This document shows, piece by piece, positions 1-64,000 of a stretch of DNA of 64,000 nucleotides. The notes under the pieces were generated by a model. The model was not told where the DNA came from and ran no database searches. It saw only the letters and a program-made list of their open reading frames with translations. Made by a program: the position numbers and the translations under genes. The stretch comes from a virus, in the IMG/VR virus record IMGVR_UViG_3300027733_000028, positions 143,041 to 207,040 of that record; one strand, given 5' to 3'. Numbering within the stretch: the first letter of the stretch is position 1; each line of letters starts with the position of its first letter.

Positions 1-48
1 TCACCGAAAGAAGCCATTAAATATGGTGTCATATCTAAAATAGTTTAG
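1..48 (+). CDS. C-terminal end of a ClpP-like protease (partial)
   Basis: Only the last 15 codons lie in the window; the frame is open at the edge and stops at TAG. The tail reads SPKEAIKYGVISKIV, which resembles the end of ClpP/S14 serine proteases, where an EA-x-x-YG-(L/I) segment lies near the C-terminus. ClpP-fold enzymes act as prohead proteases in some phages and as general proteases in others. Fifteen residues cannot decide this, and the catalytic residues are upstream of the window. Confidence 0.45.
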   Translation, partial: SPKEAIKYGVISKIV

Positions 49-73
49 ATAGATATTAAAATCAAATTATCAA

Positions 74-355
74 ATGGAAAACAAATCAAATACCGTCTTT
101 GGAAAACTTAAATGGTTCTTTACCGAACTTATGAAAATGTACAGCAGTGAAAAATCATATTTCTCTAAGAAGAGAGTTGAATCTGGAATTGCTTTTGTCA
201 TATCTCAATGGGGTATGATTTGGTTCTTAATAAAGAAAATCGATGTACTAACTGCATCCGATATGTTAATTTGGGCAGGTATTGAATTTGCCGTTGCTGG
301 ATATATGATTAATCAAATCCAAAAAGAGAAGAAGACCGAAGATACTTCTAATTAA
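74..355 (+). CDS. Small membrane protein, two predicted TM helices
   Basis: Hydrophobic stretches lie at about residues 38-54 and 64-80, joined by a short turn, with a Lys-rich C-terminal tail (QKEKK) that would stay in the cytoplasm. Size and topology fit a small inner-membrane phage protein; a holin is possible but nothing specific supports it. It starts 26 bases after the protease-like gene and has no visible promoter of its own. I do not recognise the family. Confidence 0.7.
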   Translation: MENKSNTVFGKLKWFFTELMKMYSSEKSYFSKKRVESGIAFVISQWGMIWFLIKKIDVLTASDMLIWAGIEFAVAGYMINQIQKEKKTEDTSN

Positions 356-361
356 ATTTTA

Positions 362-370
362 CATATAATT
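362..370 (+). promoter_or_regulatory. Candidate late-type promoter, CATATAATT
   Basis: An instance of the recurrent CATATAAT element, 32 bases before the NUDIX start codon, in a short intergenic gap. The similarity to the T4 late promoter box TATAAATA is suggestive only. Confidence 0.35.
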
Positions 371-393
371 ACTATATTCTAAATAGTAATAAT

Positions 394-804
394 ATGCAAA
401 CATCAGCCGGAATACTTTTCATATTAGACAACAAAGCGCTATTAGCACATTCAACTAATTCAAGATGGTGGAATTCATGGATGCCACCTAAAGGTCATGT
501 TGAAGACGGGGAGTCTTTACCACAAACAGCAGCCAGGGAAACCGAAGAAGAAATTGGTTGGCGAATAGATCCTAAATATCTTAAAGAAAGTTTTCTAGTA
601 GAATATCAAAAATCTAATATGGTTTGGAAACAAATACACATATTTCCGATTTATCTAGATTCCATTAATGACGATAGATTAAAAATTGTAGGAGATCTTC
701 AAAAAGAAGAAGTTGATGCTATTGAATGGATGGATCATGATATGATTATTAAAAGATCTAATCGAGGTTATGTTACACATATATTAAACGCAATAAAAAA
801 ATAA
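394..804 (+). CDS. NUDIX hydrolase
   Basis: The NUDIX box is complete at residues 34-56: GHVEDGE, then REtEEEIGW, matching Gx5Ex7REUxEExGU, whose glutamates bind the catalytic Mg2+. NUDIX enzymes split nucleoside diphosphates linked to another moiety (NTPs, NDP-sugars, ApnA, NAD, RNA caps). The 136-residue length is that of a single-domain member, with WMPPKGHVE typical of Ap4A/NTP hydrolase-like forms. The substrate cannot be read from the sequence; T4 NudE is a phage precedent. Confidence 0.9.
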   Translation: MQTSAGILFILDNKALLAHSTNSRWWNSWMPPKGHVEDGESLPQTAARETEEEIGWRIDPKYLKESFLVEYQKSNMVWKQIHIFPIYLDSINDDRLKIVGDLQKEEVDAIEWMDHDMIIKRSNRGYVTHILNAIKK

Positions 805-809
805 AAATT

Positions 810-1784
810 ATGCACGAAACACGCATTCCTAAAGTTAAAGGTTTCATTGATTCACGAGAAGTAAAAGTACATGGAACATTCGTAAAAGGTTGGGTTTGTC
901 CTCTTGATCGAAGAACTCCATACGAAATGAAGTTACTCGTTGATGGAATCGAAATGCCAATCGCATCAGGTATGGAAAGACCAGATGTATCAAAGGTATA
1001 TTACAAAAAAGAAAAACAATTTGGATTTCAAACCGTATTTCCTAATACTGCAAAAACCGCAATAGTACTTATTAAAAATGAATATGGTACATGGGATGAG
1101 GTATTCGATTTATTAGGAATTCCCGAAGCAGTAACTCCTAAAGCAGAAACCTCTAATGAAGATCTAGATAAAATATTTAAAACGACTAACGAATGGAAAA
1201 CGTTCTTATGCGTTGATAATTTTTATGACGATCCTGATGCAGTTAGAGAATTTGCATTGAATCAAGATTTTCAAATACACAAAGATTATCATAAAGGAAG
1301 ACGAACTGATGTAGTATATCGTCCTGAAGGTTTAAGAGAAAAATTCGAAAAGATCATTGGTAGAAAAATCACTTCATGGGACAAATATGGAGTTAATGGA
1401 TGTTTTCAACATTGTATAGCCGAAGATCAAGTGGTTTATCATTTTGATTCGCAAAATTATGCAGGTGTAATTTATCTAACACCAGATGCACCACCCGAAA
1501 GTGGAACTACATTCTATCGCTCTAAGAAAAACAAACTAACAAAAATCATGGATAATCCTCATGCAACAGCAACCGGAAAATCATTTGATGAATTACATAA
1601 GGAAACTTTCGAAAGAGGATTCTATGATTCTACTCAATTCGATGTAGTGGATGTTGTTGGTAACGTTTACAATCGATTAGTTATATGGGATGCATTAACA
1701 CTCCATGCAGCTACTAAATATTTTGGAACAGATCTACATAATTCCAGACTATTCCATCTATTCTTCTTCGACGTAGAGAAATAA
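810..1784 (+). CDS. 2OG-Fe(II) oxygenase-like protein (DUF6445-like)
   Basis: The C-terminal half has the signature of a double-stranded beta-helix oxygenase: H211-x-D213 (YHFDSQ), then H299 (TLHAATKYF) as the third Fe ligand and R313 (NSRLFHLFFF) as a likely 2-oxoglutarate contact. DUF6445-type proteins have this arrangement and mostly unknown substrates. Residues 1-100 form a separate beta-rich domain without recognisable motifs. The gene follows the NUDIX gene after five bases, so it is probably in the same operon. Family confidence is moderate; the substrate (protein, nucleotide or glycan) is unknown. Confidence 0.6.
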   Translation: MHETRIPKVKGFIDSREVKVHGTFVKGWVCPLDRRTPYEMKLLVDGIEMPIASGMERPDVSKVYYKKEKQFGFQTVFPNTAKTAIVLIKNEYGTWDEVFDLLGIPEAVTPKAETSNEDLDKIFKTTNEWKTFLCVDNFYDDPDAVREFALNQDFQIHKDYHKGRRTDVVYRPEGLREKFEKIIGRKITSWDKYGVNGCFQHCIAEDQVVYHFDSQNYAGVIYLTPDAPPESGTTFYRSKKNKLTKIMDNPHATATGKSFDELHKETFERGFYDSTQFDVVDVVGNVYNRLVIWDALTLHAATKYFGTDLHNSRLFHLFFFDVEK

Positions 1785-1812
1785 AATAGATATTCTTCAT
1801 TAATGCGTAGTT

Positions 1813-1820
1813 CATATAAT
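1813..1820 (+). promoter_or_regulatory. Candidate late-type promoter, CATATAAT
   Basis: CATATAATT in the gap before the phosphoesterase gene, 28 bases upstream of its ATG, matching the spacing of other copies of this element. Confidence 0.35.
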
Positions 1821-1840
1821 TTAAAATACACATTAATCAA

Positions 1841-2536
1841 ATGAAAAAAGTAGAAGCTCTGTTTATATCAGATGTACATCTAGGAAGTAAAGGATCTAAT
1901 GCCGCAAAGTTATTAGAAACTTTAAAACAATATGAACCGGAGAAATTATTTATTGTCGGTGACTTCATTGATGGTTGGCTGCTAAAGAAGCGACATTATT
2001 GGACACAGGATTATACTAACGTAATTCGTAAAATTTTATCATACTCAAAACGAGGAACTCAAGTGATTTATATAACAGGAAATCATGACGAGTTCCTTCG
2101 TCATTATGCACCAACCGATCTAGGTGACAATATACAAATTGCTGATGAATGGATTTGGAATGGATATTTCATAACACATGGAGATTTATACGATGGAGTT
2201 GTTAGCCTAAAATGGTTAGCTCATTTAGGATCTGCTGGTTACGAATTAGCAATTACCATTGATCGATTCATGAAACGTTTTGGTTATAAGAAATCTTTAT
2301 CTAAATGGGCTAAAGATTCAGTAAAAGATGCAGTAAAATTTATCACATCGTTCGAATCTCAATTAGCTTTTCAAGCAGATAAACGCAATTGTACTGGCGT
2401 AATTTGCGGACATATACATAAACCAGAGAATAAAATAATTGATGGTATACATTATCTCAATTGTGGAGATTGGATAGAAAACAATACATACATAGTATAT
2501 GATAAAGGAACATTTGACAATCGTCATTCCGTGTAA
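1841..2536 (+). CDS. LpxH-like calcineurin-type metallophosphoesterase
   Basis: All metal-binding blocks are present in order: SDVHLGS (D11, H13), GDFIDGW (D41), GNHDE (N81, H82), THGD and CGHIHKPE. Block order and the length (231 aa) match the UDP-2,3-diacylglucosamine hydrolase-like branch, which acts in lipid A synthesis in bacteria. In a phage with neighbouring sugar-nucleotide genes, a role in remodelling host surface lipid or glycan is an inference. Its 3' end overlaps the next gene by 38 bases, suggesting translational coupling. Confidence 0.8.
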   Translation: MKKVEALFISDVHLGSKGSNAAKLLETLKQYEPEKLFIVGDFIDGWLLKKRHYWTQDYTNVIRKILSYSKRGTQVIYITGNHDEFLRHYAPTDLGDNIQIADEWIWNGYFITHGDLYDGVVSLKWLAHLGSAGYELAITIDRFMKRFGYKKSLSKWAKDSVKDAVKFITSFESQLAFQADKRNCTGVICGHIHKPENKIIDGIHYLNCGDWIENNTYIVYDKGTFDNRHSV

Positions 2537-3203
2537 AAACGAAGAGAATTACATATTAGAAACCCTATATTCAATAGAAAAACAGGAGTGGATCGTTGGA
2601 ACTCGAGTAATTATTGCCGATGCAAATTCTACGGATTCTACTCGACAAAGAATAAAAGAATATCAAGAACATTCTTTACTTAATATTGAGGTAATTGATG
2701 GAGGTTCCGTTTCATTTGGTAGAAATGCCGGTGCCAAATTATGCGATACTCAATACGTTCTTTTTATGGATGCAGATTCTCATCTTTTTGAAACGGATAT
2801 TATATTCGAAGCCATCTTTCAAATATTACATTATGCAGATCTAGTAACATGCAAATTAAAATGTACACAAAAAATACTTAAAGCAAATATCATATACCGA
2901 ACATTTAATATCATACAAAGTCTTATGCCAGAAACATTTTCGACTGGAGTTTTTATGATGGTTAATATGGATGAATATCGAAGAATTGGTGGATTCAATG
3001 AAGATCTACATCAATCCGAAGATTATATCTTCTCTAGAAATATTCCTAAAAAGAGATTCCAGATTATAGATAGATTTACCGGACAAGACGATCGAAGATT
3101 TAAGAAGACCGGATATTTAGGTATGTTAAAGCTGGTATTCAGTAATTACCTTAATCGTAATAACATAGAACACTTTAAGAAAGACGTAAATTATTGGAAA
3201 TAA
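2499..3203 (+). CDS. Family 2 glycosyltransferase (GT-A fold)
   Basis: The protein begins with the GT2 signature TIVIPCKNEENYI, has the nucleotide-binding ADANSTDST segment near residue 40, and a DxD metal motif in FMDADSH near residue 90. It lacks membrane helices, so it should transfer a sugar from a nucleotide donor in the cytoplasm. The start lies inside the end of the phosphoesterase gene in another frame; any later ATG would delete the N-terminal motif, which supports the overlap being real. Confidence 0.82.
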   Translation: MIKEHLTIVIPCKNEENYILETLYSIEKQEWIVGTRVIIADANSTDSTRQRIKEYQEHSLLNIEVIDGGSVSFGRNAGAKLCDTQYVLFMDADSHLFETDIIFEAIFQILHYADLVTCKLKCTQKILKANIIYRTFNIIQSLMPETFSTGVFMMVNMDEYRRIGGFNEDLHQSEDYIFSRNIPKKRFQIIDRFTGQDDRRFKKTGYLGMLKLVFSNYLNRNNIEHFKKDVNYWK

Positions 3204-3208
3204 TGAAT

Positions 3209-3216
3209 CATATAAT
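3209..3216 (+). promoter_or_regulatory. Candidate late-type promoter, CATATAAT
   Basis: CATATAATA in the 31-base gap before the nucleotide-sugar dehydrogenase gene, 26 bases from its ATG. Confidence 0.35.
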
Positions 3217-3234
3217 AACTTTAAATTAATAAAC

Positions 3235-4095
3235 ATGAGTAAAGAAACAATCGGAATCATCGGTCAAGGCTTTGTTGGATCAGCCGTTCGAGAAGGAATG
3301 CAAAATTATTTTGATATTTTAGCATTTGATAAAGATCCAAATAAATACAGCAATGTAGAATCAATATATCATATGATTGAATCTACCAGTATTGCTTTTC
3401 TTTGTGTACCTACTCCAATGAAAAAATCAGGTGAATGTGATTTATCAATCGTTAGAAATGCATTAACAGAAATCTCTAATATAGCAAAGTCGCTATCCGT
3501 TGAAGATTTTATCGTGGTTATGAAATCTACGGTTCCACCAGGAACAACTGATAAATTGAATAGTGAATATTCCAATTTAGATATCCTATTCAATCCTGAA
3601 TTTCTAACAGAAGCTAATGCAACCGAAGATTACAAAAATCAAAATCGTATTATTGTAGGTGGTGAAAGACCTGGATCTACAAAAGTTAAAGCAATTTTCG
3701 CTAAAGCATTTCCGAAAGTGCCTATCATCAAAACATCTTCCACTATCGCGGAAACTATTAAGTATGTAACTAATACATTCTTGGCAATGAAGGTTTCGTA
3801 TGCAAATGAAATCTTTCAAATGTGTCAAGCTCTTAATGTAGATTACGATAAAGTAATTGAATATGCTCGATACGATGACCGTTTAGGTAATTCACATTGG
3901 TCAGTACCCGGACCAGATGGTGATTATGGATTTGGTGGACATTGCTTCCCAAAAGATATTGCAGCACTACAATATGTTGCAAAAAACCTTAACGTAGATT
4001 CCACTATGTTAACCGCTACAATTAATAAAAATAACCTTGTTCGCACTGATTTAGATTGGACTAAACAAATCGGTAGAGCAGTATCTGCAGAATAA
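3235..4095 (+). CDS. UDP-glucose/GDP-mannose dehydrogenase family protein, short form
   Basis: The N-terminal Rossmann motif (GIIGQGFVGSAV), CVPTPM, KSTVPPGTT, NPEFLTEANA and the catalytic Cys237 in FGGHCFPKD are all present, so it should oxidise a nucleotide sugar twice with NAD+ to a uronic acid. At 286 residues it lacks most of the C-terminal UDP-binding domain of the usual ~430-residue enzymes, so it may be a compact variant or have altered substrate use. It lies next to a glycosyltransferase, consistent with a surface-glycan role. Confidence 0.85.
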   Translation: MSKETIGIIGQGFVGSAVREGMQNYFDILAFDKDPNKYSNVESIYHMIESTSIAFLCVPTPMKKSGECDLSIVRNALTEISNIAKSLSVEDFIVVMKSTVPPGTTDKLNSEYSNLDILFNPEFLTEANATEDYKNQNRIIVGGERPGSTKVKAIFAKAFPKVPIIKTSSTIAETIKYVTNTFLAMKVSYANEIFQMCQALNVDYDKVIEYARYDDRLGNSHWSVPGPDGDYGFGGHCFPKDIAALQYVAKNLNVDSTMLTATINKNNLVRTDLDWTKQIGRAVSAE

Positions 4096-4096
4096 T

Positions 4097-4354
4097 ATGA
4101 GTATATTAAAAGATCAAAAAGTAAATTGGATCCAATCTAAAGAAGATACCAAGAAAGTTGAAGATAAAAAAGCAATGAGTGGTAAAGAAAGACTTAAAAC
4201 CATCACTGCAATTATTACTGCTCAACAGACAATAAATGAAAAATGTAAGTTGGTATATGAAAGTAAACCAACTTCTGAATTGTATAGCATCATCATAATG
4301 AACGATGTTAATTTAAGCGTATTAGAAAAAATAAAAGTACAAAATGAAGGTTAA
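4097..4354 (+). CDS. Hypothetical protein, 85 aa
   Basis: A charged, mostly helical small protein beginning one base after the dehydrogenase stop, and overlapping the cupin gene by 11 bases. It has no cysteines, membrane segments or motifs that I recognise. Tight packing in the operon is the main evidence that it is a gene. Confidence 0.7.
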   Translation: MSILKDQKVNWIQSKEDTKKVEDKKAMSGKERLKTITAIITAQQTINEKCKLVYESKPTSELYSIIIMNDVNLSVLEKIKVQNEG

Positions 4355-4694
4355 TACTAATAAGATTGATGGAATGGTTATTCGTGATAACGAAACCTAC
4401 ATCGTAGAAGACAATCGTTTTTTGAAGAATATGGTTCTATCAAAAACTACATTACATCCTGGTAAAGATACTTCAGGACATTCACATCCTGGTCTCGAGG
4501 AAGTTTACTTCTTCAAAAAAGGAAGTGGTGTTATGCAATTAGATGAAGAATTTATCGATGTTGCTGAAGGCGATATTGTTCTAATTCCAGACGGTGCGTT
4601 TCATAAAGTATACAATTCAAAACATCCTTCAGGATGGAGTCAACATTCACTTGAATTTGTATGTGTATTTCAATCATACGAAAGAGAAGATTAA
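4344..4694 (+). CDS. Cupin-domain protein
   Basis: A single small beta-barrel domain with both cupin motifs: G(x)5HxH(x)3-4E as GHSHPGLEEVYFF, then GD(x)nPxGxxH as GDIVLIPDGAFHKVYN. The three histidines and the glutamate would bind a metal. Such 110-120-residue cupins include sugar epimerases/isomerases and small-molecule dioxygenases. Position beside nucleotide-sugar genes favours a sugar role, but this is an inference. Confidence 0.82.
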   Translation: MKVNTNKIDGMVIRDNETYIVEDNRFLKNMVLSKTTLHPGKDTSGHSHPGLEEVYFFKKGSGVMQLDEEFIDVAEGDIVLIPDGAFHKVYNSKHPSGWSQHSLEFVCVFQSYERED

Positions 4695-4706
4695 CAGATA
4701 AAATAT

Positions 4707-5006
4707 ATGAACTTAACAAACGAATTTATGCCTATTCGAGAATGGGCAAAAGACAAAGGAATCTACGAGAAAGGCGATCCTCTAACACAATTCGCTAAGC
4801 TATCCGAAGAAATGGGTGAATTAGCTATGTCATTGCTAAAGAAGAATGATGCGGAATTTCAAGATGCTATTGGTGATTGTGTAGTGGTACTTACGAATCT
4901 AGCAAAACTTAAAGGTTATAACATTGAGGATTGTATCAATGGATCTTATGAGGTTATTGCAAAACGTAAAGGACAAATGGTTAATGGAACTTTCGTAAAA
5001 GAATAA
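4707..5006 (+). CDS. MazG-like nucleotide pyrophosphohydrolase
   Basis: It has the MazG-type metal site: EExxE at residues 34-38 (SEEMGELA) followed by ExxD and D at 50-57 (EFQDAIGD), on an all-alpha frame of about 100 residues. Phage MazG proteins hydrolyse dNTPs or lower host ppGpp. It is the last gene before a recurrent promoter motif. Substrate choice is not visible from sequence. Confidence 0.8.
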   Translation: MNLTNEFMPIREWAKDKGIYEKGDPLTQFAKLSEEMGELAMSLLKKNDAEFQDAIGDCVVVLTNLAKLKGYNIEDCINGSYEVIAKRKGQMVNGTFVKE

Positions 5007-5007
5007 T

Positions 5008-5052
5008 GTTAATAACTTTCAATAATTAAATTTTTTTATTCCGCAAAAAAGT
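5008..5052 (+). promoter_or_regulatory. Truncated copy of the recurrent bipartite promoter
   Basis: It has the upstream box GTTAATAACTTT and the T-run plus ATTCCGCAAAAAAGTA, as in the other copies, but the -7 box TATATTTG is absent: the sequence runs straight into the ATG at 5053. It may be a decayed promoter, a binding site without promoter function, or an operator over the start codon. Confidence 0.55.
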
Positions 5053-5277
5053 ATGACAAAAGAAAAATTAGATAAGGAATTACGAGAGCTTGCCGTGGGC
5101 GCAATCGATGCTGGAGACATAGACGATTCAATGGCATTCGATATTGCGGATGGCTGGCTAATGGATAATCCAACCGCGAATGCAGCGATCAAGAAGTACT
5201 ATGGCGCAAGCGATGCACAAGGCTTTGTGGCCAATCGAATCTGTTGGCCTAACGTCCGAAACTTACTTAACCCTTAA
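5053..5277 (+). CDS. Hypothetical acidic protein, 74 aa
   Basis: An Ala/Asp-rich small protein (IDAGDIDDSMAFDIADGWL) with no motif I know. The base composition is clearly richer in G+C than its neighbours, which may indicate separate acquisition. Its start codon abuts the truncated promoter motif, leaving almost no leader. Confidence 0.65.
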   Translation: MTKEKLDKELRELAVGAIDAGDIDDSMAFDIADGWLMDNPTANAAIKKYYGASDAQGFVANRICWPNVRNLLNP

Positions 5278-5304
5278 AACCAATTAACATGACAACCCAG
5301 GAGA

Positions 5305-5904
5305 ATGATAGACAATCTAGAAATAATAAAGAGCATTCTTAATTTCCAGAAGCGAGGTGACTTCTATATGTTATACGTTTTCAAACGCAAGAAAGATCAA
5401 CCTGAAGGAGAACGTAATAATCATCAATCAGTAAGAACTATTAAAACTTATTGCATCGAAAGTATCGATCATCTAGAAAGACGATACGATGAAATCCGTC
5501 AAATGTGCGAAATGTTTAAAGCCCGAGCATATATACATGTACAAAAGCAAAATCACTTTGATGTTTCTCTTAATATGATGGTTGCACTTGCTCAACGAAT
5601 TCAAGATGGAAACGTCAATCAAAAAGGTTTATTCGATTCGGTTGTTGGTCAAATCAAAACGCAAGAAAAACTTTGGATAGTCGATATCGATACACAAGAT
5701 CTACAAGAACTAAGAAACATTCAAGTAACTATTAATCAATGCAAACCAGAAGGACCAAAAACTAAATACATCGTTCCAACTAAAAACGGATGGCATTTAA
5801 TTACTGATCGTTTCGACGTATTAGAATTTTCAAAGAAACATCCTGAAGTAGATATCCAAAAGAAGAACCCTACTTTATTATATTTACCTAATAGCTTATC
5901 TTAA
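5305..5904 (+). CDS. Hypothetical phage protein, weak primase-like motifs
   Basis: 199 residues. Two segments recall archaeo-eukaryotic primase or related nucleotidyl enzymes: LWIVDIDTQD (a D-x-D after hydrophobics) and PTKNGWHLIT (like the SGxGxH step), about 30 residues apart. That resemblance is weak and I do not assign an activity. It is followed directly by a full recurrent promoter. An internal ATG at codon 22 is an alternative start. Confidence 0.7.
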   Translation: MIDNLEIIKSILNFQKRGDFYMLYVFKRKKDQPEGERNNHQSVRTIKTYCIESIDHLERRYDEIRQMCEMFKARAYIHVQKQNHFDVSLNMMVALAQRIQDGNVNQKGLFDSVVGQIKTQEKLWIVDIDTQDLQELRNIQVTINQCKPEGPKTKYIVPTKNGWHLITDRFDVLEFSKKHPEVDIQKKNPTLLYLPNSLS

Positions 5905-5907
5905 ATT

Positions 5908-5962
5908 GTTAATAACTTTTTACGAAAACAGTTTTTTATTCCACAAAAAAGTATTATATTTA
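5908..5962 (+). promoter_or_regulatory. Recurrent bipartite phage promoter
   Basis: GTTAATAACTTT, then a T-run with ATTCCACAAAAAAG, then the -7 box TATATTTA. The upstream box starts 47 bases before the -7 box. The next start codon is 31 bases after the start of the -7 box. Confidence 0.85.
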
Positions 5963-5985
5963 TACTATAATTAAATACTCAAAAT

Positions 5986-6276
5986 ATGAAAAACTTTCGA
6001 ATCGTTATTAAATGTCAAGGTGGTTTCTTAACTATCATCGATAAAAAAACTGAATCCGTAATGGATATTATGAAATCTTTCGTAACACCAAAAACTATTC
6101 TAACAATCGAACAAAAATCCGAAGCATCTGATAATTACTTTACGGTATTCGCAACTAAAGGTTCTAAAGTACATATCGCTTCAAAAGAAATTTACGATTC
6201 AAACTATATTCAATCATATTGGCCAACAACCGATATGAACAGAATTGGTAAACCAGTAACCGAATGGAGAAACTAA
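5986..6276 (+). CDS. Hypothetical protein, 96 aa
   Basis: First gene after the recurrent promoter. It is basic, with alternating hydrophobic strands at the N-terminus (FRIVIKCQGGFLTII), so probably beta-rich and soluble. I know no matching family. Promoter proximity suggests early expression. Confidence 0.75.
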   Translation: MKNFRIVIKCQGGFLTIIDKKTESVMDIMKSFVTPKTILTIEQKSEASDNYFTVFATKGSKVHIASKEIYDSNYIQSYWPTTDMNRIGKPVTEWRN

Positions 6277-6289
6277 AAACAAAACATAT

Positions 6290-6490
6290 ATGCTAAAATT
6301 CGAAAATCTAAAAACCGGCGATCGCTTTACTGCGAACACAAATTTTGAAAGTAATGTTGTAAAAATCATTGAGGAATTAACCTATTATGGAATATCCGAA
6401 ACTGGATTACATATAGGATTAACCAAAGATGGTGAACGAATGGGATTCTATGATTTTGACATTATTGATATTATTCACGTAGAAAAATAA
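6290..6490 (+). CDS. Hypothetical protein, 66 aa
   Basis: A short beta-rich protein opening LKTGDRFTANTNFE, the style of a small beta-barrel. No catalytic or metal motif is visible. It lies 14 bases behind the preceding gene and four before the next, in an apparent operon. Confidence 0.7.
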   Translation: MLKFENLKTGDRFTANTNFESNVVKIIEELTYYGISETGLHIGLTKDGERMGFYDFDIIDIIHVEK

Positions 6491-6494
6491 AAAT

Positions 6495-6719
6495 ATGATA
6501 TGTAAATGTAACTCGGAAATACATCCGAAAAGAATTGAATTAGGTTATAAAACGTGTACTGGATGTTCAACCGAAGAAATGAAAGCCGTTATACAAATTA
6601 ACAATCACAAGACCGGGAACGAAATCCAAATCGTTGATCAGGAAACAGCAAGACAATTTAATTTCTTAGCTAGCCGATCATCATTTGGCGTATCAACCGG
6701 TGTAAAAGGAAGAAGATAA
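6495..6719 (+). CDS. Small putative zinc-binding protein
   Basis: C3-x-C5 and C21-x-x-C24 (CKC ... CTGC) can make one zinc site near the N-terminus, as in DksA/TraR-like or zinc-ribbon proteins. The C-terminal half is polar and ends in a basic GVKGRR tail. It may bind nucleic acid or RNA polymerase; neither is shown. Confidence 0.65.
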   Translation: MICKCNSEIHPKRIELGYKTCTGCSTEEMKAVIQINNHKTGNEIQIVDQETARQFNFLASRSSFGVSTGVKGRR

Positions 6720-6723
6720 AACT

Positions 6724-7731
6724 ATGGAAAGAAAATTAGCAAGCATTCAAGTCATTCGAGACATTCGTCCTATTGAAGGAGCAGATGCAATCGAATTAGC
6801 AATCATTAATGATTGGCAAGTAGTAGTCGCAAAAAGCGTAGGTCATCAAGTTGGCGATCATGTTGTTTATTGTGAAATTGATTCATTCTTACCTATAAGA
6901 GAAGAATTCGAATTCTTGCGAAAAAGTTCTTATAGGAAGATGGATGATCTAGAAGGATTTCGTCTTAGGACTATAAAACTTCGAGGACAAATATCACAAG
7001 GACTTATCGTACCAATAAGTATATTTGGTGATTTTGGATGGACCGCATATGAAGGTCTTGATGTTACCGAAAGATTAGGAATTATAAAATACGAACCACC
7101 TATCCCTGCAGAATTAGCCGGTAAAGTAAAAGGAAACTTTCCTTCATTTATACCAAAGACTGACGAAGAAAGAATTCAAAATCTAACTGACAAATATGAG
7201 ACTTGGAAAACTCAACCATTTTATGTTACTGAAAAATTAGATGGATCATCCGCAACCTACTACTTCCGCAATGGAGAATTTGGAGTGTGTTCTAGAAATC
7301 TAGATCTTGAAGAAACTGAAGGTAATACCTTTTGGAAGATTGCTCGAGAATTAAAGATAGAAGAATGGTTAGGAACACAATCAATTAATTATGCCATTCA
7401 AGGTGAGTTAATTGGTGAAGGTATTCAAGGAAATCCTTATAAGATCAAAGGACAAACGGTTCGCTTCTTTAACGCATTCAATATAGACAAATATGAATAC
7501 TTAAGTTTAGAAGAATTCGAATCCCTAATCACTTCAATGAAGTTAAAAACCGTTCCAATTATCGATCGTGCATTTACTTTACCTAATACAATCGAAGAAC
7601 TTCTTAATTATGCCGATAAGAAAAGTGAATTGAATAATCAATTTGATCGTGAAGGTGTCGTTATTCGTAGTATCGATCGAAAAATCAGTTTCAAAGTAAT
7701 CAGTAACAAATTTCTACTAAACGAAAAATAA
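6724..7731 (+). CDS. RNA ligase, DraRnl/Rnl5-like
   Basis: The nucleotidyltransferase motifs are in order: motif I EKLDGSS with adenylated Lys171, a CSRN segment at 189-192, QGELIGEG near 227, motif IV EGVVIR at 310-315 and motif V FKVISNKF at 323-330. About 165 residues precede motif I, including a beta-rich N-terminal module like the OB-fold domain of the Deinococcus DraRnl (Rnl5) family. It would seal nicked RNA using ATP. A second ligase of a different family is at 47.3 kb. Confidence 0.85.
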   Translation: MERKLASIQVIRDIRPIEGADAIELAIINDWQVVVAKSVGHQVGDHVVYCEIDSFLPIREEFEFLRKSSYRKMDDLEGFRLRTIKLRGQISQGLIVPISIFGDFGWTAYEGLDVTERLGIIKYEPPIPAELAGKVKGNFPSFIPKTDEERIQNLTDKYETWKTQPFYVTEKLDGSSATYYFRNGEFGVCSRNLDLEETEGNTFWKIARELKIEEWLGTQSINYAIQGELIGEGIQGNPYKIKGQTVRFFNAFNIDKYEYLSLEEFESLITSMKLKTVPIIDRAFTLPNTIEELLNYADKKSELNNQFDREGVVIRSIDRKISFKVISNKFLLNEK

Positions 7732-8072
7732 TGAGAAACCTACTAATAGCACTCCTATGTATTGTTCTAGGACAATCAATTTCCTTTATACAACTACAAG
7801 GACAATTCATAAACGAATGGATGAAGAATAACATTTGGGCATCAGTTCTTCTTGGATTACCTATTAGTTGGTTGCTTATAACCTTTACTCGATATTGTAA
7901 AGACGCTTTCGATGGTCAAATATGGCCAGGGAGATTAATTGGATTTGCAATAGGTGCTATCGTATTTACGATAATGTCGCAAATTATTTTCAAAGAAACA
8001 TTAACTGCCAAAACCGTTTCCTGCTTATTTTTAGCAGTTTGTATTTTGGCAATTCAATTATTATGGAAATGA
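7731..8072 (+). CDS. Multi-pass membrane protein, 113 aa
   Basis: Three to four hydrophobic helices (about residues 2-20, 36-54, 70-88 and 92-111) separated by short polar loops. Its start shares the last A of the RNA-ligase stop codon, so translation is probably coupled. Similar small membrane proteins occur in large phages, but I know no function. Confidence 0.75.
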   Translation: MRNLLIALLCIVLGQSISFIQLQGQFINEWMKNNIWASVLLGLPISWLLITFTRYCKDAFDGQIWPGRLIGFAIGAIVFTIMSQIIFKETLTAKTVSCLFLAVCILAIQLLWK

Positions 8073-8443
8073 AATTAGAAGTATTTAAAGAGACGATCAA
8101 CCGATTAAAGGAACAAAACGAATCTATTGATAGAGCTTACAAAGCTGGTATAGATTTGATAAATTTCTTAGATCCAATAGAAAGTGCAGTATCTCATTTG
8201 ATTGGATCTATCTATGGTATTGAAGGTAAAGAAGTTTTTGATTGGTGGTGTTATGAAAAAGAATGGGGAACTAGAAAGGATTTTAATATGACAGATCGTG
8301 AAGGAAATGTAATGTGCGAAACTATAGAAGATCTACATACTTGGTTAGAAGAAAATGCATCAAATGATTATATTCTACCTAGAAGATTAAGTGATGAGGA
8401 GCGAGAAGAGGCAATAAAGATTGCATTCGGATTTGGTGCCTAA
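8069..8443 (+). CDS. Hypothetical protein, 124 aa
   Basis: I chose the ATG that overlaps the preceding stop (ATGA); an ATG two codons earlier is equally possible, and a longer open frame reaching further upstream lies inside the membrane-protein gene. The protein is acidic and helical, with Trp-rich FDWWCYEKEW in the middle and a C-terminal SDEEREEAIKIAFG helix. I do not recognise a family. Confidence 0.75.
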   Translation: MKLEVFKETINRLKEQNESIDRAYKAGIDLINFLDPIESAVSHLIGSIYGIEGKEVFDWWCYEKEWGTRKDFNMTDREGNVMCETIEDLHTWLEENASNDYILPRRLSDEEREEAIKIAFGFGA

Positions 8444-8462
8444 ATTAATAACATTCAACATA

Positions 8463-8470
8463 CATATAAT
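8463..8470 (+). promoter_or_regulatory. Candidate late-type promoter, CATATAAT
   Basis: CATATAATT in a 46-base gap, 27 bases upstream of the next ATG, as in other copies. Confidence 0.35.
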
Positions 8471-8489
8471 TAATAATAAAAACTCTCAC

Positions 8490-8717
8490 ATGAAAAAACC
8501 ATTATCTAAAATTGCTTATTTTCTACTACTATTTTTTGTTGCACATCAATTAGGTAGATTAGGATTTAATTGGATGGAATCCCATAATTCATTTTTAAGT
8601 TGGACTGGAGCTCTATCTATAATTGTTTCTATTACTACATGTCTTATATGTGGTTGGAATATTGGATCAAACTTGGCTGACATCGTAATCCATTGGAGAT
8701 CTAATAGAAAGAAGTAA
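8490..8717 (+). CDS. Small membrane protein, two TM helices
   Basis: Starting at MKKPLSKIAYF gives a 75-residue protein with hydrophobic helices near residues 8-24 and 36-58 and a basic end (HWRSNRKK). An upstream in-frame ATG inside the preceding gene is less likely because it would skip the CATATAAT element and its spacer. No known family. Confidence 0.65.
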   Translation: MKKPLSKIAYFLLLFFVAHQLGRLGFNWMESHNSFLSWTGALSIIVSITTCLICGWNIGSNLADIVIHWRSNRKK

Positions 8718-8720
8718 AAT

Positions 8721-8775
8721 GTTAATAACTTTTAGACTCGAAATTTTTTAATCTCAAGTTTTTGTATTATATTTG
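8721..8775 (+). promoter_or_regulatory. Recurrent bipartite phage promoter
   Basis: GTTAATAACTTT, a T-run with AATCTC in place of ATTCC, and a perfect TATATTTG. Upstream box to -7 box is 47 bases. The central part is the most diverged among the copies, whereas both outer boxes are intact. Confidence 0.85.
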
Positions 8776-8804
8776 TTATATTAAATTCATATAAAATATA
8801 CAAC

Positions 8805-9104
8805 ATGAAAAAATCATTAATTATTGCTTTATTAGCACTTCCTATTTTGAGTTACTCACAAACGGAAATGGGAAACTTTGCACAAGTAAACTCTAAAAAA
8901 GATACGCTATTTCTTTTAGAAAACGATCCATTAACGAAGTTAACTTTCAAAATTTGGAAATCCGATTCTACTTGGAATGGACAAAATCCCACTATCGTTT
9001 TCGTCAAAGCGAAAGAAATGGAAGAAATTAAATTTGCTTATTTTAGAAAATCTAATGAATTCGTAAGAATGAGAAAAACTCCCATCAAAACTAAAAACAA
9101 ATAA
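8805..9104 (+). CDS. Secreted/periplasmic small protein
   Basis: A clear Sec signal peptide (MKKSLIIALLALPILSYSQ) in the usual Bacteroidetes style with Gln after the cleavage site; no lipobox cysteine. The mature ~80 residues are strand-rich with a basic tail. A phage protein exported early could act in the envelope, for example in superinfection exclusion, but there is no direct evidence. Confidence 0.75.
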   Translation: MKKSLIIALLALPILSYSQTEMGNFAQVNSKKDTLFLLENDPLTKLTFKIWKSDSTWNGQNPTIVFVKAKEMEEIKFAYFRKSNEFVRMRKTPIKTKNK

Positions 9105-9112
9105 ACCATACA

Positions 9113-9361
9113 ATGAAAAACTCAGCAATGTTAATAACTGGTCTAGTAACCGTAGTATTTACCATCCTATTCGTATCAGCAATCTTTGCATGGCCAATTC
9201 AATTACTTTGGAATCACTGCTTAGTTGGTGCAGTAAATGGCGTTAACCCTATTGGTTTCTGGCAAGCGCTAGGAATTCTAATCTTATTTACTCTTTTATT
9301 CACACCTAAAACCAGTCAAATAACCAAAGATGAAAAACCAAATACTCCAAAAAATAGCTAA
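9113..9361 (+). CDS. Small membrane protein, two TM helices
   Basis: Hydrophobic helices span about residues 4-27 and 46-65, with Pro/Lys-rich polar ends. The tail overlaps the next gene by 32 bases in another frame. Promoter-proximal small membrane proteins often alter host envelope functions; nothing more specific can be said. Confidence 0.7.
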   Translation: MKNSAMLITGLVTVVFTILFVSAIFAWPIQLLWNHCLVGAVNGVNPIGFWQALGILILFTLLFTPKTSQITKDEKPNTPKNS

Positions 9362-9695
9362 TGTAATTGATACATTACCTAAAGATTTAGATAATTCTGA
9401 AATGATTAAACTTTTAGGTGATGCTCATTGGGAAATAGAAAACCTTTCTAAAGTATCCGATTCCTCTAAGAAAAATCAAAAAGTTATTATGAACTTCTTT
9501 GAAGAATATCAGAATATGGCTATTGATGCTGAATATATCTTGATGGATTATGTAGAAACTTCATGGTGGCATTTTTCTAAAAGACGTTCGCAAATGGCAA
9601 AGTATATTTGGTTAAGTAATAAACGAGTTTCTCTCTTTCAAGAATTGCTAATGAAAATCAAACCTGCAAGATTAGATGAAATGCTTAATAACTAA
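9330..9695 (+). CDS. Hypothetical helical protein, 121 aa
   Basis: Mostly alpha-helical with an aromatic patch (SWWHFSKRRSQM) followed by a basic stretch. It overlaps genes on both sides (32 and 20 bases), a strong sign of translational coupling. No family recognised. Confidence 0.7.
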   Translation: MKNQILQKIANVIDTLPKDLDNSEMIKLLGDAHWEIENLSKVSDSSKKNQKVIMNFFEEYQNMAIDAEYILMDYVETSWWHFSKRRSQMAKYIWLSNKRVSLFQELLMKIKPARLDEMLNN

Positions 9696-10107
9696 GGAAG
9701 ATTTTCTAATTGCAGCAGAATTCGCAAATTCGGCTTATCAATACCATACTTCACACGGAAGAACGGATAAACAATTAATACATGATATTGTTATTGGTAA
9801 GCTCGGTGAAATTGCATACAAGAAAATTCTCGGCGATGCTATCAATGATACAGACTTAACGGTACATGAAGATCCCGATCCAGGTTGGGATTTTGAATTG
9901 AAGAACGGTGATCGTATACAAGTAAAAACCGTTCAATCAAATTATCCATGGGTTTCCTTTGGTAATTTCTATTGGGATCGGTTAGCAATTATTCAAATTG
10001 AAGGAAATGAATGTACTCTTATTCGAGATATGCATATAACAGAAGTTAAACCGATAGCAGAAAAATCTAAATTTAAAGGATGGTACATTCCATCATATAA
10101 AATATAA
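9676..10107 (+). CDS. PD-(D/E)XK nuclease-like protein
   Basis: The motif series fits a restriction-endonuclease-like fold: E45 in GKLGEIAYKKIL, D72 in PGWDFEL, and Q82-V-K84 in DRIQVKT, with the strand-turn-strand spacing of the catalytic core. About 143 residues is a bare core, as in small phage nucleases. It may cut host DNA or act in recombination. The QxK form instead of ExK occurs in several families of this fold. Confidence 0.65.
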   Translation: MKCLITKEDFLIAAEFANSAYQYHTSHGRTDKQLIHDIVIGKLGEIAYKKILGDAINDTDLTVHEDPDPGWDFELKNGDRIQVKTVQSNYPWVSFGNFYWDRLAIIQIEGNECTLIRDMHITEVKPIAEKSKFKGWYIPSYKI

Positions 10108-10108
10108 T

Positions 10109-10360
10109 ATGAAAAAGAAATCTGAATTTTGCACATACGATTCATCAATGATTCGTACATCTCGTTATAACTTTGAAACTAAGGATTTAGAAGTAGAATT
10201 TAATGGAGGTACCACTTACAAATTCGAAAATGTAGATACCGTAGATTATCTAGCATTTGCAAATAGTGAGGAATCTATCGGAAAATCATTCAATCAGCAC
10301 ATTCGTAAATACGAAGGTAAAAAAACCTCAATAGAAAATCACTCACCAACACATGACTAA
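10109..10360 (+). CDS. KTSC-domain protein
   Basis: The KTSC pattern fits along the length: SSMIRTSRY at the start, L-x-V-x-F-NGGTTYKFENV in the middle, and an SEESIGKSFNQHIRK end. KTSC domains are named after the C-terminal domain of some lysyl-tRNA synthetases and are common as small phage proteins of unknown role. A second KTSC domain ends the protein at 31040-31648. Confidence 0.7.
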   Translation: MKKKSEFCTYDSSMIRTSRYNFETKDLEVEFNGGTTYKFENVDTVDYLAFANSEESIGKSFNQHIRKYEGKKTSIENHSPTHD

Positions 10361-10595
10361 AAAACGTAAAACCGTTAAAATGAAAAAGGTCGATATGGAA
10401 AATCGACTCAAATGGTACTTCCATAAAAGATGGAACACTATGTACAAAAAATTCTACATTATTCCTTCTTTGTCTTGGACTTGGAGTGCTAGTGGAGATT
10501 TTATCGAACAAGGAGTATATGCTCCCATGTTTATTCTAAAATTAGAATGGTTGCATTTTGAAGTAGGTGTTTACAATTATCACGAAATGTACTAA
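10353..10595 (+). CDS. Hypothetical aromatic-rich protein, 80 aa
   Basis: It has a highly basic start (MTKKRKTVKMKK) and then a Trp/Tyr-rich, strand-like body. It overlaps the KTSC gene by eight bases. No recognised family. Confidence 0.65.
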   Translation: MTKKRKTVKMKKVDMENRLKWYFHKRWNTMYKKFYIIPSLSWTWSASGDFIEQGVYAPMFILKLEWLHFEVGVYNYHEMY

Positions 10596-10598
10596 TCT

Positions 10599-10955
10599 AT
10601 GAAAAGACTAATAAAAGCTTGGTTGCAGAAAAAATTAAAATCTTGGGTCTTTGATAATAAGAGTCCTTATTATAAAGAGCATAGGGTTATACAAACTCCA
10701 ACCGAAACTTTAAAACTTAGATCTACTGCTAGATGGTCGATTCAGGATTTACAAGAGATGCATACAGTACAAGGCTTAAGCGAAGCTCGTATAATAGAGA
10801 TGATTAAAATGGATTTGATACAAGATCTATTTAATCATGTTAAAGATTCTGGTGCTATTGAGATTGTTCAATATGACGAGCCTCCTGGAATTTCAATGAA
10901 TGGTCAAGGAATTCATTTTGACGCTAAATTAACAGTGGTAAAATCTAAACAATAA
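10599..10955 (+). CDS. Hypothetical protein, 118 aa
   Basis: Basic N-terminus (KRLIKAWLQKKLKSW), then a helical middle and a strand-rich C-terminal part. The stop overlaps the next start by one base. It has no motif I recognise. Confidence 0.7.
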   Translation: MKRLIKAWLQKKLKSWVFDNKSPYYKEHRVIQTPTETLKLRSTARWSIQDLQEMHTVQGLSEARIIEMIKMDLIQDLFNHVKDSGAIEIVQYDEPPGISMNGQGIHFDAKLTVVKSKQ

Positions 10956-11161
10956 TGGCAAACGTAATAATAAACATAACCTTAAATGATAAACAACAAA
11001 AGAGTTTAGATATTTGGGGTAAGCATTTAACGGCTATATTTAGATCACGAGGCGATCTAACTTGGACAGTATCATCATGTGGAATTGGAGATACCATCAC
11101 GGTAACCAGTTCGCATGCACCTAAACATCCTTTAGATTTAACAGATGTTGACTCATGGTAG
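10955..11161 (+). CDS. Hypothetical protein, 68 aa
   Basis: A small soluble protein whose start is fused to the preceding stop (TAATG). It has Ser/Thr-rich strands (WTVSSCGIGDTITVTSS). No family or motif. Confidence 0.65.
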   Translation: MANVIINITLNDKQQKSLDIWGKHLTAIFRSRGDLTWTVSSCGIGDTITVTSSHAPKHPLDLTDVDSW

Positions 11162-11171
11162 AATTTAAGAT

Positions 11172-11423
11172 ATGATAAAGCCTAATCTAAATTTTTACAA
11201 CGAATATTATGCATTAATAGATGTTAAAGATCGTGAGAAACTTATATCATTAACAAATAAAATGTCGGAATCAAAACCGGGTTTGCTACAAGAATCTAAA
11301 TTTGAGCTAAAGGATAGATTGAATGGCGATATAGAAGTTTGGATATCTAATACAGCAGCATTTGATTATGCAACAAAGAGAATAATTTTCAACTTCATTA
11401 ATGCTCTTAACAAGTTTTATTAA
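11172..11423 (+). CDS. Hypothetical protein, 83 aa
   Basis: Asn/Lys-rich, mixed helix and strand, no cysteines or membrane segments. Operon position between closely packed genes supports it. I do not recognise it. Confidence 0.65.
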   Translation: MIKPNLNFYNEYYALIDVKDREKLISLTNKMSESKPGLLQESKFELKDRLNGDIEVWISNTAAFDYATKRIIFNFINALNKFY

Positions 11424-11451
11424 TGATAATATCAAATCAGAAAAAGAAAAT

Positions 11452-12429
11452 ATGCAAAACAAACCAATTAAAATAATCGATGATGTTGAAGGACAGATTA
11501 GATTTATAGTAGAAAATCCAGTAGATAAAACCTATACCATGTACGCTAGAGACGTAGCTACTGGTTTATTAAGAGGAAAAACCAAAATCGATTGTAGAAT
11601 AAAATCACCTGAAGGACATTGGGTATGGTGGAATCCGCATCCTGGAACAGGACAAAGTAAAAGAAAAAACCTAGGTGACATTATTGTAGAAATCAAAGAT
11701 GGTGATAAAATGATTCAAACCGAATATCTTTATCGTCATGGACCAGGAAAAAAATTAATCGTAAAAGACCGAGAGGTTAGATATCCCGGAAACCTTACTG
11801 ACATATATCCTACGGTTTGGGAAATATTCATGGTAGATGATTATTACTCTGAATTTTTAAACATTGACAAAGGTGGAATTGTTGTTGATATTGGATTTAA
11901 TTACGGAATCTTCTCGCTATACGCAATAGACAATTTTGATCCCAAGAAAATATATGCGGTTGAACCAATGCCTTCTTGTGTAAAGATTGGAAAAAGAATT
12001 ATGAACGAACAATCTGTTTTAGTTGATATTACCGAAGCCGCAATAACGCTTGAAAATGGTACGGTTTTCATGGACAATTATGAAAATCAAACTAATTGTG
12101 CAACGGTAGTAGGTTCTAATATACGAACTGCAAAATTCTTAGAATCCGGACAAATACCAGTAAAAGGAATAAACATCAACGATTATCTAGCAACGATATC
12201 CGAAGATGAAATTGAATTAATGAAGATTGATTGTGAAGGTGGTGAAGAATTCATATTTGATACTATCTCACGCCAAAACCTAAGACGAGTAAAGAATTAC
12301 ATTATCGAATATCATAGTGAAGATATTTCCCAAAAGATTATTAATGTACTTAATTCGGTAGGATATTCAGTTTATCAAAGACCTTCTTGGAATAATCATA
12401 TAGGTACAATTGAAGCATATAAATTATAA
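11452..12429 (+). CDS. FkbM-family methyltransferase
   Basis: The C-terminal ~200 residues have FkbM landmarks: VVDIGFNYGIFSLYA (SAM-binding glycine loop with N for G), YAVEPMPSC, and MKIDCEGGEEFIF. FkbM enzymes O-methylate sugars or lipids. About 110 N-terminal residues form an extra strand-rich region. I chose the ATG in the AAAAGAAAATATG context; a longer frame beginning at 11401 would overlap the previous gene. A second FkbM protein is at 50212. Confidence 0.8.
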   Translation: MQNKPIKIIDDVEGQIRFIVENPVDKTYTMYARDVATGLLRGKTKIDCRIKSPEGHWVWWNPHPGTGQSKRKNLGDIIVEIKDGDKMIQTEYLYRHGPGKKLIVKDREVRYPGNLTDIYPTVWEIFMVDDYYSEFLNIDKGGIVVDIGFNYGIFSLYAIDNFDPKKIYAVEPMPSCVKIGKRIMNEQSVLVDITEAAITLENGTVFMDNYENQTNCATVVGSNIRTAKFLESGQIPVKGININDYLATISEDEIELMKIDCEGGEEFIFDTISRQNLRRVKNYIIEYHSEDISQKIINVLNSVGYSVYQRPSWNNHIGTIEAYKL

Positions 12430-12441
12430 TAACATGAAAAC

Positions 12442-12699
12442 ATGAAAACCCAACTACCTAAAATTGAACTTCTTAATTTTGAAGGACCGGTATTACAAGC
12501 CGTAAAACATAAAAACCTATACATCATTGTAGATGAATGGAAAGAAATTATTTCGGTTCTTCTAGAAGAAGAATTTCTTGAATTTTTCGATGGCGCATTT
12601 TCCGTAATAGATTCTGATGGAAGAAATTGGAATATGAGCGAACATCATCGAGATGCCAAACAAACAGCAGAAAAAATACATAAATTTGTAAACTTATAA
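12442..12699 (+). CDS. Hypothetical protein, 85 aa
   Basis: Acidic, mixed alpha/beta, with a run of glutamates in LLEEEFLEFFDG. Its stop is one base before the next start. No family recognised. Confidence 0.65.
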   Translation: MKTQLPKIELLNFEGPVLQAVKHKNLYIIVDEWKEIISVLLEEEFLEFFDGAFSVIDSDGRNWNMSEHHRDAKQTAEKIHKFVNL

Positions 12700-12700
12700 T

Positions 12701-12910
12701 ATGCAAGACTTAATAGAATCTTTTGAATCGGTTAAGTATCGAATCAAAGCCGAAGGTATGGATTATTGCTTTAAGCATTACTCTAACTTCGAAGAAATTG
12801 AAGATAAAGAATTTCATAAACTAAGAAAGGCTTATATAAAAGCATCAGAGAACATTGAAGAGTATGTGAATTGTAAAATACAAGAACTCCAAAACGAAGA
12901 TGGCGAATAA
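12701..12910 (+). CDS. Hypothetical acidic helical protein, 69 aa
   Basis: A Glu-rich protein, almost entirely predicted helix, overlapping the thymidylate synthase gene by 11 bases. No motif seen. Confidence 0.65.
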   Translation: MQDLIESFESVKYRIKAEGMDYCFKHYSNFEEIEDKEFHKLRKAYIKASENIEEYVNCKIQELQNEDGE

Positions 12911-14075
12911 CTCAATAATCAATTGGGAATTATATCAAAAGACTCTAAAACCTTCACATATACATATTGCAGAATTAGATTTTAAAATGAAAAACAAATT
13001 AGATATACAATATCAAGAACTTTTACAAACCATATTAGAACACGGGATTGATAAAGCAGATCGAACCGGAACAGGAACTCGTTCAATATTCGGTTATACT
13101 ATTCGTCACAACATGTCAGATGGATTCCCTCTTCTCACAACCAAAAAGATGGCATGGAAATCTATCGTTACCGAGTTATTATGGTTCTTAAAAGGTGATA
13201 CTAATATCAAGTACTTAGTTGATAATGATTGTCATATTTGGGATGGTGATGCTTATAAGAATTATGACAAACTTTGTATTGACACAAAGTGGATGGAACC
13301 GGTTAAAAAGGAACTAAATGGCGAAGTTTATGATATGGGAAGAAAATACGATCAAGAAGGGTTCATCAATCGTATCAAAACAGATGATGAATTTGCTAAA
13401 CAATGGGGAGATCTAGGTCCAATCTATGGTAAACAATGGAGAAATTGGGTTAGAAAAACTACACGAGACGAAAAGATTGTTGAACCTGGAGTATATGAAA
13501 CGAGTATAGATCAAATCACAAACCTAATCAATGACATTAAAACAAATCCTGATTCACGAAGATTAATGGTCACTGCATGGAATCCTGCCGAATTAGATCA
13601 AATGGTTCTTCCACCTTGTCATTATGGGTTTCAAATGTATACAAGAGAATTAGATCAAACGGAAAGAGTTATTCTAATGGATAAAAAATTAGGCGTTACG
13701 GAAAACCTTCCTGCATATTATACCGAAGATGAAATGATAAAACATAACATCCCAAAACGAGCAATCTCTCTTATGTGGAATCAACGAAGTGTAGATACCC
13801 TTTTAGGTTTACCATTCAATATTGCAAGTTATGGTTTACTATTAATGATGATTGCCGATGAAGTTAATATGGTTCCTGATCAGCTAATAGGTAATCTTGG
13901 AGATACTCACATATACAACAATCACGTCGATCAAGTAAAAGAACAAATCACTAGAACTCCATTTGAACTACCAACCGTTCATGTTAGAGATGGTATTTTT
14001 TGTAGTTCTCATAATGATGTTATACTTCAAAATTACAATTCACATCCGGCAATCAAAGCACCTTTAAGTAATTAA
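12900..14075 (+). CDS. thyA: Thymidylate synthase (ThyA), enlarged
   Basis: It has the ThyA signatures: DRTGTGTRSIFG (folate/phosphate loop), ELLWFLKGDTNIKYL, the catalytic Cys in LPPCHYGFQ, QRSVDTLLGLPFNIASY and GDTHIYNNH. The conserved Asn of PFNIASY favours dUMP over dCMP, so it should make dTMP from dUMP and methylene-THF; a hydroxymethylating variant is not excluded. At 391 residues it is much longer than the usual ~264: there is a 29-residue N-terminal extension (an ATG at 12987 would remove it) and insertions after WDGDAYK and before the QRS motif. DHFR at 59.7 kb completes the cycle. Confidence 0.92.
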   Translation: MANNSIINWELYQKTLKPSHIHIAELDFKMKNKLDIQYQELLQTILEHGIDKADRTGTGTRSIFGYTIRHNMSDGFPLLTTKKMAWKSIVTELLWFLKGDTNIKYLVDNDCHIWDGDAYKNYDKLCIDTKWMEPVKKELNGEVYDMGRKYDQEGFINRIKTDDEFAKQWGDLGPIYGKQWRNWVRKTTRDEKIVEPGVYETSIDQITNLINDIKTNPDSRRLMVTAWNPAELDQMVLPPCHYGFQMYTRELDQTERVILMDKKLGVTENLPAYYTEDEMIKHNIPKRAISLMWNQRSVDTLLGLPFNIASYGLLLMMIADEVNMVPDQLIGNLGDTHIYNNHVDQVKEQITRTPFELPTVHVRDGIFCSSHNDVILQNYNSHPAIKAPLSN

Positions 14076-14079
14076 CCCA

Positions 14080-14295
14080 ATGCAAATAATTCGTAGTATA
14101 TTTCCATTTAAAATCGATCAACGAGTAGTAGATAGATTTATAGAAACCGGTGAAGTAGATGAACTTTACTTAAGAGTAATTTGCTTTAAGATTATAAAAA
14201 ATAAAGAACTGAACGAATTTGAAGATGTAATATTTCGAGGAAAAACCAAAGAAATAAACGAACTTATAATAGACATATCAAATTCAATTGACTAA
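14080..14295 (+). CDS. Hypothetical protein, 71 aa
   Basis: Charged, Ile-rich helical protein directly behind thyA and five bases before the next gene. No motif recognised. Confidence 0.65.
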   Translation: MQIIRSIFPFKIDQRVVDRFIETGEVDELYLRVICFKIIKNKELNEFEDVIFRGKTKEINELIIDISNSID

Positions 14296-14300
14296 TTAAT

Positions 14301-14936
14301 ATGGGATTTGTAACAAGAACACTCAGAAAAACAATGTTGGCTACCACAAATTACGTGGATCCAAAAGAATCAATTCTTTTAGAATTAGGAACTCAAAACG
14401 CATTCAATGATTTGACTGAACCTGAGAAAATAGACAAATATCCTATACGAAATATACTACATCGATATTTCAAAGCCTATCATACACTAGATCTTCAAAA
14501 AGAAGATGGCGTAACAATCGTCGATTTATCCATATATCAACCTGGTTTATTTACAGCAAACATCATTACTAATATAGGAACAACAGAACATGTTGAATAT
14601 GAACAAGGCCAATTGAATTGTTGGAAGAATATACATAGTTGGTTAAAGATCGGTGGAATTATGATACATGAACTTCCTGAACTTGGCAGTTGGCCTGGTC
14701 ATGGTAGATATTATGCAACTCGAGAATTCTTTCAAAGTTTAGAAGATTATGGATATCAAATTCTAGAATTAGACGATCATAAATTTAACATAGGAAATTC
14801 TTTATGGTGTGTAATCCGAAAGGTAGAAGATGTTCCTTTTATGGATTACGATACATTCTTCTCTACTATGGCATTCGATCAAAGTGTTCCTCCTGCTGGG
14901 GTAATATCAAGCAATAACCCAAAAAACCTAATATAA
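14301..14936 (+). CDS. SAM-dependent methyltransferase-like protein
   Basis: A Rossmann-like order is visible: SILLELGTQNAF (possible motif I), TLDLQKEDGVTIVDLS, then TNIGTTEHVE followed by WLKIGGIMIHELPE, the usual strand with a carboxylate or TxEH step, and a helix-strand end. Such class I-like proteins often methylate small molecules or sugars. The glycine loop is degenerate, so activity is uncertain. Confidence 0.55.
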   Translation: MGFVTRTLRKTMLATTNYVDPKESILLELGTQNAFNDLTEPEKIDKYPIRNILHRYFKAYHTLDLQKEDGVTIVDLSIYQPGLFTANIITNIGTTEHVEYEQGQLNCWKNIHSWLKIGGIMIHELPELGSWPGHGRYYATREFFQSLEDYGYQILELDDHKFNIGNSLWCVIRKVEDVPFMDYDTFFSTMAFDQSVPPAGVISSNNPKNLI

Positions 14937-15080
14937 ATGATACGACGTTTAACCGCATTTATCGTGCTACTATTTTCTTTATTTACCTTTTTTCCTGCGA
15001 TTTTTTTGCTTATTGATGCAATGATTAATGGAGATAATTGCGTTGCTAGAAGATTGTTCCTAATAATAGCCGAAGATTGA
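14937..15080 (+). CDS. Small membrane peptide, 47 aa
   Basis: A short frame starting one base after the previous stop: basic start (MIRRL), then about 24 hydrophobic residues (IVLLFSLFTFFPAIFLLI), and a polar tail. Its position just upstream of the endolysin makes a holin-like role conceivable, but one TM helix alone is weak evidence. Confidence 0.55.
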   Translation: MIRRLTAFIVLLFSLFTFFPAIFLLIDAMINGDNCVARRLFLIIAED

Positions 15081-15109
15081 TATAATCATCAAGAAGACAA
15101 AGTACGAAG

Positions 15110-15116
15110 ATAAATA
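15110..15116 (+). promoter_or_regulatory. Candidate late promoter, ATAAATA
   Basis: GATAAATA lies 22 bases upstream of the endolysin ATG and resembles the T4 late promoter box TATAAATA; the lysis context fits late expression. Confidence 0.35.
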
Positions 15117-15131
15117 ACATAAACGAATATT

Positions 15132-15956
15132 ATGTTATTGAAAAATGGATCTACTGGAGAAGACGTAAAAAAGCTTCAGACTAAATTAGGCTTAAATGCC
15201 GATGGTTCTTTTGGACCTGGAACAGAAGCTAAAGTTAAAGAATGGCAAAGTGCTAATGGTTTAACTGCCGATGGTATTGTTGGCGATGCTTCATGGGCTA
15301 AAATGTTTGGTACTACTCCGATTGCTTCTGCACCAATTGTTATACCGGCTTCTTCTTTTAAATTAGCCGCTCTTAAAGGACATGTTCCTGATGCAGTTAT
15401 TGCACAAATCCCTGATACGGCTGTAAAATTTAATATCACAACTCCTCTTCGTTTAGCTCATTTCTTAGCTCAATGCGGACATGAATCAGGTGGATTTAAA
15501 GCAGTTAATGAAAATCTAAATTATGGAGCAAAAGGTCTTCGAGGTACATTTGGTAAATACTTTCCAACCGATGCACTTGCTTCACAATATGAAAAAAAGC
15601 CAGAAAAAATAGCTAATCGAGTTTATTCATCTCGTATGGGTAATGGTGATGAGGCTTCTGGTGAAGGTTGGAAATATAAAGGTCGTGGATTTATTCAATT
15701 GACTGGAAAATCTAATTATGCAGCATTCGATAAAACCGTGGATGAAGATATTATTGCTACTCCGGATTTAGTTGCTACTAAATACCCTTTAATGTCTGCA
15801 GCATTCTTCTTCAATAATAACTCTCTTTGGACTATATGTGATAAAGGTGCTGATGTTGCAACGGTAACTGCAGTTACTAAACGAGTGAATGGTGGTACAA
15901 TCGGTCTTGAAGATCGCATCAAACATTTCAACGAATACTATAACCTACTTAAATAA
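15132..15956 (+). CDS. Endolysin: peptidoglycan-binding domain plus GH19 lysozyme
   Basis: Residues 1-60 are a PG_binding_1 repeat (GSTGEDVKKLQ, DGSFGPGTE, ADGIVGDASW). Residues 80-274 are a chitinase-like GH19 domain: RLAHFLAQCGHESGGF with general acid Glu118, then SGEGWKYKGRGFIQLTGKSNY, the conserved substrate-binding block. It cuts glycan strands of the cell wall at the end of infection. It has no signal peptide, so it needs a holin for release. Small membrane proteins lie on both sides. Confidence 0.92.
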   Translation: MLLKNGSTGEDVKKLQTKLGLNADGSFGPGTEAKVKEWQSANGLTADGIVGDASWAKMFGTTPIASAPIVIPASSFKLAALKGHVPDAVIAQIPDTAVKFNITTPLRLAHFLAQCGHESGGFKAVNENLNYGAKGLRGTFGKYFPTDALASQYEKKPEKIANRVYSSRMGNGDEASGEGWKYKGRGFIQLTGKSNYAAFDKTVDEDIIATPDLVATKYPLMSAAFFFNNNSLWTICDKGADVATVTAVTKRVNGGTIGLEDRIKHFNEYYNLLK

Positions 15957-15958
15957 TT

Positions 15959-16243
15959 ATGGCAGACGAAAAAAATTCTACTTCAGGATTTACTGATACC
16001 TTCTTTTCTAAATTAAAAGAGCAATCATTTACTATCATACTTATGATAGCCGTCATTTGGTATCAAGGTAAATTGATGGAAGAGAGAGTTGCGTATTGGC
16101 AAAAATTATATGAAGAGCAAAAAGCTTATACTGAGCAAAGTGTAAAAGAAGATAAACAAATTATGTTAGATCGAATTCGGTATCTTCAAGAACAACGAGA
16201 TAAGTATGTTGAAGATGCAATAAACGAATTAAAAACAAAATAA
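15959..16243 (+). CDS. Membrane-anchored coiled-coil protein, spanin-like candidate
   Basis: One TM helix at about residues 24-41 (SFTIILMIAVIWYQG) followed by ~50 residues of charged coiled coil. It starts two bases after the endolysin stop. N-terminal anchor plus periplasmic coiled coil beside an endolysin is the layout of an inner-membrane spanin, but no partner lipoprotein gene is seen here. Confidence 0.6.
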   Translation: MADEKNSTSGFTDTFFSKLKEQSFTIILMIAVIWYQGKLMEERVAYWQKLYEEQKAYTEQSVKEDKQIMLDRIRYLQEQRDKYVEDAINELKTK

Positions 16244-16250
16244 TACTAAT

Positions 16251-16991
16251 ATGCAAACTTACAACAGTTTAAAAGAATTTCAAGATGCAGTATACGCAGC
16301 TGCGGTAGGAAAACAAAGCCTTAATGCAATGTGTTCTACTCAATGTAAAAAAGGAACGGTAAAATCTAAAGTTAGATCTTCCAATGATGATGGATCGTCG
16401 ATGAATATGACTTCATCTAATCTAAGTTCAGTTGCACAAGATTATGTAGATAATCACCTTAAAGCAACTAAAAAAGTAAAACAAACTATTCAATTGACTG
16501 GTGATACGGTATCATATACATTTCATAAAATAGATCAATCTAGTTCTAGAACAACTTGTAATATTTCTGTTGATCGAAGTTTTTCAATTACTGGTAATGT
16601 ACAATATGGTGCTGCGAGTGTTACAGCAACTGCAGCATACTCAGATCATACCGATACGACAACAGATGATTATGAAAGTCATTATTCCGAAGATACTTGT
16701 ACAATGACATTCAGTGGTTCAACTGGTACTGCCATAATTTATTACAACGCTTATACATGTAGTGATGCACCGACATTAAATGTTACTTATACATTTGATA
16801 CCATCACAATTAAAGCATCATGTACTTACAAAGGTGATACTGGAATTCCATTTGATAATGGTAATGCTCGTCATGAAACAAGAACTTATAATCTAGCAGA
16901 TCTAGGTTTTAGCGGACCAGTATGTATTAAAACTCCTACCGTTTTCGATGTTAGTTGTTCTGACGAATGGGTAAGTAAAGAAATGAAGTAG
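16251..16991 (+). CDS. Hypothetical Ser/Thr/Cys-rich protein, 246 aa
   Basis: A beta-rich protein low in large hydrophobics, with about ten cysteines and repeated T-x-T strands in the middle. The first 20 residues form a helix (YNSLKEFQDAVYAAAVG). The composition resembles a virion or secreted decoration protein, yet no signal peptide is present. Family unknown. Confidence 0.65.
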   Translation: MQTYNSLKEFQDAVYAAAVGKQSLNAMCSTQCKKGTVKSKVRSSNDDGSSMNMTSSNLSSVAQDYVDNHLKATKKVKQTIQLTGDTVSYTFHKIDQSSSRTTCNISVDRSFSITGNVQYGAASVTATAAYSDHTDTTTDDYESHYSEDTCTMTFSGSTGTAIIYYNAYTCSDAPTLNVTYTFDTITIKASCTYKGDTGIPFDNGNARHETRTYNLADLGFSGPVCIKTPTVFDVSCSDEWVSKEMK

Positions 16992-16994
16992 TAG

Positions 16995-17002
16995 CATATA
17001 AT
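16995..17002 (+). promoter_or_regulatory. Candidate late-type promoter, CATATAAT
   Basis: CATATAATAAATATG: the element lies only 12 bases before the start of the Rieske oxygenase gene, so a transcript from it would have almost no leader. Confidence 0.3.
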
Positions 17003-17006
17003 AAAT

Positions 17007-18029
17007 ATGCAAATCTCTAATTATTTTAGTAAAGACAATCACCAAAGAGAAAGTAAACTCTTTGGTGAATTGTTATATTGTGGACACACTCAGCTAGTCC
17101 CACGAAATTTAGATTATTCAGTTTTAGCTAATACTGATAATCGATGGACTCTCATCAATAGAGATTATCAATATTTCATACAATCAAATGTTTGCTTACA
17201 TCGACAAGGTGAAATTTGTAGTGGAAGCGGAAGCGGTAAAACGATGATGTGTAAAGCTCATTGTTGGACATATGACGTTGATGGTAAAATAAAAGGAACT
17301 CCTCATTTTGAAGAGAAGGTTGTTGGTGCACTAGAAAGAAAATCCCTAATCAATTTGAATGGTGCTCTTTTTTCAGGTCATGTGAATAATCTTATAGATC
17401 TAAAAGAAACTGGAGTAGATCATCTTATAGACCTTCATAAATATGATTTTGATAGCTCATCAAAGACAGAATATGCATTTAATTGGAAAACTTTCGCTGA
17501 GGTTTATTTAGAAAATCTTCACATCTATGCAATGCATCCTGGATTACGTAAATTTGTAGATCCGCAAATACTCGAATGGCAATTTGGTCAACAATGGTCA
17601 CTACAAAAAATTGGTATTCGTCCTGATCTAAATGGTAATGATTCTGCATCATATACTGATATGATAGACTCTCTTAAACGAGACGGTATCACACCGGAAT
17701 TTGGAGCAGTTTGGATTTACATATATCCTAATATCATGATTGAATGGTACCCTAAAACAATTGCCATCTCTACCATTTATTCACCTGAACCAGAAGTTAC
17801 CACCAATTATGTAGATCTTTTCTTTGAGAAAGGAACCACTGAAGAATTTAAAGAGATATTCAAACGAGTATACGCTGAAACGGCATTAGAAGACGAAGAA
17901 GCCTGTAGTATTATACATCGTGGTCGAAGAGCACTTTGGTTAAATGGAGAAACTGAAGGTGGACCCGTTCAACCTAAGCTAGAAGCCGGAGTAAAACACT
18001 TTTGGGATTGGTATAGCGATCAATCATAA
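17007..18029 (+). CDS. Rieske non-heme iron oxygenase-like protein
   Basis: The Rieske [2Fe-2S] site is complete: C63-L-H65 and C82-K-A-H85 in NVCLHRQG and MCKAHCWTYD. The catalytic domain carries the mononuclear-iron motif ENLHIYAMH (H172-x4-H177), with acidic residues near 293-296 as a possible third ligand. The layout is that of the alpha subunit of ring-hydroxylating oxygenases and Rieske monooxygenases (~340-450 aa; this one has 340). An electron-transfer partner is not seen in the window. This enzyme type is unusual for a phage; the substrate is unknown. Confidence 0.82.
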   Translation: MQISNYFSKDNHQRESKLFGELLYCGHTQLVPRNLDYSVLANTDNRWTLINRDYQYFIQSNVCLHRQGEICSGSGSGKTMMCKAHCWTYDVDGKIKGTPHFEEKVVGALERKSLINLNGALFSGHVNNLIDLKETGVDHLIDLHKYDFDSSSKTEYAFNWKTFAEVYLENLHIYAMHPGLRKFVDPQILEWQFGQQWSLQKIGIRPDLNGNDSASYTDMIDSLKRDGITPEFGAVWIYIYPNIMIEWYPKTIAISTIYSPEPEVTTNYVDLFFEKGTTEEFKEIFKRVYAETALEDEEACSIIHRGRRALWLNGETEGGPVQPKLEAGVKHFWDWYSDQS

Positions 18030-18076
18030 CTTATTAACAATCAAATAAATAGTCGATCTTAATGATTGACTTTTGT

Positions 18077-18086
18077 CATATAAATA
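18077..18086 (+). promoter_or_regulatory. Candidate late promoter, CATATAAATA
   Basis: It combines both variants of the late-type element and contains an exact TATAAATA, 20 bases before the next ATG, in a gene-free gap of 67 bases. Confidence 0.45.
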
Positions 18087-18096
18087 AAAAATCAAT

Positions 18097-18426
18097 ATGT
18101 ATAATAACCGTAGAAAATCATCAATGAAGAATTTGTTACTAATTGGATTAGTCTTGTGGATTGCGTTGTTAGGGTTTGCTTGGTTTGCCGATCAAGGTGA
18201 ATTAGTTATTATGAATCGTAAATATCTAAAAACTCAATTTACTTTGGATTCGATAAATATGGAACGCCAAAAATATATACAAACAATATCCGAATTAGAA
18301 GAAGATCTTCAAGATATACAAACTTCCATGAAAAAAACCGAAGATCAATTGATGCGATTGAATAAATTATATTGGATTGAAAAAAGTAAAAACGACACAA
18401 CTATAAAAACCGAAACAAATGAGTAG
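18097..18426 (+). CDS. Membrane-anchored coiled-coil protein, 109 aa
   Basis: A basic start (NNRRKSS), a TM helix at about residues 12-28 and then ~70 residues of coiled coil (SELEEDLQDIQTSMKKTEDQL). An in-frame ATG at codon 10 is possible. Topology is like the candidate spanin at 15959; it overlaps the next gene by eight bases. Confidence 0.65.
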   Translation: MYNNRRKSSMKNLLLIGLVLWIALLGFAWFADQGELVIMNRKYLKTQFTLDSINMERQKYIQTISELEEDLQDIQTSMKKTEDQLMRLNKLYWIEKSKNDTTIKTETNE

Positions 18427-18658
18427 ATACCAATCACAAAAAGACAATTTACAAATAGCCTATGGATTCGATCATGCATTAGGTTATTGGTACGACATGT
18501 GGGATACCAACCAACGAGAATCCGATGGATCTCCTCGACATATAGAAGAAGGATCTTCTATGAGGCGAATGTCTAGAGATACATTCGCTAGTCGACTAAT
18601 GGAATTTCCCATATCACCTGATCATCTGCAAGCAATTGCACTAGATCTTCCCTTTTAA
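18419..18658 (+). CDS. Hypothetical protein, 79 aa
   Basis: Polar, Met/Arg/Ser-rich with aromatic HALGYWYDMWD. No membrane segment or motif. Overlap with the upstream gene supports expression in the same operon. Confidence 0.6.
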   Translation: MSRYQSQKDNLQIAYGFDHALGYWYDMWDTNQRESDGSPRHIEEGSSMRRMSRDTFASRLMEFPISPDHLQAIALDLPF

Positions 18659-18677
18659 CTCCTTCTCACCTTAAAAA

Positions 18678-18684
18678 ATAAATA
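18678..18684 (+). promoter_or_regulatory. Candidate late promoter, ATAAATA
   Basis: AAATAAATA in the gap before the next gene, 15 bases from its ATG. In AT-rich DNA, one copy alone is weak evidence. Confidence 0.25.
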
Positions 18685-18692
18685 CAACAAAA

Positions 18693-19082
18693 ATGGAAAC
18701 GACAACAATCGTAGTGTTAAGCGTAGCAAGCACTCTAGTAATCATTGGACTAATAGCAATGGTAAACGGGTTACGTAAGGCACACAAACAAATCACCCAC
18801 CTATTAGAAACTTCAAATTCAAGTATTCGCCATCATGAAGAAATTCACGATCGAATAAGTGAAGAGAATGAAAACCTGAATCGAATCATTTGCACTATGG
18901 AAAATAACATCCATCGTCGTATAGATGAAACTCTACAACAAGCCGACCAGCAATATGCAAATATTTCTCGTCACGCTGAAGAAACCTGGAAAGAAAATCA
19001 ATCCGATTTAGATCGTCGATTTGATCGTCTTTATAATAAAATATACGAGGCATTACCTCAATTGAAAGAAAAAACTAATTAA
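18693..19082 (+). CDS. Membrane-anchored coiled-coil protein, 129 aa
   Basis: An N-terminal TM helix (about residues 5-25, IVVLSVASTLVIIGLIAMV) and a long charged helix rich in His, Glu and Arg up to the C-terminus. It ends just before a strong terminator. The third TM-plus-coiled-coil protein in this lysis-proximal stretch; role unknown. Confidence 0.7.
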   Translation: METTTIVVLSVASTLVIIGLIAMVNGLRKAHKQITHLLETSNSSIRHHEEIHDRISEENENLNRIICTMENNIHRRIDETLQQADQQYANISRHAEETWKENQSDLDRRFDRLYNKIYEALPQLKEKTN

Positions 19083-19103
19083 CAATTAATCGAGAAGGAG
19101 TTC

Positions 19104-19132
19104 AGAGAGGGTTCTAACGAACCCTCTCTTTT
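19104..19132 (+). terminator. Rho-independent terminator
   Basis: An 11-bp perfect stem AGAGAGGGTTC / GAACCCTCTCT with a TAAC loop, followed by a short T-run. It closes the operon that ends 22 bases upstream. Confidence 0.88.
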
Positions 19133-19140
19133 CATATAAA
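19133..19140 (+). promoter_or_regulatory. Candidate late-type promoter, CATATAAA
   Basis: CATATAAATT directly after the terminator and 26 bases before the next ATG. A start site is expected here because the terminator isolates the downstream gene. Confidence 0.45.
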
Positions 19141-19158
19141 TTAAATATTCCTTATAAA

Positions 19159-19914
19159 ATGAAATCTATACTAATTGTAATTATGTTCTTGGCATCTACT
19201 GCCTTTGCACAAGATACTTCAAAGATCAATCCAATCAAAATACAAATTGGTCTTGGCGGAAATTATACTGATGGAAATGCTAAAATACTTGGATTCAATA
19301 CCAACAATTCTATTACATATACCTCACTAAATCGTGAGTGGTCTTTGCTGCCATCATTTATTTACTCACAAGTACAACAAGATAATGAGTTCAAACCCAG
19401 ACAGCGAGAACTATACATAACCGGTGCTGTTCAAGAAAGACGAGGTTCCGACAAAATTATTTCGGCTTTTGAACTAGAGACTTCATTAGTAAAACAAATC
19501 CGATTAAGAACATCAATTGGTCTTGGATGGAGTTTCGATATAATTCGAACACCTAAAACTAAATTCATCATATCCGAAGCCGCTGTATATGAATCATATT
19601 TATCAGATTTGATAATTGATAAAAACCTACAATCGCTTAGAGCATCTACTCGAATTAGATTTTCCACTAATGGGAAAGTCAATACCGATTTTGTAGCACT
19701 TATACAACCTTCAATATGGAATGATCGAGGAGTTAGTGCAGCTAATAATACAAATTCTCGCATATCTGCAACGATTGCTATACCAGTTACCAAGAAATTA
19801 CAATTTGGAATAACCTCTACATTTATTGGATCTACCTATTCAAATTTCATTAATTCTGGAATCAATCCCGCTGACATAAATACAACTTTTTCACTCATAT
19901 ATAAAAATCTATAA
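19159..19914 (+). CDS. Outer-membrane beta-barrel candidate (DUF481-like)
   Basis: A Sec signal peptide (MKSILIVIMFLASTAFAQ) precedes ~230 residues of alternating strands with aromatic ends (GLGGNYTDGNAKI, LLPSFIYSQV, FGITSTFIG) and a C-terminal strand ending in an aromatic-Lys-Asn-Leu. This is the pattern of DUF481/YdiY-like outer-membrane proteins. A phage-made barrel inserted in the host outer membrane could mask a receptor; that is inference. It is isolated from upstream genes by a terminator. Confidence 0.65.
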   Translation: MKSILIVIMFLASTAFAQDTSKINPIKIQIGLGGNYTDGNAKILGFNTNNSITYTSLNREWSLLPSFIYSQVQQDNEFKPRQRELYITGAVQERRGSDKIISAFELETSLVKQIRLRTSIGLGWSFDIIRTPKTKFIISEAAVYESYLSDLIIDKNLQSLRASTRIRFSTNGKVNTDFVALIQPSIWNDRGVSAANNTNSRISATIAIPVTKKLQFGITSTFIGSTYSNFINSGINPADINTTFSLIYKNL

Positions 19915-19916
19915 AC

Positions 19917-20147
19917 ATGATAATATCAATAATTGGCTTAATCGCTACACTCATCACAATAGGATCATTCCTATTTAAAGAAATCAAAGACATTCGAATG
20001 GTTAATTTCATTGGCTGTTTGGTTTGGTTATTATATGGATCGTTAAAGCTCGATTTTCCGGTCATAACGGTAAATTCTGCTATTGCTCTGATACACCTAT
20101 ATTCATTTATAAAATCCGAAGATGATAACAATTCTATCGGTAGCTAA
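19917..20147 (+). CDS. Small membrane protein, YgjV/PQ-loop-like
   Basis: Three TM helices in 76 residues; the pattern IATLITIGSF...DIRMVNFIGCLVWLLYG...NSAIALIHLY recalls the YgjV-type and SemiSWEET-like small membrane proteins. Transport by it is not established. It begins two bases after the barrel gene and overlaps the next gene. Confidence 0.55.
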   Translation: MIISIIGLIATLITIGSFLFKEIKDIRMVNFIGCLVWLLYGSLKLDFPVITVNSAIALIHLYSFIKSEDDNNSIGS

Positions 20148-20325
20148 TTTAGTTAATTATATTGTAATTGGTGCCATTTTGGCATTCATTTCCGATATAA
20201 CTATGAGATACATTATCAAAAAACCTGAACTAGAATTTACTAACGTCGAAAGATGTGCCATCATTGCGCTTTGGCCTATATACGTGGCAATCATTATATT
20301 AGGAAATTCAAAATCAAAAAAATAG
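20122..20325 (+). CDS. Small membrane protein, 67 aa
   Basis: Two hydrophobic helices (about residues 5-24 and 45-61) and a Lys-rich end. It overlaps the previous gene by 26 bases. Not recognised. Confidence 0.6.
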   Translation: MITILSVANLVNYIVIGAILAFISDITMRYIIKKPELEFTNVERCAIIALWPIYVAIIILGNSKSKK

Positions 20326-20329
20326 AAAC

Positions 20330-20548
20330 ATGCTAAATTATTTCAAACAACCTAAAACCCGAGCTATCATTTCCACTATATTGGTAGTTGTGGGAACCAC
20401 TCTTTCCATCGAAGCTGCTCTATGGTTAGTATTCAATTATGGACGAGAGCTAATGGCCTTCACGGTTATTCTCGCTATGGCTTGGTTAAGTCGTAGTATA
20501 TACTTTTCGTATTTGGAAAAATATCGCAAAGAAAAAGAAACAAAATAG
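20330..20548 (+). CDS. Small membrane protein, 72 aa
   Basis: TM helices at about residues 13-34 and 38-54, ending in a strongly charged tail (EKYRKEKETK). Operon position after two other membrane proteins. No family known. Confidence 0.65.
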   Translation: MLNYFKQPKTRAIISTILVVVGTTLSIEAALWLVFNYGRELMAFTVILAMAWLSRSIYFSYLEKYRKEKETK

Positions 20549-20554
20549 TCAATC

Positions 20555-20788
20555 ATGCAATATTATATAGGCATATTACCAGAAGATCGAGGTCGACTTA
20601 GATCCACGATAGAGTTTTTAAATGACAATCCCAATTGGCGATGGCAGGTTAAAGTCTTATCAGAATTTGACGATCCTGATGGATATTATACATTCCAAAT
20701 GGAAGGGAATGAGGAGACTTATCGACACTTTCTTCGACTCTCTACTAACGAAGGATTTGTCAAATCTCTTAATCATTATGAAGAGTAG
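20555..20788 (+). CDS. Hypothetical soluble protein, 77 aa
   Basis: A mixed alpha/beta protein with FLNDNPNWRWQVKV and acidic ends; no motif. It overlaps the GIY-YIG gene by 11 bases, which supports both starts. Confidence 0.65.
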   Translation: MQYYIGILPEDRGRLRSTIEFLNDNPNWRWQVKVLSEFDDPDGYYTFQMEGNEETYRHFLRLSTNEGFVKSLNHYEE

Positions 20789-21035
20789 TTGGTTCGTTTA
20801 TATAGTTCGTTGCTCTGATGGAACTCTGTATACCGGAATCACCGTTGACCTTCAAAAACGAGTGGCCTCTCACAACTCCAAGAAAGGAGCTAAATATACT
20901 GCGACTCGAACTCCTGTCGAGTTAGTTTGGTCTCAACCTTCAGAAACGAGATCCACTGCCGCGAAAGAAGAGTGGAGAATAAAACAGCTTTCCCGTACAG
21001 AAAAACTCGCCTTAATAGATAATCTTATATTATAA
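20778..21035 (+). CDS. GIY-YIG nuclease domain protein (YhbQ/UvrC-N-like)
   Basis: The start MKSSW gives an 85-residue single domain: FVYIVRCSDGTLYTGIT (GIY-YIG strands), DLQKRVASHNSKKGAKYTATRTP with Arg for catalysis, and the late Glu in TAAKEEWRIKQLSR. That is the bacterial YhbQ-type arrangement. An upstream in-frame ATG lies within the previous gene. It may nick DNA in repair or act as a freestanding endonuclease. A second, more diverged GIY-YIG protein is at 38188. Confidence 0.85.
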   Translation: MKSSWFVYIVRCSDGTLYTGITVDLQKRVASHNSKKGAKYTATRTPVELVWSQPSETRSTAAKEEWRIKQLSRTEKLALIDNLIL

Positions 21036-21123
21036 TAATCTAGTACAGATCACTCCCTTGCAAGTAGAGTAAATAAAAAGTTTGCTCACTCTAAACACAC
21101 TCTTCTAATATAATCTACTACAT

Positions 21124-21191
21124 CTTATATAGGATAAACCGCTTTATATAGAAGGTAATACGCTATATAAGGTAATAATCTATATAGATAA
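21124..21191. repeat. AT-rich degenerate TATATA repeat block
   Basis: Four spaced variants: CTTATATAGGATAA, TTTATATAGAAGGTAATA, CTATATAAGGTAATA and CTATATAGATAAC. Two further cousins, CTTATATAGTGATAA and CTTATATAAGGAAT, flank the last part of the gene-free region. Spacing is about 17-20 bases, like weak iterons. Confidence 0.5.
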
Positions 21192-21216
21192 CTCTCCTCC
21201 TCGTCTGACTAGTCGT

Positions 21217-21288
21217 GGTGTTGTGAGCGGAGAAATCCGGTAAGCCACGGAGGAAGCCGGTATTTGCAGATCCGCTTATAGTGACACC
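21217..21288. ncRNA. Nested stem-loop, candidate structured RNA
   Basis: Three collinear pairings: GGTGT (21217-21221) with ACACC (21284-21288); AGCGGA (21226-21231) with TCCGCT (21271-21276); and inner AAATCCGG with CCGGTATTT with one bulge. The strand is uncertain. The order of pairings is hard to get by chance, but no RNA family is recognised. Confidence 0.45.
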
Positions 21289-21328
21289 TTTTGTTTTCCG
21301 CATTCTCACAAAGATTTGCCGCATATAC

Positions 21329-21393
21329 CAACGAGCCGTTAAGTACCGAGGAATCCATAATCGTAATGGCTCTCAATCACCCAGGGCTCGTTG
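21329..21393. repeat. 9-bp perfect inverted repeat with inner hairpin
   Basis: CAACGAGCC (21329-21337) pairs with GGCTCGTTG (21385-21393); inside, CCAT and ATGG make a small hairpin with a 7-base loop. It may be the second domain of the structured RNA suggested just upstream, or a protein-binding site. Confidence 0.5.
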
Positions 21394-21478
21394 CTAACTC
21401 CCATCACCAAAGCTACTCCGTCCACAACCCGCCTACCCTTATATAGTGATAATTGGATCCGGTGGTAATTCCGCCTTA

Positions 21479-21490
21479 CCTTATATAAGG
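21479..21490. repeat. 12-bp palindrome CCTTATATAAGG
   Basis: A perfect palindrome 28 bases before the next promoter's upstream box, with a GGTAA/TTACC hairpin just before it. It could be an operator for the following promoter. Confidence 0.45.
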
Positions 21491-21517
21491 AATATTGAAT
21501 CCAGTAGCGATTAAGAT

Positions 21518-21572
21518 GTTAATAACTTTCTCACAAAACATTTTTTTATTACAACCTTTTTTATTATATTTG
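21518..21572 (+). promoter_or_regulatory. Recurrent bipartite phage promoter
   Basis: GTTAATAACTTT, a T-run and a perfect TATATTTG, with 47 bases between box starts. The ATG of the next gene is 34 bases after the -7 box start. Confidence 0.87.
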
Positions 21573-21598
21573 TATATACATAATAACTAATACACTAT

Positions 21599-21877
21599 AT
21601 GGAAGAACAAGAAGATTTTAATCAGGAACTCGATCCTGTACAAAAGGCCGAGTTAGAATTACAATATCAAGAAGAAATAGGAAAGGCCATGAGAAGTGCA
21701 TTTGCTTATATAGAGGAAGATCTAGGCTGGGAGGCTTGGATCGAGAATCGAGTGATTGGTGACGCGGCCAAGAAGCGGAGAATCCTCGATAATATGATGA
21801 AATGGTTTGCTTCTCCAGAGGTGGAGGAATATGAGAAATCCGCTCGCATCAAAAGGGCTATTGATACTCTCGTATAG
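21599..21877 (+). CDS. Hypothetical acidic helical protein, 92 aa
   Basis: Glu-rich and almost all helix, with a Trp-containing centre (DLGWEAWIENRVIG). It forms a one-gene unit between two recurrent promoters. Acidic early phage proteins of this size often bind host regulators or mimic DNA, but no specific match is seen. Confidence 0.75.
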   Translation: MEEQEDFNQELDPVQKAELELQYQEEIGKAMRSAFAYIEEDLGWEAWIENRVIGDAAKKRRILDNMMKWFASPEVEEYEKSARIKRAIDTLV

Positions 21878-21880
21878 GTT

Positions 21881-21957
21881 GTTAATAACTTTGTTAATAA
21901 GTTTTGAAACAAATAGTAAAATAAATTTTTTTATTCCACAAATAAGTATTATATTTA
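21881..21957 (+). promoter_or_regulatory. Recurrent promoter, long-spacer variant with doubled upstream box
   Basis: GTTAATAACTTT is followed 12 bases on by a second GTTAATAAGTTT; the T-run/ATTCC part and TATATTTA keep their usual positions. The first box is 69 bases from the -7 box, 22 more than the standard 47. Confidence 0.8.
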
Positions 21958-21989
21958 TATATTATTTAATTAACTTAAAAAAGATCTAT

Positions 21990-22244
21990 ATGCAAATCAA
22001 TCAAATTAAAACCGGTTCCTTTATTCGTAACAGCGGTGGATTTACCTTCCACGTAACACTTACCGAGAAGTTCGCTCACCTTCACCCTATCGATGATAAC
22101 ACATCTACCTCAACGAAGGTACTACCTATAGCGGTATTCAATCAGTTAATTCGTAATCACAACTTCGTTACCGTTACCAATCCCAATAACGCACACGAAA
22201 GAATTCTTACTAAATCATATGGATCAAGATTATTAACACAATAA
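21990..22244 (+). CDS. Hypothetical protein, 84 aa
   Basis: I chose the ATG after the promoter; a longer frame runs back through the promoter and the previous gene and is not credible. The protein is Thr/Asn-rich and beta-like (GGFTFHVTLTEKFAHLHP). It ends directly at the next promoter, so it is a single-gene unit. Confidence 0.75.
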   Translation: MQINQIKTGSFIRNSGGFTFHVTLTEKFAHLHPIDDNTSTSTKVLPIAVFNQLIRNHNFVTVTNPNNAHERILTKSYGSRLLTQ

Positions 22245-22245
22245 T

Positions 22246-22300
22246 GTTAATAACTTTCCCATCAAACATTTTTTTATACCAAAAAAAAGTATTATATTTA
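22246..22300 (+). promoter_or_regulatory. Recurrent bipartite phage promoter
   Basis: GTTAATAACTTT, T-run with ATACC, and TATATTTA, 47 bases between box starts. The following leader is long (48 bases from -7 box start to ATG) and A-rich. Confidence 0.85.
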
Positions 22301-22340
22301 TACTATATTTAAAAATCAAATAAAACAAAAAAAATCAATT

Positions 22341-22658
22341 ATGGCAAAATCATCTAGAGGCGGATTAACAGTTTACGATAAACAAGATGTGGTAATATCA
22401 CAATTCGCAAAAATCGTACGTAACGAACAATACAGAAAAGAACCAACATGGTTCGAACAACAGGTAATCGATTCTAAACAACGTACTGCGGATTATCAAA
22501 AACGTATGGTGAACAACCCACCTCAACCCCGTATCTCACACTATAATCCAGACAATATCTTAAATCGCACCAGACACTTATCTGCGGAAGATCGTAAAAT
22601 CGCAATCAAACAATTTCTTAAAGAAGAAAAGGCTGCTAATAATTTAATCAATCAGTAA
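22341..22658 (+). CDS. Hypothetical basic protein, 105 aa
   Basis: Rich in Arg, Lys, Gln and Asn, soluble and helical, with little hydrophobic core in the middle. It could bind nucleic acid. First gene behind a recurrent promoter. Confidence 0.72.
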   Translation: MAKSSRGGLTVYDKQDVVISQFAKIVRNEQYRKEPTWFEQQVIDSKQRTADYQKRMVNNPPQPRISHYNPDNILNRTRHLSAEDRKIAIKQFLKEEKAANNLINQ

Positions 22659-22678
22659 TCTCTAAATAAAAAAAACAT

Positions 22679-23002
22679 ATGTCAGCAAGACCACACTCCC
22701 TAAATGATGAATTACCTTCTAATCCAAATATTAGAAGAGATCAATACAAACGTATACTTGGTATTCTTAAAATACATCGTGATCGTCCTCAATTAGCTTT
22801 CGATCTTATAAGAGATTACGCTAAAGGTGTAGATAAGGTGAAAACCGTTTTCCTATACCCCAATGGTACTGGTGATATCCCAACCGAAATTCGAGTAGTT
22901 TCTGAAGGTTCACATACCGAATCTATGGCTACACAAATCATGACTACCGTTTATTCATTTCCTTTCGAACGTCCTGAAATCGTTGAACCACCCGTATTGT
23001 AG
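22679..23002 (+). CDS. Hypothetical protein, 107 aa
   Basis: A helical N-terminal half (RRDQYKRILGILKIHRDRPQ) and a beta-like C-terminal half ending in a proline-rich tail. It sits 20 bases after the previous gene. No known motif. Confidence 0.7.
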   Translation: MSARPHSLNDELPSNPNIRRDQYKRILGILKIHRDRPQLAFDLIRDYAKGVDKVKTVFLYPNGTGDIPTEIRVVSEGSHTESMATQIMTTVYSFPFERPEIVEPPVL

Positions 23003-23006
23003 AATA

Positions 23007-23014
23007 CATATAAT
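23007..23014 (+). promoter_or_regulatory. Candidate late-type promoter, CATATAAT
   Basis: CATATAATA, 58 bases before the start of the DUF932-like gene; a longer leader than for the other copies. Confidence 0.3.
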
Positions 23015-23064
23015 AATAAACCACTCCACTCTCACACAGACGGTGGACTAAAAACAACCAATCA

Positions 23065-24153
23065 ATGACAATATCTCAAAAGCAATTTAGTGACTTCCGA
23101 GAAGACGCACTAAAAAATCAACCACTCCGCAAGGAAATCGCACTAGCCGATATTCGTTTCGTCACTATGGATGCAATCGAATATGCCGGTTTAAACTTTG
23201 GACTTGCTCGTCCTGCACTTAAAGATCTAATGCGTATATTAGGTGTAAACATGAATATCGAATCTCGCTTATCTGAATCTATCGGTGAGGATGGTGCGAG
23301 GAACTTCCTTAATGGTCTAAGATCTGCACTATCTAAATCAGCCGGATCTATTATCTTATCGGTTACACCAGATCGCATCATTCAACGTATCACTAAAGGT
23401 GGAAAAGAAACTTCACTCTTTACTGCACCTACCTACTTCAATACAGTAGATCGCTTTATGAATACCAACTCCGGTATGGAAATAAAGGATATGCACTTCA
23501 ATCGCGAAACAGGTGGAATATCGCTCTCTGCGGCTTCACCCAAATCAGAATTTAACGTGGGTAACTTTAACGATGAGGTTTTCCATGGAGGATTAAATCT
23601 CTCTATCACTGCCGATGGAATTAAAGCCGCTCCTTATCTACACCGTCTAGTGTGTACGAACGGAATGGTAACACGTTCTTTCGAGGAATCCTTTAATCTT
23701 AATCGCAACACCACTGAAAGTTGGACTTCCTTCTGGCAGAATCTAGAAAGAATCGAACACTCTGGATTTCAACCCATCGCCTTTACCAACAAGGTACTCG
23801 CTGCGAAAAACACTACTGCTTCTTTCGCTGAGATGGAAAGATCAATGAACCTCATCCTAGGTAATTCAAAATGTGATCTAGACAATCTACCCCAATTCAT
23901 CAATTACCGTCCGACCTTCAATCGTCTACACTCTACAGGAATCGATACCCTGAAGTTAACACCAGGACAGAAACGCAATCTACGTACTGGCTTAACCATG
24001 TGGGATTGCATTAATGGAGTTACCGATTTTGCCTCACACAATTATGGTTTTGAAAAAACAGCTAACTGTGATCGCCACTTACAGTTACAAGCTGGTGATA
24101 TCCTCACTAAGGACTTCGACACACAAAACCTAATCCTGAATCAACCTTACTAA
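23065..24153 (+). CDS. DUF932-like phage protein
   Basis: 362 residues. Several segments recall DUF932/YfjQ proteins of phages and plasmids: HGGLNLSITADG, RLVCTNGMVTRSF in the middle, and MWDCINGVTDFASHNYG near the end, with FNVGNF and long helices between. No enzymatic motif is seen. Such proteins are often highly expressed early, function unknown. It is followed by a terminator. Confidence 0.55.
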   Translation: MTISQKQFSDFREDALKNQPLRKEIALADIRFVTMDAIEYAGLNFGLARPALKDLMRILGVNMNIESRLSESIGEDGARNFLNGLRSALSKSAGSIILSVTPDRIIQRITKGGKETSLFTAPTYFNTVDRFMNTNSGMEIKDMHFNRETGGISLSAASPKSEFNVGNFNDEVFHGGLNLSITADGIKAAPYLHRLVCTNGMVTRSFEESFNLNRNTTESWTSFWQNLERIEHSGFQPIAFTNKVLAAKNTTASFAEMERSMNLILGNSKCDLDNLPQFINYRPTFNRLHSTGIDTLKLTPGQKRNLRTGLTMWDCINGVTDFASHNYGFEKTANCDRHLQLQAGDILTKDFDTQNLILNQPY

Positions 24154-24198
24154 GAGTAAGGAACTGCGAGTGGAGAAAACCACTCTAATTTGATAATA

Positions 24199-24234
24199 CC
24201 ACTAAGGCTGCTCACTAGAGTGGCCTTTTTGTGG
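24199..24234 (+). terminator. Terminator-like hairpin with U-run
   Basis: Nested arms CCAC/GTGG and AAGGC/GCCTT with a small inner CAC-TAGA-GTG hairpin and five Ts within the right arm. A second hairpin, GAGTGG-AGAAAA-CCACTC, stands at 24168-24185. Together they probably end the DUF932-like transcript. Confidence 0.6.
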
Positions 24235-24270
24235 TTTACACAGCGAGACTGCCCTATTACTCACCTTTAC

Positions 24271-24556
24271 CACCTAGAAGAGACTAGATACCTTCTAGTC
24301 TCACCTAATAAGGGCCTGTACAGATCTAGACCAGCAAAACAACATCCTACTAGATCTAGATCTTAACAAGAAGAGCCTAGATAGACTAGATGAGTACTAG
24401 CAGTGTACTAGTAGGATCTATTAAGGCTAGAAGCAGACTAGAAGAGCTCAATATATCCACATATAGGACAGAAGAGTGCTATAAAGACTCATATATACTC
24501 ATTATATCACCGATAGATCATCTAGAAGCCGCTGAGGTGAGCTATAGGGACTAGAA
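24271..24556. repeat. CTAG-dense block with hairpins
   Basis: About 14 CTAG tetramers in 286 bases, where one or two would be expected. Perfect hairpins include GAGACTAG/CTAGTCTC (24280-24302) and TACTAG/CTAGTA (24395-24413), both with 7-base loops, plus the 12-bp palindrome AGATCTAGATCT (24352-24363). No reading frame fits. Confidence 0.7.
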
Positions 24557-25159
24557 AGTCAAAAAAAGGTCACAAAAAGCCAAAAAGGATCACTTTTAGC
24601 CAAAAAGGATCAAAAAGGCCACATGTGCTCCTCGTAATCCATGTCTTGTCCGCGTTAACGTCCCGTGGAAGTCCAGTCCTGGCTAGGGCCCATGAAATTC
24701 CGGACATTTTTGACCCTCGAAACTTTGGGCCGGAAATAAGGCGACGCACATCCCACTCTATACGGAAAGCCCTTTCTGGTAACGCGAGTAAGAGAAGCCC
24801 AAAGGCCTTTTTAAAAAAATTTTCCAGACTATATAGGATCTCTCGAAACTCATTGACTAATATATAGAGTAGCCGGTGAGTCTTTTTAAACCTTTCTGAC
24901 TCTTTGTTTTGCTCGAAGGAGAAGGTACTGACAGAGTGAAGACGGCTACTTTGTTTACAGTAATCTGTTAATAGTAAACTCTTACCCGACGCAAACGACG
25001 AGGGGCCATCCAGACTTCTCTGATGGTTTATTTCGCATCCCTCTTTTATACTCTCGGTATAAATTCGAGACCTCGATTGAACTGCCGATACCGCGACTCG
25101 CATCTGATAACCACGATAAATAAACCATATACTCGATCTTACCGGCGAATCGTGTAAGT
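24557..25159. other. Gene-free stretch, G+C-richer, with a short tandem repeat
   Basis: It opens with a 20-base tandem repeat (AGCCAAAAAGGATCA at 24578 and 24598, then a partial third copy). Beyond that I see no promoter and no credible gene; open frames on both strands here have poor composition and no support. With the CTAG block this makes about a kilobase without genes in an otherwise packed genome, perhaps a replication origin or RNA gene. Confidence 0.5.
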
Positions 25160-25167
25160 CATATAAA
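25160..25167 (+). promoter_or_regulatory. Candidate late-type promoter, CATATAAA
   Basis: CATATAAAAA, 15 bases before the next ATG, at the right edge of the gene-free kilobase where a new transcript must start. Confidence 0.35.
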
Positions 25168-25174
25168 AACTAAT

Positions 25175-25501
25175 ATGGAAATGAAAACTGTAATGTACTG
25201 TTCAACTATTGAAGATGCACGAGAGTGTATTGAAGATGATACGACGATATTTCCGCTTCTCGAAAGAGCTCTGATTACCATGTGGAAGACAACCTCTCAC
25301 TCTGAGGAAGTTCTAGAAATCCGTTGTATGGATGTAGGTGCTTCTATGTGGGTAACTCTCCGTCGAAGTGAGTGTGATGAAGTATGGGAGAAGATCATCA
25401 CTTGGAGAAGTGGAAGAGAAGAGTGGGAAGAACTGACGGTACTTAAAGATATTCGAGATGAGTGGTTCAACTCTAAGAAGGTTGTGGAGCCAGTCCATTG
25501 A
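25175..25501 (+). CDS. Hypothetical protein, 108 aa
   Basis: An acidic protein with many Glu and Trp residues and a central EEVLEIRCMDVGASMW strand pair. It lies alone between the gene-free kilobase and the packaged-protein island, and lacks the N-terminal peptide of that island. Family unknown. Confidence 0.65.
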   Translation: MEMKTVMYCSTIEDARECIEDDTTIFPLLERALITMWKTTSHSEEVLEIRCMDVGASMWVTLRRSECDEVWEKIITWRSGREEWEELTVLKDIRDEWFNSKKVVEPVH

Positions 25502-25511
25502 AAAAAAAAAG

Positions 25512-25609
25512 CCCTCCAGCGTTCAAACTCTGAGTTTCAGGAATAAATAGAAATATAAACGAACAAAAAAGCGCGCAGCGGCTTCCACCTCTGAGTACCA
25601 AGAATAAAT
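25512..25609 (+). repeat. Imperfect direct repeat before the capsid-targeting island
   Basis: Two related ~40-base units, both with CAGCG, then CTCTGAGT and GAATAAAT (25528-25548 and 25589-25609), period 61 bases. The second copy runs into the ATG at 25608. The ATAAAT part of the first resembles the late-type element, so the repeat may hold the island's promoter. Confidence 0.5.
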
Positions 25610-25985
25610 GAAATCAATACCTACATATCACGAATTCCTTAATGAGACCGTCTCATTTAATACCGATACTACTGGTCGTGAAGATTGGGATGATGATCTA
25701 AAGAAACATTCTAGAGATTTTACTCAATCTATAGTAATAATGAGTCCGATGGATTTCTTGAAGAGAGTTCAATATCACCGATTTGAGATTAATAAATCTA
25801 AAGTGGCTAATTATGTTAAAGAATTTCGTGGTAATGTCAAAGGAATTCCAGCACCAACCATGTGGTTCTCTGATAAGTTTCAATACGATAAAGGACTTGC
25901 TCCTGCTTTTCATGATGGATCTCATCGCATGCTAGCTCTACAAGAAGTAGGGATACGAGAAGTTCCGGTTAAAATTATATACTAA
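25608..25985 (+). CDS. Capsid-targeted protein with ParB/Srx-like motif
   Basis: Residues 1-13 (MKSIPTYHEFLNE) match the shared capsid-targeting-like peptide, with predicted cleavage after LNE. The C-terminal part ends AFHDGSHRMLALQEVG...VPVKI, similar to the DGxHR...GxxxVPV box of ParB N-terminal/sulfiredoxin-fold proteins, which in the wider family includes nucleotide-binding and DNA-nicking enzymes. The activity is open. First of nine proteins with this N-terminus. Confidence 0.65.
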   Translation: MKSIPTYHEFLNETVSFNTDTTGREDWDDDLKKHSRDFTQSIVIMSPMDFLKRVQYHRFEINKSKVANYVKEFRGNVKGIPAPTMWFSDKFQYDKGLAPAFHDGSHRMLALQEVGIREVPVKIIY

Positions 25986-25986
25986 G

Positions 25987-26607
25987 ATGAAAAACATTCA
26001 AACATACGAAAGCTTCTTAAATGAACTTCGACATTCAAAAGAGTTTTTAATAGACCTATTTTCTAAAATGGATATTTTAGATAATGATGTATACAAAAAC
26101 ATTTTAATCCATTACATTGAACAACCACAAAATTTAGAAAAACAAGAGTTCATTGATTTAGTTTCATGGTTGATCCAGAATAAAAACAAGTACAGTGAAG
26201 TACTAAAGCCTAAAAATGGATATGCATACAGAGGAACTTCAATAACTCCTGATATGTTTCATAAATTAAAAAATGGATTATCAAAAAAAGAAGGTGGTAT
26301 AAGCATATTTAACTTTCCTTATACCAGCGAATCAGAAGCACAAAGTTGGACATATGATTATAAAGTAGCAATGAGGTTTGCGGATAAAGGTCTTTTAAAT
26401 AACCCTAGATTAGAAAAAGGAGCTAGACCAGCTATTTTAAGAGCTAAGATAGATGATACATTTGTAGGTAATCCTAAGTTGACTGGTCCCATAGCTGACC
26501 GATTAAGTCTGAAGTCCGAAAAGGAAATATTTCATTTAGGGAATTCTATAAAAGATGCTGAATGGATGATATTCTCAGCCGATATAGAATTAGGAAAATT
26601 TAATTAG
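25987..26607 (+). CDS. Capsid-targeted ADP-ribosyltransferase candidate
   Basis: After the N-terminal peptide MKNIQTYESFLNE the R-S-E class ADP-ribosyltransferase triad can be traced: R82 in AYRGTS (NAD binding), YTSES at 112-116 followed by the FADK helix, and E178-x-E180 in SEKEIFHLG. T4 Alt, an ADP-ribosyltransferase injected from the capsid that modifies host RNA polymerase, is the clear precedent. Target unknown. The start is one base after the previous stop. Confidence 0.75.
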   Translation: MKNIQTYESFLNELRHSKEFLIDLFSKMDILDNDVYKNILIHYIEQPQNLEKQEFIDLVSWLIQNKNKYSEVLKPKNGYAYRGTSITPDMFHKLKNGLSKKEGGISIFNFPYTSESEAQSWTYDYKVAMRFADKGLLNNPRLEKGARPAILRAKIDDTFVGNPKLTGPIADRLSLKSEKEIFHLGNSIKDAEWMIFSADIELGKFN

Positions 26608-26617
26608 TATAAAGACT

Positions 26618-27016
26618 ATGAAATCAATATCGACATATGATGAATTCTTAAATGAGTCTATTCGTGCAGAAGAGGCTTATCGAGATACAGGAGCTATTCA
26701 AACCGTCATTGATGGAAAGAGAGATATGGGATTCATTACCATCAAATCATCGGTTGATGTGAGCGAAAAAGAATTCTGGACATTGGTGAAGATACACGAT
26801 CTGAGTACCATTCACCTATCTGGAAATGAATATGATGCCTATATCTATTATCATAAAGGAGCCGAGCGAGGTGCCAGAGAGCTAGCGAAGATTGCTAACA
26901 AATACGGTGGATATCTATCACATGAAGCGACTGAACGAGAATCTCGTCGAATAGGCGAACTTCTAGGTTACGATCGACGAGACATAGATGATTATATAAA
27001 GAAAAACTACAAATAA
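26618..27016 (+). CDS. Capsid-targeted protein of unknown function
   Basis: It has the shared N-terminus MKSISTYDEFLNE; residues 14-132 form a compact alpha/beta body with YDAYIYYHKGAERGARELAKIANKYGG, possibly a nucleic-acid-binding helix-loop. No catalytic motif is clear. The stop overlaps the next start by one base. Confidence 0.65.
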   Translation: MKSISTYDEFLNESIRAEEAYRDTGAIQTVIDGKRDMGFITIKSSVDVSEKEFWTLVKIHDLSTIHLSGNEYDAYIYYHKGAERGARELAKIANKYGGYLSHEATERESRRIGELLGYDRRDIDDYIKKNYK

Positions 27017-27171
27017 TGGATAATGGAAAACGTAATCAATTAAAACCTGTGAGAATCGCTGATGTTAATAAGTTGGTGGCTAATGATCCGAGGATTCTTA
27101 TTAAAGTTAATCATAAAGGTGGAAGTGGAGTTTCTCTTATGAACACTAATAAAATTAAAGACCGAAAATAA
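27016..27171 (+). CDS. Small basic protein, 51 aa
   Basis: A short frame with ATG overlapping the previous stop (TAATG) and ending two bases before the next start, so it fits exactly between its neighbours. Sequence starts MDNGKRNQLKPVRIADV and has repeated Lys/Asn. It lacks the targeting peptide. Confidence 0.6.
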   Translation: MDNGKRNQLKPVRIADVNKLVANDPRILIKVNHKGGSGVSLMNTNKIKDRK

Positions 27172-27173
27172 GA

Positions 27174-27878
27174 ATGAGAAAGATAGCCTTATATGAGCAA
27201 TGGATAAATGAAATTGGTGATTCATCAGCCAAGCCATTCAAATGGAGTAGTCCTGTTATCGCTGTTAATATGAAGAGATGGATAGATGATTGTATCGAAG
27301 GAGCTGCAGACAAGAAGATGAGTGGAACTCAAGAAGATATTTACTATAAAACTAAAACATTTAGATATGAATTCCGATCGGATGTGACTAATACAAATTA
27401 TCATGTACACATCGGTGGATTTGTTGGTAGAAATATCTGGATTGCCTTTCAAGGAGAAAAACCTAAAGATTGGGTTGGATATCATATAATTGCCGGATTA
27501 GGATTTGGTGTTGAAGGAGATTTCGATAAAACTACTAATCTTAATGAACAATTCCGAGTAATGGCAACCGTTACCGAATGTGCCATTGATTTTCTACAAC
27601 GATTCTTGGATGATGGACGAATCAAGATTGATAAATTTCACATGAAACCTAAGGCCGATCACGAAGAACAAAAAGGAATAGATTCTCGTCGAGCTAAACT
27701 ATATGCCCCTTATATTAAAGCCGCATTCCGCAAACTCAAAACGAAGAAGGATTATTACATAGATCAAGAGGCAGATGGATTCGTTCTTCATTTCGGAAAG
27801 GTCATAATGAACTCTCCTTATTCCACTTCAGTATTAGCATCAACCTTTGAAAATGAAGAATCCAATGAAATCAATTAA
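27174..27878 (+). CDS. Capsid-targeted protein, 234 aa, unknown function
   Basis: The shared peptide here is MRKIALYEQWINE. The body has a beta sheet (YEFRSDVTNTNYHVHI, NIWIAFQGEK) and a segment FRVMATVTECAIDFLQRF...SRRAKLYAPYIKAAF that recalls a widespread phage family with FRVxATV...SRxxLY motifs and unknown role, perhaps acetyltransferase-like. It overlaps the next gene by 14 bases. Confidence 0.6.
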   Translation: MRKIALYEQWINEIGDSSAKPFKWSSPVIAVNMKRWIDDCIEGAADKKMSGTQEDIYYKTKTFRYEFRSDVTNTNYHVHIGGFVGRNIWIAFQGEKPKDWVGYHIIAGLGFGVEGDFDKTTNLNEQFRVMATVTECAIDFLQRFLDDGRIKIDKFHMKPKADHEEQKGIDSRRAKLYAPYIKAAFRKLKTKKDYYIDQEADGFVLHFGKVIMNSPYSTSVLASTFENEESNEIN

Positions 27879-28935
27879 GCTATATGAAGCCTTCTTAACA
27901 GAAGGAGGCTGGGCAACAACCAAAACACAAGGAACCGTTCTGACTCCAGCTGTTATCGCTGAGGTTGTGAAGGTTATGGATCTGATCAATACGGGATTCA
28001 ATGGACATTTGAGAGAGCTTGAACTTCCCACTCTAGATATTCTAAAACCTATTGGCAGTGGAACTTGGTGGAGTGAAGATGTGACCGAACAACCAGACAA
28101 AACTTATGGAGATGTCGATTACATGGTTGCCTATCCCACTTTGAAGCTCACTGCTGGTCGTGATAGAGAAGATGAGATTGCTACGGTGAAGCTATACAAT
28201 ACCGAGCTGCTCATGTGGTTAGAGGAAGAAGGTATCACCGATGTAGATATTGATGAGACGAAGAAAATATCTTCGGATGTTTCTCTTAAGTTAATTGCGA
28301 TCGTTCCCTTTAATGGAACTGATGCATATGTTCAGGTTGATATGGTTGTTACTCACAAAGAGTATAGTGATTGGGCAGTATTCCGTATGACTCCTATTCG
28401 TAACGTTAAAGGTTTTGTGCTAGGAAATCTCTACTCTTCATTTGGTGAAGTTCTAGATTTGTCTATTCAGGCAAGAGGAGTAAGAGCTAAATTTGAAGGT
28501 CAGGTTATGAAGCCTTATTCTAAACGAGCTAATGTTGAGGATCGCATCATCTCACAAAATGCTGAATCATTCATGACCGATATCGCTCGTTTCTTTTGGG
28601 AACAGAGCGGAACAGATATTCCATTCACCGCTACTCCTATCGAATCTTGGAAGGGAATGGATCGCAACTCTCCTCGATTCGAAGATCTAGCCGAAGGAAT
28701 TCGTCTGGTTGCCGAGACACTAGGTCAGCTAGACGAATTTGGAACTACTATTAAATACAAATCAGCTGCTGATCTACTAAATGCAGTGATTGCTCAATAT
28801 ACGAAGAAGATGATGGAAGCTTATAATTCTGCTAAATTTGATAAGGCAGAAACTCCAGCAGCAAAAGCCATTATCACTAAAGTTAGAGCAACCATTGACG
28901 AATATATCAGTCTGGCTAAATCACTACTTACATAA
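27865..28935 (+). CDS. Capsid-targeted nucleotidyltransferase-fold protein
   Basis: I start at MKSIKLYEAFLTE, which aligns with the other targeting peptides; the longest frame adds six residues. A polymerase-beta-type nucleotidyltransferase core is visible: PIGSGTWW (64-66), D83-V-D85 in YGDVDYMVAYP, and third acid D159 in YVQVDMVV. Such enzymes add nucleotides to RNA, antibiotics or proteins (AMPylation, toxin MNTs). Host target unknown. A smaller protein with the same triad is at 58765. Confidence 0.65.
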   Translation: MKSIKLYEAFLTEGGWATTKTQGTVLTPAVIAEVVKVMDLINTGFNGHLRELELPTLDILKPIGSGTWWSEDVTEQPDKTYGDVDYMVAYPTLKLTAGRDREDEIATVKLYNTELLMWLEEEGITDVDIDETKKISSDVSLKLIAIVPFNGTDAYVQVDMVVTHKEYSDWAVFRMTPIRNVKGFVLGNLYSSFGEVLDLSIQARGVRAKFEGQVMKPYSKRANVEDRIISQNAESFMTDIARFFWEQSGTDIPFTATPIESWKGMDRNSPRFEDLAEGIRLVAETLGQLDEFGTTIKYKSAADLLNAVIAQYTKKMMEAYNSAKFDKAETPAAKAIITKVRATIDEYISLAKSLLT

Positions 28936-28942
28936 AAGTAAT

Positions 28943-29317
28943 ATGTTATACTATTCACCAAAAATTGCAGTCGGAGAATCGACTGTAGCAGGCAGAGGTG
29001 TATTTGCCATAGCCGATATAGAGGCTGGAGAGGTACTTGAAGAGTGCCACTTCTTTTTACTAACTAATGGTAATCATTCAGCTATGGATGATACTTTAAA
29101 AGAGATGGTATTCGCATGGCCGGCATATAATGATGTTCATCAATTTGCTGTTGTACTAGGCAGTGGAACTGTTTATAATCATTCATATGAAAACAATGCA
29201 ACCTGGGATACTGATGAAGCTAAATGCTGTTTCAGATTTTCTTCTACTCGAGACATAAAGGCCGGTGAAGAGATATTCACAAATTATAACCGAAGCGGAG
29301 GAAATCACTTTGATTGA
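28943..29317 (+). CDS. SET-domain protein, putative lysine methyltransferase
   Basis: Starting at MLYYSPKIAVG gives a 124-residue minimal SET domain: STVAGRGVFA (GxG), GSGTVYNHSYENNATW (NHxxxPN-like SAM knot), and RDIKAGEEIFTNYN (GEExxxxY). SET proteins transfer methyl groups to protein lysines. It has no targeting peptide although it sits within that gene island. An upstream in-frame ATG lies inside the previous gene. Confidence 0.8.
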   Translation: MLYYSPKIAVGESTVAGRGVFAIADIEAGEVLEECHFFLLTNGNHSAMDDTLKEMVFAWPAYNDVHQFAVVLGSGTVYNHSYENNATWDTDEAKCCFRFSSTRDIKAGEEIFTNYNRSGGNHFD

Positions 29318-29323
29318 TAAATA
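29317..29323 (+). promoter_or_regulatory. Candidate late promoter, ATAAATA with conserved leader
   Basis: The sequence ATAAATATAAAAACACACAA after the SET gene is nearly identical to ATAAATATAAAAACAAACAA upstream of the LamG gene on the other strand. ATG is 27 bases downstream. The shared leader makes this the strongest ATAAATA-type site. Confidence 0.5.
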
Positions 29324-29343
29324 TAAAAACACACAAAAGCTAA

Positions 29344-30261
29344 ATGGCTAATTCAACATACACAGATCTTCAAGTTCTTATTCAACGAATAAGAGGTAAG
29401 CGAGTTCTTCTTCTTACAACATCTAATAGATGGAGTGGTGATGAAGGAGGAAAACCTAAATCTACTCAATTGGCTGAGTTAATAGCCAGATCTTTATACG
29501 ACGATTCAACGGATTCTACTCTTTGTAAAGTAATAGATATTCCATCTCTCAATATTCACAACTGTGAAGGTAATGTATCTTCCGGAAGTGGTAATGGTTG
29601 TGGAGTTAAGGCTGCTGCCCTAAAGGATACCACTAAAAATCCTACTGGTAATCTTCGTTGTTGGGCTTCTATTAATAATGCCGATGATGAGTTATGGAAA
29701 GTTAGTAATGCTATATTCGAATCAGATGTAGTCCTCTTCTTTGCTTCTACAAGATGGGGTCAGGCAAATGCATTCTATCAAAAACTTATCGAACGTCTAA
29801 CTTGGTTAGAGAATCGTCACACTACTCTTGGTGAATCTAATCTACTAGGAAATATTGAAGCTGGTGGATTCTTCATTGGACACAATTGGAATGTAGAAGA
29901 TGTAATGAATACTCAAAGAACGGTACTTCAGTATTTCGGATTTCAAGTTCCACCTCAACTTTTTCTTCACTGGCAATGGACTAATAGTGATACTAACGAA
30001 ACTCAGAAAGGATATGAAGCTGATGCTAAAGACTTCAAAGAGGTTTGGAAAGTTGGAACATATCCTTTAGAGGAAAGTTTTAATCGTTGGTTGAATGAAG
30101 CTGGTTATGATGCTGGTTCTAGAAAACCTACTCCGGAAGAGGTTGAAATGTGCAAATCTCCAGAAGGATTTAATCAGATAAACCACTGCAAAGCTTTAGG
30201 ACTTACTCCTCGTGAAGATGGAACCAAAGCCAAATCTAAAAAATATGGTGGTGACGCATAA
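29344..30261 (+). CDS. NADPH-dependent FMN reductase/flavodoxin-like protein
   Basis: A flavodoxin-like fold is suggested by KRVLLLTTSNR (first strand and phosphate loop), KSTQLAELIARSL, and FESDVVLFFASTRWGQANAFYQKLIERLTW, the typical PxYxxxxPxxLKxxxDR-like region. The middle holds a Cys-rich Gly/Ser segment (CEGNVSSGSGNGCG). It may reduce flavin or a quinone; it lacks the targeting peptide, and why it is in this island is unclear. Its stop overlaps the next start. Confidence 0.65.
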   Translation: MANSTYTDLQVLIQRIRGKRVLLLTTSNRWSGDEGGKPKSTQLAELIARSLYDDSTDSTLCKVIDIPSLNIHNCEGNVSSGSGNGCGVKAAALKDTTKNPTGNLRCWASINNADDELWKVSNAIFESDVVLFFASTRWGQANAFYQKLIERLTWLENRHTTLGESNLLGNIEAGGFFIGHNWNVEDVMNTQRTVLQYFGFQVPPQLFLHWQWTNSDTNETQKGYEADAKDFKEVWKVGTYPLEESFNRWLNEAGYDAGSRKPTPEEVEMCKSPEGFNQINHCKALGLTPREDGTKAKSKKYGGDA

Positions 30262-31043
30262 TGAAACCGATAAAACTTTTTGAAGATTTTATTAATGAAT
30301 TCGATACAGGTAAAGTATTACTAGGTGATCCTTCTTTATTGGGTAGACCTAATAAATGGGAAGATCTCGGAATAGAGTTTGAACCTAATACTGCTGACAA
30401 AACTCAATTAATACAATTGATAAAAGATTGGATTTTTAAAGTAAAGGCAGATCCAAAGATGGGACATATCCTTAAAGAATTGCTGCCCTTAAAAAAGAAG
30501 TTTCCGAAAATATTAGAACCATCTGAAGGTAGATCCGTCTATGAAGGTACTTCTCTTTATAGAGGAACTATAATACCATTTAAAGAAGTGTTATCACTAA
30601 AGGGTAAATGGAAACGTAACGACGCGGTTGATATTTTTGGTGGTAGCCTAAATCTCAGTACATCATATAATTGGGAAAGTATTAATAGAAAGGGATTCAC
30701 TTCGTTTACACCATCTATCGAAATAGCGGCCACTTTTGCAGGAAGCCTTAGTTCAGAAAATTATAACGAAATTGTAGCATCTAAAACGGTTGTTAAAAGA
30801 TTATTAGATGGATCCATTGATGGTATGATTCCGATGATTATTAAAATTAAAGACACACATCCCTTAGCAATTATGAATCCGGTGTTTACTCAATCAATTC
30901 ACGAATTCATGAATGAATTTGAGGTATTTGTTGTTGGAAATAAAATCCGGGTTGATGAAGTTATAATTCCAGGATGGCATTACTACGAAAGAGATGCTAA
31001 AGAATTAGGAGTAGATCTTACAAAATATTTTAACATACAATGA
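30261..31043 (+). CDS. Second capsid-targeted ADP-ribosyltransferase candidate
   Basis: N-terminal peptide MKPIKLFEDFINE, then a helical lead and the R-S-E triad: R101 in SLYRGTIIP, FTSFT at 146-150 with the following AATFAG helix, and E219-x-E221 in MNEFEVFV. It keeps all three ADP-ribosyltransferase sites better than the first paralogue. The two share little sequence apart from these, so they may modify different host proteins, as T4 Alt and ModA/ModB do. Confidence 0.78.
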   Translation: MKPIKLFEDFINEFDTGKVLLGDPSLLGRPNKWEDLGIEFEPNTADKTQLIQLIKDWIFKVKADPKMGHILKELLPLKKKFPKILEPSEGRSVYEGTSLYRGTIIPFKEVLSLKGKWKRNDAVDIFGGSLNLSTSYNWESINRKGFTSFTPSIEIAATFAGSLSSENYNEIVASKTVVKRLLDGSIDGMIPMIIKIKDTHPLAIMNPVFTQSIHEFMNEFEVFVVGNKIRVDEVIIPGWHYYERDAKELGVDLTKYFNIQ

Positions 31044-31648
31044 AACATATCCAAGGTTTTAATACATTCCTTAATGAAGGCGAAGGTTTATTTGCTGATG
31101 CCGGTAAAGGATCTACTAAAGGAATTGGATATGGAACGCCAGAAAAAGCTAAAGAGACTATTAAGATCGCTGACAAAATGAAGGCAGACGATCCAGGAAA
31201 AGCCGTTCAAATCGTTAATGCCATGCTCAATCGAGCTAAATACTCAAATGGTCAGAATGATGGCATGAGAGCAGCAATTCCCATCTTTCAAAAATGGTTA
31301 AAGGCCAATCAAGCATCTGAATCATTTTTAGGAGTTGATGAATTCATTCTAGAAAAACTTTGGCAAAAGGAAGTAGAATCTTCTCACCTTAACGAAATTG
31401 AATATGACTCATCAACTGAAGAACTAACTATTACTTTTAACAATGGAGACCGCTACAGATATTATGAAGTTCCTAAATCCATCTTCCGAGAATTTGCCAA
31501 TGAGAAAACTATTCTAGGAAAGATTGGTGGAGGAATTGTCAAAGGAGCCAAGAAGCTATTTGGTAAGGATATTGACGAAGGTACATATGGTAAAAAATTC
31601 TGGTCACTCATTCGTCGAGGTGGCTATCAATACGAAAAACTCTCATGA
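31040..31648 (+). CDS. Capsid-targeted protein with C-terminal KTSC domain
   Basis: The targeting-like start is MKHIQGFNTFLNE. Residues ~128-202 form a KTSC domain (ITFNNGDRYRYYEVP, IFREFANEKTILGK, FWSLIRRGGYQYEKL). A linker in between includes DEFILEKL, which could be a second (L/I)xE cleavage site. It overlaps its neighbours by four bases on each side. Function unknown. Confidence 0.68.
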   Translation: MKHIQGFNTFLNEGEGLFADAGKGSTKGIGYGTPEKAKETIKIADKMKADDPGKAVQIVNAMLNRAKYSNGQNDGMRAAIPIFQKWLKANQASESFLGVDEFILEKLWQKEVESSHLNEIEYDSSTEELTITFNNGDRYRYYEVPKSIFREFANEKTILGKIGGGIVKGAKKLFGKDIDEGTYGKKFWSLIRRGGYQYEKLS

Positions 31649-32310
31649 AAGAAATAAAATTATATGAGCAATGGCTCAATGAAATCGATGGTCCTGCAGA
31701 TGGATCTCTATTCGGTACATCCGGAGTAGATTTTGGATTCATCGGTCTGCAAGATCCAGGAGACACACCAAATTCGTTTGAACCTAATATGGTTGAATCC
31801 TTTATTATTGATCTTCTTCAAAGACACAATAATACCGTTCCTTCTCCTGGCACACTTACCGTCGAGTATCTTGAAGATATCGAAAAGGTACAAACCGGAA
31901 TGAGTGATAAAGATCGATCATTTGTTCAGGCAGTTAATAATAATCCTATGGCTTTTCATGTTGAAGATGCCAAGAAAGCTGGTATTGATCTAGATGGTAA
32001 ATGGTTAACTGAATGTTGGGATTATGCTACCAGTGTAGCAGGTACTGCAAAAGATATTTGGAAAGTAAAACGTCCATTTGAATTAAGCTCAAAAGTCAAG
32101 GGGTTGGTTCCTACTAAATCCTTCTCATTTCCTTCAACTAATGCGGCCGGATCTTTTTATGTAGCAAAAAAGGTTGCAGAGAAATATCCTCAATTGAAAG
32201 AATCTCAAATGGAAGTGGCTACTCAAATAGCAAATTCACGAGTTGTTGCCGGTGTGCATCATCCATTAGATATTGCCGTTGGAAAAATGTTAGCCTTAGG
32301 CTTATTATAA
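31645..32310 (+). CDS. Capsid-targeted PAP2-type acid phosphatase, altered motif
   Basis: After MKEIKLYEQWLNE and a ~110-residue helical region comes the PAP2/class A phosphatase signature: K136-x6-R143-P144, then PSTN at 163-166 where PSGH is usual, then S198-R199-x5-H205-x3-D209. The nucleophile His205 and phosphate-binding Lys/Arg are kept, but the PSGH histidine that protonates the leaving group is Asn, so activity may be changed. Possible substrates are nucleotides, lipid phosphates or phosphoproteins. Confidence 0.75.
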   Translation: MKEIKLYEQWLNEIDGPADGSLFGTSGVDFGFIGLQDPGDTPNSFEPNMVESFIIDLLQRHNNTVPSPGTLTVEYLEDIEKVQTGMSDKDRSFVQAVNNNPMAFHVEDAKKAGIDLDGKWLTECWDYATSVAGTAKDIWKVKRPFELSSKVKGLVPTKSFSFPSTNAAGSFYVAKKVAEKYPQLKESQMEVATQIANSRVVAGVHHPLDIAVGKMLALGLL

Positions 32311-32864
32311 TGTTCAAGAAATTTAGACAATTCATTAATGAAGATATTCATATACCTTCCGGTAAATGGATAGACACTGACCTTAAAGGTCAGGATGATG
32401 ATATGATGCAACTCATATGGACAATGTATACTGACACATACTCTAAACAAGGATTAGATTTCTCTGCCGATGATTATGCTGAACTTAAAACTAAATACCA
32501 AGCAACATTCTTAAAGGATGTTGACCATGATCGTATTCCAGATGCCTTTATTATATACAAGAAAACGAAGTATGGAAATAAGATTGCTCTTCTAGGAACT
32601 AATGATAAGAAGACTGCAAAACGAGATCTTCTAGAAAAAACTATTTCATTACTTAAAAATCCTGGTTGGTTGTTAGAGGCCTCTCGTAAAATGGAAGAGA
32701 TTCTTTCAAATTCAAATGTTCCTTATATTGAAGATCCTGAAATCATTGCTGATATTGTCGGTAAAGACAAGAAACCTGAAATGGTTAAACATGGATATTA
32801 TACAAGACTTCTTTCAAAAACACCAAAGCGTATCTTAAAACGCATGTATGGTAAGGTCAAATAG
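32310..32864 (+). CDS. Capsid-targeted protein, acetyltransferase-like family
   Basis: The last of the series, with a shortened peptide MFKKFRQFINE. The body (DVDHDRIPDAFIIYK, YGNKIALLGT, KRDLLEKTISLLKNPGWLLEAS) resembles a phage family sometimes annotated as N-acetyltransferase-like; I can see no acetyl-CoA loop, so that is weak. Its start shares the last base of the previous stop. Confidence 0.6.
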   Translation: MFKKFRQFINEDIHIPSGKWIDTDLKGQDDDMMQLIWTMYTDTYSKQGLDFSADDYAELKTKYQATFLKDVDHDRIPDAFIIYKKTKYGNKIALLGTNDKKTAKRDLLEKTISLLKNPGWLLEASRKMEEILSNSNVPYIEDPEIIADIVGKDKKPEMVKHGYYTRLLSKTPKRILKRMYGKVK

Positions 32865-32938
32865 ACCAAAATGACCTAGTAGTTATTCGGCGGATCCCGT
32901 CGGTTATTAAGTAAACCCACTTTTAGGAGATATGTTCT

Positions 32939-32946
32939 TATAAATA
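32939..32946 (+). promoter_or_regulatory. Candidate late promoter, TATAAATA
   Basis: An exact TATAAATA after an 84-base gap. It is only three bases before the first ATG of the giant gene and 18 before the second, which suits the second ATG better. Confidence 0.4.
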
Positions 32947-32948
32947 AT

Positions 32949-35900
32949 ATGAGAAACAAACATATGAAAAATCCTATTTTAATTTGCCTGTTACTATTTA
33001 ATTTAATTGTAATTGGACAAACAACACCTAAAGAAAGATACATAAACAATTCTGATTATCTTTCTAAAAACTCCTTAGTCGATTACAAAAGCTATTACGG
33101 AGATTCCATACAAGGATTCGACGAAGCAGCTATGAAAGTTGAACTACTAAGACGAAACGTTTTTGGTTCAGAATACATCAACTACATTGCTCTTGTAAAA
33201 AGAGAATGGGTAAATCAAAAGTACGGTATCAAACCTGTACTACCTATCAATTCAAACAACCGACCTATTGGAGGTCCTAACTCAGTTAATTCACCTGGTA
33301 ATGCTTGTGTGAATGAAGACTTTGAGCTTACTGCACCTGGAGCTTATAATGGAATGAATTCTGTTTTAGGATGGACAATTCAAAGTGGACAAAATACTTC
33401 CAATATCTGTTGTGGAAATCCTACATATGGTGCTGGCTGTGTTGCTAATCCTATTGCTAATTGGAATGCAGGTAGTCCTGAATTTTCTATTGTTGCTACT
33501 CCAATACTACCTGCTCCTAGTTGTGCTAATCCTCCTGGATTTAGTATTGACAATGTATCAATACCTAATTCACCTCTTGGCGGTAACCGAGTTGCAAGAC
33601 TACAAAACTCATGTCCAACCGGTTTGATGACTCGAATTATGACACAATTTCCTGTTTCAAATTCTAATACCTTATTTCAATTTTGTTATGCTGGTTCATG
33701 GGATGGTGTTCATGAATGTTGTGGACAACCTGCTTTTAGAATCGATATGTATAATTGTACAGGTTCATTAATCCCAATACCATGTGCCAATGTAAGCCTA
33801 ACTCCTTCCGGACAATCTTGTCAAAGTGGAGTTCCTGGATATCAGGTAACCAGTGGAGTTTCATGGGTTAATTGGCAAACAAAATATATTGACTTAACTC
33901 CTTATATTGGTCAGTGTATTAGAATTGTGGTAACTTGCTCAGATTGTTCTTATTCTGGACATCATGGAACTGCTTATTTTGATGCAAGATGCGGTGGTCA
34001 ATTAGTTGGAGTTGGATTAGGTGGAGTTGGTGGAAACATTGCAGGACCTGTTAGTTATTGTGCTGGTTCAAATCAAGCTATTATTGCCGCACCATTGGGA
34101 TACTCGTCATATCAATGGATATCTCCTATCACAGGAACAATTCCTGCTAATGCAGGAGGTACAGCTCCAGTATTAACCATAAGTCCAGTAGTTGCAGGTT
34201 TAGTGTATACAGTTCAGTTAAACTCACCATCAGGGTGTTCTTATATTGCAACCAATACAATCATGCCTACTCTTGTAAACATTGCAGGTATTGGTTCAGG
34301 CACAAGTTGTGCAGGAGGATCAAGTGGAACGGGTACTGTTCAAGGTAATGGCAGTGGCACAGGATACAATTATACTTGGGTAAATTCAAATAATGCTGTA
34401 GTTGGTACCTCAGCAACAGTAAGTGGACTGCTTCCAGGAACATATAGCGTAACTATAACTGGTCTTGGCGCTGCAGGATGTGGTTCAGCAACATCAACTA
34501 TATCAATAGGAGTTGGAATACCTCAAATGCAAAATCTATTAAAACCGTATTGTGGTTCTCAAGCCTATTTAAGTGTAACGGGTAATAGTGTTCAGTGGTC
34601 TACCAACAATACAGCTATCTCCGCTCCATTAGGAGTGGCAATGGGATACACAGTAAACAATCCAGTACAGGCTTCAGTATACACAGTTACCTATACTTCA
34701 TTACAAAATTGTAATGAAGCAGCTTCATTCACCCTAATACCATCTCCGCCGGGCAGTATATCATTACTAACTACTTCTGTTTGTTTAAACTCGACAAATG
34801 GCAGTGGAACTATTAATCTAACTCCTGCATCTGGTTCTCCTCCTGGAGCTAATTCATATTCAGTATGGAATTCTAATAATACTCCGGTTTACAATTCATC
34901 ATTGTCTCCTACTAATCAAAATAATTATTTGTTTGGAAACATGGGAACCGGTAGTTATCAAGTAAGAGTATTTGATGGTTCCTGTGCATACACAACTTCC
35001 TTTATTATACCTACTCATGTATTTTCTCCTACATTAAGTCCAACCTCAACAACTCTATGTCCTGGTGGAGGTATTGCAGCCGGAGTAGTATTTAGTATTC
35101 CACCATCATTATCTCAATACACTTACTCTTGGACACCTAATATCTTTTTAGCAGGAAACACTCAACAATCAACGATTATCATACCAAATCTTGCAGTAGG
35201 TACGCAATCAAATATAACTTACTCAGTTGTAATTACTCCTACTGCTATTAATTGTCCGATGACTCGTACATTAAATTTATGGGCAATCAATCCACCAATT
35301 CCAACTATTACTGCAATACCTAATATGTGTAACAATATGCTTCCATATCAAGTATTGGCTAATCCCAGTGGTGGTATCTTTACCGGAGTTGGAATGAGTA
35401 CATTAGGTTTAATCTCTCCGACTGCTTCACTATTAGGAATCAATAACTTTACATATGCCATTTCAATTAGTACTTGCGCATCATCTAATACTGGAAGTTA
35501 TCAGGTATCATATTTCAATACTTCATCATTAAGCTCTTCAATAAATCCTATATGTTCTACTAATTCAACAATAAATCTTATGACTATTGTTCAGAATACC
35601 TTAGGATCTTGGTCAGGTAATTATATAACGAATAACATATTCAATCCAGCAAATCTAAATGGAGTATACTCATTAACCTACAATAATTTATCAACACCAA
35701 ATCCTACAGTATGTCCTTCATCTACTCAAATGAATATATCGGTTACTAATACAATAATTCCGACTATTGCAAATTCCAATCCATTCTGTACGAATGCCTC
35801 CTCTTTTGTATTGATCGCTAATCCAAATGGAGGAATCTGGTCTAACAATTCTGCAGTGAGCGGTTTAGGTATTGTAACTCCTTCATTGACATCTCCTACA

Positions 35901-37916
35901 AATACAACGGTTAATTATGTCGTTAATGTTGGTCCATGTATAAACACAAACACATTCAACATATATCCATCAACTTTCAATACGGCTTCTTTAACTGGAT
36001 CTATCCCTAATTTATGCGTAACGAGCTCATCAATAAATCTAATGTCAATCGTACAAAATACGACTGGATCTTGGTCAGGAATGAATGTTACTCAAAACAT
36101 ATTCAACCCTTCAGGATTACCGACCGGAAATTATACTTTAACATACAATACCAACTCGGCTCCTAATGTTACTCTATGTCCAGATAACCGAACAATAAAC
36201 ATATCGGTTCTTAATCCGGCATCTCCGAACATTACTACATTCGGACCTATATGTAGCAAAGATGCTATTATGCAAATGACCGTTACTCCTAATTCTGGTA
36301 GTTGGATTTCTACTCCATATCTAAACATTAATGGAATATTAAATCCTTCGCTATGTCCTATTGGAATTAATGCCATTCAATATGTAATAGGAACTAATAC
36401 TTGTTCGGCTCAACAAACAAAAACCTTTGTGGTTGAGATGTTCATTCCATCAACGATAACAAATCAAATACCTGACTTGTGTAATACCAGCTCTCCCATA
36501 AATCTTAATTCATATTCTGGTTTTCCTGGATCTTGGTCAGGATTAGGAATCAATGGTTCAATGTTTACTCCATCGAATTCAGGAACATTAATTCTAGTAC
36601 ATACCACATCATCATCTAGTGGTTTATGTCCTAGTACGTCAAGCATATCAGTTAGAGTATATTCATTACAATCTCCAGTAATAATCAAGCCAAATTCTGT
36701 ATGTAACACATATGCGCCTTTCCAATTACAAGTAAATCCAATCGGTGGTATATTCGGAGGTAATGGATCTAATACTAACGGAATTTTTAATCCAGCATAT
36801 GGAGCGATAGGAAACAATATAATTAATTACAGCATTTCTGCCGGTCCTTGTATAGCATATGCACAGACTACTGTTAATATTGAGAAATTTATATCGGCTG
36901 ATCTAGATCGATACCCTAAAACCGTTTATTGTAAAGGTACTGAATATCCTTTTAATCTGAATTCGTTAGTCAAAAATCCAAATTATAATTGGTCTGGTCC
37001 TGGAGTAAATGGTTATATGTTCGATCCACAAATGGCAAACATCGGAAACAACCTAATATATTATCGAACGCATTCTGCACCAACGGCTTCATTATGTCCG
37101 GATGAAAAATCATTTAACATAAGGGTTGCTCAAATAAGTAAACCCATCATATCGCTATCTGATTCAATTGGTTGTGTTCCTCTTAGAGTAATTCTCAATT
37201 CAAACGAAAATACTGGATTATCTTCTTGGAAATTTAGTAATGGATATTCTAGTGAAGCCAATTCTCTTGCATATACATTTACTTCAAGCGGAATACATTC
37301 AATAATATTCTCATATATCAATGATGAAGGTTGTGTATCGCCAAATCAAATGATTACTCTTATTAGAGTTGATGAGGTACCTTTTCCCAAGTTTCAATTA
37401 CCAAAATCCATTTATGCAGGAGATTCAGAAATCCAAGCAATAAATCTAACTCCTAATGTAGGAAGTTACACTTACACATGGATGGTATCTAATGGATATT
37501 CAGTAAACACAATTAATCTTGCATACGATCCCAAGAAAATAGGCAAGTACGAAATAACATTAATTGCAAAGACGGTTAATGGATGCACGGCATCTACTAG
37601 AAAAATGATAGAGATACAAAACGAATTTGAAGTACATATCCCAAATACTTTCACTCCTAATAGAGATGGTCTCAACGATTATTTTCTTCCAGTATTTTCT
37701 GACTATGGAGTTGAGTTATCTTTTTATACACTAGAGATTTTCGATCGATGGGATCACTTAATTTATAGATCAATCGATCCTAAAAAAGGATGGGATGGAA
37801 AAGCCAAAAATGAATTATGTCAACAAGGATCCTATGTATACAGACTTAAGTTTTCTGATAAAGAGAAGAATGTGTATGAGAAGATTGGACATGTTCTCCT
37901 TTTAGGATCCGATTAA
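32949..37916 (+). CDS. Giant secreted protein with T9SS gliding-motility C-terminal domain
   Basis: 1655 residues. A Sec signal peptide follows the first or, more naturally, the second Met (32964: MKNPILICLLLFNLIVIGQ). The N-terminal third is Cys-rich and lectin-like; the middle has several ~160-180-residue Ig-like repeats sharing LMxIVQNTxGSWSG...NIFNP...CP patterns; the end (residues ~1565-1655) is a typical gliding-motility C-terminal domain: HIPNTFTPNRDGLND, FDRWDHLIY, GWDGK and GSYVYRLKF. This domain directs proteins through the Bacteroidetes type IX system to the cell surface. It may alter host adhesion or block other phages, or be a captured host gene. Confidence 0.88.
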   Translation: MRNKHMKNPILICLLLFNLIVIGQTTPKERYINNSDYLSKNSLVDYKSYYGDSIQGFDEAAMKVELLRRNVFGSEYINYIALVKREWVNQKYGIKPVLPINSNNRPIGGPNSVNSPGNACVNEDFELTAPGAYNGMNSVLGWTIQSGQNTSNICCGNPTYGAGCVANPIANWNAGSPEFSIVATPILPAPSCANPPGFSIDNVSIPNSPLGGNRVARLQNSCPTGLMTRIMTQFPVSNSNTLFQFCYAGSWDGVHECCGQPAFRIDMYNCTGSLIPIPCANVSLTPSGQSCQSGVPGYQVTSGVSWVNWQTKYIDLTPYIGQCIRIVVTCSDCSYSGHHGTAYFDARCGGQLVGVGLGGVGGNIAGPVSYCAGSNQAIIAAPLGYSSYQWISPITGTIPANAGGTAPVLTISPVVAGLVYTVQLNSPSGCSYIATNTIMPTLVNIAGIGSGTSCAGGSSGTGTVQGNGSGTGYNYTWVNSNNAVVGTSATVSGLLPGTYSVTITGLGAAGCGSATSTISIGVGIPQMQNLLKPYCGSQAYLSVTGNSVQWSTNNTAISAPLGVAMGYTVNNPVQASVYTVTYTSLQNCNEAASFTLIPSPPGSISLLTTSVCLNSTNGSGTINLTPASGSPPGANSYSVWNSNNTPVYNSSLSPTNQNNYLFGNMGTGSYQVRVFDGSCAYTTSFIIPTHVFSPTLSPTSTTLCPGGGIAAGVVFSIPPSLSQYTYSWTPNIFLAGNTQQSTIIIPNLAVGTQSNITYSVVITPTAINCPMTRTLNLWAINPPIPTITAIPNMCNNMLPYQVLANPSGGIFTGVGMSTLGLISPTASLLGINNFTYAISISTCASSNTGSYQVSYFNTSSLSSSINPICSTNSTINLMTIVQNTLGSWSGNYITNNIFNPANLNGVYSLTYNNLSTPNPTVCPSSTQMNISVTNTIIPTIANSNPFCTNASSFVLIANPNGGIWSNNSAVSGLGIVTPSLTSPTNTTVNYVVNVGPCINTNTFNIYPSTFNTASLTGSIPNLCVTSSSINLMSIVQNTTGSWSGMNVTQNIFNPSGLPTGNYTLTYNTNSAPNVTLCPDNRTINISVLNPASPNITTFGPICSKDAIMQMTVTPNSGSWISTPYLNINGILNPSLCPIGINAIQYVIGTNTCSAQQTKTFVVEMFIPSTITNQIPDLCNTSSPINLNSYSGFPGSWSGLGINGSMFTPSNSGTLILVHTTSSSSGLCPSTSSISVRVYSLQSPVIIKPNSVCNTYAPFQLQVNPIGGIFGGNGSNTNGIFNPAYGAIGNNIINYSISAGPCIAYAQTTVNIEKFISADLDRYPKTVYCKGTEYPFNLNSLVKNPNYNWSGPGVNGYMFDPQMANIGNNLIYYRTHSAPTASLCPDEKSFNIRVAQISKPIISLSDSIGCVPLRVILNSNENTGLSSWKFSNGYSSEANSLAYTFTSSGIHSIIFSYINDEGCVSPNQMITLIRVDEVPFPKFQLPKSIYAGDSEIQAINLTPNVGSYTYTWMVSNGYSVNTINLAYDPKKIGKYEITLIAKTVNGCTASTRKMIEIQNEFEVHIPNTFTPNRDGLNDYFLPVFSDYGVELSFYTLEIFDRWDHLIYRSIDPKKGWDGKAKNELCQQGSYVYRLKFSDKEKNVYEKIGHVLLLGSD

Positions 37917-37920
37917 AATT

Positions 37921-37975
37921 GTTAATAACTTTCCCGTAATAAATTTTTTTATTCCAAAAAGTTTTATTATATTTG
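37921..37975 (+). promoter_or_regulatory. Recurrent bipartite phage promoter
   Basis: GTTAATAACTTT, T-run with ATTCC and TATATTTG, 47 bases between box starts; immediately after the giant gene's stop. Restarts early-type transcription. Confidence 0.88.
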
Positions 37976-38000
37976 TATATACAATTTAAACAAATATACT

Positions 38001-38195
38001 ATGGAAAATAATTTTGAAGTATCCGATCTTGAATTACTCACAACATCGGAATTAAAAACTCTACTAATCGATTTATTCGATGGTAATGCAGGTGAAATTC
38101 TTTATGGTTTTCGAGAAATGGGAATTACCAAAGATGCTAATCTTAAATCGGCAATAATCCGATACATCATTCGTAAACAACCCATCAATGCATAA
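38001..38195 (+). CDS. Hypothetical acidic protein, 64 aa
   Basis: A small helical protein with alternating acidic and hydrophobic residues (LELLTTSELKTLLIDLFDG). It overlaps the GIY-YIG gene by eight bases. Early expression from the adjacent promoter is likely; role unknown. Confidence 0.7.
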   Translation: MENNFEVSDLELLTTSELKTLLIDLFDGNAGEILYGFREMGITKDANLKSAIIRYIIRKQPINA

Positions 38196-38508
38196 ACGAA
38201 GAAGCGATCGTAACCATCTCATCTACAAAATAGAAAATCTCTCAACCGGAGAATTCTATATAGGAGTTACAGTCGTAACCGGTAGAGCATATCTTAAATC
38301 TCTTAAATCTCGATGGAAGCGACATATCTATAAAGCAATGGTGCTTCGTGAAGAATGGTTATTTCCAAAAGCGATTCGCGAATATGGCGAATCTCAATTT
38401 AAACCTGAGATTATCGAAATTGTACGTGGTAAATCTACCGCATTCGGAAGAGAATCTCAACTTATTAACGAAATCCGACCAGCATACAACACACGAATGA
38501 AATGTTAA
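38188..38508 (+). CDS. GIY-YIG nuclease-like protein
   Basis: The N-terminal half shows LIYKIENLSTGEFYIGVT (GIY-YIG strands) and KSRWKRHIYKA with the catalytic Arg; later the acidic FGRESQLINEIRP supplies the Glu and Asn of the core. It fits a compact GIY-YIG of the T4 Seg/homing type without a DNA-binding domain. Homing activity is possible but no intron or interrupted gene is seen nearby. Confidence 0.8.
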   Translation: MHKRRSDRNHLIYKIENLSTGEFYIGVTVVTGRAYLKSLKSRWKRHIYKAMVLREEWLFPKAIREYGESQFKPEIIEIVRGKSTAFGRESQLINEIRPAYNTRMKC

Positions 38509-38579
38509 TAACTTTTTTACATTTAGCCAAAAATAAGTTTCAAAAAATTTTTTTATTCCAATAAAAAGTATTATATTTG
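38504..38579 (+). promoter_or_regulatory. Recurrent promoter, long-spacer variant
   Basis: The upstream box GTTAATAACTTT lies 68 bases from TATATTTG, about 21 more than standard, while the T-run/ATTCC part keeps its place. The box overlaps the end of the GIY-YIG gene. Confidence 0.82.
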
Positions 38580-38618
38580 TTATATCAATTTAATATTAAT
38601 CTTTTAAACTCAAAAAAT

Positions 38619-38930
38619 ATGAAATCTAAATCAAGTATCGAAAAAATTGCTGCAATTCAATCATTAGTATCGAAATCATTTAACATCGAACTACCTAAAT
38701 TACTTTCACCATCTCGTACTGGTGAAATTGCATACATTCGCCAAATATCAATGTATCTATGCAGATTCAACACAACCGCTTCTCTTAAAATAATTGCGGC
38801 CGAACATAATCGTACTAATCACGGTACCGTTATCCATGCTTCCGAAGTAATTGGATTCGATTATCGCAAAAACGAAAAAGTACGTAATCAAATCATCGCA
38901 TTAGAAACCCAAATTAAAACAATAGCATAA
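38619..38930 (+). CDS. Stand-alone DnaA domain IV-like DNA-binding protein
   Basis: The start after the promoter gives 103 residues. The block EIAYIRQISMYLCR, then SLKIIAAEHNRTNHGTVIHASEVI matches the DnaA C-terminal signature, in which the R-x-x-A-M-x-L helix precedes the GxRDHTTVxHA recognition helix. The AAA+ part is absent. It may bind DnaA-box-like sites in phage or host DNA, recruiting or competing with the host initiator. Confidence 0.78.
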   Translation: MKSKSSIEKIAAIQSLVSKSFNIELPKLLSPSRTGEIAYIRQISMYLCRFNTTASLKIIAAEHNRTNHGTVIHASEVIGFDYRKNEKVRNQIIALETQIKTIA

Positions 38931-38932
38931 TC

Positions 38933-39187
38933 ATGAAAGTACACGAAAAAGCAAAATTATACGATTCACTCATAAAAGATTATGAGGAACTTATCACCGA
39001 AATGCAAAATCATTCAAACTCTATTAAAGAAATTGAAACTCGAGAAGATCTTAAAGAAATGAAGGAAAATAACGTTTCAACTTATTATCCTCTTTTAGCC
39101 GGAACCTATCAAGGTTCTAACTTTGGTTTAGATCTTAAAATCTCAAGAGCTCAATCTAATCTTAAATGGTATAAAGGCATAAAATAA
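38933..39187 (+). CDS. Hypothetical coiled-coil protein, 84 aa
   Basis: Helical, Lys/Glu-rich for the first 50 residues, then a Gly/Tyr-containing end. Two bases separate it from both neighbours. No family recognised. Confidence 0.7.
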   Translation: MKVHEKAKLYDSLIKDYEELITEMQNHSNSIKEIETREDLKEMKENNVSTYYPLLAGTYQGSNFGLDLKISRAQSNLKWYKGIK

Positions 39188-39189
39188 AT

Positions 39190-40392
39190 ATGGCAACATT
39201 AGTTTGGTTAACCCATTCATTTCGTACAGACTCTAGGCTAACATCTAAATTATCCGGTCCTTGTACATTCGTATATTATTCACCATACTACTTTGCTGGT
39301 GATCGGGAAAAACAAATTCTGAAACAATGTTCAACGGCTAATCTTGAAGCATTTTACGAATCCCTTGATATTATGCGTAAATCGCTTAAGGCTATTGGCC
39401 ACGAGTTTTACGTCTTCAAACAATCAAATCCTATTGAACATATCAATAGCCTAATTGATAAACATGGATTTGATCGAGTTGTAATAGATCTTCCTCTTTT
39501 TGGAATGTGGAAAACAACCGATCCAATGCAAATCAAAGTTCCTTTTGAATTAATCGATTCTGATCTTGTCGACGATACTTGTTTTAATATGACGGCTAAA
39601 TCTAGGTGGATGTCACATACTCGCAAAATATCTACACACAAACCAAATCAATGGAATTCTGAAATTGTACCAAATCCTATTAATGAAGCAATCAAAAGTT
39701 ATCCGCAATACACTAAGAATAACTTGATTATGCCTCACATCATAACATCTCGTGCATCGGCTATGGCTCCTACATATGCTCAAACTCGAGATAAACATAA
39801 TGGCCAAACTCGTTTATCTACTGCATTTCAAAATGGTACGGTAGATCCTTGCAATATGTTCTATAGCATCGCAAACGATTTTCTAAAATCTGGCGCAGAC
39901 TTCTCGATAAATGAAGGTGCCCATGCTGCAATGCTTCGTCAATTTGCTTTTCGTGAAATGACAATCATTCAAACTCGTCGAGCTAACCTAACCATGGAAG
40001 ATTCCCCAATGCAATGGGCACAACAATTTATAACAGCAACCTCTCTACAAAATCTAAAGAGTCAAACAAATCCAGATAGCACTTTAACATTTGAACAAAT
40101 CAAAACGGCTAGTACCAGCGATACATTAATAAATACAATTCTCGCTGAATCGTTTCAAGTTGGTGTAATGCCAAATCGTGCTAGAATGTTCTTTGCCGGA
40201 TGGATGTTTTACAATGCACCAACTGGTCAACAAGCACTTGAATGGTTAATCGATACATTTGATCTTCTTCTCTTAGATGGTCAATGTCCTACAAATTATA
40301 CACAATGTACATCCGCTATGAATATGCAATATGGTAAAGTAATGTTGCTTAATCGTCATAACGTTAAAGCATTACTTGCCTACGAAAATTAA
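39190..40392 (+). CDS. Photolyase/cryptochrome-like protein
   Basis: The N-terminus LVWLTHSFRTDSRL matches the photolyase opening (LVWFRxDLRxxDN), followed by an alpha/beta domain. The FAD-binding domain is recognisable: GQTRLSTAFQNGTVDP, LRQFAFREM, FQVGVMPNRARMFFAGWMF and DLLLLDGQCPTNY, matching the G(x)SxLSPYL, WRE and MHNRxRM blocks. It is 400 residues, somewhat shorter than the usual 450-480, and several FAD contacts differ, so lesion type and activity are uncertain. UVDE at 57.8 kb is a second UV-repair gene. Confidence 0.75.
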   Translation: MATLVWLTHSFRTDSRLTSKLSGPCTFVYYSPYYFAGDREKQILKQCSTANLEAFYESLDIMRKSLKAIGHEFYVFKQSNPIEHINSLIDKHGFDRVVIDLPLFGMWKTTDPMQIKVPFELIDSDLVDDTCFNMTAKSRWMSHTRKISTHKPNQWNSEIVPNPINEAIKSYPQYTKNNLIMPHIITSRASAMAPTYAQTRDKHNGQTRLSTAFQNGTVDPCNMFYSIANDFLKSGADFSINEGAHAAMLRQFAFREMTIIQTRRANLTMEDSPMQWAQQFITATSLQNLKSQTNPDSTLTFEQIKTASTSDTLINTILAESFQVGVMPNRARMFFAGWMFYNAPTGQQALEWLIDTFDLLLLDGQCPTNYTQCTSAMNMQYGKVMLLNRHNVKALLAYEN

Positions 40393-40398
40393 TCAAGC

Positions 40399-40503
40399 AA
40401 CCTTTATTACTGAATCTGACCTGTGATTTTTAACATATAACCTTTATCTAAGGTGATCGAGGAAATAATATAGTTCTTCAGGCAGATTAGGTAATTCAAG
40501 GTT
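40399..40503. ncRNA. Long imperfect hairpin, candidate structured RNA
   Basis: Collinear pairings AACCTT/AAGGTT, TTAC/GTAA, AATCTG/CAGATT and CCTG/CAGG give about 20 base pairs with small internal loops. An inner hairpin ACCTT-TATCT-AAGGT lies at 40440-40454. No T-run follows, so it is not a simple terminator. Strand and function are unknown. Confidence 0.55.
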
Positions 40504-40517
40504 ACTCCATCATACTC

Positions 40518-40525
40518 ATATAATT
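40518..40525 (+). promoter_or_regulatory. Candidate late-type promoter, CATATAAT
   Basis: CATATAATT after the long hairpin, 50 bases before the next start codon. Confidence 0.3.
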
Positions 40526-40567
40526 TATACATTTATCTATAGAATTACGACTAATCAAAAACAAAAT

Positions 40568-41032
40568 ATGGCAAAGACTAAAAAACAAATCGTTGAGCTT
40601 ACTCCGGTTGAACGAGTATTCGCTGCATTCATGGAAGATTTCAATGATACTGAATTACAAGAAAGACTAGATGGATTTGAAAGAACTCTTAAATCTCTAA
40701 AGGCTCGTTACAATGAATTAGTTCCTAATTTGAATGATGCTTTGAGAGATCAAACAATTTTAAACAAAATGATTTTGGATTCGGCTAAAATGAGTTTCAT
40801 TAATAACGATGCTTTCAAGAGACTTAAGATTGTGGATTCATATCTAGACGAGAACATGGAACTTGCCAATGATCTTAAAAGTAAAATACAATCCGAAGAA
40901 GATCTTATCCGAAAATATAAAGAGAATTCACATGATCGTCTTTTTCGATGGTGGCAATCTATTAAAGCCGTAGAACCTAACACTATCCCTTGGTTAGAAT
41001 GGAAAATCATGTATGATTCCAAGATAATTTAA
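40568..41032 (+). CDS. Hypothetical coiled-coil protein, 154 aa
   Basis: Almost entirely helical with heptads in ERLDGFERTLKSLKARYNEL and SKIQSEEDLIRKYKE, ending in a Trp-rich segment (RWWQSI, PWLEWKI). It could be a structural or scaffold-like component. It is isolated between the hairpin region and a promoter. Confidence 0.72.
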   Translation: MAKTKKQIVELTPVERVFAAFMEDFNDTELQERLDGFERTLKSLKARYNELVPNLNDALRDQTILNKMILDSAKMSFINNDAFKRLKIVDSYLDENMELANDLKSKIQSEEDLIRKYKENSHDRLFRWWQSIKAVEPNTIPWLEWKIMYDSKII

Positions 41033-41036
41033 AAAT

Positions 41037-41091
41037 GTTAATAACTTTCCATCAATAAATTTTTTTATTCCACTTATTTGTTTTATATTTG
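41037..41091 (+). promoter_or_regulatory. Recurrent bipartite phage promoter
   Basis: GTTAATAACTTT, T-run with ATTCC and TATATTTG, 47 bases between box starts; the ATG follows 32 bases after the -7 box start. Confidence 0.88.
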
Positions 41092-41115
41092 TATATACAA
41101 TTTAAAACAATATAT

Positions 41116-41376
41116 ATGCGAACACATGCTTCAACAACTTACTTCGAAACGCAATCATCCGCTTTAAACGAAGCATTTCAACACGTTCAATCTCGAGGTT
41201 ATTTGGTAAACGAACCCGATAATCTATGGACTGAACATGTTTCATACGGAACAACCGTTCACTATAATCTTCCTCTTATTCTCGAACGAACAGGTAATCC
41301 TGCTCGTAAATGGTTGCATGTAAATCTTCATCGTATGGATTCAGGAAGATATGAATTAAACTACTACTTAAATTAA
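41116..41376 (+). CDS. Hypothetical protein, 86 aa
   Basis: The ATG after the promoter was chosen; a start nine codons earlier would begin inside the -7 region. The protein is mixed alpha/beta and rich in His, Asn and Tyr. No known motif. Confidence 0.75.
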   Translation: MRTHASTTYFETQSSALNEAFQHVQSRGYLVNEPDNLWTEHVSYGTTVHYNLPLILERTGNPARKWLHVNLHRMDSGRYELNYYLN

Positions 41377-41382
41377 TAAATC

Positions 41383-41610
41383 ATGATAAGAAAAAAAGAA
41401 GAACAAACCGGACCTATCGTTATCGATCTTACTGGTCCTGATGGTAATGCATTCGCCATAATCTCATATGCAAATCGTTTCGCAAAACAAATGGAAATGC
41501 AACCAAACGATCGAGCACAAATGAATACCGATCTTATGTCTGGAGATTATGAACATCTCCTTCAAGTATTCGATAAGCACTTTGGTGAATTCGTTATTCT
41601 TGAACGATAA
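41383..41610 (+). CDS. Hypothetical protein, 75 aa
   Basis: Soluble alpha/beta protein; TGPIVIDLTGPDGNAFAII begins with a strand-turn that looks like a small-domain core shared by several uncharacterised phage proteins. It ends seven bases before the next promoter. Confidence 0.7.
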   Translation: MIRKKEEQTGPIVIDLTGPDGNAFAIISYANRFAKQMEMQPNDRAQMNTDLMSGDYEHLLQVFDKHFGEFVILER

Positions 41611-41616
41611 AAAAAT

Positions 41617-41671
41617 GTTAATAACTTTTTGTCAAAATATTTTTTTATTCCACAAATTTGTTTTATATTTG
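41617..41671 (+). promoter_or_regulatory. Recurrent bipartite phage promoter
   Basis: GTTAATAACTTT, T-run with ATTCC, TATATTTG; spacing 47. It drives the RadA-like ATPase operon. Confidence 0.88.
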
Positions 41672-41701
41672 TTATATCAAATTAATTAAAAAATCATATA
41701 C

Positions 41702-42796
41702 ATGGAAGCAATCCAATTAACAAATGCTCAAATCCTCAAAGCTGAAAAACGTCATGAACGTTCGAGATTTGCAGATAAGTATCAGCTAAAAAACCCATAC
41801 AATGGAACTGAATATTTGTTCCGTGGAATATGGCGTTCAAATCGAGAATTTATTATTTCTCGAGGAACAGAAACTTATTTGGTACCATTTGATAATGTGA
41901 ATCCAAATCCAACAAACGCAAAAATCGAATCTGCTGAGAATCGCAAAATCGAATTGGTACTTATTGATGATCTACATTATGATGATCGTATCTTTCAACC
42001 AATGCGAACCGGAACCCCAATCGATTACATGTTTTCAAACGATGGTGGAATTTATCCGGCTACAAATTACATGGTTATCGGTGATCCTGGCATTGGGAAA
42101 TCTACACAAACACTTGATCTCCTTGCAAAAATCAAAAAGAACGAACCTCATCGAAAAATACTTTTCATCTCTGGCGAAATGAATCAAATCGATATGTATG
42201 GTTATGTTAAACGTTATCCATCATTCGGTAAAATACCTACTCTCTTCCTTTGTGATTATCTAGACGAGGATCCTAAAGAAATCATCGAACAAACATTTAA
42301 TCAAGGTTGGGATATCATCCTTATCGATTCATTTATCGAAGTTCAAGAATCCGTTCAAGCTTCTTCAAATATGACAAGAACTGCAGCAGAAAAATGGTTA
42401 ATCGATATGATGGTCACTCAAAATAAAGGAAACAATGAAGCAAATCTATTTACATCCGTACTTGCAATTCAACAAGTAACTAAGGGTGGTAATTTCGTTG
42501 GTTCCAATAAATTAAAACATAATACAACCGGTATGATCGAATTAAGATACTCATCCGAATTTACCGGTGATCGTTATGCTAAGGTAACTAAAAATCGTCG
42601 AGGTTTCAAATACGAAAAAATATACTTCTCTCTTGATAATCCACTCGAAGTAGAATACGATCAAAAACGACTTGAACGAGATGAAGAAATTCGTAAACGT
42701 TTACAACGTGAAAAAGAAACTCTTCTTTCCGAGGAAGAGAAATTCAATAAGATTTTCGGTATCATACAACCGGAATTAACCGAAACAGAAAATTAA
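41702..42796 (+). CDS. RecA/RadA-superfamily ATPase, DNA replication or recombination
   Basis: Residues ~120-260 form a RecA-type core: Walker A VIGDPGIGKSTQT, KILFISGEMNQIDMY (RadA/DnaB-style GE after strand 2), Walker B DIILIDSFIEV, and LAIQQVTKGGNFVG. The last part has a charged coiled coil. It lacks the zinc finger and Lon-like domain of RadA and the N-terminal domain of DnaB. A role as recombination mediator or helicase-like motor is plausible. Confidence 0.75.
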   Translation: MEAIQLTNAQILKAEKRHERSRFADKYQLKNPYNGTEYLFRGIWRSNREFIISRGTETYLVPFDNVNPNPTNAKIESAENRKIELVLIDDLHYDDRIFQPMRTGTPIDYMFSNDGGIYPATNYMVIGDPGIGKSTQTLDLLAKIKKNEPHRKILFISGEMNQIDMYGYVKRYPSFGKIPTLFLCDYLDEDPKEIIEQTFNQGWDIILIDSFIEVQESVQASSNMTRTAAEKWLIDMMVTQNKGNNEANLFTSVLAIQQVTKGGNFVGSNKLKHNTTGMIELRYSSEFTGDRYAKVTKNRRGFKYEKIYFSLDNPLEVEYDQKRLERDEEIRKRLQREKETLLSEEEKFNKIFGIIQPELTETEN

Positions 42797-42836
42797 TCAA
42801 TAATCCATAAACAAACAAAATCAAAAATAAATAATT

Positions 42837-43349
42837 ATGCAAGCTACAAAAGCAACACCAGTAAGAAAAGATCGCGATCTAATGCGTCAAAAATCTAATG
42901 CCAGTCCTGTTCTCCTTAAACATTGGGAAGCTAATTACACACATTTTCATCGTAATGTAATTAATCCATCATTGTTAAAACAGGAAGATCTTGGCCTTGA
43001 ATTTAAACATAAAGAAAGAACTTTTAAAATTATCGGAATGACTTCTATTTGGACAATGATCGTCGAAGAGATTCGCGAACCAGGAATGAAACCGGTGTAT
43101 TGGGAATGTTCTCGACATTTTGTTCAATTCGCATTAGGCCGTAAAATTCAAGAGTACTTCAAAATTAAAGGAAAGATACATGAACGTCCTAGAGATTATG
43201 ATGCAGTGCAATTATATCTTCCACCAATTTCCGTTCTTAGAAAATTGAAAATTGATAAGGATGAAGATGAAATTCAAGAAACTAAACCTAAATTCGAGAT
43301 CTTTCAAGAAGACAACACAAAGGACGATTACAATAACGAATACGAATAA
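42837..43349 (+). CDS. Hypothetical protein, 170 aa
   Basis: Basic N-terminal part with DNA-binding character (TPVRKDRDLMRQKSN), an alpha/beta middle and an acidic C-terminal tail (EIFQEDNTKDDYNNEYE). Acidic tails are common in phage ssDNA-binding proteins, but no OB-fold pattern is convincing. Probably in the operon of the ATPase and exonuclease. Confidence 0.7.
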   Translation: MQATKATPVRKDRDLMRQKSNASPVLLKHWEANYTHFHRNVINPSLLKQEDLGLEFKHKERTFKIIGMTSIWTMIVEEIREPGMKPVYWECSRHFVQFALGRKIQEYFKIKGKIHERPRDYDAVQLYLPPISVLRKLKIDKDEDEIQETKPKFEIFQEDNTKDDYNNEYE

Positions 43350-43350
43350 T

Positions 43351-43992
43351 ATGAAATATCTATCAATCGACATAGAAACATCTGGCTTAGATCCGGAAAA
43401 CAATCAGATACTTTCAATCGGAGCAATCATTGAAGATACGGAAAACCGGCTACCATTCGATGAGATTCCTAAATTTCATGTATGCATATTGACTGATCAA
43501 TTAACCGGATCTCCATTTGCACTCGACATGAATCGTGAACTCATCGAATCAATGGTTCATTATCAAACTGCCGAGGATCAAGATGAAAAGAATGATTTAG
43601 TAAACATGACTGGCATGCAATTCTTACAACGAGATAATGTGGTTGAATCTTTCTACGATTTCTTATTTCGTAATGGAGTCGTGGAAAATGTTGATTTTCC
43701 TATTAATCCAGGATTAAGTTCTAAAATGAAACCGGTAACAATCAATGTAGCCGGTAAGAATTTCGGTACATTCGACAAGTTATTTCTTGAACGTTTACCT
43801 CGTTGGAAACAAGCAATCCGAATCCGTCAACGAATTATCGATCCATCAATACTTTTCATTGATTGGAAAGCCGATAATGCAATGCCTTCATTAAACACCT
43901 GCAAAGTTCGAGCAAAAATTGGTGGTATCGTAACTCATAATGCTATCGAAGATGCATGGGATGTAATTCAATTATTAAGAACTCAATATTAA
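43351..43992 (+). CDS. DEDDh 3'-5' exonuclease (DnaQ/RNase T-like)
   Basis: Starting at MKYLSIDIETSGL puts ExoI (D-x-E) at the N-terminus, as usual; the longer frame would overlap the previous gene by 98 bases. ExoII is NVAGKNFGTFDKLF and ExoIII is THNAIEDAWDVIQLL, the H-x5-D form of DEDDh enzymes. It could proofread, process RNA or degrade host nucleic acid. A second member is at 55221. Confidence 0.85.
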   Translation: MKYLSIDIETSGLDPENNQILSIGAIIEDTENRLPFDEIPKFHVCILTDQLTGSPFALDMNRELIESMVHYQTAEDQDEKNDLVNMTGMQFLQRDNVVESFYDFLFRNGVVENVDFPINPGLSSKMKPVTINVAGKNFGTFDKLFLERLPRWKQAIRIRQRIIDPSILFIDWKADNAMPSLNTCKVRAKIGGIVTHNAIEDAWDVIQLLRTQY

Positions 43993-44014
43993 TTAAACCT
44001 TAAATAAAATCAAA

Positions 44015-44356
44015 ATGGAAATCTACACTGAAAAAAACGAAAAAACTGCATTTAAAAATCTATTGGAGCCAACTCGTAAATTCTTCCTACAATTAGGAAA
44101 TTACCTACTAATCATCATTGCAATTACTGCCGGTTTTTTTATTGGAAAGTATTATGATGAAGTGTTCTCTAAGGATAAACCTGATGCACAAAAGTTAATC
44201 ATTACTCAATCAAAAAATGTATCCGTTGCAATCTCACAAAACAGCGAATTGATTATTCTTGATCGTAACACCGGAAGCATCGCAATGTTCTCGGATACGG
44301 TAGGAATAAATATATTCAAGTTATATGCGAATCAAATCGCTGGTTCTATAAAGTAA
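44015..44356 (+). CDS. Membrane protein with one TM helix
   Basis: Hydrophobic helix at about residues 28-46 (NYLLIIIAITAGFFIGKYY), with a ~65-residue strand-rich outer domain behind it. Type II topology is likely. No family recognised; it precedes a lysozyme-like gene, so an envelope role is possible. Confidence 0.7.
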   Translation: MEIYTEKNEKTAFKNLLEPTRKFFLQLGNYLLIIIAITAGFFIGKYYDEVFSKDKPDAQKLIITQSKNVSVAISQNSELIILDRNTGSIAMFSDTVGINIFKLYANQIAGSIK

Positions 44357-44390
44357 ATTAATTCATAAAATCTAAAAAAACGTAAGTAAT

Positions 44391-44927
44391 ATGAAGAAGC
44401 TAAAATTTTTAACCGTTATTGTACTAGGTCTTATCGTTGGCCTAATCCATTTAAGAATGGAAAGTAAAATGTACCCAAAAAACGAAAGCCTATCTCTACT
44501 TGATTCTGCTAAATCTCTAGGAATTCCACGGAATGCGGATTGCATTCAAATGTTTGAATCTATCGAGAAATGGTCAGAATTCTATAAGATACCTAAAAGT
44601 TACGCTTATGGAATTGCTTACGAAGAAACTAGATACGAAGGACCCTTTCATTGGAACTATCAATCGGAAAGAATTAGTCCAGTAGGTGCAGTTGGTCCTA
44701 TGCAAATTATGATTGCAACTGGAAAATCTATGGATCCATCTGCAAATCGCAAAAGACTTCTAACTGATATTGATTTCAATGTTAGATTATCAATGAAATT
44801 ACTTCGCCATTTACATGATCGTTATGGTGATTGGCACAAGGTATTCGGTTGCTACAATACCGGTAGACCTATGGTAAATCAATATTCAAAAAATGTAGCA
44901 TCACACAAAATAGATTGGTCATTATGA
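44391..44927 (+). CDS. SLT-type lytic transglycosylase with N-terminal membrane anchor
   Basis: A signal anchor (MKKLKFLTVIVLGLIVGLI) precedes a lysozyme-like domain: YGIAYEETRYEG with the catalytic Glu, SPVGAVGPMQIM, and DIDFNVRLSMKLLRHLHDRYGDWHKVFGCYNTG. These are the ES, GLMQ and AYN blocks of soluble lytic transglycosylase-like proteins. It would cut peptidoglycan from the periplasmic side, aiding lysis or DNA entry. Confidence 0.85.
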   Translation: MKKLKFLTVIVLGLIVGLIHLRMESKMYPKNESLSLLDSAKSLGIPRNADCIQMFESIEKWSEFYKIPKSYAYGIAYEETRYEGPFHWNYQSERISPVGAVGPMQIMIATGKSMDPSANRKRLLTDIDFNVRLSMKLLRHLHDRYGDWHKVFGCYNTGRPMVNQYSKNVASHKIDWSL

Positions 44928-45151
44928 AAATTAAAATGTTAAGAATAACAGTCGATCAAGCATCAACAATGGCTTGGTTGCATTCATTCATTAAAGAATC
45001 TACCCAAAACAAAGTAGATACTAGAAATGATTACTTAGAGATATACTCTGAGAAGGAATTAGAAATCATAGTTCATACTACTGAAAAGATTGATTTAGCT
45101 TTATGGCGAAAAAACCTTAATATAGTAATTAAAGAGATACCTTCTGCATAA
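44924..45151 (+). CDS. Hypothetical protein, 75 aa
   Basis: I chose the ATG overlapping the previous stop (ATGA); an in-frame ATG three codons upstream also exists. Soluble alpha/beta, no motif. It precedes a long hairpin. Confidence 0.65.
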   Translation: MKIKMLRITVDQASTMAWLHSFIKESTQNKVDTRNDYLEIYSEKELEIIVHTTEKIDLALWRKNLNIVIKEIPSA

Positions 45152-45165
45152 CAAAGATAGCCGCC

Positions 45166-45222
45166 TGTTGATGTGTATATTACCTTATTAGGAATCTATT
45201 ATATGTGATATGCACATCAACA
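45166..45222 (+). terminator. Long hairpin, terminator-like
   Basis: A 15-bp stem, TGTTGATGTGTATAT with ATATGCACATCAACA (one G-U pair), 27-base loop, and a T-run eleven bases further on. The large loop and gap are unusual for an intrinsic terminator; an RNA-processing or regulatory site is an alternative. Confidence 0.55.
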
Positions 45223-45249
45223 CTGGTCTTCTTTTTTTAATTCATCTTA

Positions 45250-45257
45250 CATATAAT
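45250..45257 (+). promoter_or_regulatory. Candidate late-type promoter, CATATAAT
   Basis: CATATAATAAATATG, the same wording and 12-base spacing as before the Rieske gene. Confidence 0.33.
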
Positions 45258-45261
45258 AAAT

Positions 45262-46026
45262 ATGAAAACATTAACGATAGGGGATATTCATGGTAGACGA
45301 GATTGGAAGAAATTCTTATTCGGAAGCAATGATTTATACCGAGAATGGCGAAGAGCCGCAGATATTGGTAAAGTAGATATTGTAAAGAATTTACTTCCTT
45401 TATATGATTATGATAAAGTTATCTTTGTCGGTGATTATGTAGATTCTTTCACGATAGAAAATATTGATATGAAGGAAAATCTACAGGATATCATTAACCT
45501 AGCTAGATTTGAAAGAGATCGAGTTGTTCTTCTTTTAGGAAATCATGATGTTCAATATTTCATACCTAAGGTTTCTGGATGTTCCGGATTTAGACCGGAA
45601 ATGATGTGGGATTTTCAAGAGTTATTTCAAAGAGATCGAGACCTATTTCATTTAGCATTTCAATACAAAGATTGGTTATGGACGCATGCCGGAATTAACG
45701 AAAGATTCTATTCAGATCATATGGAAAACCGACCTCGTCATGGAACAGACGATTGGGCTCAAGTACTCAATGATATGATGATGAGAGAAGAGCCTCAAGT
45801 ATTTCAAGTGTCTTTATATCGAGGAGGTGCATCTCTTTATAGCGGTCCTTTATGGACTGATCGAAAAGAATTAGAAAAGGAACCTATGCCTGGAATCAAT
45901 CAGATTGTTGGTCATACTCCAGTAGATGATATTATTGAGATTGAAACTCCTAATGCAAACCTAGTATTTGTTGATACTCTAGAAAGAGGATCTAATCGAC
46001 CATTCGAGAAAGTTTTTGATTATTAA
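45262..46026 (+). CDS. PPP-like metallophosphoesterase/protein phosphatase
   Basis: Motifs in order: GDIHGRRDW, VGDYVDS, LLGNHDVQYF, WTHAGI and GHTPVDD. GDxHG...GDxVDRG...GNHE with THAG is the PPP/Ser-Thr phosphatase layout, as in phage lambda phosphatase; the second block has DS instead of DRG. It may dephosphorylate host proteins or act on nucleotides. A glycosyltransferase gene follows immediately. Confidence 0.82.
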   Translation: MKTLTIGDIHGRRDWKKFLFGSNDLYREWRRAADIGKVDIVKNLLPLYDYDKVIFVGDYVDSFTIENIDMKENLQDIINLARFERDRVVLLLGNHDVQYFIPKVSGCSGFRPEMMWDFQELFQRDRDLFHLAFQYKDWLWTHAGINERFYSDHMENRPRHGTDDWAQVLNDMMMREEPQVFQVSLYRGGASLYSGPLWTDRKELEKEPMPGINQIVGHTPVDDIIEIETPNANLVFVDTLERGSNRPFEKVFDY

Positions 46027-46860
46027 ATGGATAGAATTAAAGTTTGGGCATATTGTTTAGCTTGGAATGAGGAGAAGATGCTCACTTATTATTTGAGACA
46101 TTACACCACTTTCTGTGAGCGAGTAATTGTATATGATAATGAATCAACCGATAATTCTAGAGAAATTTGTTCACGATTCCCTAATGTAGAATTCCGAACA
46201 TTTAGCACAAATAATACATTCGACGATTTTGCACACATTGAAATTAAAACTCGATGTGTGCATGAAGCTCGTAATAAAGCAGATTTTGTTATTGTCACGG
46301 ATTGCGATGAATTCGTCTATCATGAAAATATATTGGAATTCTTAAATGCAGCTAAAGGGAAATATTCGGTACTCTATCCTGCAGGTTTCGATATGGTATC
46401 TGATAAATTTCCTACAACTACTGGATCTATATTCGATGAGGTTAAATCTGGAGTTCCTAATCCCTGGTATTCAAAACCTGTTATACTAGATCCTAATTCA
46501 GTTTTCGAATTTTCTTGGGTTGAAGGCTGTCATGAATTAGTTAATGATACTCTAATATCATTTGGTGATATTCATCATGTCGTTGAAGAACATGAGATAC
46601 CTACAGAAAAACCTTACCGAGGACATATGTGGCCTAGATATAAAAAACAATTTGAGATTCTCGATCGATTCTTTGACCATCCTCTTAAATTACTACATTG
46701 CAAATTCTTAGGTATTGATTATGTTGCTGAAAGGCACGAGGCATATTCTGCTAGATTGAGTGACGTGAATATTAAGTCAGAGTTAGCAAATCATTATTCA
46801 GATGATCTTCAAAATAAATTTAATGAGTTGAATTCTCAAGTTAAGTCTATTTTAAATTAG
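46027..46860 (+). CDS. GT2/GT92-like glycosyltransferase
   Basis: The N-terminus CLAWNEEKMLTYYLRHY, IVYDNESTDNS and VTDCDEFVY (DxDxF) are hallmarks of the Glyco_tranf_2_4/GT92-like group. The enzyme is soluble and would act in the cytoplasm. The gene starts exactly behind the phosphatase stop. It lies apart from the main glycan cluster at 49-55 kb. Confidence 0.78.
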   Translation: MDRIKVWAYCLAWNEEKMLTYYLRHYTTFCERVIVYDNESTDNSREICSRFPNVEFRTFSTNNTFDDFAHIEIKTRCVHEARNKADFVIVTDCDEFVYHENILEFLNAAKGKYSVLYPAGFDMVSDKFPTTTGSIFDEVKSGVPNPWYSKPVILDPNSVFEFSWVEGCHELVNDTLISFGDIHHVVEEHEIPTEKPYRGHMWPRYKKQFEILDRFFDHPLKLLHCKFLGIDYVAERHEAYSARLSDVNIKSELANHYSDDLQNKFNELNSQVKSILN

Positions 46861-46879
46861 ATCTCGGTAATAATTAAAT

Positions 46880-46934
46880 GTTAATAACTTTTTTCAAAAA
46901 GATTTTTTTATTCCGCAAAGATTTATTATATTTG
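46880..46934 (+). promoter_or_regulatory. Recurrent bipartite phage promoter
   Basis: GTTAATAACTTT, T-run with ATTCC and TATATTTG; spacing 47. Confidence 0.88.
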
Positions 46935-46958
46935 TATATACCATTTAATAATAAACAT

Positions 46959-47210
46959 ATGAAAATCAAAAACCAAACCAAAACCGTAATCAAATCTGAA
47001 ATTTTATCAATCGCCGAAGAAATGTCTGCTAATGATTTTATCAACGAATTTAGTAGTCTATTAACATTTGAAGATATTGATAATTTACTCGATGTAAATG
47101 AAGGATTTACTAATGTTTCTATCGAAGTAAAAGATGGTAAAAAATATTTAAAAAATGAAACCATCTTCATCTTATTTTGCGATGGTAAATTCGATTCATA
47201 CTCAAATTAA
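46959..47210 (+). CDS. Hypothetical protein, 83 aa
   Basis: Start chosen after the promoter; the longest frame would read through the promoter. Acidic, helical first half and strand-rich second half. It is the first gene of the tRNA/RNA-ligase segment. No motif. Confidence 0.72.
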   Translation: MKIKNQTKTVIKSEILSIAEEMSANDFINEFSSLLTFEDIDNLLDVNEGFTNVSIEVKDGKKYLKNETIFILFCDGKFDSYSN

Positions 47211-47229
47211 TAATCTAAACTCGAAAAAA

Positions 47230-47316
47230 ATGAAAAAGTTAAAACAAAACTGGCCAATAGTAGCTATACTAATTTGGTTTACTTTAATTGGCATAATTGC
47301 AGTTAAATTAGGATAA
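47230..47316 (+). CDS. Very short membrane peptide, 28 aa
   Basis: MKKLKQNWP followed by a hydrophobic stretch to KLG: one TM helix with a basic N-terminus. Its stop and the RNA ligase start share one base (TAATG), so translation may serve to couple the ligase. Real existence is suggested by the perfect fit between neighbours. Confidence 0.5.
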   Translation: MKKLKQNWPIVAILIWFTLIGIIAVKLG

Positions 47317-48419
47317 TGGAATTAACAAAAGAAATACTAATCCAATACGAAGAAGAAGGATGGATTCGTTCACAATCGCATCCTACTCTCCCATTGAGAA
47401 TTCTTAACTATACTCAGAAAACTCAGTATGAATCTCATTGGGATGAAGTAACTCTCAGTTGTCGAGGACTTATCATCGATTCAGAATATAAGGTAATCGT
47501 TCAGCCATTCGGTAAATTCTTCAATTATGAAGAGGTCGAAAACAAAGGAGAAATTCCTTTGTCTGGTGATTATGTCTATGTCCAAGATAAAATGGATGGT
47601 TCTCTTGGTATTTTATTTTGGTATGAATCCGAATGGATAATGGCTACTCGAGGATCTTTCACTTCAGATCAAGCAATCCGAGGATTAGAAATTGCAAATC
47701 GTCTATTTAATTTAGAGGCTTGGGAAAAATCCATTGCTTATGCATGTGAAATCATTTATCCGGAAAATCGAATTGTAGTTGATTATGGAATTGATGAGAA
47801 ACTCATTTTTCTTAGTGCCTTTTATAACCGTGCATTTTATAATAACAATACAAAAGATTCAGAATTACATTGGACTACTGCAAAAGCATTCTTCAATGTA
47901 AATGGAATTCCTTACAAGTACATCGTTCACACCGAACAGCATTTCGTATTTGGAACTTCTCTTTATAAAGCACTAAAGGAAATGAATCAACGAAATTCTG
48001 AAGGTTTCATTCTTCGATTCCATCCTTCTAATTATCGAATGAAAATCAAATTTGAAGATTATGTTAGACTTCATCGAATAATCACCAGCATCTCATCATA
48101 TGACGTTTGGGAAAACCTAATGAATACTGGTGAAATGTCTGAAAAGGTTTTAGTCGAAGTTCCTGATGAATTTTATTCATGGGTTCGTAAAACAGAAGAG
48201 GATATTCGTTTAGCATATTCCAAATTAGAAACCGAGTATCTAGATCATTTTGATTCCATCAAACGTTTAGGAACTCGAAAGCTATTTGCTCAATCCGCCA
48301 GAAACTTTAGTTATCCTGGAATTTTGTTCAATATGCTAGATGGTCAAGATTATTCAAAAGGAATTTGGTTAATAATCAAACCTAAATATGAGAAGCCTTT
48401 TAGTAATAATGAATCTTGA
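47316..48419 (+). CDS. T4 RNA ligase 1-like RNA ligase
   Basis: Motif I is QDKMDGSLG with Lys92 (Lys99 in T4 Rnl1); ATRGSF (Ia), ACEIIYPENRIV (III), EGFILRF (IV, Glu229) and MKIKFEDYVRLHR (V) follow at the usual spacing, and the all-helical C-terminal domain is present. Length (367) matches T4 Rnl1 (374). T4 Rnl1 reseals tRNA cut by the host PrrC nuclease; tRNA genes lie 300 bases downstream here. A Pnkp partner is not seen in the window. Confidence 0.9.
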   Translation: MELTKEILIQYEEEGWIRSQSHPTLPLRILNYTQKTQYESHWDEVTLSCRGLIIDSEYKVIVQPFGKFFNYEEVENKGEIPLSGDYVYVQDKMDGSLGILFWYESEWIMATRGSFTSDQAIRGLEIANRLFNLEAWEKSIAYACEIIYPENRIVVDYGIDEKLIFLSAFYNRAFYNNNTKDSELHWTTAKAFFNVNGIPYKYIVHTEQHFVFGTSLYKALKEMNQRNSEGFILRFHPSNYRMKIKFEDYVRLHRIITSISSYDVWENLMNTGEMSEKVLVEVPDEFYSWVRKTEEDIRLAYSKLETEYLDHFDSIKRLGTRKLFAQSARNFSYPGILFNMLDGQDYSKGIWLIIKPKYEKPFSNNES

Positions 48420-48430
48420 TAAATGAACAT

Positions 48431-48438
48431 CATATAAT
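48431..48438 (+). promoter_or_regulatory. Candidate late-type promoter, CATATAAT
   Basis: CATATAATA, 28 bases before the next ATG; it could also serve the tRNA genes downstream. Confidence 0.37.
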
Positions 48439-48458
48439 ATTAAACTAATTAACACAAA

Positions 48459-48674
48459 ATGGAAAAACGATACGATAGAGTAATAATCGAATTTCAGAAA
48501 GATGATAAATGCGTAATATCTGCTGCATTATCTGATGCCGATTTAGATTTGCTGCAAAATATGCATGGTCAAGAAAAACATGTTGTTGTTGCAATGATAT
48601 TTCAAGAGATGGAAGAATCTTTAAAAGAAATGGATCAAAAAAATAGTGTCTCGGTACGCTCTGACGAAAGTTAA
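48459..48674 (+). CDS. Hypothetical acidic protein, 71 aa
   Basis: Glu/Asp-rich with a strand-loop-helix layout (RVIIEFQKDDKCVISAALSDADLDLLQ). It precedes the tRNA-Leu gene. No match known. Confidence 0.68.
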   Translation: MEKRYDRVIIEFQKDDKCVISAALSDADLDLLQNMHGQEKHVVVAMIFQEMEESLKEMDQKNSVSVRSDES

Positions 48675-48686
48675 CGATGAGGTCTC

Positions 48687-48713
48687 AGTAGGCAGAAGGC
48701 CTCTGATCCTACT
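48687..48713. other. Hairpin just upstream of tRNA-Leu
   Basis: AGTAGG-CAGA pairs with TCTG-AT-CCTACT around an AGGCC loop: ten pairs with a two-base bulge, six bases from the tRNA 5' end. No T-run, so a tRNA-processing or transcript-end signal is more likely than termination. Confidence 0.5.
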
Positions 48714-48719
48714 CAACAT

Positions 48720-48799
48720 GCCCTTATGGTGGAATTGGTAGACATGCCAGACTTAGGATCTGGTGCTTAGGCGTGTAGGTTCGAGTCCTACTAAGGGTA
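48720..48799 (+). tRNA. tRNA-Leu (anticodon UAG)
   Basis: A class II tRNA with acceptor GCCCTTA/TAAGGGT (G-U at pair 1-72), anticodon stem CCAGA/TCTGG with loop CTTAGGA (anticodon TAG at 48754-48756), a long variable arm, and T-arm GTAGG-TTCGAGT-CCTAC. CCA is not encoded. It would read CUA/CUN codons, useful in this AT-rich genome. Confidence 0.93.
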
Positions 48800-48816
48800 C
48801 TTAAAATAACTATATT

Positions 48817-49131
48817 ATGAAAAACCAATTAATGATTGCCGGACTTATACTAACTCTAGGGAGTTGTTCAGTCGATAAAGAAATTATCAGCAAAGCTGAA
48901 TTTGTAAAATGGTCAACAAAAAATGATACCATCTTTTATAACATTAATCCAGTTGCTTATTATGACCATTCAGAATATGAGTTAAATCCAGGTCACGGTA
49001 AGTATGCTAAACCAATTCAGGAATTATCCATAACGCAATTGCGTTTTGATGTTAAGACCGATGAACTAATTAAATATATACATACAATACATCTTAGACA
49101 AAAGGTAGAAATTGTAGTACCTCGTCATTAA
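48817..49131 (+). CDS. Small lipoprotein
   Basis: The signal peptide MKNQLMIAGLILTLGSC ends in an LGSC lipobox (Cys17), so it should be a lipid-anchored envelope protein. The mature part is 88 residues without known motifs. It is set between two tRNA genes. Phage lipoproteins such as T5 Llp block their own receptor; whether this one does is unknown. Confidence 0.78.
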   Translation: MKNQLMIAGLILTLGSCSVDKEIISKAEFVKWSTKNDTIFYNINPVAYYDHSEYELNPGHGKYAKPIQELSITQLRFDVKTDELIKYIHTIHLRQKVEIVVPRH

Positions 49132-49139
49132 AAATATAT

Positions 49140-49211
49140 TGCGGGATAGAGCAGTGGTAGCTCGGCGGGCTCATAACCCGTAGGTCGCAGGTTCGAATCC
49201 TGCTCCCGCTA
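49140..49211 (+). tRNA. tRNA-Met (CAU), initiator-like
   Basis: Anticodon loop CTCATAA (CAT at 49172-49174). Initiator features: a mismatched first pair (T1 x T72), three G-C pairs in a row next to the loop (GGG/CCC), and A11-U24 in the D stem (GAGC/GCTC). T-arm is GCAGG-TTCGAAT-CCTGC. CCA is not encoded. A phage-encoded initiator tRNA is unusual. Confidence 0.88.
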
Positions 49212-49213
49212 CT

Positions 49214-49288
49214 AAAGATGTAGCTCAGTGACATTAATGAGAGCAATCCGTGAGGACGTGACGGTAGGTTGGATTCCTCCCATCTTTT
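49214..49288 (+). tRNA. tRNA-like element, degenerate
   Basis: It has tRNA length (75), a perfect acceptor stem AAAGATG/CATCTTT and D-stem GCTC/GAGC, but the D-loop is 14 bases, the anticodon arm CCGT/ACGG has a mismatch and no U33 (possible loop AGGACGT), the variable loop is missing and the T-loop is TTGGATT. A decayed or repurposed tRNA is most likely. Confidence 0.45.
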
Positions 49289-49391
49289 ATTTTGGCTACC
49301 TTAATATGTCCCTGGCCAGGAATCGTAAACCCGAGATGCCTATCGCCCGAAGCACACTAGCTCGTTTGGATCGTAAGCCAACAAAGTTTTT
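49289..49391. other. Non-coding stretch before the terminator, possible RNA
   Basis: G+C-richer than the genes around it and probably co-transcribed with the tRNAs. TTGGCT (49292-49297) can pair with AGCCAA (49376-49381), enclosing CCTGGCCAGG and CGAG/CTCG pairings. A 64-codon open frame across it looks spurious. No RNA family recognised. Confidence 0.4.
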
Positions 49392-49439
49392 GCCGAGTTT
49401 CCTTAAGGGTAGTATCATCTAAATAAACTCGGCTTTTTT
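49392..49439 (+). terminator. Rho-independent terminator of the tRNA cluster
   Basis: Perfect 9-bp stem GCCGAGTTT / AAACTCGGC followed by six Ts. The 24-base loop contains CCTTAAGG. It separates the tRNA transcript from the glycan cluster. Confidence 0.85.
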
Positions 49440-49444
49440 GAATT

Positions 49445-50209
49445 ATGAATATACTAATTAACTATGCTGCATTAGGAAGTAACTATGCAAGAAACCAACC
49501 TAATGGAGGATATTTCGAATCTCAAAGAAGGAACACTCAAACTGGATTAGATGTTGGTGGATTTGATCGATGTATTAATTATGGATCTCATTCTTTACCC
49601 GAAGATTTTTTTAACAAACACAAAGAACATTTTCAATATACTAGAGGAGCAGGATATTGGATTTGGAAACCTTATATAATTTTAGATGCATTATCTAAAA
49701 TGGGACCTAATGATTTCTTAATGTATTCTGATTCAGGGTGTTATTTCATAGATAAAATAGATCCAGTAATAGATCTAGTAAATTCTACAAAATATGGTGT
49801 TGCTGTTTGTGAAATGCCTCATATAGAAAAATTTTGGACTAAACGAGATAGTTTTATCCAAATGAATTGTGATGAACCAGAATTTACCGACACTACTCAA
49901 AGATCCTCTTCGTTTTTCTTTTGTAGAAAGACAGAATTTGCTCATCATATTGCTAGTGAATGGTATCGTTGGATGTCTCATATTAATTTAGTAGCTGATG
50001 AATTCGTTGCACCATCAAAGAAACCATGTTATCCTGAATTTATCGAACATCGACACGATCAATCTATTCTTAGTTTAGTTTGTAAATTAAATGGAGTTGA
50101 GGCAATACCTGATCTTGCTTCATTTGATGAAGGCGGTCATCCAGTGATAGATAATACATATAATAGAAAATTTCCTCAAGTAATTTTCCATAACCGAACA
50201 CAACATTAA
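49445..50209 (+). CDS. Putative glycosyltransferase, GT-A-like
   Basis: The pattern RGAGYWIWKPYIILDAL, then FLMYSDSGCYF in place of a DxD, and EHRHDQSILSLVCKL near the end is shared by proteins annotated as capsule or LPS glycosyltransferases of small size. No membrane helix. It opens a cluster with FkbM methyltransferase, carbamoyltransferase and two further glycosyltransferases, which supports the call. Donor and acceptor unknown. Confidence 0.55.
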   Translation: MNILINYAALGSNYARNQPNGGYFESQRRNTQTGLDVGGFDRCINYGSHSLPEDFFNKHKEHFQYTRGAGYWIWKPYIILDALSKMGPNDFLMYSDSGCYFIDKIDPVIDLVNSTKYGVAVCEMPHIEKFWTKRDSFIQMNCDEPEFTDTTQRSSSFFFCRKTEFAHHIASEWYRWMSHINLVADEFVAPSKKPCYPEFIEHRHDQSILSLVCKLNGVEAIPDLASFDEGGHPVIDNTYNRKFPQVIFHNRTQH

Positions 50210-50211
50210 AT

Positions 50212-50892
50212 ATGAAAGCCACTAAAATTTTTACCGATACTATAAATGGTATTGATTTGTCTATAATTGATGAGGAAAATTCAGAAACTCCTATTTGTGT
50301 ATTCCGAGAGCTAAAGGAAGATTTATTCTATGGAATATCTAATTTAGATATTAAACCTGAAGATACTATAATTGATGTAGGTGCAAATACCGGAATCTTT
50401 TCAATATATGCAAAAAAACTATATGGCTGCAAAATAATTGCATTCGAACCAGTTCCTGCAAATTTCGAGAATTTCAAAAAGAATATTGTTTTGAACGGAT
50501 TTTCCCTAGAAGATTTTGAAATACATCAGGTAGCAATAACCGGTAAAGATGGAGATATTATAAACATAGGAACTCCAACAAATAATAGCGGAGCATCTTC
50601 CACGTTTATTCAATCTGATTCAAGTCATTTTTCTATAGGTTATACATCTGAATGTGTTACCGAAACTTTAGGTAAATATATCAATTCTACCTGTGTTTAT
50701 TTAAAAATGGATTGTGAAGGAGGAGAATATGATATTATTCCGACAATCCTAGACAAGCTGAATTTCTTTAAATGGATTGGTGCCGAAATTCATATATACA
50801 ATCCTAATCAAGATCCAGGAGGATTAATAAACTTGATTAATACAAATTTCAATGGTAAATTATTCTACGGAGTAATTATACCTGGACAATAA
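50212..50892 (+). CDS. FkbM-family methyltransferase
   Basis: IIDVGANTGIFSIYA (SAM loop), IAFEPVPANFENFKKN and YLKMDCEGGEYDII are the three FkbM landmarks, here in a 226-residue stand-alone form. It most likely O-methylates a sugar of the glycan built by its neighbours. It begins two bases after the previous gene. More canonical than the FkbM protein at 11452. Confidence 0.87.
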   Translation: MKATKIFTDTINGIDLSIIDEENSETPICVFRELKEDLFYGISNLDIKPEDTIIDVGANTGIFSIYAKKLYGCKIIAFEPVPANFENFKKNIVLNGFSLEDFEIHQVAITGKDGDIINIGTPTNNSGASSTFIQSDSSHFSIGYTSECVTETLGKYINSTCVYLKMDCEGGEYDIIPTILDKLNFFKWIGAEIHIYNPNQDPGGLINLINTNFNGKLFYGVIIPGQ

Positions 50893-50908
50893 TTTAATAA
50901 ACCTCAAT

Positions 50909-52486
50909 ATGCCAGAAATTACTGCTCAAAAGACATTAGTTATATATGGATCTCATGATGCATCCGTTACCTTCATAGATAAAAATAATGAACTTCGAGT
51001 TTTTGAATATGAAAGATTTGTTAAACGAAGATATTCTATGCTTTCTTCATCTTTCGATTCTCGAGAATATCTAGGATCTAATGAAGATGAGCGTAAACAA
51101 TTCTTTACCTTAATAAAAGAGAATTTAGCAGATCCAGAAATAACAAATATCTTCTATTTAGAACTAGATGGAAAAGATCTAGATTTCATTCGAGGATTTT
51201 TTCCTTTAGCACAATTCTCTACATTCCCTCATCATTTAGCACACGCAAATGGAGCTTATCATCTATCCAAATTTGATAATGCTCTAATTTTTTCAGTTGA
51301 TGGAGGTGGAATAGATTACGAAGCAGTAAGTACAATTAATGTTTATCTAGCAAATCACGGAGAGATATCCGGCATACATAAAACATCTATTGATTATGGA
51401 AGAGCCTATCAATCGATTGGTGATGTGTTATCTGATATAAGGAAAGATTCTACTCATATGACATATGCTGGTAAAATCATGGGTCTGTGTGCATATGGAA
51501 AAATTAGAGAAGAATGGTTACATCATTCAATAGAGTATTTTACGAGCGGTGCCGGTGCTGGATTAGAATCATATATCAGTAATCTTGGTCTTCCTCAAGG
51601 AGATCTATCCGGAAATGATGCATGGGATTTAGCCGCAACGCATCAGAAAGCTTTTGAAATGGTAATGATGGACTTGATAAAGACCTATTATAATGTTTAT
51701 CCAATGGATATTGTTTTAACTGGTGGATGTGCTTTAAATGTTTTATTCAATCAAAAAATATCAATGGATATCGCTGCAAGAAATCACTCAGTTTTCGTTC
51801 CGCCAAATCCCAATGACTGTGGTTTAACTCATGGATGGTTCCTTCATTTATTTCCTGAATATAAAAATCAAGAATCCGTGTATTCCGGCATGCATATCTT
51901 AGATGAGCTAGAATTAGGAAAATATCTAAACGAATATACTCATGAAGAAGCAACCATTGAAAGGCTAACGGATCTTCTTCTCGAAGGTAAGATTTTAGGA
52001 TTCATTACAAACAATTCAGAAATTGGTCCTAGAGCTTTAGGCAATCGAAGTATTGTTTGTTATCCAGCATTCGAAGGAATGAAGGATACTCTAAACGCAA
52101 AGGTTAAATTTAGAGAATGGTATCGACCTTTTGCACCAGTATGTAAAATGGAAGATATGCATACATTTTTTGATGATGCTATCGAATCTCCATACATGAG
52201 TTATGCGCCAATAGTTAAAACTGAATACATCAAAGATCTTTCTGCAATCGTTCATGTTGATAATACTGCTAGATTGCAAACCGTAACTTCAGAAAGTCAT
52301 GAAAGATTTTACGATATCTTAACTGAAATAAATTCAAGATCAAAAATACCGGTAATCCTAAATACATCTTTTAACATTAGAGGAAATCCAATCTTAACCA
52401 CATATGAGGATGCATTCTATGTATTAGATACCACTCAATTAGATTGTGTCGTTACTGAGAATTACATATTCTATAAAAAATCATAG
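50909..52486 (+). CDS. NodU/CmcH-type carbamoyltransferase
   Basis: Full length (525 aa). The N-terminal Kae1-like domain has GSHDASVTF, FPHHLAHANGAYH, FSVDGGGID, GKIMGLCAYGK and LTGGCALNVLFNQK; the C-terminal YrdC-like part has NNSEIGPRALGNRSI, REWYRPFAPV and NTSFNIRGNPI. These enzymes use carbamoyl phosphate and ATP to carbamoylate hydroxyls of sugars or antibiotics. With surrounding glycosyltransferases a carbamoylated surface glycan is likely; phage DNA modification is an alternative. Confidence 0.92.
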   Translation: MPEITAQKTLVIYGSHDASVTFIDKNNELRVFEYERFVKRRYSMLSSSFDSREYLGSNEDERKQFFTLIKENLADPEITNIFYLELDGKDLDFIRGFFPLAQFSTFPHHLAHANGAYHLSKFDNALIFSVDGGGIDYEAVSTINVYLANHGEISGIHKTSIDYGRAYQSIGDVLSDIRKDSTHMTYAGKIMGLCAYGKIREEWLHHSIEYFTSGAGAGLESYISNLGLPQGDLSGNDAWDLAATHQKAFEMVMMDLIKTYYNVYPMDIVLTGGCALNVLFNQKISMDIAARNHSVFVPPNPNDCGLTHGWFLHLFPEYKNQESVYSGMHILDELELGKYLNEYTHEEATIERLTDLLLEGKILGFITNNSEIGPRALGNRSIVCYPAFEGMKDTLNAKVKFREWYRPFAPVCKMEDMHTFFDDAIESPYMSYAPIVKTEYIKDLSAIVHVDNTARLQTVTSESHERFYDILTEINSRSKIPVILNTSFNIRGNPILTTYEDAFYVLDTTQLDCVVTENYIFYKKS

Positions 52487-52488
52487 CA

Positions 52489-53382
52489 ATGGATTTTGAC
52501 TTAATACACATAACTGAAACAACTGGTGAAAATCCAATTAATCCAATAGATGGAATATATCTGTCATTGAGAAGTGACTTGAAAGATGCTGATATAACAA
52601 CCATAATACCATCAAAGGGTAGACATGGACAATTAAGAGCAACGATCGATTCGTTAAGAGATTCGGTTGCAATTACTTCTGATTATAAGGTGTCTATTAT
52701 TGTAGTTGAGATATCTGTTAATATGGAACATCTTAATATTTGTAGAGAAAAATCATGTTCATATATTTGGATAAAGGAAAATTCTCCAAGATTCAATAAA
52801 TGCTTAGCTCATAATATAGGCTATTGTTTTTCGGATTCAACGATTTTACATTTTCATGATTCAGATATATTAGTTAATGATTCATTTTACTCGAATATCA
52901 AAAATCGTAAAATTGATTCTATTAGTGCAGTTCATTGTTTACGAGAAAGATGCGTTAGATCTATGAGCGAAGGAGATGCTAATAGAATTATGGTTGATGG
53001 AGCACATATCAAAGATGTTATTAGCGAAACAAATCCTCCTATGCCAGAAGAATTTCAAAGAAAAGCTCCTGGAGGATCAATAATCGTAGGAAGATCTTTG
53101 TTTGAATTAATCGGTGGTTTTGATTCGCATTTATTCGATGGATATTCCGTAGAAGATCAATTCTTCTGGGATAAACTTTCATCAATCGTAGAAATCCCTT
53201 CAATGAATGAAAATGATCTAGTACATATTTGGCATGAGGCAGAAAGATCTCATAATAATCAAGATCACATGATTCCGATACAGGCTTTTAAAAATCTAGA
53301 AGCTAGGGGAAAATACTTTGCCGCGGCCAAGAAACTTCTCTTTAAATTAAAATCTAAGGTGAATGAACTTCAAGGACTTTAA
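52489..53382 (+). CDS. GT2-like glycosyltransferase
   Basis: ITTIIPSKGRHGQLRATIDSLR is the GT2 N-terminal motif, LHFHDSDILV contains D-S-D, and GGSIIVGRSLFELIGGFDSHLFDGYSVEDQFFWDKL is the typical acceptor-side GGFDxxxxxxEDxxFW block. It resembles galactosyltransferase_C-containing proteins. It overlaps the GT25 gene by 20 bases, and follows the carbamoyltransferase by two. Confidence 0.82.
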   Translation: MDFDLIHITETTGENPINPIDGIYLSLRSDLKDADITTIIPSKGRHGQLRATIDSLRDSVAITSDYKVSIIVVEISVNMEHLNICREKSCSYIWIKENSPRFNKCLAHNIGYCFSDSTILHFHDSDILVNDSFYSNIKNRKIDSISAVHCLRERCVRSMSEGDANRIMVDGAHIKDVISETNPPMPEEFQRKAPGGSIIVGRSLFELIGGFDSHLFDGYSVEDQFFWDKLSSIVEIPSMNENDLVHIWHEAERSHNNQDHMIPIQAFKNLEARGKYFAAAKKLLFKLKSKVNELQGL

Positions 53383-53965
53383 TATTTATTGCATATCACT
53401 TAAGCGTAGAGAAGATCGTAGATCTTCCATCAAAAATCATCTAAATTCTCTAGGAATCGAATTCGAATTTGTGGATGCCATCGATTCACGAGATATTGAA
53501 GGAGAATTCACAATACCTAAAGGAGCTATCGGTTGTAATTTATCTCATCTAAAAATCTACAAACAGATTATAGGATCCGATAAGCCTGTACTTATTTTAG
53601 AAGACGATGTTGAATTTTCTTCGGATGTTATCGATAAAATAAGAGACATTCAAATCCCTGAAGATTGGGCTCTTCTCTATTTTGGAGGAAATCACAATGA
53701 ACAAGAATTAGATATGATTGATTCTAATCTACATCGTCTAAAGAAAACCTTTACCACTCATTGCTTTGCAATCAATCCTAAAATCATAGCAGAAATAATA
53801 GAGAAGTTTTCTCTCTGTTACGATCGATTTGTTATTGATGAATTTCTAGCATATGAGATACAAACCAAATACCCTTGCTATGGAATTCATCCTCATTTAG
53901 CTTGGCAAACTACTGGCTTCTCAGATATACAGAATGCTAATGTAGATTATGGCTTTCTAAAGTAA
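53363..53965 (+). CDS. Family 25 (LPS-type) glycosyltransferase
   Basis: FNIYCISLKRREDRR, then EFEFVDAIDS, GAIGCNLSHLKIYKQI and VLILEDDVEF are the GT25 signatures; in LPS biosynthesis these enzymes add galactose or other hexoses. The domain is complete at 200 residues. The 20-base overlap with the upstream gene means coupled translation. Confidence 0.87.
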   Translation: MNFKDFNIYCISLKRREDRRSSIKNHLNSLGIEFEFVDAIDSRDIEGEFTIPKGAIGCNLSHLKIYKQIIGSDKPVLILEDDVEFSSDVIDKIRDIQIPEDWALLYFGGNHNEQELDMIDSNLHRLKKTFTTHCFAINPKIIAEIIEKFSLCYDRFVIDEFLAYEIQTKYPCYGIHPHLAWQTTGFSDIQNANVDYGFLK

Positions 53966-53974
53966 TATGTCATT

Positions 53975-53982
53975 CATATAAT
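53975..53982 (+). promoter_or_regulatory. Candidate late-type promoter, CATATAAT
   Basis: CATATAATT within a 33-base gap, 24 bases upstream of the dehydratase ATG. Confidence 0.38.
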
Positions 53983-53998
53983 TACTAAATCGTAATTA

Positions 53999-54979
53999 AT
54001 GAAAAAGGCTCTTATTACCGGGATCAACGGTCAAGATGGATCTTATCTCGCATCTTTTCTTTTAGATAAAGGGTATGAGGTATGGGGTACTCTTAAACGT
54101 AATTCGGTTGCAGAAAATCAAACCGTTCGTATTGAACATATATTCGACAAATTAAATCTAGAGTATTGTGACGTTACGGATTTAGCTTCGATTATAAGCG
54201 TGGTTTCTAAAGTTCGACCGGATGAAATTTACCATTTGGCAGCGCAATCGCATGTTCGTATCTCATTCGATCAACCTATCTACACAGCAAATGCAACTGG
54301 TATTGCATCTCTAAATATTTTTGAAGCGGTTAGATTGATCGATCCAAAAATCAAAATTTATCAAGCATCATCTTCAGAGATGTTTGGAAATTCAATTGAT
54401 CCTGATGGATTTCAACGAGAAACAACTCCGCTAAATCCTGTATCACCTTATGGTTGTGCTAAAGTATTTGCATATAACATTGCAAGAAATTACCGAAACT
54501 CATATGGAATGTTTATCTCTAATGGAATTCTATTTAATCATGAATCTCCTTTTAGAGGAACTAACTTTGTAACCAACAAAGTATGTAAGGAAGCCGTTAA
54601 AATTAAAATGGGATTATCAAACAAATTAAAATTAGGAAATTTAGATGCATCAAGAGATTGGGGCCACGCAAAAGATTATGTTAAAGCAATGTGGGCGATT
54701 CTTCAAAATAACAAAGCAGACGATTTCGTTTTTGCTACCGGAATATCACATACAGTTAGAGATCTTGTGGAATATGTATTTGGAAGCCTTGATTTGGACT
54801 GGAATCAATACGTTGAAGTCGATGAAAAATTCCTTCGTCCGGAAGAGTTACATCACCTCAAAGGCGATCCAACGAAAATTCAAAGCATAATTAAATGGGA
54901 GAAAGAGTATACATTTGAAACAATGTTAGATGAAATGATCGAGTACTGGGAAAATTATTATTCTCCAAAAAGCTTATAA
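53999..54979 (+). CDS. gmd: GDP-mannose 4,6-dehydratase
   Basis: An extended short-chain dehydrogenase: Rossmann GINGQDGSYLASFLL, LAAQSHV, SSSEMFG, catalytic SPYGCAK (Tyr-x3-Lys), NGILFNHESPFRGTNFVTNKV and LGNLDASRDWGHAKDYV, all diagnostic of GMD. It converts GDP-mannose to GDP-4-keto-6-deoxymannose, precursor of GDP-fucose, rhamnose and perosamine. Length 326 aa is near normal. No later-step enzyme such as GDP-fucose synthase is seen, so host enzymes or genes outside the window must finish the sugar. Confidence 0.93.
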   Translation: MKKALITGINGQDGSYLASFLLDKGYEVWGTLKRNSVAENQTVRIEHIFDKLNLEYCDVTDLASIISVVSKVRPDEIYHLAAQSHVRISFDQPIYTANATGIASLNIFEAVRLIDPKIKIYQASSSEMFGNSIDPDGFQRETTPLNPVSPYGCAKVFAYNIARNYRNSYGMFISNGILFNHESPFRGTNFVTNKVCKEAVKIKMGLSNKLKLGNLDASRDWGHAKDYVKAMWAILQNNKADDFVFATGISHTVRDLVEYVFGSLDLDWNQYVEVDEKFLRPEELHHLKGDPTKIQSIIKWEKEYTFETMLDEMIEYWENYYSPKSL

Positions 54980-54985
54980 TAAATA
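54979..54985 (+). promoter_or_regulatory. Candidate late promoter, ATAAATA
   Basis: ATAAATATAAAT overlapping the end of gmd, 21 bases before the next ATG. Confidence 0.3.
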
Positions 54986-54999
54986 TAAATCTAAAAATA

Positions 55000-55224
55000 A
55001 TGAGTTTTAATAAACGATACCTAAGCGAAGATTCTATTAGATCTCATGCAAAATCAAATCCAGATTCATTCCATTGGTTTGAAAGATACATGGTTTATGC
55101 CGATGCATATATCATTGATACCACTAAAGGAGATTTTGCCGAAAAGATATACGAGAAATTCGGTGAAGGAAATGAAGAAGTAAGAAGAGAAATACACAGA
55201 CAATTAGTAAATGACGAAATATGA
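55000..55224 (+). CDS. Hypothetical protein, 74 aa
   Basis: A helical protein with aromatic FHWFERYMVYADAY and an acidic second half. It overlaps the exonuclease start by four bases (ATGA). No motif. Confidence 0.7.
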   Translation: MSFNKRYLSEDSIRSHAKSNPDSFHWFERYMVYADAYIIDTTKGDFAEKIYEKFGEGNEEVRREIHRQLVNDEI

Positions 55225-55979
55225 AAATAACAAAACCTATCGTATTCTTCGATATCGAATCAACCGGAATTAATACTACCCGTGATCGTATTGTAGAATT
55301 ACAAATGATTAAAGTTACTGCCAATGGTGAAGAGGAATGGTATTCTAAATTCAATCCTCATCCAGTAGTAATTTCTGATGAAGCTGCATCTGTTCATGGT
55401 ATCTCAAATGAAGATGTTATGGATGCTCCTAAATTCGAAGAACGAGCAAAAGATATTTTAGCCTTTATTGAAGGTTGTGATTTAGCTGGATATAACATTC
55501 AGAATTTTGACATTCCTATGTTATTCGAAGAATTTTGTAGAGCTAATACTTTATTCGATTGGAAGAAACATCGTCTTCTAGATTCATATGCACTTTGGAC
55601 TTATTTCGAACCTCGAACTTTGACTGGTGCAGTTGAACGTTTTCTCGGTGAGAAATTTGAAAATGCTCACTCTGCAAAATGGGACGTGGATGCAACTAAA
55701 CGAGTATTCTTTAAACAAATGGAAACTTACAAATTTACTGAATCGGATTTCGACGACGTTATTGAAAAATCTAAAAAAGACAATCGAATAGATTTGACCG
55801 GTAAATTCGTTAAGAAAGATAATAACGTATTCTATGGATTTGGTAAATATAATGGAAAATCCGTAATGGAAATTAATAAAGTAGATCCAGGATATCTTGA
55901 TTGGATTGCCAATAAATCTGAGTTATCTATGGATTGTAAAATGATTGCTAAAAAATTAATCACTCACATAAACAAATAA
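55221..55979 (+). CDS. DEDDh exonuclease, DnaQ epsilon-like
   Basis: ExoI FFDIESTGI, ExoII LAGYNIQNFDIPML and ExoIII NAHSAKWDVDATKRVF are complete, with a conserved VHGISNEDV segment that is typical of DNA polymerase III epsilon-type proteins. Residues ~185-250 form a short extra domain containing FGKYNGKSVMEI...DPGYLDWI, which resembles the exonuclease-associated domain that follows such nucleases. Proofreading or host DNA breakdown. Confidence 0.87.
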   Translation: MKITKPIVFFDIESTGINTTRDRIVELQMIKVTANGEEEWYSKFNPHPVVISDEAASVHGISNEDVMDAPKFEERAKDILAFIEGCDLAGYNIQNFDIPMLFEEFCRANTLFDWKKHRLLDSYALWTYFEPRTLTGAVERFLGEKFENAHSAKWDVDATKRVFFKQMETYKFTESDFDDVIEKSKKDNRIDLTGKFVKKDNNVFYGFGKYNGKSVMEINKVDPGYLDWIANKSELSMDCKMIAKKLITHINK

Positions 55980-55980
55980 T

Positions 55981-56346
55981 ATGGAAGATATACAATTATC
56001 AAAATCCTTTTCAGATGATGGAAATACTCCTAATGCATCTAAAGCTCTTAGCTCATACTTGAGTATATGGGTTACCAGTGAACCAATTGGAATTAAAATT
56101 ATTCCTTCAGGTTGGACCGATCCTAGAATGTATCATGTTCTAGTTGAATGGGGTGATACAAACGAAACGGATTATCATTTTCTAGATGCGGATCAAATCA
56201 AAGAACAAATGGGTATTGATATATCCGAAAATGATTTTGTTTCGTATATAGTAACAAATGATGAGCTATTAGAAAACTCAAATGATTATGACTTAGGATC
56301 GAAAATTAGAAGCACTCTATATAAAAATGATAAAACCGGTAAATAA
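55981..56346 (+). CDS. Hypothetical protein, 121 aa
   Basis: Soluble acidic alpha/beta protein with Asp-rich loops; no known motif. It ends 20 bases inside the AAA+ ATPase frame, suggesting coupling. Confidence 0.68.
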   Translation: MEDIQLSKSFSDDGNTPNASKALSSYLSIWVTSEPIGIKIIPSGWTDPRMYHVLVEWGDTNETDYHFLDADQIKEQMGIDISENDFVSYIVTNDELLENSNDYDLGSKIRSTLYKNDKTGK

Positions 56347-57400
56347 TATAAGACGTAGCATTGAACTCACTAATCTCTATGATATGGGTGAAAAAATGTG
56401 GTGGAAAGATAATGACCATATGTTTTCCAATTGGAGACGTAAGAATTTCATAGTAAATGAAAAGGTCTGGAATGATTGGGTAGATAAAAATGTCGATATT
56501 GAATGTTGTGAATTGAAGACTCGTGATGTCGTAGAGAATTATGCCGGTAGAACTAAAACCGTAAATTCTACAATTTTTACATGTGGAGTTTCTACTCCAA
56601 GTGAAGGTGAAATCGAAATTGAATATGTTCATCTTCGTTGGGATTTGAAGAGAGGAAACGATGCAGTTAAGAAAATGATTACGGAAATAGAAGATATGTG
56701 TATTATACACAAAGAAAAATCTTCTGTTCAATTGCTAGTTAAAGATAATGGAGATCTTGATCTTCGAGCTTTTGAAATTCATAAACCGAATATCGATCTA
56801 AAAATGAATTATGATGATGAATGGAATGATAAACATAATTATCTCATGAATCAACTTAACATGAAGGAAAAAAAAGGAATTGTTCTTCTTCATGGACATC
56901 CTGGAACTGGAAAGACAATGTATATTCGACACCTTATTTCTTTGTTATCTGAAAAGAGAACCGTCATATATCTTCCTAATCAGCTAATCGATTCATTAAC
57001 AGATCCTTCATTTATTCCTTTGTTATCTGATTATAGTGGATCTATTATAATTATTGAAGATGCCGATGAAGCTATTCGATCTAGAAAAACTGGTGGTGCA
57101 TCAGTTGATAAATTACTTAATCTAGCCGATGGTATACTTTCAGATTTTCTAGGCATTCAATTTATCTGTACATTTAATTGCCCTATTACTACAATCGATG
57201 ATGCTCTACTTCGTAAAGGTCGCCTAATCTTCCGACATGAATTTGATAAACTTCCAATCGCGAAAGCTCAGGCATTAAGCGATCATTTAGGTTTTGATAC
57301 TAAAATTGACAAAGCCATGACACTTGCCGAAATCTATAATCAAGAGAAGAAATTTAGCGAAGAAGATAAATTAGATAAAAAACGAATAGGCTTTTATTAA
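56327..57400 (+). CDS. AAA+ ATPase
   Basis: The C-terminal half has Walker A LLHGHPGTGKTMYI, Walker B SIIIIEDADEAI, sensor 1 FICTFNCP and an arginine-finger region ALLRKGRLIFRHEF. The N-terminal ~165 residues form a separate domain. The layout recalls BCS1/spastin-like single-ring AAA+ proteins found in many phages; protein unfolding or complex remodelling is the likely work. It is the last gene before a promoter. Confidence 0.85.
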   Translation: MIKPVNNIRRSIELTNLYDMGEKMWWKDNDHMFSNWRRKNFIVNEKVWNDWVDKNVDIECCELKTRDVVENYAGRTKTVNSTIFTCGVSTPSEGEIEIEYVHLRWDLKRGNDAVKKMITEIEDMCIIHKEKSSVQLLVKDNGDLDLRAFEIHKPNIDLKMNYDDEWNDKHNYLMNQLNMKEKKGIVLLHGHPGTGKTMYIRHLISLLSEKRTVIYLPNQLIDSLTDPSFIPLLSDYSGSIIIIEDADEAIRSRKTGGASVDKLLNLADGILSDFLGIQFICTFNCPITTIDDALLRKGRLIFRHEFDKLPIAKAQALSDHLGFDTKIDKAMTLAEIYNQEKKFSEEDKLDKKRIGFY

Positions 57401-57402
57401 TT

Positions 57403-57457
57403 GTTAATAACTTTTTGTCAATAAAGTTTTTTATTCCACAAATTTTTATTATATTTG
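57403..57457 (+). promoter_or_regulatory. Recurrent bipartite phage promoter
   Basis: GTTAATAACTTT, T-run with ATTCC, TATATTTG; spacing 47. It is the rightmost copy and leads into the UVDE/DHFR operon. Confidence 0.88.
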
Positions 57458-57482
57458 TTATATCAAATTAATTAATACATCT

Positions 57483-57809
57483 ATGGAAAATCAAAAAACT
57501 TTTATTGATGGTAGAATTCCATCTAACCATCCTGATCTAGAAATTCTTGCCAAGAATTGCGAATGTGAAAATTTCTTAAGATCTTCAATGGGAAATTATG
57601 AAACTCATAGTTACGAAGGACATTACTTCCGAGTAAACTATCTTCGAGATTGGTCAAACGATTCGGTTGAAGGACTTAAAAATTCCTTTGCAAAAACTAA
57701 CGAACAAACTTCTGAATATCGTTTCGAATTACTTCATGTATCTGATTGGGAATCCGATGATGATCGATATTGGGAAGCTTCATTTACATTTTTAGCGCAT
57801 ATAAAATAA
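57483..57809 (+). CDS. Hypothetical protein, 108 aa
   Basis: Acidic and soluble, rich in Glu, Asp and Trp, first gene after a recurrent promoter. No family recognised. Confidence 0.72.
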   Translation: MENQKTFIDGRIPSNHPDLEILAKNCECENFLRSSMGNYETHSYEGHYFRVNYLRDWSNDSVEGLKNSFAKTNEQTSEYRFELLHVSDWESDDDRYWEASFTFLAHIK

Positions 57810-57812
57810 AAT

Positions 57813-58787
57813 ATGGAAATTCATAAACGAATAGGTTATTGTTGTATTAATCTCGAGCTACAAGGTAGTGAAGGAATTTCTACCAATCGTCACATGATTA
57901 AGAAAACGTTTGAAGCTCAACGTTCAACTCTCGAAGGTGTATCAAAACTTGCTCTTGCAAACGTACAAGATCTAGTAAAAATCATTCAATGGAATGAACG
58001 TCGTGGTATCAAATTCTTTCGTATGTCTTCTAACATGTTTCCATGGATGTCTGAATATGAATTAACCGATCTACCAAATTGGCCAATTATCGAAAAGACT
58101 CTTCTACTTGGTGGTACTCTTGCAACCAACTATGGTCAACGTTTAGAAATGCATCCCGGCCCTTTTAATGTTCTTGCATCTCTAAATGGTTTTGTTGTAA
58201 GAAAAACGGTTAAAGAACTTAATCAACATTCCGAAATTTACGATGCCATGGGTTTTGTACCATCTCATTGGAATCAAATCAATATTCATCTAAATACAAC
58301 TCAAGGTGGTAAAGAAGAATGCGCTAAACGTTTCATCAAAGGATTTGAAAAACTACACCCAAATACTCGAGCTCGATTAGTTATTGAAAACGACGATAAA
58401 CCTTCTCAATATTCAGTAAAAGATCTATACGATCTTTTATATACACAAATCCAAATCCCAATCACCTTTGATTCACACCATCACAAATTTTGTAGTGGTA
58501 ATCTAACTCACGAAGAAGCTGCTAAACTTGCCGCTTCAACATGGGGTACCGTTCCTGCCGGTTTTCACTTCTCATCTACAATAAATCACGAATCTCCTGA
58601 TCAAATGGCTCGTGCACATGCCGATTGGATTTACGAAGAAATTACTGATTATGGTACTGGTGCATGGATTATGGTTGAAGCAAAGCTAAAAGAACGAGCA
58701 ATCATAAAATATATGAATGAAGGTATTATGCCTTCAACATATGAAGAAAAATATACTCTCATAAATGAGCAAGAAGTTTTATTATAG
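57813..58787 (+). CDS. UV damage endonuclease (UVDE/UvsE family)
   Basis: It matches the TIM-barrel UVDE family: RIGYCCINLEL, KFFRMSSNMFPW, LEMHPGPFNVL, QINIHLNTTQGGKEE, LVIENDDKPSQYSV and ITFDSHHHKFC hold the metal-binding His/Glu/Asp residues in order. The enzyme nicks DNA 5' of UV photoproducts. At 324 residues it is near the length of bacterial UvsE. It overlaps the next gene by 23 bases. Confidence 0.92.
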   Translation: MEIHKRIGYCCINLELQGSEGISTNRHMIKKTFEAQRSTLEGVSKLALANVQDLVKIIQWNERRGIKFFRMSSNMFPWMSEYELTDLPNWPIIEKTLLLGGTLATNYGQRLEMHPGPFNVLASLNGFVVRKTVKELNQHSEIYDAMGFVPSHWNQINIHLNTTQGGKEECAKRFIKGFEKLHPNTRARLVIENDDKPSQYSVKDLYDLLYTQIQIPITFDSHHHKFCSGNLTHEEAAKLAASTWGTVPAGFHFSSTINHESPDQMARAHADWIYEEITDYGTGAWIMVEAKLKERAIIKYMNEGIMPSTYEEKYTLINEQEVLL

Positions 58788-59331
58788 ACGAGGTGAAGTG
58801 GAAACTTCTGAACCTTGGTTAGTTCCCACTATCGAGAATTTCGATGCTTGGTTAATTGAATGGAAGGATCAAGTAAATCTAGAAGGATTTTCGGTTTATC
58901 TTGGTGGATCTTTTGCTCGACCTTATTGGCAATCTAAAAACGAAGGCGTTGAAAAACCTTTCATTGAAACATGGGACGTTGATATCATCATAACCGGTCC
59001 AGAAGATTATATGAGACTAAGAGAAATACTTAATTCTGCTTCTAGTATAGGATTCAAACATCATCTGCTTATAGATATTTCATGGGATGATATGCTTTAT
59101 GATAATCCGGATTATCAGAAGAACCCTTCACAAAGGAAAAAAATTCGAACAAATCGAGATGTCCTAAAAATAAGTGAATTTGAAGATTTTTACTGGACTG
59201 CTGATAATCTAATTCCTTTTGGAGTATCTCATCAAGAAATGTCTGAAGGAGTTTGGCTATATGAAAACATCAGCTCATTCAATCTAGATAAACACTTCGA
59301 AAAGAAAAATTATACTATACAATTAATATGA
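58765..59331 (+). CDS. Nucleotidyltransferase-fold protein
   Basis: YLGGSFARPYW (GGS), ETWDVDIIITG (D-x-D) and HLLIDISWDD (third acid) make a polymerase-beta-type nucleotidyltransferase site in 188 residues. It lacks the extra domains of tRNA CCA enzymes. Substrate unknown. It resembles in active-site layout, not in sequence, the capsid-targeted protein at 27865. Overlaps on both sides suggest one operon with UVDE. Confidence 0.65.
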   Translation: MSKKFYYRRGEVETSEPWLVPTIENFDAWLIEWKDQVNLEGFSVYLGGSFARPYWQSKNEGVEKPFIETWDVDIIITGPEDYMRLREILNSASSIGFKHHLLIDISWDDMLYDNPDYQKNPSQRKKIRTNRDVLKISEFEDFYWTADNLIPFGVSHQEMSEGVWLYENISSFNLDKHFEKKNYTIQLI

Positions 59332-59711
59332 TCGTAGAGGACTTATTTTTTGCGGATAAAGGAAATATAGGTCGGATATATTGGATGATCCGACGCACCA
59401 ACGAGATGGCGGAAGATAAAAAGCAGGAGATTCGTCAACGATCTATTGCCGACACACTCAATGCAACATTACTTAATGCCATGTATGAACGAGGTAATGT
59501 CGCTCAATCTATGGATGGCGTTATACAAAGAGGCTGGACGGAAGCTAACAAGCAAATAAATATATTAGAAGATCAAACCATCACACGATCAGAAGTATTT
59601 ATGATAGGTGATCCTTCGACAATTGAAAGAATTACCGAAATTGAAAATTCTGCAGGATTTTTACAATGGATAAATCCCTATTTGATTGATGAAATTAAAA
59701 GATTGAACTAA
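59328..59711 (+). CDS. Hypothetical protein, 127 aa
   Basis: Helical, with a basic region (NEMAEDKKQEIRQRS) and no recognisable motif. It starts at an ATGA overlap with the nucleotidyltransferase-like gene and is immediately followed by DHFR. Confidence 0.7.
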   Translation: MIVEDLFFADKGNIGRIYWMIRRTNEMAEDKKQEIRQRSIADTLNATLLNAMYERGNVAQSMDGVIQRGWTEANKQINILEDQTITRSEVFMIGDPSTIERITEIENSAGFLQWINPYLIDEIKRLN

Positions 59712-60203
59712 ATGTTACATGAACAAAAAATTGCATTCGTCTCACTAATAGACGATCAATCAAAGGTATTTCCAGATCTTTCTGTTAGGATATGGGATCA
59801 TCAAAAGTTAATTAAGAAACTTCTACGAACCAAAACTTGTATTATAGGCAGAAAAACTTTTGAAATGACTGGTTGGAAAGGACCTAATACTTGGGTTATT
59901 ACTCGAAAGAAAAAATTCAAAAGATTTGGTGTAGGTACAATTCATGATTTGAATGATTTGCACCTACACACTGAAGGAACTGTATATGTTCTTGGAGGAA
60001 ATTCTCTCTTTAAACAGCTATCTCCTTATCTTGATGAGTTATTCATTTATGTGAATAACCTTGAGGATGGTAAAGATCCATGGATAAAACTCAATATGAA
60101 AGAGTGGTCTCCAATAGATTATAGCAATAAAGGAGCTTGGTCATATGCTCATCTAGAAAAGAAGAGAGGTGAACGAGACTTTATTGAAGATTGGGATTTT
60201 TAG
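59712..60203 (+). CDS. Dihydrofolate reductase
   Basis: A 163-residue DHFR fold: KIAFVSLIDDQSKVF at the start, CIIGRKTFEMTG (the GRxTxE/W NADPH block), TWVITRKKKF and TVYVLGGNSLFKQL (the VxGGxxxY block). It regenerates the tetrahydrofolate used up by the ThyA at 12.9 kb. It ends head-to-tail with the - strand fibre genes, overlapping by four bases. Confidence 0.88.
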   Translation: MLHEQKIAFVSLIDDQSKVFPDLSVRIWDHQKLIKKLLRTKTCIIGRKTFEMTGWKGPNTWVITRKKKFKRFGVGTIHDLNDLHLHTEGTVYVLGGNSLFKQLSPYLDELFIYVNNLEDGKDPWIKLNMKEWSPIDYSNKGAWSYAHLEKKRGERDFIEDWDF

Positions 60204-61333
60204 TACTTACCGTTAATTCCATTAGCTGCTTTATACGCTAGATAATTATAATTTATAAAAGGTTGAGAATTTAGATGATCGATAATGGTATTACCAATTA
60301 CTAAATTGGGATCATTGTATGATACTCCATTGCCTAATTTATTTCCGCCAATATAAATTTCTTCAGGGATATTCCAAACGAAAGAATTTTTTGTCTGAGA
60401 ACCTTCAGACGATCCATTAATCCATAAAGTAAATTCACTTCCAATCAAACTATTATCTAAAACTAAAGTTACATTATTCCATTGATTATTTGAGAATGAA
60501 TGAGTAAATTTAGGTAGAGAGGCATAATCTGCAGCATTTCCAAATGATACATGGGATCCATTAATCGCTAAAATCAATCCAGTCTGTGCATAATTTCCAA
60601 AAGAAAATAAAGAACATGGAGTGCTGATTCCTGAAATATTAGAATGTTTAAACCAAACAGATATCATGAATCCGTTAGTACCAATATAAGCATTAGAAAT
60701 ATCCAAGGTAATTGAATGCATTGAGCCATTAGGAGAAGAGGTATTTGATTGAAATGCTCCGTATGCAGTTCCTCCATTAGCACCAAAATCGATAGAATTC
60801 GAGTCTTCTGGAGCAAAGGTTGAAGGGAAACCGTTAAGATTACTATTTCCTAGATTATTAGTCGTTTTCGAATTAACTAGGCCTAAACAAGAGCATTGAG
60901 GAATAGAAGGATCCCATATAACCAGAGGATCAGCTATGTGCACAAATGGATAATCTTGATTCATAATGAAATATTCAGCGGAATTATTTAACCAATTCAT
61001 TGCGGCACCAATTGTTCCGTATTGAGCTCCACCAGGTCTTCCCGGTAAACCATTAATAAGTTCAAGTAATTTAGTTGGATTCGTTGAGTCAAATGAACCC
61101 CATGCTACCGGAGTATAATCACTACTTCCACCGGGATAAGCTTCACTTTGCGCATCTTTTGTTGAGTATATGATGTATTGACTTCCACCAGTTTCACCTG
61201 CGTAATAAGTAAGACTGTCTTGTGATTGTGCTTTAGAGCTAGTTGCTACGGCAAAACCATTACTCCATAGAGTGTTAGGTTTGTAGTCGTTTACTCCACC
61301 GGCAATTGGATTTCTTTGTAATTGTAATGGCAT
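60200..61333 (-). CDS. Phage adhesin/fibre protein with LamG-like domain
   Basis: 377 residues. The N-terminal ~180 look like a head or attachment domain; residues ~190-355 show the concanavalin-like sandwich: SMHSITLDISNAYIGTNGFMISVWFKH is typical of LamG strands, followed by SFSNNQWNNVTLVLD, FTLWINGSSEGSQ and EEIYIGG. Such domains bind carbohydrates. With the fibre gene 34 bases upstream on the same strand it is probably a tail tip or receptor-binding part. No chaperone domain. Confidence 0.75.
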   Translation of the reverse strand: MPLQLQRNPIAGGVNDYKPNTLWSNGFAVATSSKAQSQDSLTYYAGETGGSQYIIYSTKDAQSEAYPGGSSDYTPVAWGSFDSTNPTKLLELINGLPGRPGGAQYGTIGAAMNWLNNSAEYFIMNQDYPFVHIADPLVIWDPSIPQCSCLGLVNSKTTNNLGNSNLNGFPSTFAPEDSNSIDFGANGGTAYGAFQSNTSSPNGSMHSITLDISNAYIGTNGFMISVWFKHSNISGISTPCSLFSFGNYAQTGLILAINGSHVSFGNAADYASLPKFTHSFSNNQWNNVTLVLDNSLIGSEFTLWINGSSEGSQTKNSFVWNIPEEIYIGGNKLGNGVSYNDPNLVIGNTIIDHLNSQPFINYNYLAYKAANGINGKY

Positions 61334-61357
61334 GTTATAATGTTTTGTTTGTTTTTA

Positions 61358-61364
61358 TATTTAT
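61358..61364 (-). promoter_or_regulatory. Candidate late promoter on the - strand, ATAAATA
   Basis: Read on the - strand: ATAAATATAAAAACAAACAA, 25 bases before the LamG gene start and nearly identical to the site before 29344. The shared leader supports a real element. Confidence 0.5.
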
Positions 61365-61367
61365 TCG

Positions 61368-64000
61368 TTAGATGTTGTTTTTCATCTGCGATTCTAGATT
61401 TTCTACTTTGGCGGTTAATTCTTTAATTGCCTCTATTAATACCGCAACCATATTTTGATAGGCTACTGCATAAGTTCCATCATTTTTTTGATAAACTACT
61501 TCTGGAATTATGGTCATAACCTCTTGAGCAATAACACCCATGAAACGATCACTTGATTCAGAATCAATACGTTCATAAGTTACACCTCTCAAGGAATTTA
61601 CTTTATTTAAGGCCTCTATTATAGTTTCTACATTAGTTTTAACTCTTGCATCCGAGAATGCAATAATATCATTACTTGCATAAATAGAAACGTTTGCATT
61701 AGCACCAACTACCTCTATTGGGTAATTAGGCGCAGGAGTTCCAACTCCCAGATAATTATTGGTATAATCAAATACTAAATTAGGATTAGCATCGAAAGCT
61801 CCAGTATTATTATAAATCACTTGAGTATTAGTTCCAGGAACAGTTCCAGATCCAGCAGATCCTTGAATTCCTTGGAATCCTTGATTTCCACTACCTTGAT
61901 TACCTTGGAATCCAAATCCTTGGAATCCTTGGAATCCTTGAGATCCTTTAGCTCCTTGATCTCCTTTAGTTCCTTGTGGTCCTTGAAATCCTTGTACTCC
62001 TGAAGTTCCGGATATACCGTTTAGACCAGTAGCACCTTGGAATCCTTGATCTCCTTTAGCACCTTGATCGCCTTTGGTACCTTGTATACCCTGGAATCCT
62101 TGGAATCCTTGTGAACCCTTAGCTCCTTGATCTCCCTTGGTTCCTTGAATACCTTGGAATCCTTGATCGCCTTTAGCACCTTGGTCACCCTTAGCACCTT
62201 GATCTCCTTTGGTACCTTGGATTCCCTGGAAACCTTGATCTCCTTTAGTACCCTGAATACCTTGAAATCCTTGATTACCGATAGTTCCTTGAATACCTTG
62301 GAAACCTTGATTACCAAAGGTTCCTTGTATACCTTGGAATCCTTGATCTCCTTTAGCACCTTGATCGCCTTTGGTACCTTGTATACCCTGGAATCCTTGG
62401 AATCCTTGATTACCTTTATCTCCTTGATCGCCTTTAGCACCTTGTATTCCTTGAAATCCTTGATCTCCTTTGGTACCTTGAATACCTTGGAATCCTTGAT
62501 CTCCTTTAGCGCCTTGGTCACCTTTAGCTCCTTGATCTCCTTTGGTTCCTTGTATACCTTGGAATCCTTGATCTCCTTTAGCACCTTGATCTCCTTTAGT
62601 ACCCTGTATTCCTTGGAAACCTTGATTACCTTTATCTCCTTGATTACCTTGAAAACCTTGATTACCAATAGTTCCTTGAATACCTTGAAAACCTTGATTA
62701 CCAATAGTTCCTTGAATACCTTGGAATCCTTGGAAACCTTGATCTCCTTTAGCTCCTTGATCTCCTTTAGCACCTTGGTCACCTTTGGTTCCTTGTATAC
62801 CTTGAAAACCTTGATTACCGATGGTTCCTTGATCTCCTTTAGCACCTTGATTACCGATAGTTCCTTGAATTCCTTGAAAACCTTGATTACCTTGGGAACC
62901 ATCTATACCAGCAATACCGAAAGTACCTTGGAATCCTTGATCTCCTTGTAATCCTTGTGAACCTTGTGTACCAACGGTACCTTGTCTACCTTGGAATCCT
63001 TGTGTACCAACAGTTCCTTGTCTACCTTGAAAACCTTGTGTACCAACAGTACCTTGAATTCCTTGGAATCCTTGATCTCCTTTAGAACCCTGTATACCTT
63101 GGAATCCTTGATCTCCTTTGGTCCCTTGTATACCTTGGAATCCTTGATCTCCTTTGGTTCCTTGAATTCCTTGAAAACCTTGATCTCCTTTAGCACCTTG
63201 ATCTCCTTTAGCACCTTGATCTCCTTTGGTTCCTTGAATTCCTTGAAAACCTTGATCTCCCTTAGAACCCTGAATACCTTGGAATCCTTGATCGCCTTTG
63301 GTTCCTTGAATTCCTTGAAAACCTTGATCTCCCTTAGAACCCTGAATACCTTGGAATCCTTGATCGCCTTTGGTTCCTTGAATTCCTTGAAAACCTTGAT
63401 CTCCCTTAGAACCCTGAATACCTTGGAATCCTTGATCGCCTTTGGTTCCTTGAATTCCTTGAAAACCTTGATTACCAATAGTTCCTTGAATTCCATAAGG
63501 TCCTTGAAAACCTTGTACACCAGAAGTTCCGGATATACCGTTTAGGCCGGTAGCTCCTTGGAATCCTTGATCGCCTTTATCACCTTGGTTACCGATAGTT
63601 CCTTGTATACCTTGGAATCCCTGAGAACCTTTAGCTCCTTGATCTCCTTTAGTTCCTTGAATACCCTGAAACCCTTGATCTCCTTTAGCACCTTGATCGC
63701 CTTTAGCACCTTGGAATCCTTGATCTCCTTTGGTTCCTTGAATTCCTTGAAAACCTTGATCTCCTTTAGAACCTTGAATACCTTGAAAACCTTGATTACC
63801 AACAGTACCTTGAATTCCTTGAAATCCTTGATCTCCTTTAGAACCCTGAATACCTTGAAAACCTTGATCTCCTTTGGTTCCTTGTATTCCTTGGAATCCT
63901 TGGTCACCTTTAGCACCTTGGAATCCTTGATCTCCTTTGGTTCCTTGAATTCCTTGAAAACCTTGATCTCCTTTAGAACCTTGAATTCCTTGAAATCCTT
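61368..64000 (-). CDS. Collagen-like tail fibre with S74 chaperone domain (5' end off window)
   Basis: The frame is open to the window edge with no start, so at least 877 residues. From 64000 to about 61860 it is nearly unbroken Gly-X-Y, about 230 triplets with recurrent GDQGFQG, GIQGTKG and GAKGDQG, a collagen-like trimeric rod; a GATGLNGISGTSG segment occurs twice. The C-terminal ~150 residues are a trimerising S74 intramolecular chaperone: FSDARVKTNVETI with its autocleavage Ser, VTYERID, RFMGVIAQEV and a closing coiled coil. The Met at 61820 is only a GTG codon inside the gene, not the true start. Confidence 0.88.
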   Translation of the reverse strand, partial: GFQGIQGSKGDQGFQGIQGTKGDQGFQGAKGDQGFQGIQGTKGDQGFQGIQGSKGDQGFQGIQGTVGNQGFQGIQGSKGDQGFQGIQGTKGDQGFQGAKGDQGAKGDQGFQGIQGTKGDQGAKGSQGFQGIQGTIGNQGDKGDQGFQGATGLNGISGTSGVQGFQGPYGIQGTIGNQGFQGIQGTKGDQGFQGIQGSKGDQGFQGIQGTKGDQGFQGIQGSKGDQGFQGIQGTKGDQGFQGIQGSKGDQGFQGIQGTKGDQGAKGDQGAKGDQGFQGIQGTKGDQGFQGIQGTKGDQGFQGIQGSKGDQGFQGIQGTVGTQGFQGRQGTVGTQGFQGRQGTVGTQGSQGLQGDQGFQGTFGIAGIDGSQGNQGFQGIQGTIGNQGAKGDQGTIGNQGFQGIQGTKGDQGAKGDQGAKGDQGFQGFQGIQGTIGNQGFQGIQGTIGNQGFQGNQGDKGNQGFQGIQGTKGDQGAKGDQGFQGIQGTKGDQGAKGDQGAKGDQGFQGIQGTKGDQGFQGIQGAKGDQGDKGNQGFQGFQGIQGTKGDQGAKGDQGFQGIQGTFGNQGFQGIQGTIGNQGFQGIQGTKGDQGFQGIQGTKGDQGAKGDQGAKGDQGFQGIQGTKGDQGAKGSQGFQGFQGIQGTKGDQGAKGDQGFQGATGLNGISGTSGVQGFQGPQGTKGDQGAKGSQGFQGFQGFGFQGNQGSGNQGFQGIQGSAGSGTVPGTNTQVIYNNTGAFDANPNLVFDYTNNYLGVGTPAPNYPIEVVGANANVSIYASNDIIAFSDARVKTNVETIIEALNKVNSLRGVTYERIDSESSDRFMGVIAQEVMTIIPEVVYQKNDGTYAVAYQNMVAVLIEAIKELTAKVENLESQMKNNI

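Follow-up and report, generated by a model that had tools for sequence, protein, structure and literature searches.

A non-coding element with same-direction TATATA repeats in a T4-type jumbo phage and its possible functions

In phage T4, the origin oriE carries evenly spaced 12-nt iterons that are also found in related phages; the origin depends on an early promoter, and the iterons have no proven role (PMC3016281). The defining feature of the large phage RNAs GOLLD and ROOL is an extensive, covarying secondary structure, and tRNA islands are often found close to them (PMC12286853). The element described here lies in a 563-bp gap (21036-21598) of the window, the 64-kb stretch of DNA analyzed, which corresponds to bases 143041-207040 of a 207-kb viral record. 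Like T4 oriE, it belongs to a T4-type phage and contains short, identically oriented direct repeats clustered between small genes close to an early promoter. In both cases a related phage has the cluster at the corresponding position, and its function is unproven. It differs from oriE in the sequence and spacing of the repeats, which here form two groups flanking a GC-richer spacer, and whereas oriE is marked by a strand switch or skew change, the element shows no such shift. With plasmid iteron origins it shares same-direction AT-rich repeats beside a stretch of low stability, but the repeats are unevenly spaced and no initiator gene was recognized nearby. As with GOLLD and ROOL, hundreds of non-coding bases are conserved between phages (PMC12286853); unlike those RNAs, the element showed no covariation against its diverged relative and no Rfam match, and the tRNAs are 27 kb away.

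Genomic setting and conservation

The phage is a T4-type jumbo phage. It encodes a T4-type portal (Pfam PF07230, E 5e-71) as well as a T4-like major head protein, a tail sheath, a topoisomerase and SbcC. The named phages nearest to it by portal are either phages of Bacteroidota or megaphages (Lak, PTm1, PAU and metagenomic phages), and its hosts are probably Bacteroidota. Only three non-coding gaps of comparable length were counted in the 207-kb record, including the one at 21036-21598, once 88842 is read as a coding region with a non-ATG start and 1-931 as a cut gene. The gap is preceded by a GIY-YIG nuclease gene (20779..21035, plus strand; Pfam PF01541, E 2.4e-18), for which the listed open reading frame, 20622-21035, overlaps the preceding gene, so that the start is likely near 20779. 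It is followed by a plus-strand gene of unassigned function (21599..21877) encoding a 92-aa protein that is predicted to be all-helical and gave no match in a fold search. The first-pass description of the region as non-coding and unusual, with directional AT-rich repeats, was borne out. No gene was found in 21036-21598, mismatches against the relative fell 22/16/15 on the three codon positions, without bias, and a protein-coding gene was rejected in all six frames, there being no long frame with a start common to both phages.

Identical copies of the element were found in IMG/VR contigs 3300009158_000031 and 3300009159_005817. The sole diverged copy found was in IMG/VR 3300013005_000022, where it lies between a GIY-YIG gene, 82% identical to that of the window and separated from the element by an extra small gene, and the 92-aa gene, which is also 82% identical. 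BLAST, a sequence model and nhmmer over the portal relatives, and several exact IMG/VR patterns all returned the same two lineages only, and 16-mers scanned against bacterial genomes matched at chance level only. Two more distant phages, G008 and G009, carry the 92-aa gene (38% and 32% identity) without a detectable element; the syntenic gap of G008 contains two TATATA sequences, with no detectable homology to the element. A further 48 records, linked to this phage through the portal or a neighboring gene and including two of >240 kb, lack the element, which therefore does not represent a core function of the group. This patchy distribution argues that neither an origin nor a control function at this site would be essential for the group.

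The conserved element spans 21091..21499, where a global alignment of 409 nt was gap-free with 76.5% identity to the relative. Since BLAST with its own gap costs gave a gapped alignment over a larger region, "gapless" is best read as equal distances between all conserved blocks in both phages. Fourfold-degenerate sites in the neighboring genes were about 53% identical (53/100 pooled). Genome-wide, the two phages were 71% identical at third positions and 84% in non-coding DNA, so the conservation of the element stands out only against the locally diverged sequence around it and is not exceptional in absolute terms. Within this comparison of two distinct sequences, uninterrupted identity over 12 bases or longer occurred nine times against 3.8 expected (p 0.0005), with no 10.5-bp period in the conservation. 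Such block conservation resembles that of binding sites.

The blocks include CCTCGTCTGACTAG (21199..21212), identical in the relative, and the 21 identical bases of AACTCCCATCACCAAAGCTAC (21396..21416), the first 20 of which, used as a pattern against viral contigs, matched only this element and its relative. Two direct copies of CGGAG-N3-(T/G)CCGG lie 20 bp apart at 21228..21260 (CGGAGAAATCCGG at 21228 and CGGAGGAAGCCGG at 21248), their frames retained in the relative and their inner bases changed. Toward the 3' end, the plus-strand block CCGCCTACCCTTATATAGTGATA (21429..21451) falls within an imperfect 42-bp tandem repeat (21429-21470/21471-21512). Upstream, the plus-strand block TAATAGATAATCTTATATTATAATAATCTAGTAC (21013..21046) overlaps the end of the GIY-YIG gene and is kept although the gene upstream of it differs in the relative.

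A second large non-coding stretch, the island at 24154-25174, follows a DUF932-like gene (23065-24153; Pfam E no better than 0.05-0.08) and occupies the same position in G008 and G009. Its upstream half is CTAG-rich. In its core, GCGTTAAnGnCnCG-N26-ATGnnATTCCnG, exactly 26 bases separate the blocks in all three lineages; covariation among these lineages was not found (z 1.0 to -1.3), and the pattern occurred in no other lineage of IMG/VR. The island also contains a CyVA-1-like RNA in a phage genome (24870-24948; RF02965, 37.3 bits, just below the gathering threshold of 41.4, E 2.2e-6), which has the conserved CGAAGGAGAA loop and is enclosed by an 11-bp outer stem. Two further repeat regions were noted in the window: an imperfect 61-bp tandem duplication at 25502-25614, in which the duplicated sequence is the A-rich, CAGCG-containing leader of the gene at 25608, and repeats of 9/18/36 bases (CCTTGGAATCC and similar) at 61859-64000, which run to the record end and are collagen-like if read on the minus strand.

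TATATA repeats and the adjacent promoter

The element contains six same-direction repeats of the type TATATA-(0-4)-GRTAA, four plus two, most sharing TATATA followed by GRTAA. Several TTATATA(A/G)GG repeats had been proposed; the same-direction TATATA cores do exist, but only two copies on the plus strand are exact, the others being variants. The cores start at 21126, 21145, 21164, 21181, 21440 and 21482, with spacings of 19, 19, 17, 259 and 42, and so lack the even spacing of oriE. All lie on the plus strand. Repeats a (TATATAGGATAA, 21126..21137) and b (TATATAGAAGGTAATA, 21145..21160) are identical in the relative, which has TATATATTGTAATA for repeat c (TATATAAGGTAATA, 21164..21177), TATATAGGTAA for repeat d (TATATAGATAA, 21181..21191) and TATATAGCGGTAA for repeat f (TATATAAGGAATA, 21482..21494). 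Repeat e (TATATA at 21440) is part of block CCGCCTACCCTTATATAGTGATA, and repeats e and f occupy the first and second copies of the 42-bp tandem repeat, respectively. By itself, the density of TATATA (4 in 100 bp) is borderline, with shuffles reaching 2-5. The composite motif TATATA-N1-4-GRTAA had only five plus-strand matches in the 207 kb, 4/5 of them in the element. The repeat block is among the least stable 0.5-0.9% of duplex windows, with many promoters less stable still.

The single 12-bp palindrome of the first-pass annotation is real but proved to be two, ATCTATATAGAT at 21178 and CCTTATATAAGG at 21479. Repeat d lies inside the first (21178-21189), the outer bases of which are lost in the relative, and repeat f inside the second (21479-21490). 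Because the TATATA cores survive in the relative while the palindromes and long inverted pairings that they would form in RNA are broken, direction and core are the conserved feature.

The 3' border of the element is formed by an early-type phage promoter of the 92-aa gene (21517..21572, plus strand; TGTTAATAACTTT ... TATATTTG). The long form of this promoter, TGTTAATAACTTT-N9-ATTTTTTTATTCCACAAA-...-TATTATATTTG, has 21 copies in the record, all on the plus strand, including those at 21517, about 21880 and about 22245 in the window and 18 others; G009 carries the same motif (stretch L124 around 2806, minus strand). Its terminal TATTATATTTG fits the Bacteroidota promoter consensus, TAnnTTTG. A late promoter, TCATATAAWTAATAAA, was derived de novo from 74 upstream regions, where it stands about 25-30 nt before start codons; it is similar to the T4 late promoter. 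The late motif is present in most intergenic gaps of the record. The TATATA repeats match neither promoter class of the phage and therefore look like binding sites for another protein. Tandem late promoters were rejected: scored with this motif model, all six repeats stay below 3 bits. One marginal late-promoter-like site (5.4 bits) was found at 21025, within the 5' block 21013..21046.

A possible alternative is an upstream operator or enhancer array, through which a regulator would tune the 92-aa gene and the small genes that follow by acting on the promoter at 21517-21572. The element ends about 20 bp before this promoter, the genes at 21599-22658 carry early promoters of their own at about 21880 and 22245, and in both element-bearing phages the 92-aa gene lies directly or almost directly next to the element. 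This is nevertheless a tentative reading, given that an operator with invariant spacing over 409 bp would be long for a phage, that the 20 other copies of the early promoter have no such repeats, and that the 92-aa gene occurs without the element in G008 and G009.

Folding and covariation

The nested stems that had been read from the single sequence are present, namely GGTGT at 21217 with ACACC at 21284 and AGCGGA at 21226 with TCCGCT at 21271, as is the 9-bp long-range stem CAACGAGCC (21329)/GGCTCGTTG (21385), but all are broken in the relative; the stem AAATCCGG/CCGGTATTT is likewise present, with a bulge, but is not conserved there as a long stem. The pairs lost were 4/9 in CAACGAGCC/GGCTCGTTG, 3/6 in AGCGGA/TCCGCT and 2/5 in GGTGT/ACACC, and every long stem named was disrupted in 3300013005_000022. 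The core, 21190-21430, folded no better than its shuffles (z -1.05, 24/200). For the whole gap, z was -2.65, with the outer helices built from the self-complementary TATATA repeats. RNAalifold on the two-sequence alignment gave z -1.4 on the plus strand and +0.6 on the minus strand, with a structure conservation index of 0.49, and joint folding of the elements of both phages gave z of about -1.4 to -1.8. Pairs of the minimum-energy structure were retained in the relative no more often than expected. Compensatory changes, which had been suggested as a check, numbered 1 against 2.6 expected in the comparison with the one diverged relative.

As a positive control, four pairs of Bacteroidota RNase P RNAs of 69-76% identity were treated in the same way. 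They gave z of -9 to -12, an index of 0.65-0.79, and 11-17 compensatory changes versus 3-6 expected. Since these controls pass, the covariation test is sensitive enough for sequences as long and as diverged as these. Set against them, the weak joint fold and the single compensatory change make a conventionally base-paired RNA very unlikely, and a folded RNA on either strand was rejected as a conventional structure by the two-genome fold and covariation tests. An Rfam scan of the element at the gathering threshold and at E<=10 gave no credible match. The "stable RNA-like part" of the first-pass annotation thus finds no support in Rfam or in covariation against the diverged relative, in clear contrast with the RNase P controls.

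A non-coding RNA of another kind, with little internal pairing or mainly tertiary or pseudoknotted structure, might act through its sequence as an antisense, sponge or protein-bound RNA. The invariant spacing, the blocky conservation and the whole-gap z of -2.65 would suit it, as would a few helices of 7-9 pairs that remain compatible in both phages through one-sided changes, for example 21221-21227/21305-21311, 21238-21244/21315-21321 and 21258-21266/21340-21348. These three helices, however, cross each other, and the element has neither a terminator nor, at its 5' end, a dedicated promoter of either class save the marginal site at 21025. Matches to an antisense target within the phage genome were of chance length only. 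With the Rfam result, the compensatory count below expectation and a joint z reaching -1.8 versus -9 to -12 in RNase P, such an RNA is unlikely. An accessory or mobile insertion (e.g., GIY-YIG linked) or a decayed remnant, of no function for the phage, is improbable: the distribution is patchy, and nuclease gene and element co-occur in both element-bearing phages and are both missing from G008 and G009, but conservation is well above that of local fourfold sites, the spacing is fixed, another gene stands between nuclease and element in the relative, and there is no intron signature. A group I or II intron with the nuclease gene was rejected, as Rfam gave no match to an intron core structure.

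Elsewhere in the record, a TROVE/Ro60-like gene (record locus 65380-67402; Pfam E 2.4e-13) is preceded by a 433-nt non-coding gap that ends in a terminator-like hairpin. This gap folds well (z -3.1 for its 226-nt middle part) and is 92% conserved in the relative. TROVE proteins are known in jumbo phages (PMC7824862), and the 433-nt stretch is a candidate phage Y RNA encoded with its protein.

A putative protein-bound DNA element

The explanation preferred, although at less than even probability, is that the element acts in cis as DNA and is bound by a phage protein, most likely for the initiation of replication. A phage-encoded protein would attach to the TATATA-GRTAA repeats, which share one direction (four at a spacing of 17-19 bp and two at 42 bp), and the GC-richer 250 bp between the repeat groups, with its two CGG-N6-CCG sites, would join a single nucleoprotein complex whose dimensions are fixed. 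Such a complex would most likely serve to initiate DNA replication, as proposed for iteron origins, with the AT-rich repeat block opening next to the early promoter as at T4 oriE. The element would then be most like the unexplained T4 oriE iterons, and control of the early promoter is judged nearly as likely.

Favoring the preferred explanation are an identity of 76.5% versus about 53% at fourfold sites, the identical runs, the concentration of four of the five motif matches in the element, and the contrast with RNase P. Against it stand the absence from 48 records, the uneven spacing, the availability of two distinct sequences only, and the genome-wide non-coding identity of 84%. Neither GC skew nor transcription strand switches at the element, and no replication gene is near it, the DNA polymerase and helicase genes lying about 130 kb away in the record. 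Skew and duplex stability are uninformative. Because composition, strand switch and gene neighborhood lend an origin no support, both the origin and the control region are rated below even probability. The first-pass comparison with an origin primed by a transcript was reasonable as far as phage origins go, T4 oriE having iterons; its stable RNA-like component was not sustained. A more specific proposal, that T4-like jumbo phages have here a new iteron-type origin (or partition site) served by a novel initiator and possibly acting together with the island at 24154-25174, appears rather doubtful.

The RNA result is useful in its own right, since stems picked out by eye in a single sequence did not survive a comparison of two genomes, a test that a real RNA equal in size and divergence passed easily. 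The role of the T4 iterons is undefined in the review cited (PMC3016281), and a second, unrelated cluster with clear borders offers a compact test fragment. If the repeats are instead an operator array, they would chart how early genes are controlled in phages that have been little studied.

Follow-up and report, generated by a model that had tools for sequence, protein, structure and literature searches.

The gene-free kilobase described here contains, as judged from sequence comparison, a real, conserved and previously undescribed noncoding element of ~0.6 to 0.9 kb, which occupies a fixed place in a clade of large phages. We slightly favor an untranslated structured RNA (probability roughly 0.4) over a replication-initiation site as its explanation. 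Large phages carry few untranslated regions, and GOLLD and ROOL, which are known large phage RNAs, are still without a function. The element offers three independent syntenic examples, a searchable core and an unusual composition signature, and is directly testable for transcription or replication initiation.

The window (the whole stretch of 64,000 nucleotides that was analyzed) comprises bases 143041 to 207040, the end of a 207,040-base phage contig. The contigs used are possibly incomplete; two other viral contigs are identical to the window across 9 kb around the region. The phage carries T4-type genes for RNA ligase, portal, head protease, major head protein and DNA polymerase, and its head genes are Lak-like or T4-like. 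The closest named relatives by major head protein are huge and Lak phages of Bacteroidota (40% for Lak and 54% for LR756500; PMC7162821, PMC6784885), but the element and its core are unmatched in the public phage records searched, and the element DNA has no match among named phages. The host is probably a member of the Bacteroidota, as suggested by the head-protein relatives and by a 1655-amino-acid phage protein (window positions 32949-37913) with a T9SS type B sorting domain (TIGR04131), a Bacteroidota secretion signal.

A noncoding locus shared by three phage lineages

The gene-free stretch extends from the end of a 362-amino-acid gene (23065-24153, plus strand) to the start of a 108-amino-acid gene of unknown family (25175-25501, plus strand). 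The initial annotation had seen about 1 kb without a credible gene here, and codon scores bear this out, with positions 24154-25174 noncoding in all six frames. The longest frame encodes 177 amino acids antisense (24570-25103) and exceeds the longest in 2000 shuffles. It was rejected as a gene on its codon score of -0.44, compared with +0.02 to +0.37 for all phage genes of at least 150 amino acids. Reading TAG as an amino acid was also rejected, as it reveals no frame or protein common to the lineages; TAG serves as the stop codon of 19 of 209 genes in this phage. A search for a conserved protein read from the region found none: no open frame that has phage codon usage and is conserved in relatives occurs in the stretch.

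At the 5' border is the intrinsic terminator of the upstream gene (24204-24227, plus strand), with 10 pairs and a T tail. From its sequence, this terminator is predicted to insulate the element from that gene. The sequence TAATTTGAT lies between the upstream gene and the terminator (24186-24194, plus strand) in the window and in the related phage L294, and is present as TTTAATTTGAT in the related phage L295. The 3' border of the gene-free stretch is marked by CATATAA (25160-25166, plus strand), a promoter-like motif of the next gene. CATATAA occurs within 70 bases upstream of 31 genes in the whole contig versus 1.4 expected, and is likely a phage promoter motif; the 5' end of the window element has no copy.

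Related contigs were collected by using the major head protein. Two related phages, of 246 and 294 kb, have the element at the same locus, flanked by orthologues of the two genes that border it in the window: the upstream orthologue (55% and 50% identity) is followed by a gap of ~1 kb and then by the downstream homologue. Similarity to DUF932 among homologues of the upstream gene is below the cut-off, and the predicted structure of the flanking protein has low confidence (pLDDT 63). L296 and L298 look the same as L295 by eye, so the comparison comprises three independent lineages. Alignment of the window and L294 gaps scores 91, whereas the shuffled maximum is 42. The element is thus conserved at the same locus in two other lineages, a point on which the initial annotation had staked its proposal.

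All three lineages share one order: terminator, TAG-saturated hairpin-rich domain, core of ~85 nucleotides and A/T tract. The part after the A/T tract is lineage specific, so the shared element extends from the terminator to this tract. In L295, a 126-amino-acid membrane-protein-like frame follows the core, and a small membrane-protein-like frame was read by eye at this place in L294. More distant homologues of the upstream gene (L306-L309, 29-33% identity; L309 seen in part) are not followed by a gap, which confines the element to the closer clade. Seven more related contigs, most of them seen in part, have neither the upstream gene nor a comparable TAG-dense gap. The element fits no Rfam family tested.

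Composition and structure of the element

The 5' domain (24236-24560, plus strand) is saturated with TAG and CTAG and rich in hairpins, and its sequence varies among lineages although its composition is conserved. The initial annotation emphasized CTAG, and the density that it reported is found: 14 copies in the 286-base window from 24271, compared with 4 in the best other 286-base window of the 64 kb. Across the 207-kb contig, the CTAG maximum per 350 nucleotides is 15 at the element and 6 elsewhere. Local dinucleotide shuffles of 24154-24560 average 7.3 copies, and 15 was reached in 1 of 1000. In the three lineages, CTAG occurs 14, 15 and 9 times versus 1.1, 1.5 and 2.7 expected, and is a genome-wide outlier in only two. 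TAG, by comparison, is enriched 3.3- to 4.1-fold in all three (19 versus 5.2, 41 versus 10.0 and 36 versus 10.9 expected), and the 5' domain is the single densest TAG site of each genome (20, 33 and 28 per 350 nucleotides versus 14, 19 and 16 elsewhere). Because TAG saturation is common to the lineages, the CTAG cluster of the window is a local version of a wider property, and the emphasis on CTAG was too narrow: what is conserved is TAG saturation on the gene-sense strand, together with the core.

TAG is biased about two to one over CTA in two lineages (41 versus 22 and 36 versus 19). One strand is therefore favored there, a pattern more in keeping with a single-stranded molecule than with duplex DNA. 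The 3' parts of the element have no TAG enrichment. The three 5' domains hardly align, indicating near-complete sequence turnover. The GC content of the element is 0.37-0.50 versus about 0.33 for the genomes; genes neighboring the element are also GC-rich.

Both CTAG hairpins of the initial annotation are present, with one correction. The hairpin at 24280-24302 (plus strand; GAGACTAGA-TACCT-TCTAGTCTC, in full GAGACTAGATACCTTCTAGTCTC) has 9 perfect pairs around 5 bases, rather than 8 around 7. The other, TACTAG-CAGTGTA-CTAGTA (24395-24413, plus strand), competes with a 10-bp helix between 24344-24353 and 24408-24417. The 12-bp palindrome, AGATCTAGATCT, lies at 24352-24363 as reported. The domain is closed by a helix whose 5' arm (CCCTATTACTCACCT, 24252-24266, plus strand) and 3' arm (AGGTGAGCTATAGGG, 24535-24549, plus strand) are paired at 13 of 15 positions. 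The reported 20-base repeat consists of two copies of AAAAAGGATCA..., at 24582 and 24602, and a diverged third at 24563. These belong to a set of A-rich short direct repeats (AAAAAGG-TCA, TTTTAGCCA; 24563-24622, plus strand), and repeats of the TTTTAGCCA type also precede the core in L294.

Compared with dinucleotide shuffles, the predicted fold of the 5' domain on the gene-sense strand has z scores of -3.0 (window), -3.6 and -3.25 (L295, first half). The opposite strand gives -3.7 (window), -3.8 and -2.5. Across 24 control windows of the phage, the mean z is -1.0 (sd 1.26), with one window at -3.6. Hairpin stability in the 5' domain is about the same for either strand, as DNA palindromes would be expected to show. 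This comparison of structure rests on three lineages, with the 5' domains folding without aligning.

The core (GCGTTAACGTCCCG...CATGAAATTCCGG...GAAACTTTGGGCCGG; 24652-24733, plus strand) is ungapped over its first 71 nucleotides in three lineages. It spans ~85 nucleotides with the form GCGTTAAYGWCNCG...CATGNNATTCCRG...GAAA...GGCC and a fixed spacing: in the gap alignment, GCGTTAAYGWCNCG is followed by 24 variable bases, SCATGNNATTCCRG, 12-14 bases and then GAAA and GGCC. In searchable form it is GCGTTAANGNCNCG-N24-SCATGNNATTCC, and a scan of 2.9 million viral contigs with a pattern derived from the core returned six matches, all six of them true and all within the clade. A looser pattern was discarded; its five added matches differ from the core outside the pattern, and those with frames listed sit in genes.

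The core fold is not unusual (z of +0.7, +1.9 and -0.4 in the three lineages), no helix common to the three lineages exceeds chance, and the consensus fold is weak. Covariation in related phages, which had been suggested as a check, was not seen in the core across the three lineages, and the expected conservation is present. The core thus appears to behave as a site conserved in sequence and not in structure. Downstream is the A/T tract TTTTTAAAAAAATTTTCCAG (24808-24827, plus strand), whose counterparts, aligned by eye, are AAAAATTTTTTTTCCAG in L294 and AAAATTTTTTTCAG in L295.

Structured RNA or replication start

If the element is an RNA, the transcript would start where the upstream terminator ends and reach roughly as far as the A/T tract. 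Its 5' domain would form numerous short hairpins presenting UAG/CUAG. Being self-complementary, these motifs might permit loop-loop or RNA-RNA contacts or, alternatively, a protein with a specificity of 3-4 nucleotides might read them. The near-invariant core would carry a sequence-specific function. Consistent with an RNA are the location of the element, flanked by the same two gene families in each of the three lineages, a gene-sense 5' domain that beats shuffles in all three, the 13-pair closing helix in the window, the TAG enrichment, the terminator at the 5' border, the raised GC content and a CyVA-1-like 3' part in the window. Against it are the stability of the hairpins on the opposite strand, the unstructured core, the missing CATATAA at the 5' end, the GC-rich neighbors and the sample of only three lineages. 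With 5' hairpins whose stability does not differ between strands and a core in which no covariation was seen, an RNA is not proven. A more speculative possibility is that the element represents an undescribed class, in which selection keeps one domain saturated with a single trinucleotide (TAG, read on one of the strands) while its sequence turns over freely, and in which this domain is coupled to a core of ~85 nucleotides. Selection at the level of a trinucleotide, if true, would imply a reader specific for 3 nucleotides: a UAG-binding partner of the RNA, or a primase that initiates on CTA where replication begins.

The main alternative is a DNA element that starts replication, which we regard as possible but not likely. 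To our knowledge, no replication origin has otherwise been mapped in large phages of this kind from Bacteroidota. In such an element, the palindrome- and TAG-rich zone would supply sites for an initiator or a primase (TAG reads as CTA on the opposite strand), followed by repeats, a core bound by the initiator and an A/T tract for unwinding. This layout of repeats, core and A/T tract suits an origin, as does a core conserved as sequence and not as structure. The GC-skew profile, proposed initially as a check, agrees in part. In all three phages, the raw skew changes from negative to positive at the element, and with 5-kb and 8-kb flanks no other flip on the contig is as strong; the cumulative skew has a sharp local minimum there. 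Because most genes are on one strand, the codon positions were analyzed separately. At fourfold-degenerate sites, only the third genome has an extreme flip (0.6% of positions surpass it). The corresponding shares in the other two are 12% and 15%, and the flip there stems largely from codon positions 1 and 2 and thus from gene content or protein composition. Low synonymous skew occurs in upstream genes and also in the major head gene, whose expression is probably high. GC skew was therefore set aside as proof, and with synonymous sites extreme in one genome only, the data do not prove an origin. In the phage satellite PLE, a repeat-bearing noncoding region serves as the origin (PMC7145576); the element resembles it in being gene-free, with repeats and an A/T tract, at a minimum of the raw skew. 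Unlike PLE-type origins, the element is GC-richer than its genome, with a single A/T tract, its repeats are not conserved between lineages, its skew is mostly gene composition in two of three genomes, and the flanking genes match no known initiator or replication family.

Other explanations are less probable. The stretch might be a boundary or regulatory region, that is, a terminator, insulator and control DNA between two transcription units in which TAG stops all frames. The terminator and the promoter-like motif at its two borders, the different gene skew on its two sides, and the stops that TAG and CTA place in many frames on both strands agree with this idea. It is nevertheless unlikely, as it explains neither a sequence-specific core with fixed spacing nor the enrichment of TAG rather than TAA or TGA in all three lineages, and no other gene boundary seen in these genomes is TAG-dense. 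A decayed gene or plain spacer would account for the lack of a reading frame and the fast turnover of sequence, but is very improbable given that position, composition and core are kept in three lineages at only 50-55% protein identity, and given the gap alignment score noted above. A replication origin, a packaging site and a structured RNA had all been proposed for this DNA; the origin and the RNA are kept as candidates, and packaging has no positive support. The portal and major head genes lie near 51-57 kb of the contig, and the element lies at 167-168 kb; no terminase gene was located.

Among large ornate RNAs of phages and prophages, GOLLD has a less conserved 5' region and a universally conserved 3' region, and ROOL is a second example (PMC12286853). 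Similar to these RNAs, the element is phage encoded, spans 0.6-0.9 kb without genes, is rich in hairpins and places a variable domain beside a conserved one. In contrast to them, it has no Rfam match and no covarying structure was seen in its core; the covariance models for GOLLD, ROOL and OLE found no match in the region, even at E <= 5. GOLLD, ROOL and OLE RNAs are often near a tRNA island, whereas the nearest tRNA to the element is 23.5 kb away, and the window has only two (48720 and 49140).

CyVA-1-like fold and other observations

The lineage-specific 3' part of the window (24870-24948, plus strand) includes a three-stem fold that resembles CyVA-1 RNAs (RF02965). The match of 37.3 bits (E 1.7e-6) is strong for chance, and below the curated gathering score of 41.4 bits. 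All three stems are formed, and the CGAAGGAGAA loop is shared with CyVA-1 (CGAAGGAG at 24870-24948). Perhaps a lineage-specific CyVA-1 member is joined to an unrelated spacer, and another phage contig does have a CyVA-1 RNA (43 bits) at the 3' end of a stretch of ~680 nucleotides without an obvious gene. This explanation is improbable: the match is below the gathering score, lies outside the conserved core and has no clear counterpart of the GTCG(C/T)T hairpin that accompanies true members, and among 48 related records, including both element-bearing relatives (G022 and G034), CyVA-1 has no match at E <= 0.01. By eye, at most a 5-bp AAGGU/ACCUU match occurs in the first hairpin of the window. 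CyVA-1 was also traced through viral and bacterial genomes as a possible key to the whole element, and was dropped because the relatives have no match.

Most true CyVA-1 sites have a partner hairpin outside or beside the Rfam model, with a GTCG(C/T)T loop complementary to the CyVA loop A(G/A)CGAC (L160, L161, L162, L165, L171, L183, L184, L187, L191, L194, L196 and L149). The two loops covary, with A loops accompanied by GTCGTT (L162 and L196) and G loops by GTCGCT. In sequence, the pair looks like a kissing interaction that is missing from the Rfam model. The L149 site is in IMGVR_UViG_3300028800_000090, a 66-kb contig of an unrelated phage, in which the CyVA-1 RNA (1422-1498, 43 bits, above the gathering score) occupies the 3' end of a stretch with no obvious gene (842-1516) and is followed by a terminator-like hairpin.

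The phage also encodes a 529-amino-acid TROVE (Ro60-like) protein (PF05731; L201:5813-7399, contig 65813-67399). A link between this protein and the element was considered and rejected, as neither the two relatives nor the surroundings of CyVA-1 loci yielded a Ro gene. Downstream of the element, at window positions 25608-32864, consecutive genes that are unrelated in sequence start with MKxIxxYExFLNE-like N-termini resembling those of head-targeting peptides. Within this run, one gene (26618-27013) has sub-threshold similarity to NleE, and another is ADP-ribosyltransferase-like by eye. A SET-domain protein is encoded at 28838-29314 (PF00856, E 4.6e-14). Near the end of the window, positions 62021-63545 are of low complexity and open on both strands, with a GC skew of about -0.28 and repeats in which the KEIKVFKV type is antisense to the SLITLKTL type.

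Follow-up and report, generated by a model that had tools for sequence, protein, structure and literature searches.

Phages alter the surfaces of infected cells by small proteins, and the type IX secretion system (T9SS) is, to our knowledge, confined to the Bacteroidota group. An open frame for a giant protein, P0001, in the virus record IMGVR_UViG_3300027733_000028 raises the question of whether a phage sends a protein of this size through the T9SS of its host, and what it would gain by doing so. The analysed window, the right end of this 207 kb record, comprises 64,000 nucleotides (positions 143,041 to 207,040), and coordinates refer to it unless the record or another sequence is named (Table 1).

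The giant gene and its surroundings

The earlier note had described a phage-encoded protein of 1655 residues, with host sequence joined by misassembly as one of two conditions that would refute its reading. The same record encodes portal (gp20), capsid (gp23), large terminase and tail sheath proteins of T4 type, which marks the carrier as a T4-like jumbo phage. Two further assemblies contain the gene at 100% identity, and one of them, a 254 kb version of this phage, is collinear with the record over 205.6 kb at 99.996%. The identical gene in a collinear, separate assembly establishes that the giant gene is phage DNA and no assembly error, and a misassembled host segment is thereby ruled out.

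The frame is uninterrupted over 1655 aa. Its first position, 32949, is the start of the open frame, and the true start is probably Met6 at 32964, since relatives begin there and the predicted signal peptide begins there as well. Signal peptides were called by a simple hydrophobicity rule, and the one proposed by the earlier note is present under this rule, with a start conserved among homologues. The type B sorting domain lies at the C-terminal extreme (residues 1562–1648 of 1655, CHU_C and TIGR04131 combined), and its completeness, as previously claimed, is borne out by scores above both curated cut-offs: 52.7 bits against 27 for Pfam CHU_C (E 4.7e-14, residues 1562–1642) and 47.3 bits against 35 for NCBIfam TIGR04131 ‘T9SS type B sorting domain’. 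A Pfam PKD_4 match (residues 1489–1551) is located N-terminal to it. Of the repeated Ig-like modules postulated before, the regular array stands, with cysteine pairs spaced ~75–90 residues apart defining ~14 modules over residues 371–1462, whereas few of these are recognised by name in Pfam; a BLASTP comparison of P0001 with itself detected no internal repeats at E 1e-3, and the modules are visible by cysteine spacing and alignment only. In total, P0001 contains 48 cysteines, compared to 0–6 in each other protein of at least 800 aa of the same phage, and such a cysteine-pair array fits a protein that would fold outside the cytoplasm. The N-terminal domain yielded an AF2 model of mean pLDDT 40 from 7 sequences, and no credible relative in a profile search of the PDB. 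No SprB family or repeat was matched in Pfam and NCBIfam scans of P0001, nor any phage structural family among PHROGs at E <= 0.001.

Table 1. Features of the giant gene and of its immediate surroundings (window coordinates).
Feature	Position	Strand	Evidence or remark
Giant T9SS type B cargo protein P0001, 1655 aa	32949..37916	+	open frame; profile matches; homologue starts
Signal peptide MKNPILICLLLFNLIVIGQ, residues 6–24	32964..33020	+	hydrophobicity rule
N-terminal domain, residues 106–450, Cys-rich, part exchanged with hosts	33264..34298	+	nucleotide identity, trees, AU tests
Body, residues 451–1462, continuing the Cys-pair Ig-like array that starts at residue 371	34299..37334	+	Cys spacing
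PKD domain (PF18911)	37413..37601	+	Pfam match
T9SS type B sorting domain (CHU_C / TIGR04131)	37632..37874	+	Pfam and NCBIfam
TATAAATA, T4-late-promoter-like box, 17 nt 5' of Met6	32939..32946	+	putative; upstream-region enrichment
Repeated ~90 bp promoter element (TTGTTAATAACTTT...TATATTTG, Bacteroidetes -7 type)	37912..38003	+	closes the transcription unit of the giant gene
Cassette of ~8–9 genes, products beginning M(K)xIxxYExFLNE (capsid-targeting-like)	25608..32864	+	adjacent; context only
GIY-YIG homing endonuclease-like gene, downstream	38188..38508	+	context only

The ‘effector island’ said to adjoin the gene is a real cassette, whose products carry N-termini resembling T4 capsid-targeting sequences, and more such genes occur elsewhere in the phage; the giant protein, however, lacks this motif (ending xLNE) and has a signal peptide at its N-terminus instead. 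Most cassette genes matched neither PHROGs nor Pfam. ADP-ribosyltransferase-like genes (25987–26607 and 30261–31043, recognised by eye only) and genes for KTSC and PAP2 proteins are found in the cassette. On the other side of the giant gene, positions 39190–40392 encode a weakly matching DNA photolyase/cryptochrome-like protein (PF00875, under cut-off). Outside the window, at 109897–111819 of the record, the phage encodes a second T9SS cargo with a cohesin domain and a type A sorting domain. This gene belongs to a stretch (G000:109897–115953; L007, L001) that further encodes two small holin-like proteins and a protein combining signal peptide, C-type lectin and dockerin, and the products might form a phage-made cohesin–dockerin surface assembly.

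The sequence [GT]ATAAATA was found in 12 of 69 upstream regions against 2.9 expected, those of the portal, the major capsid protein and a tail gene included. The enrichment of TATAAATA is restricted to upstream regions, as the whole genome contains 20 occurrences against 33 expected. More than 20 similar copies of the ~90 bp element exist in the phage (sites in G003), the inspected ones preceding genes, and its TATATTTG part occurs in 10 of the 69 upstream regions (0.4 expected). The late-type promoter box, together with the position of relatives next to tail or lysis genes, makes late expression of the giant gene likely.

Relatives in phages and bacteria and exchange of the N-terminal domain

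Searches for homologues, as suggested in the earlier note, retrieved full-length relatives from other phages as well as from the chromosomes of bacteria. The viral relatives occupy six more contigs, corresponding to three to four other phage lineages. In phage B (G002; short relative G004), the gene is 87–91% identical in nucleotides to the copy of the window phage (phage A) and likewise lies at the 3' end of a cassette with capsid-targeting-like N-termini, while the core proteins of the two phages are mostly 24–50% identical. The further viral relatives are L146, L147, L148 (5' of baseplate genes), L149 (385 kb) and L150. In phages C–E, gp25/gp6-like baseplate genes follow the giant gene at a distance of ~6–7 kb. 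L149 and L150 encode the first ~90 residues in a frame of their own, with a signal peptide on both frames. A split form in L114 and L086 distributes the parts over three genes (signal peptide and N-domain; signal peptide and Ig; signal peptide, Ig and sorting domain) near cell-wall hydrolase genes, named by eye. The frame is intact in most phage copies: the phage D copy (L147:9502–14371) is divided into two frames of 168 aa and 1430 aa by a frameshift or an assembly error, and the contigs of phage B and L014 stop within the gene, ahead of the sorting domain.

On the bacterial side, a contig of a MAG whose deposited name is Chitinophaga pinensis carries a full-length collinear orthologue amid ordinary housekeeping genes. 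Relatives of the N-domain are present in 87/87 genomes of the family of this MAG, many of them as ~1,700-aa proteins and in some genomes in multiple copies, and the three family contigs examined are all bacterial chromosome. The L052 orthologue adjoins genes for NAD synthase and arginase, in synteny with L173, and the L171 orthologue adjoins rsmI, corA and an ABC permease gene. As judged from sequence, the giant gene is thus the phage's orthologue of a large surface protein of its hosts. The candidate hosts were assigned by the shared domain.

The N-domain and the remainder of the protein differ in their affinities. At the DNA level, P0001 and host L052 are 82–92% identical over residues 106–450 and 48–66% elsewhere; similarly, phage E and host L168 are 93% identical over residues 241–365 and 54–63% past residue 530. 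In the tree of the body (residues 481–1450) the seven phage proteins form one clade inside the bacterial ones (support 100/99), whereas in the N-domain tree (residues 106–480) phages A and B group with L052 (100/100) and phages C–E with L168 (100/99). In approximately unbiased (AU) tests, a tree uniting all phage N-domains was rejected (p 1e-83), and so were trees pairing the bodies with the respective hosts (p 4e-7 for A/B with their host, and 0.006), these p values being somewhat generous, as the groups were chosen after seeing the trees. With the body forming one phage clade and the N-domains grouping with L052 and L168, respectively, the trees indicate at least two swaps of the N-domain between phages and bacteria. 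Within the N-domain tree, A and B are nested among hosts and L168 is nested among phages; this topology suggests that the transfer involving L168 proceeded from phage to host. The earlier note had recognised neither this exchange nor the orthology to a host surface protein.

Comparing A and B, we obtained a dN of 0.10 and a dS of 0.75 (dN/dS about 0.1), and dN/dS was 0.01–0.17 for the N-domain, which by this measure is under strong purifying selection.

Predicted export through the host T9SS

SprA is present in the candidate host genome G005, and PorP/SprF are represented by 5–10 genes each in G005, G011 and G012. Neither SprA nor PorP/SprF was found in the phage records, the absence of SprA being interpreted only alongside the positive match in G005. 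Among viral frames ending in such a sorting domain and having their start in view, 74 of 76 begin with a signal-peptide-like segment, compared to 13% of 744 other frames at the same loci; near-duplicates occur among the 76, so that the number of independent cases is smaller. Terminase was found in 16 of the 37 records with such frames.

The combination of signal peptide and sorting domain in P0001, its disulphide-type cysteine array, the occurrence of SprA and PorP/SprF in the hosts but not in the phages, and the 74/76 pairing make export of P0001 through the host T9SS very likely, and it is the natural reading of the protein. The use of the host T9SS put forward by the earlier note is in this way strongly supported, by inference.

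At least 500 relatives of the sorting domain are found in IMG/VR, as opposed to matches in 3 of 50,697 phage records, all three metagenomic, which suggests that the pairing of signal peptide and sorting domain, common as it is in viral contigs, has been missed in cultured phages. Several arrangements recur among these genes. Two megaphages encode ~100-aa proteins of signal peptide and type B domain (L022 and L023, in LR756502.1 and LR745206.1), possibly acting as T9SS decoys. In L075, L098, L104, L107, L117, L121, L124, L132 and others, two signal-peptide proteins, one of ~187 aa, are followed by a protein of 186–191 aa with signal peptide and sorting domain. In L063, L065, L102, L103, L118–L120, L126 and L127, such proteins of 420–820 aa are encoded directly 3' of the tail-tube gene, ahead of baseplate-type genes (names by eye).

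According to the model that we propose, the phage would make the giant protein late in infection, the signal peptide would route it through Sec into the periplasm, and the cysteine-pair modules would form disulphides. The type B domain would then direct the protein to the cell surface through the host T9SS, with the host's SprA as translocon and a PorP/SprF protein as partner, and there the phage version would stand among, or replace, the host's own. As the phage N-domain is a near copy of that of the host, it probably binds whatever the host protein binds.

Candidate functions and comparison with known systems

We consider it probable that the gene was captured from a host and that its product is exported to the surface. 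A far weaker claim on belief is made by the notion that the protein merely hitchhikes, as host DNA acquired by recombination and useless to the phage: the N-domain is closely identical to the host gene and a homing endonuclease gene adjoins, but the low dN/dS across a long divergence, the intact frame in most copies and a body forming one phage clade across several lineages in differing neighbourhoods already disfavour this reading to the point that we find it scarcely credible. The protein might instead belong to the virion, as a tail fibre or capsid decoration built from Ig-like modules with the T9SS-like domain as a mere structural cap. Ig-like domains are frequent on virions, genes for proteins with signal peptide and sorting domain lie between tail-tube and baseplate genes in other Bacteroidota phages, and the giant gene itself precedes baseplate genes in phages C–E. 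This location in the virion is nevertheless unlikely, given the signal peptide, cysteine-rich modules unlike all other large proteins of the phage, the lack of a PHROG match, the chromosomal orthologues in bacteria and the absence of a capsid-targeting motif that neighbouring genes possess.

With capture and export as the preferred reading, receptor masking and changed adhesion would be the leading candidate benefits; that the protein coats the infected cell to block rivals or alter adhesion, as the earlier note proposed, would thus be a candidate role. We tentatively suggest that the exported protein replaces or masks a receptor, such that productive adsorption would be lost for other phages or for progeny of the same phage. 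In Flavobacterium, phage receptors are believed to belong to the gliding machinery and its T9SS-dependent surface, according to a study citing the SprB and RemA papers (PMC7345892). Using the same export route, the protein could also stick infected cells to particles or other cells, or free them, thereby improving the spread of progeny. The host family resembles a multi-module adhesin and is multi-copy in some genomes, the best solved relative of the sorting domain is a surface filament protein, the Aureispira grappling hook protein GhpA, and the same phage encodes the cohesin protein with type A domain and the C-type lectin protein with dockerin. A benefit inside a single lytic cycle is, however, hard to see, and the N-domain is without PDB homologue, and we therefore regard an adhesive role as possible but doubtful. 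Finally, the protein could jam or compete for the host T9SS, or displace host cargo, the harm itself being the purpose. The near-stand-alone proteins of signal peptide and sorting domain (~100 aa) of the megaphages LR745206 and LR756502 would suit such interference, but jamming needs no conserved 1,500-residue passenger under purifying selection, rendering this proposal highly unlikely for P0001.

More broadly, it is conceivable, albeit short of what we would assert, that a single host surface protein, captured long ago, is common to several jumbo-phage lineages, and that two-way recombination repeatedly refits its N-domain to the host of the moment, so that the T9SS-displayed phage version could substitute for that of the host: a replacement of surface identity by a lytic phage. 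A phage apparently deploys a host-type surface protein of 1,650 residues via the Bacteroidota secretion system, and the swapped front part suggests that the virus redecorates the exterior of the infected cell. Through the exchanged domains, in addition, named phage contigs can be connected with lineages of bacteria.

Phage-encoded proteins with T9SS sorting domains have precedents. Cryophages carry T9SS type A cargo genes, and the authors describing them proposed that the phages hijack the T9SS of the host, perhaps to achieve superinfection exclusion (Bellas et al. 2020, PMC7468147); there, type A domains are attached to an endoglucanase, a GH39 and a PA14 protein, each variable, whereas P0001 is a type B giant, orthologous to a host surface protein, with a body from one phage clade and an N-domain exchanged with hosts. 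BACON/T9SS frames of crAss-like phages are likewise sorting-domain proteins of Bacteroidetes phages, but consist of BACON repeats in crAss-like genomes, and a host orthologue or domain exchange is not reported in the accessible part of that work (PMC6949934). Our search of mainly open-access literature returned neither a type B phage protein orthologous to a host surface protein nor N-domain exchange of this kind, and nothing further on T9SS in huge or jumbo phages.

Among bacterial proteins, SprB and RemA of Flavobacterium johnsoniae resemble P0001 as large T9SS-exported surface proteins, export of P0001 being predicted, although P0001 matches no SprB family of gliding adhesins in Pfam or NCBIfam. 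GhpA (PDB 9flp; profile match E 1.9e-10) is the only solved relative of the P0001 sorting domain, and no similarity between this 5,898-aa protein and P0001 was found outside that domain. Further counterparts are the chromosomal T9SS type B surface proteins of Bacteroidota (~1,650–1,870 aa; L052, L151–L169), which are collinear with P0001 over the full length, share its architecture and are ~48–60% identical to it, the bodies of the phage versions forming a separate clade. Taken together, type A phage cargo has been known since 2020, whereas a giant type B protein that is orthologous to a host protein and has N-domains exchanged with hosts appears to be new.
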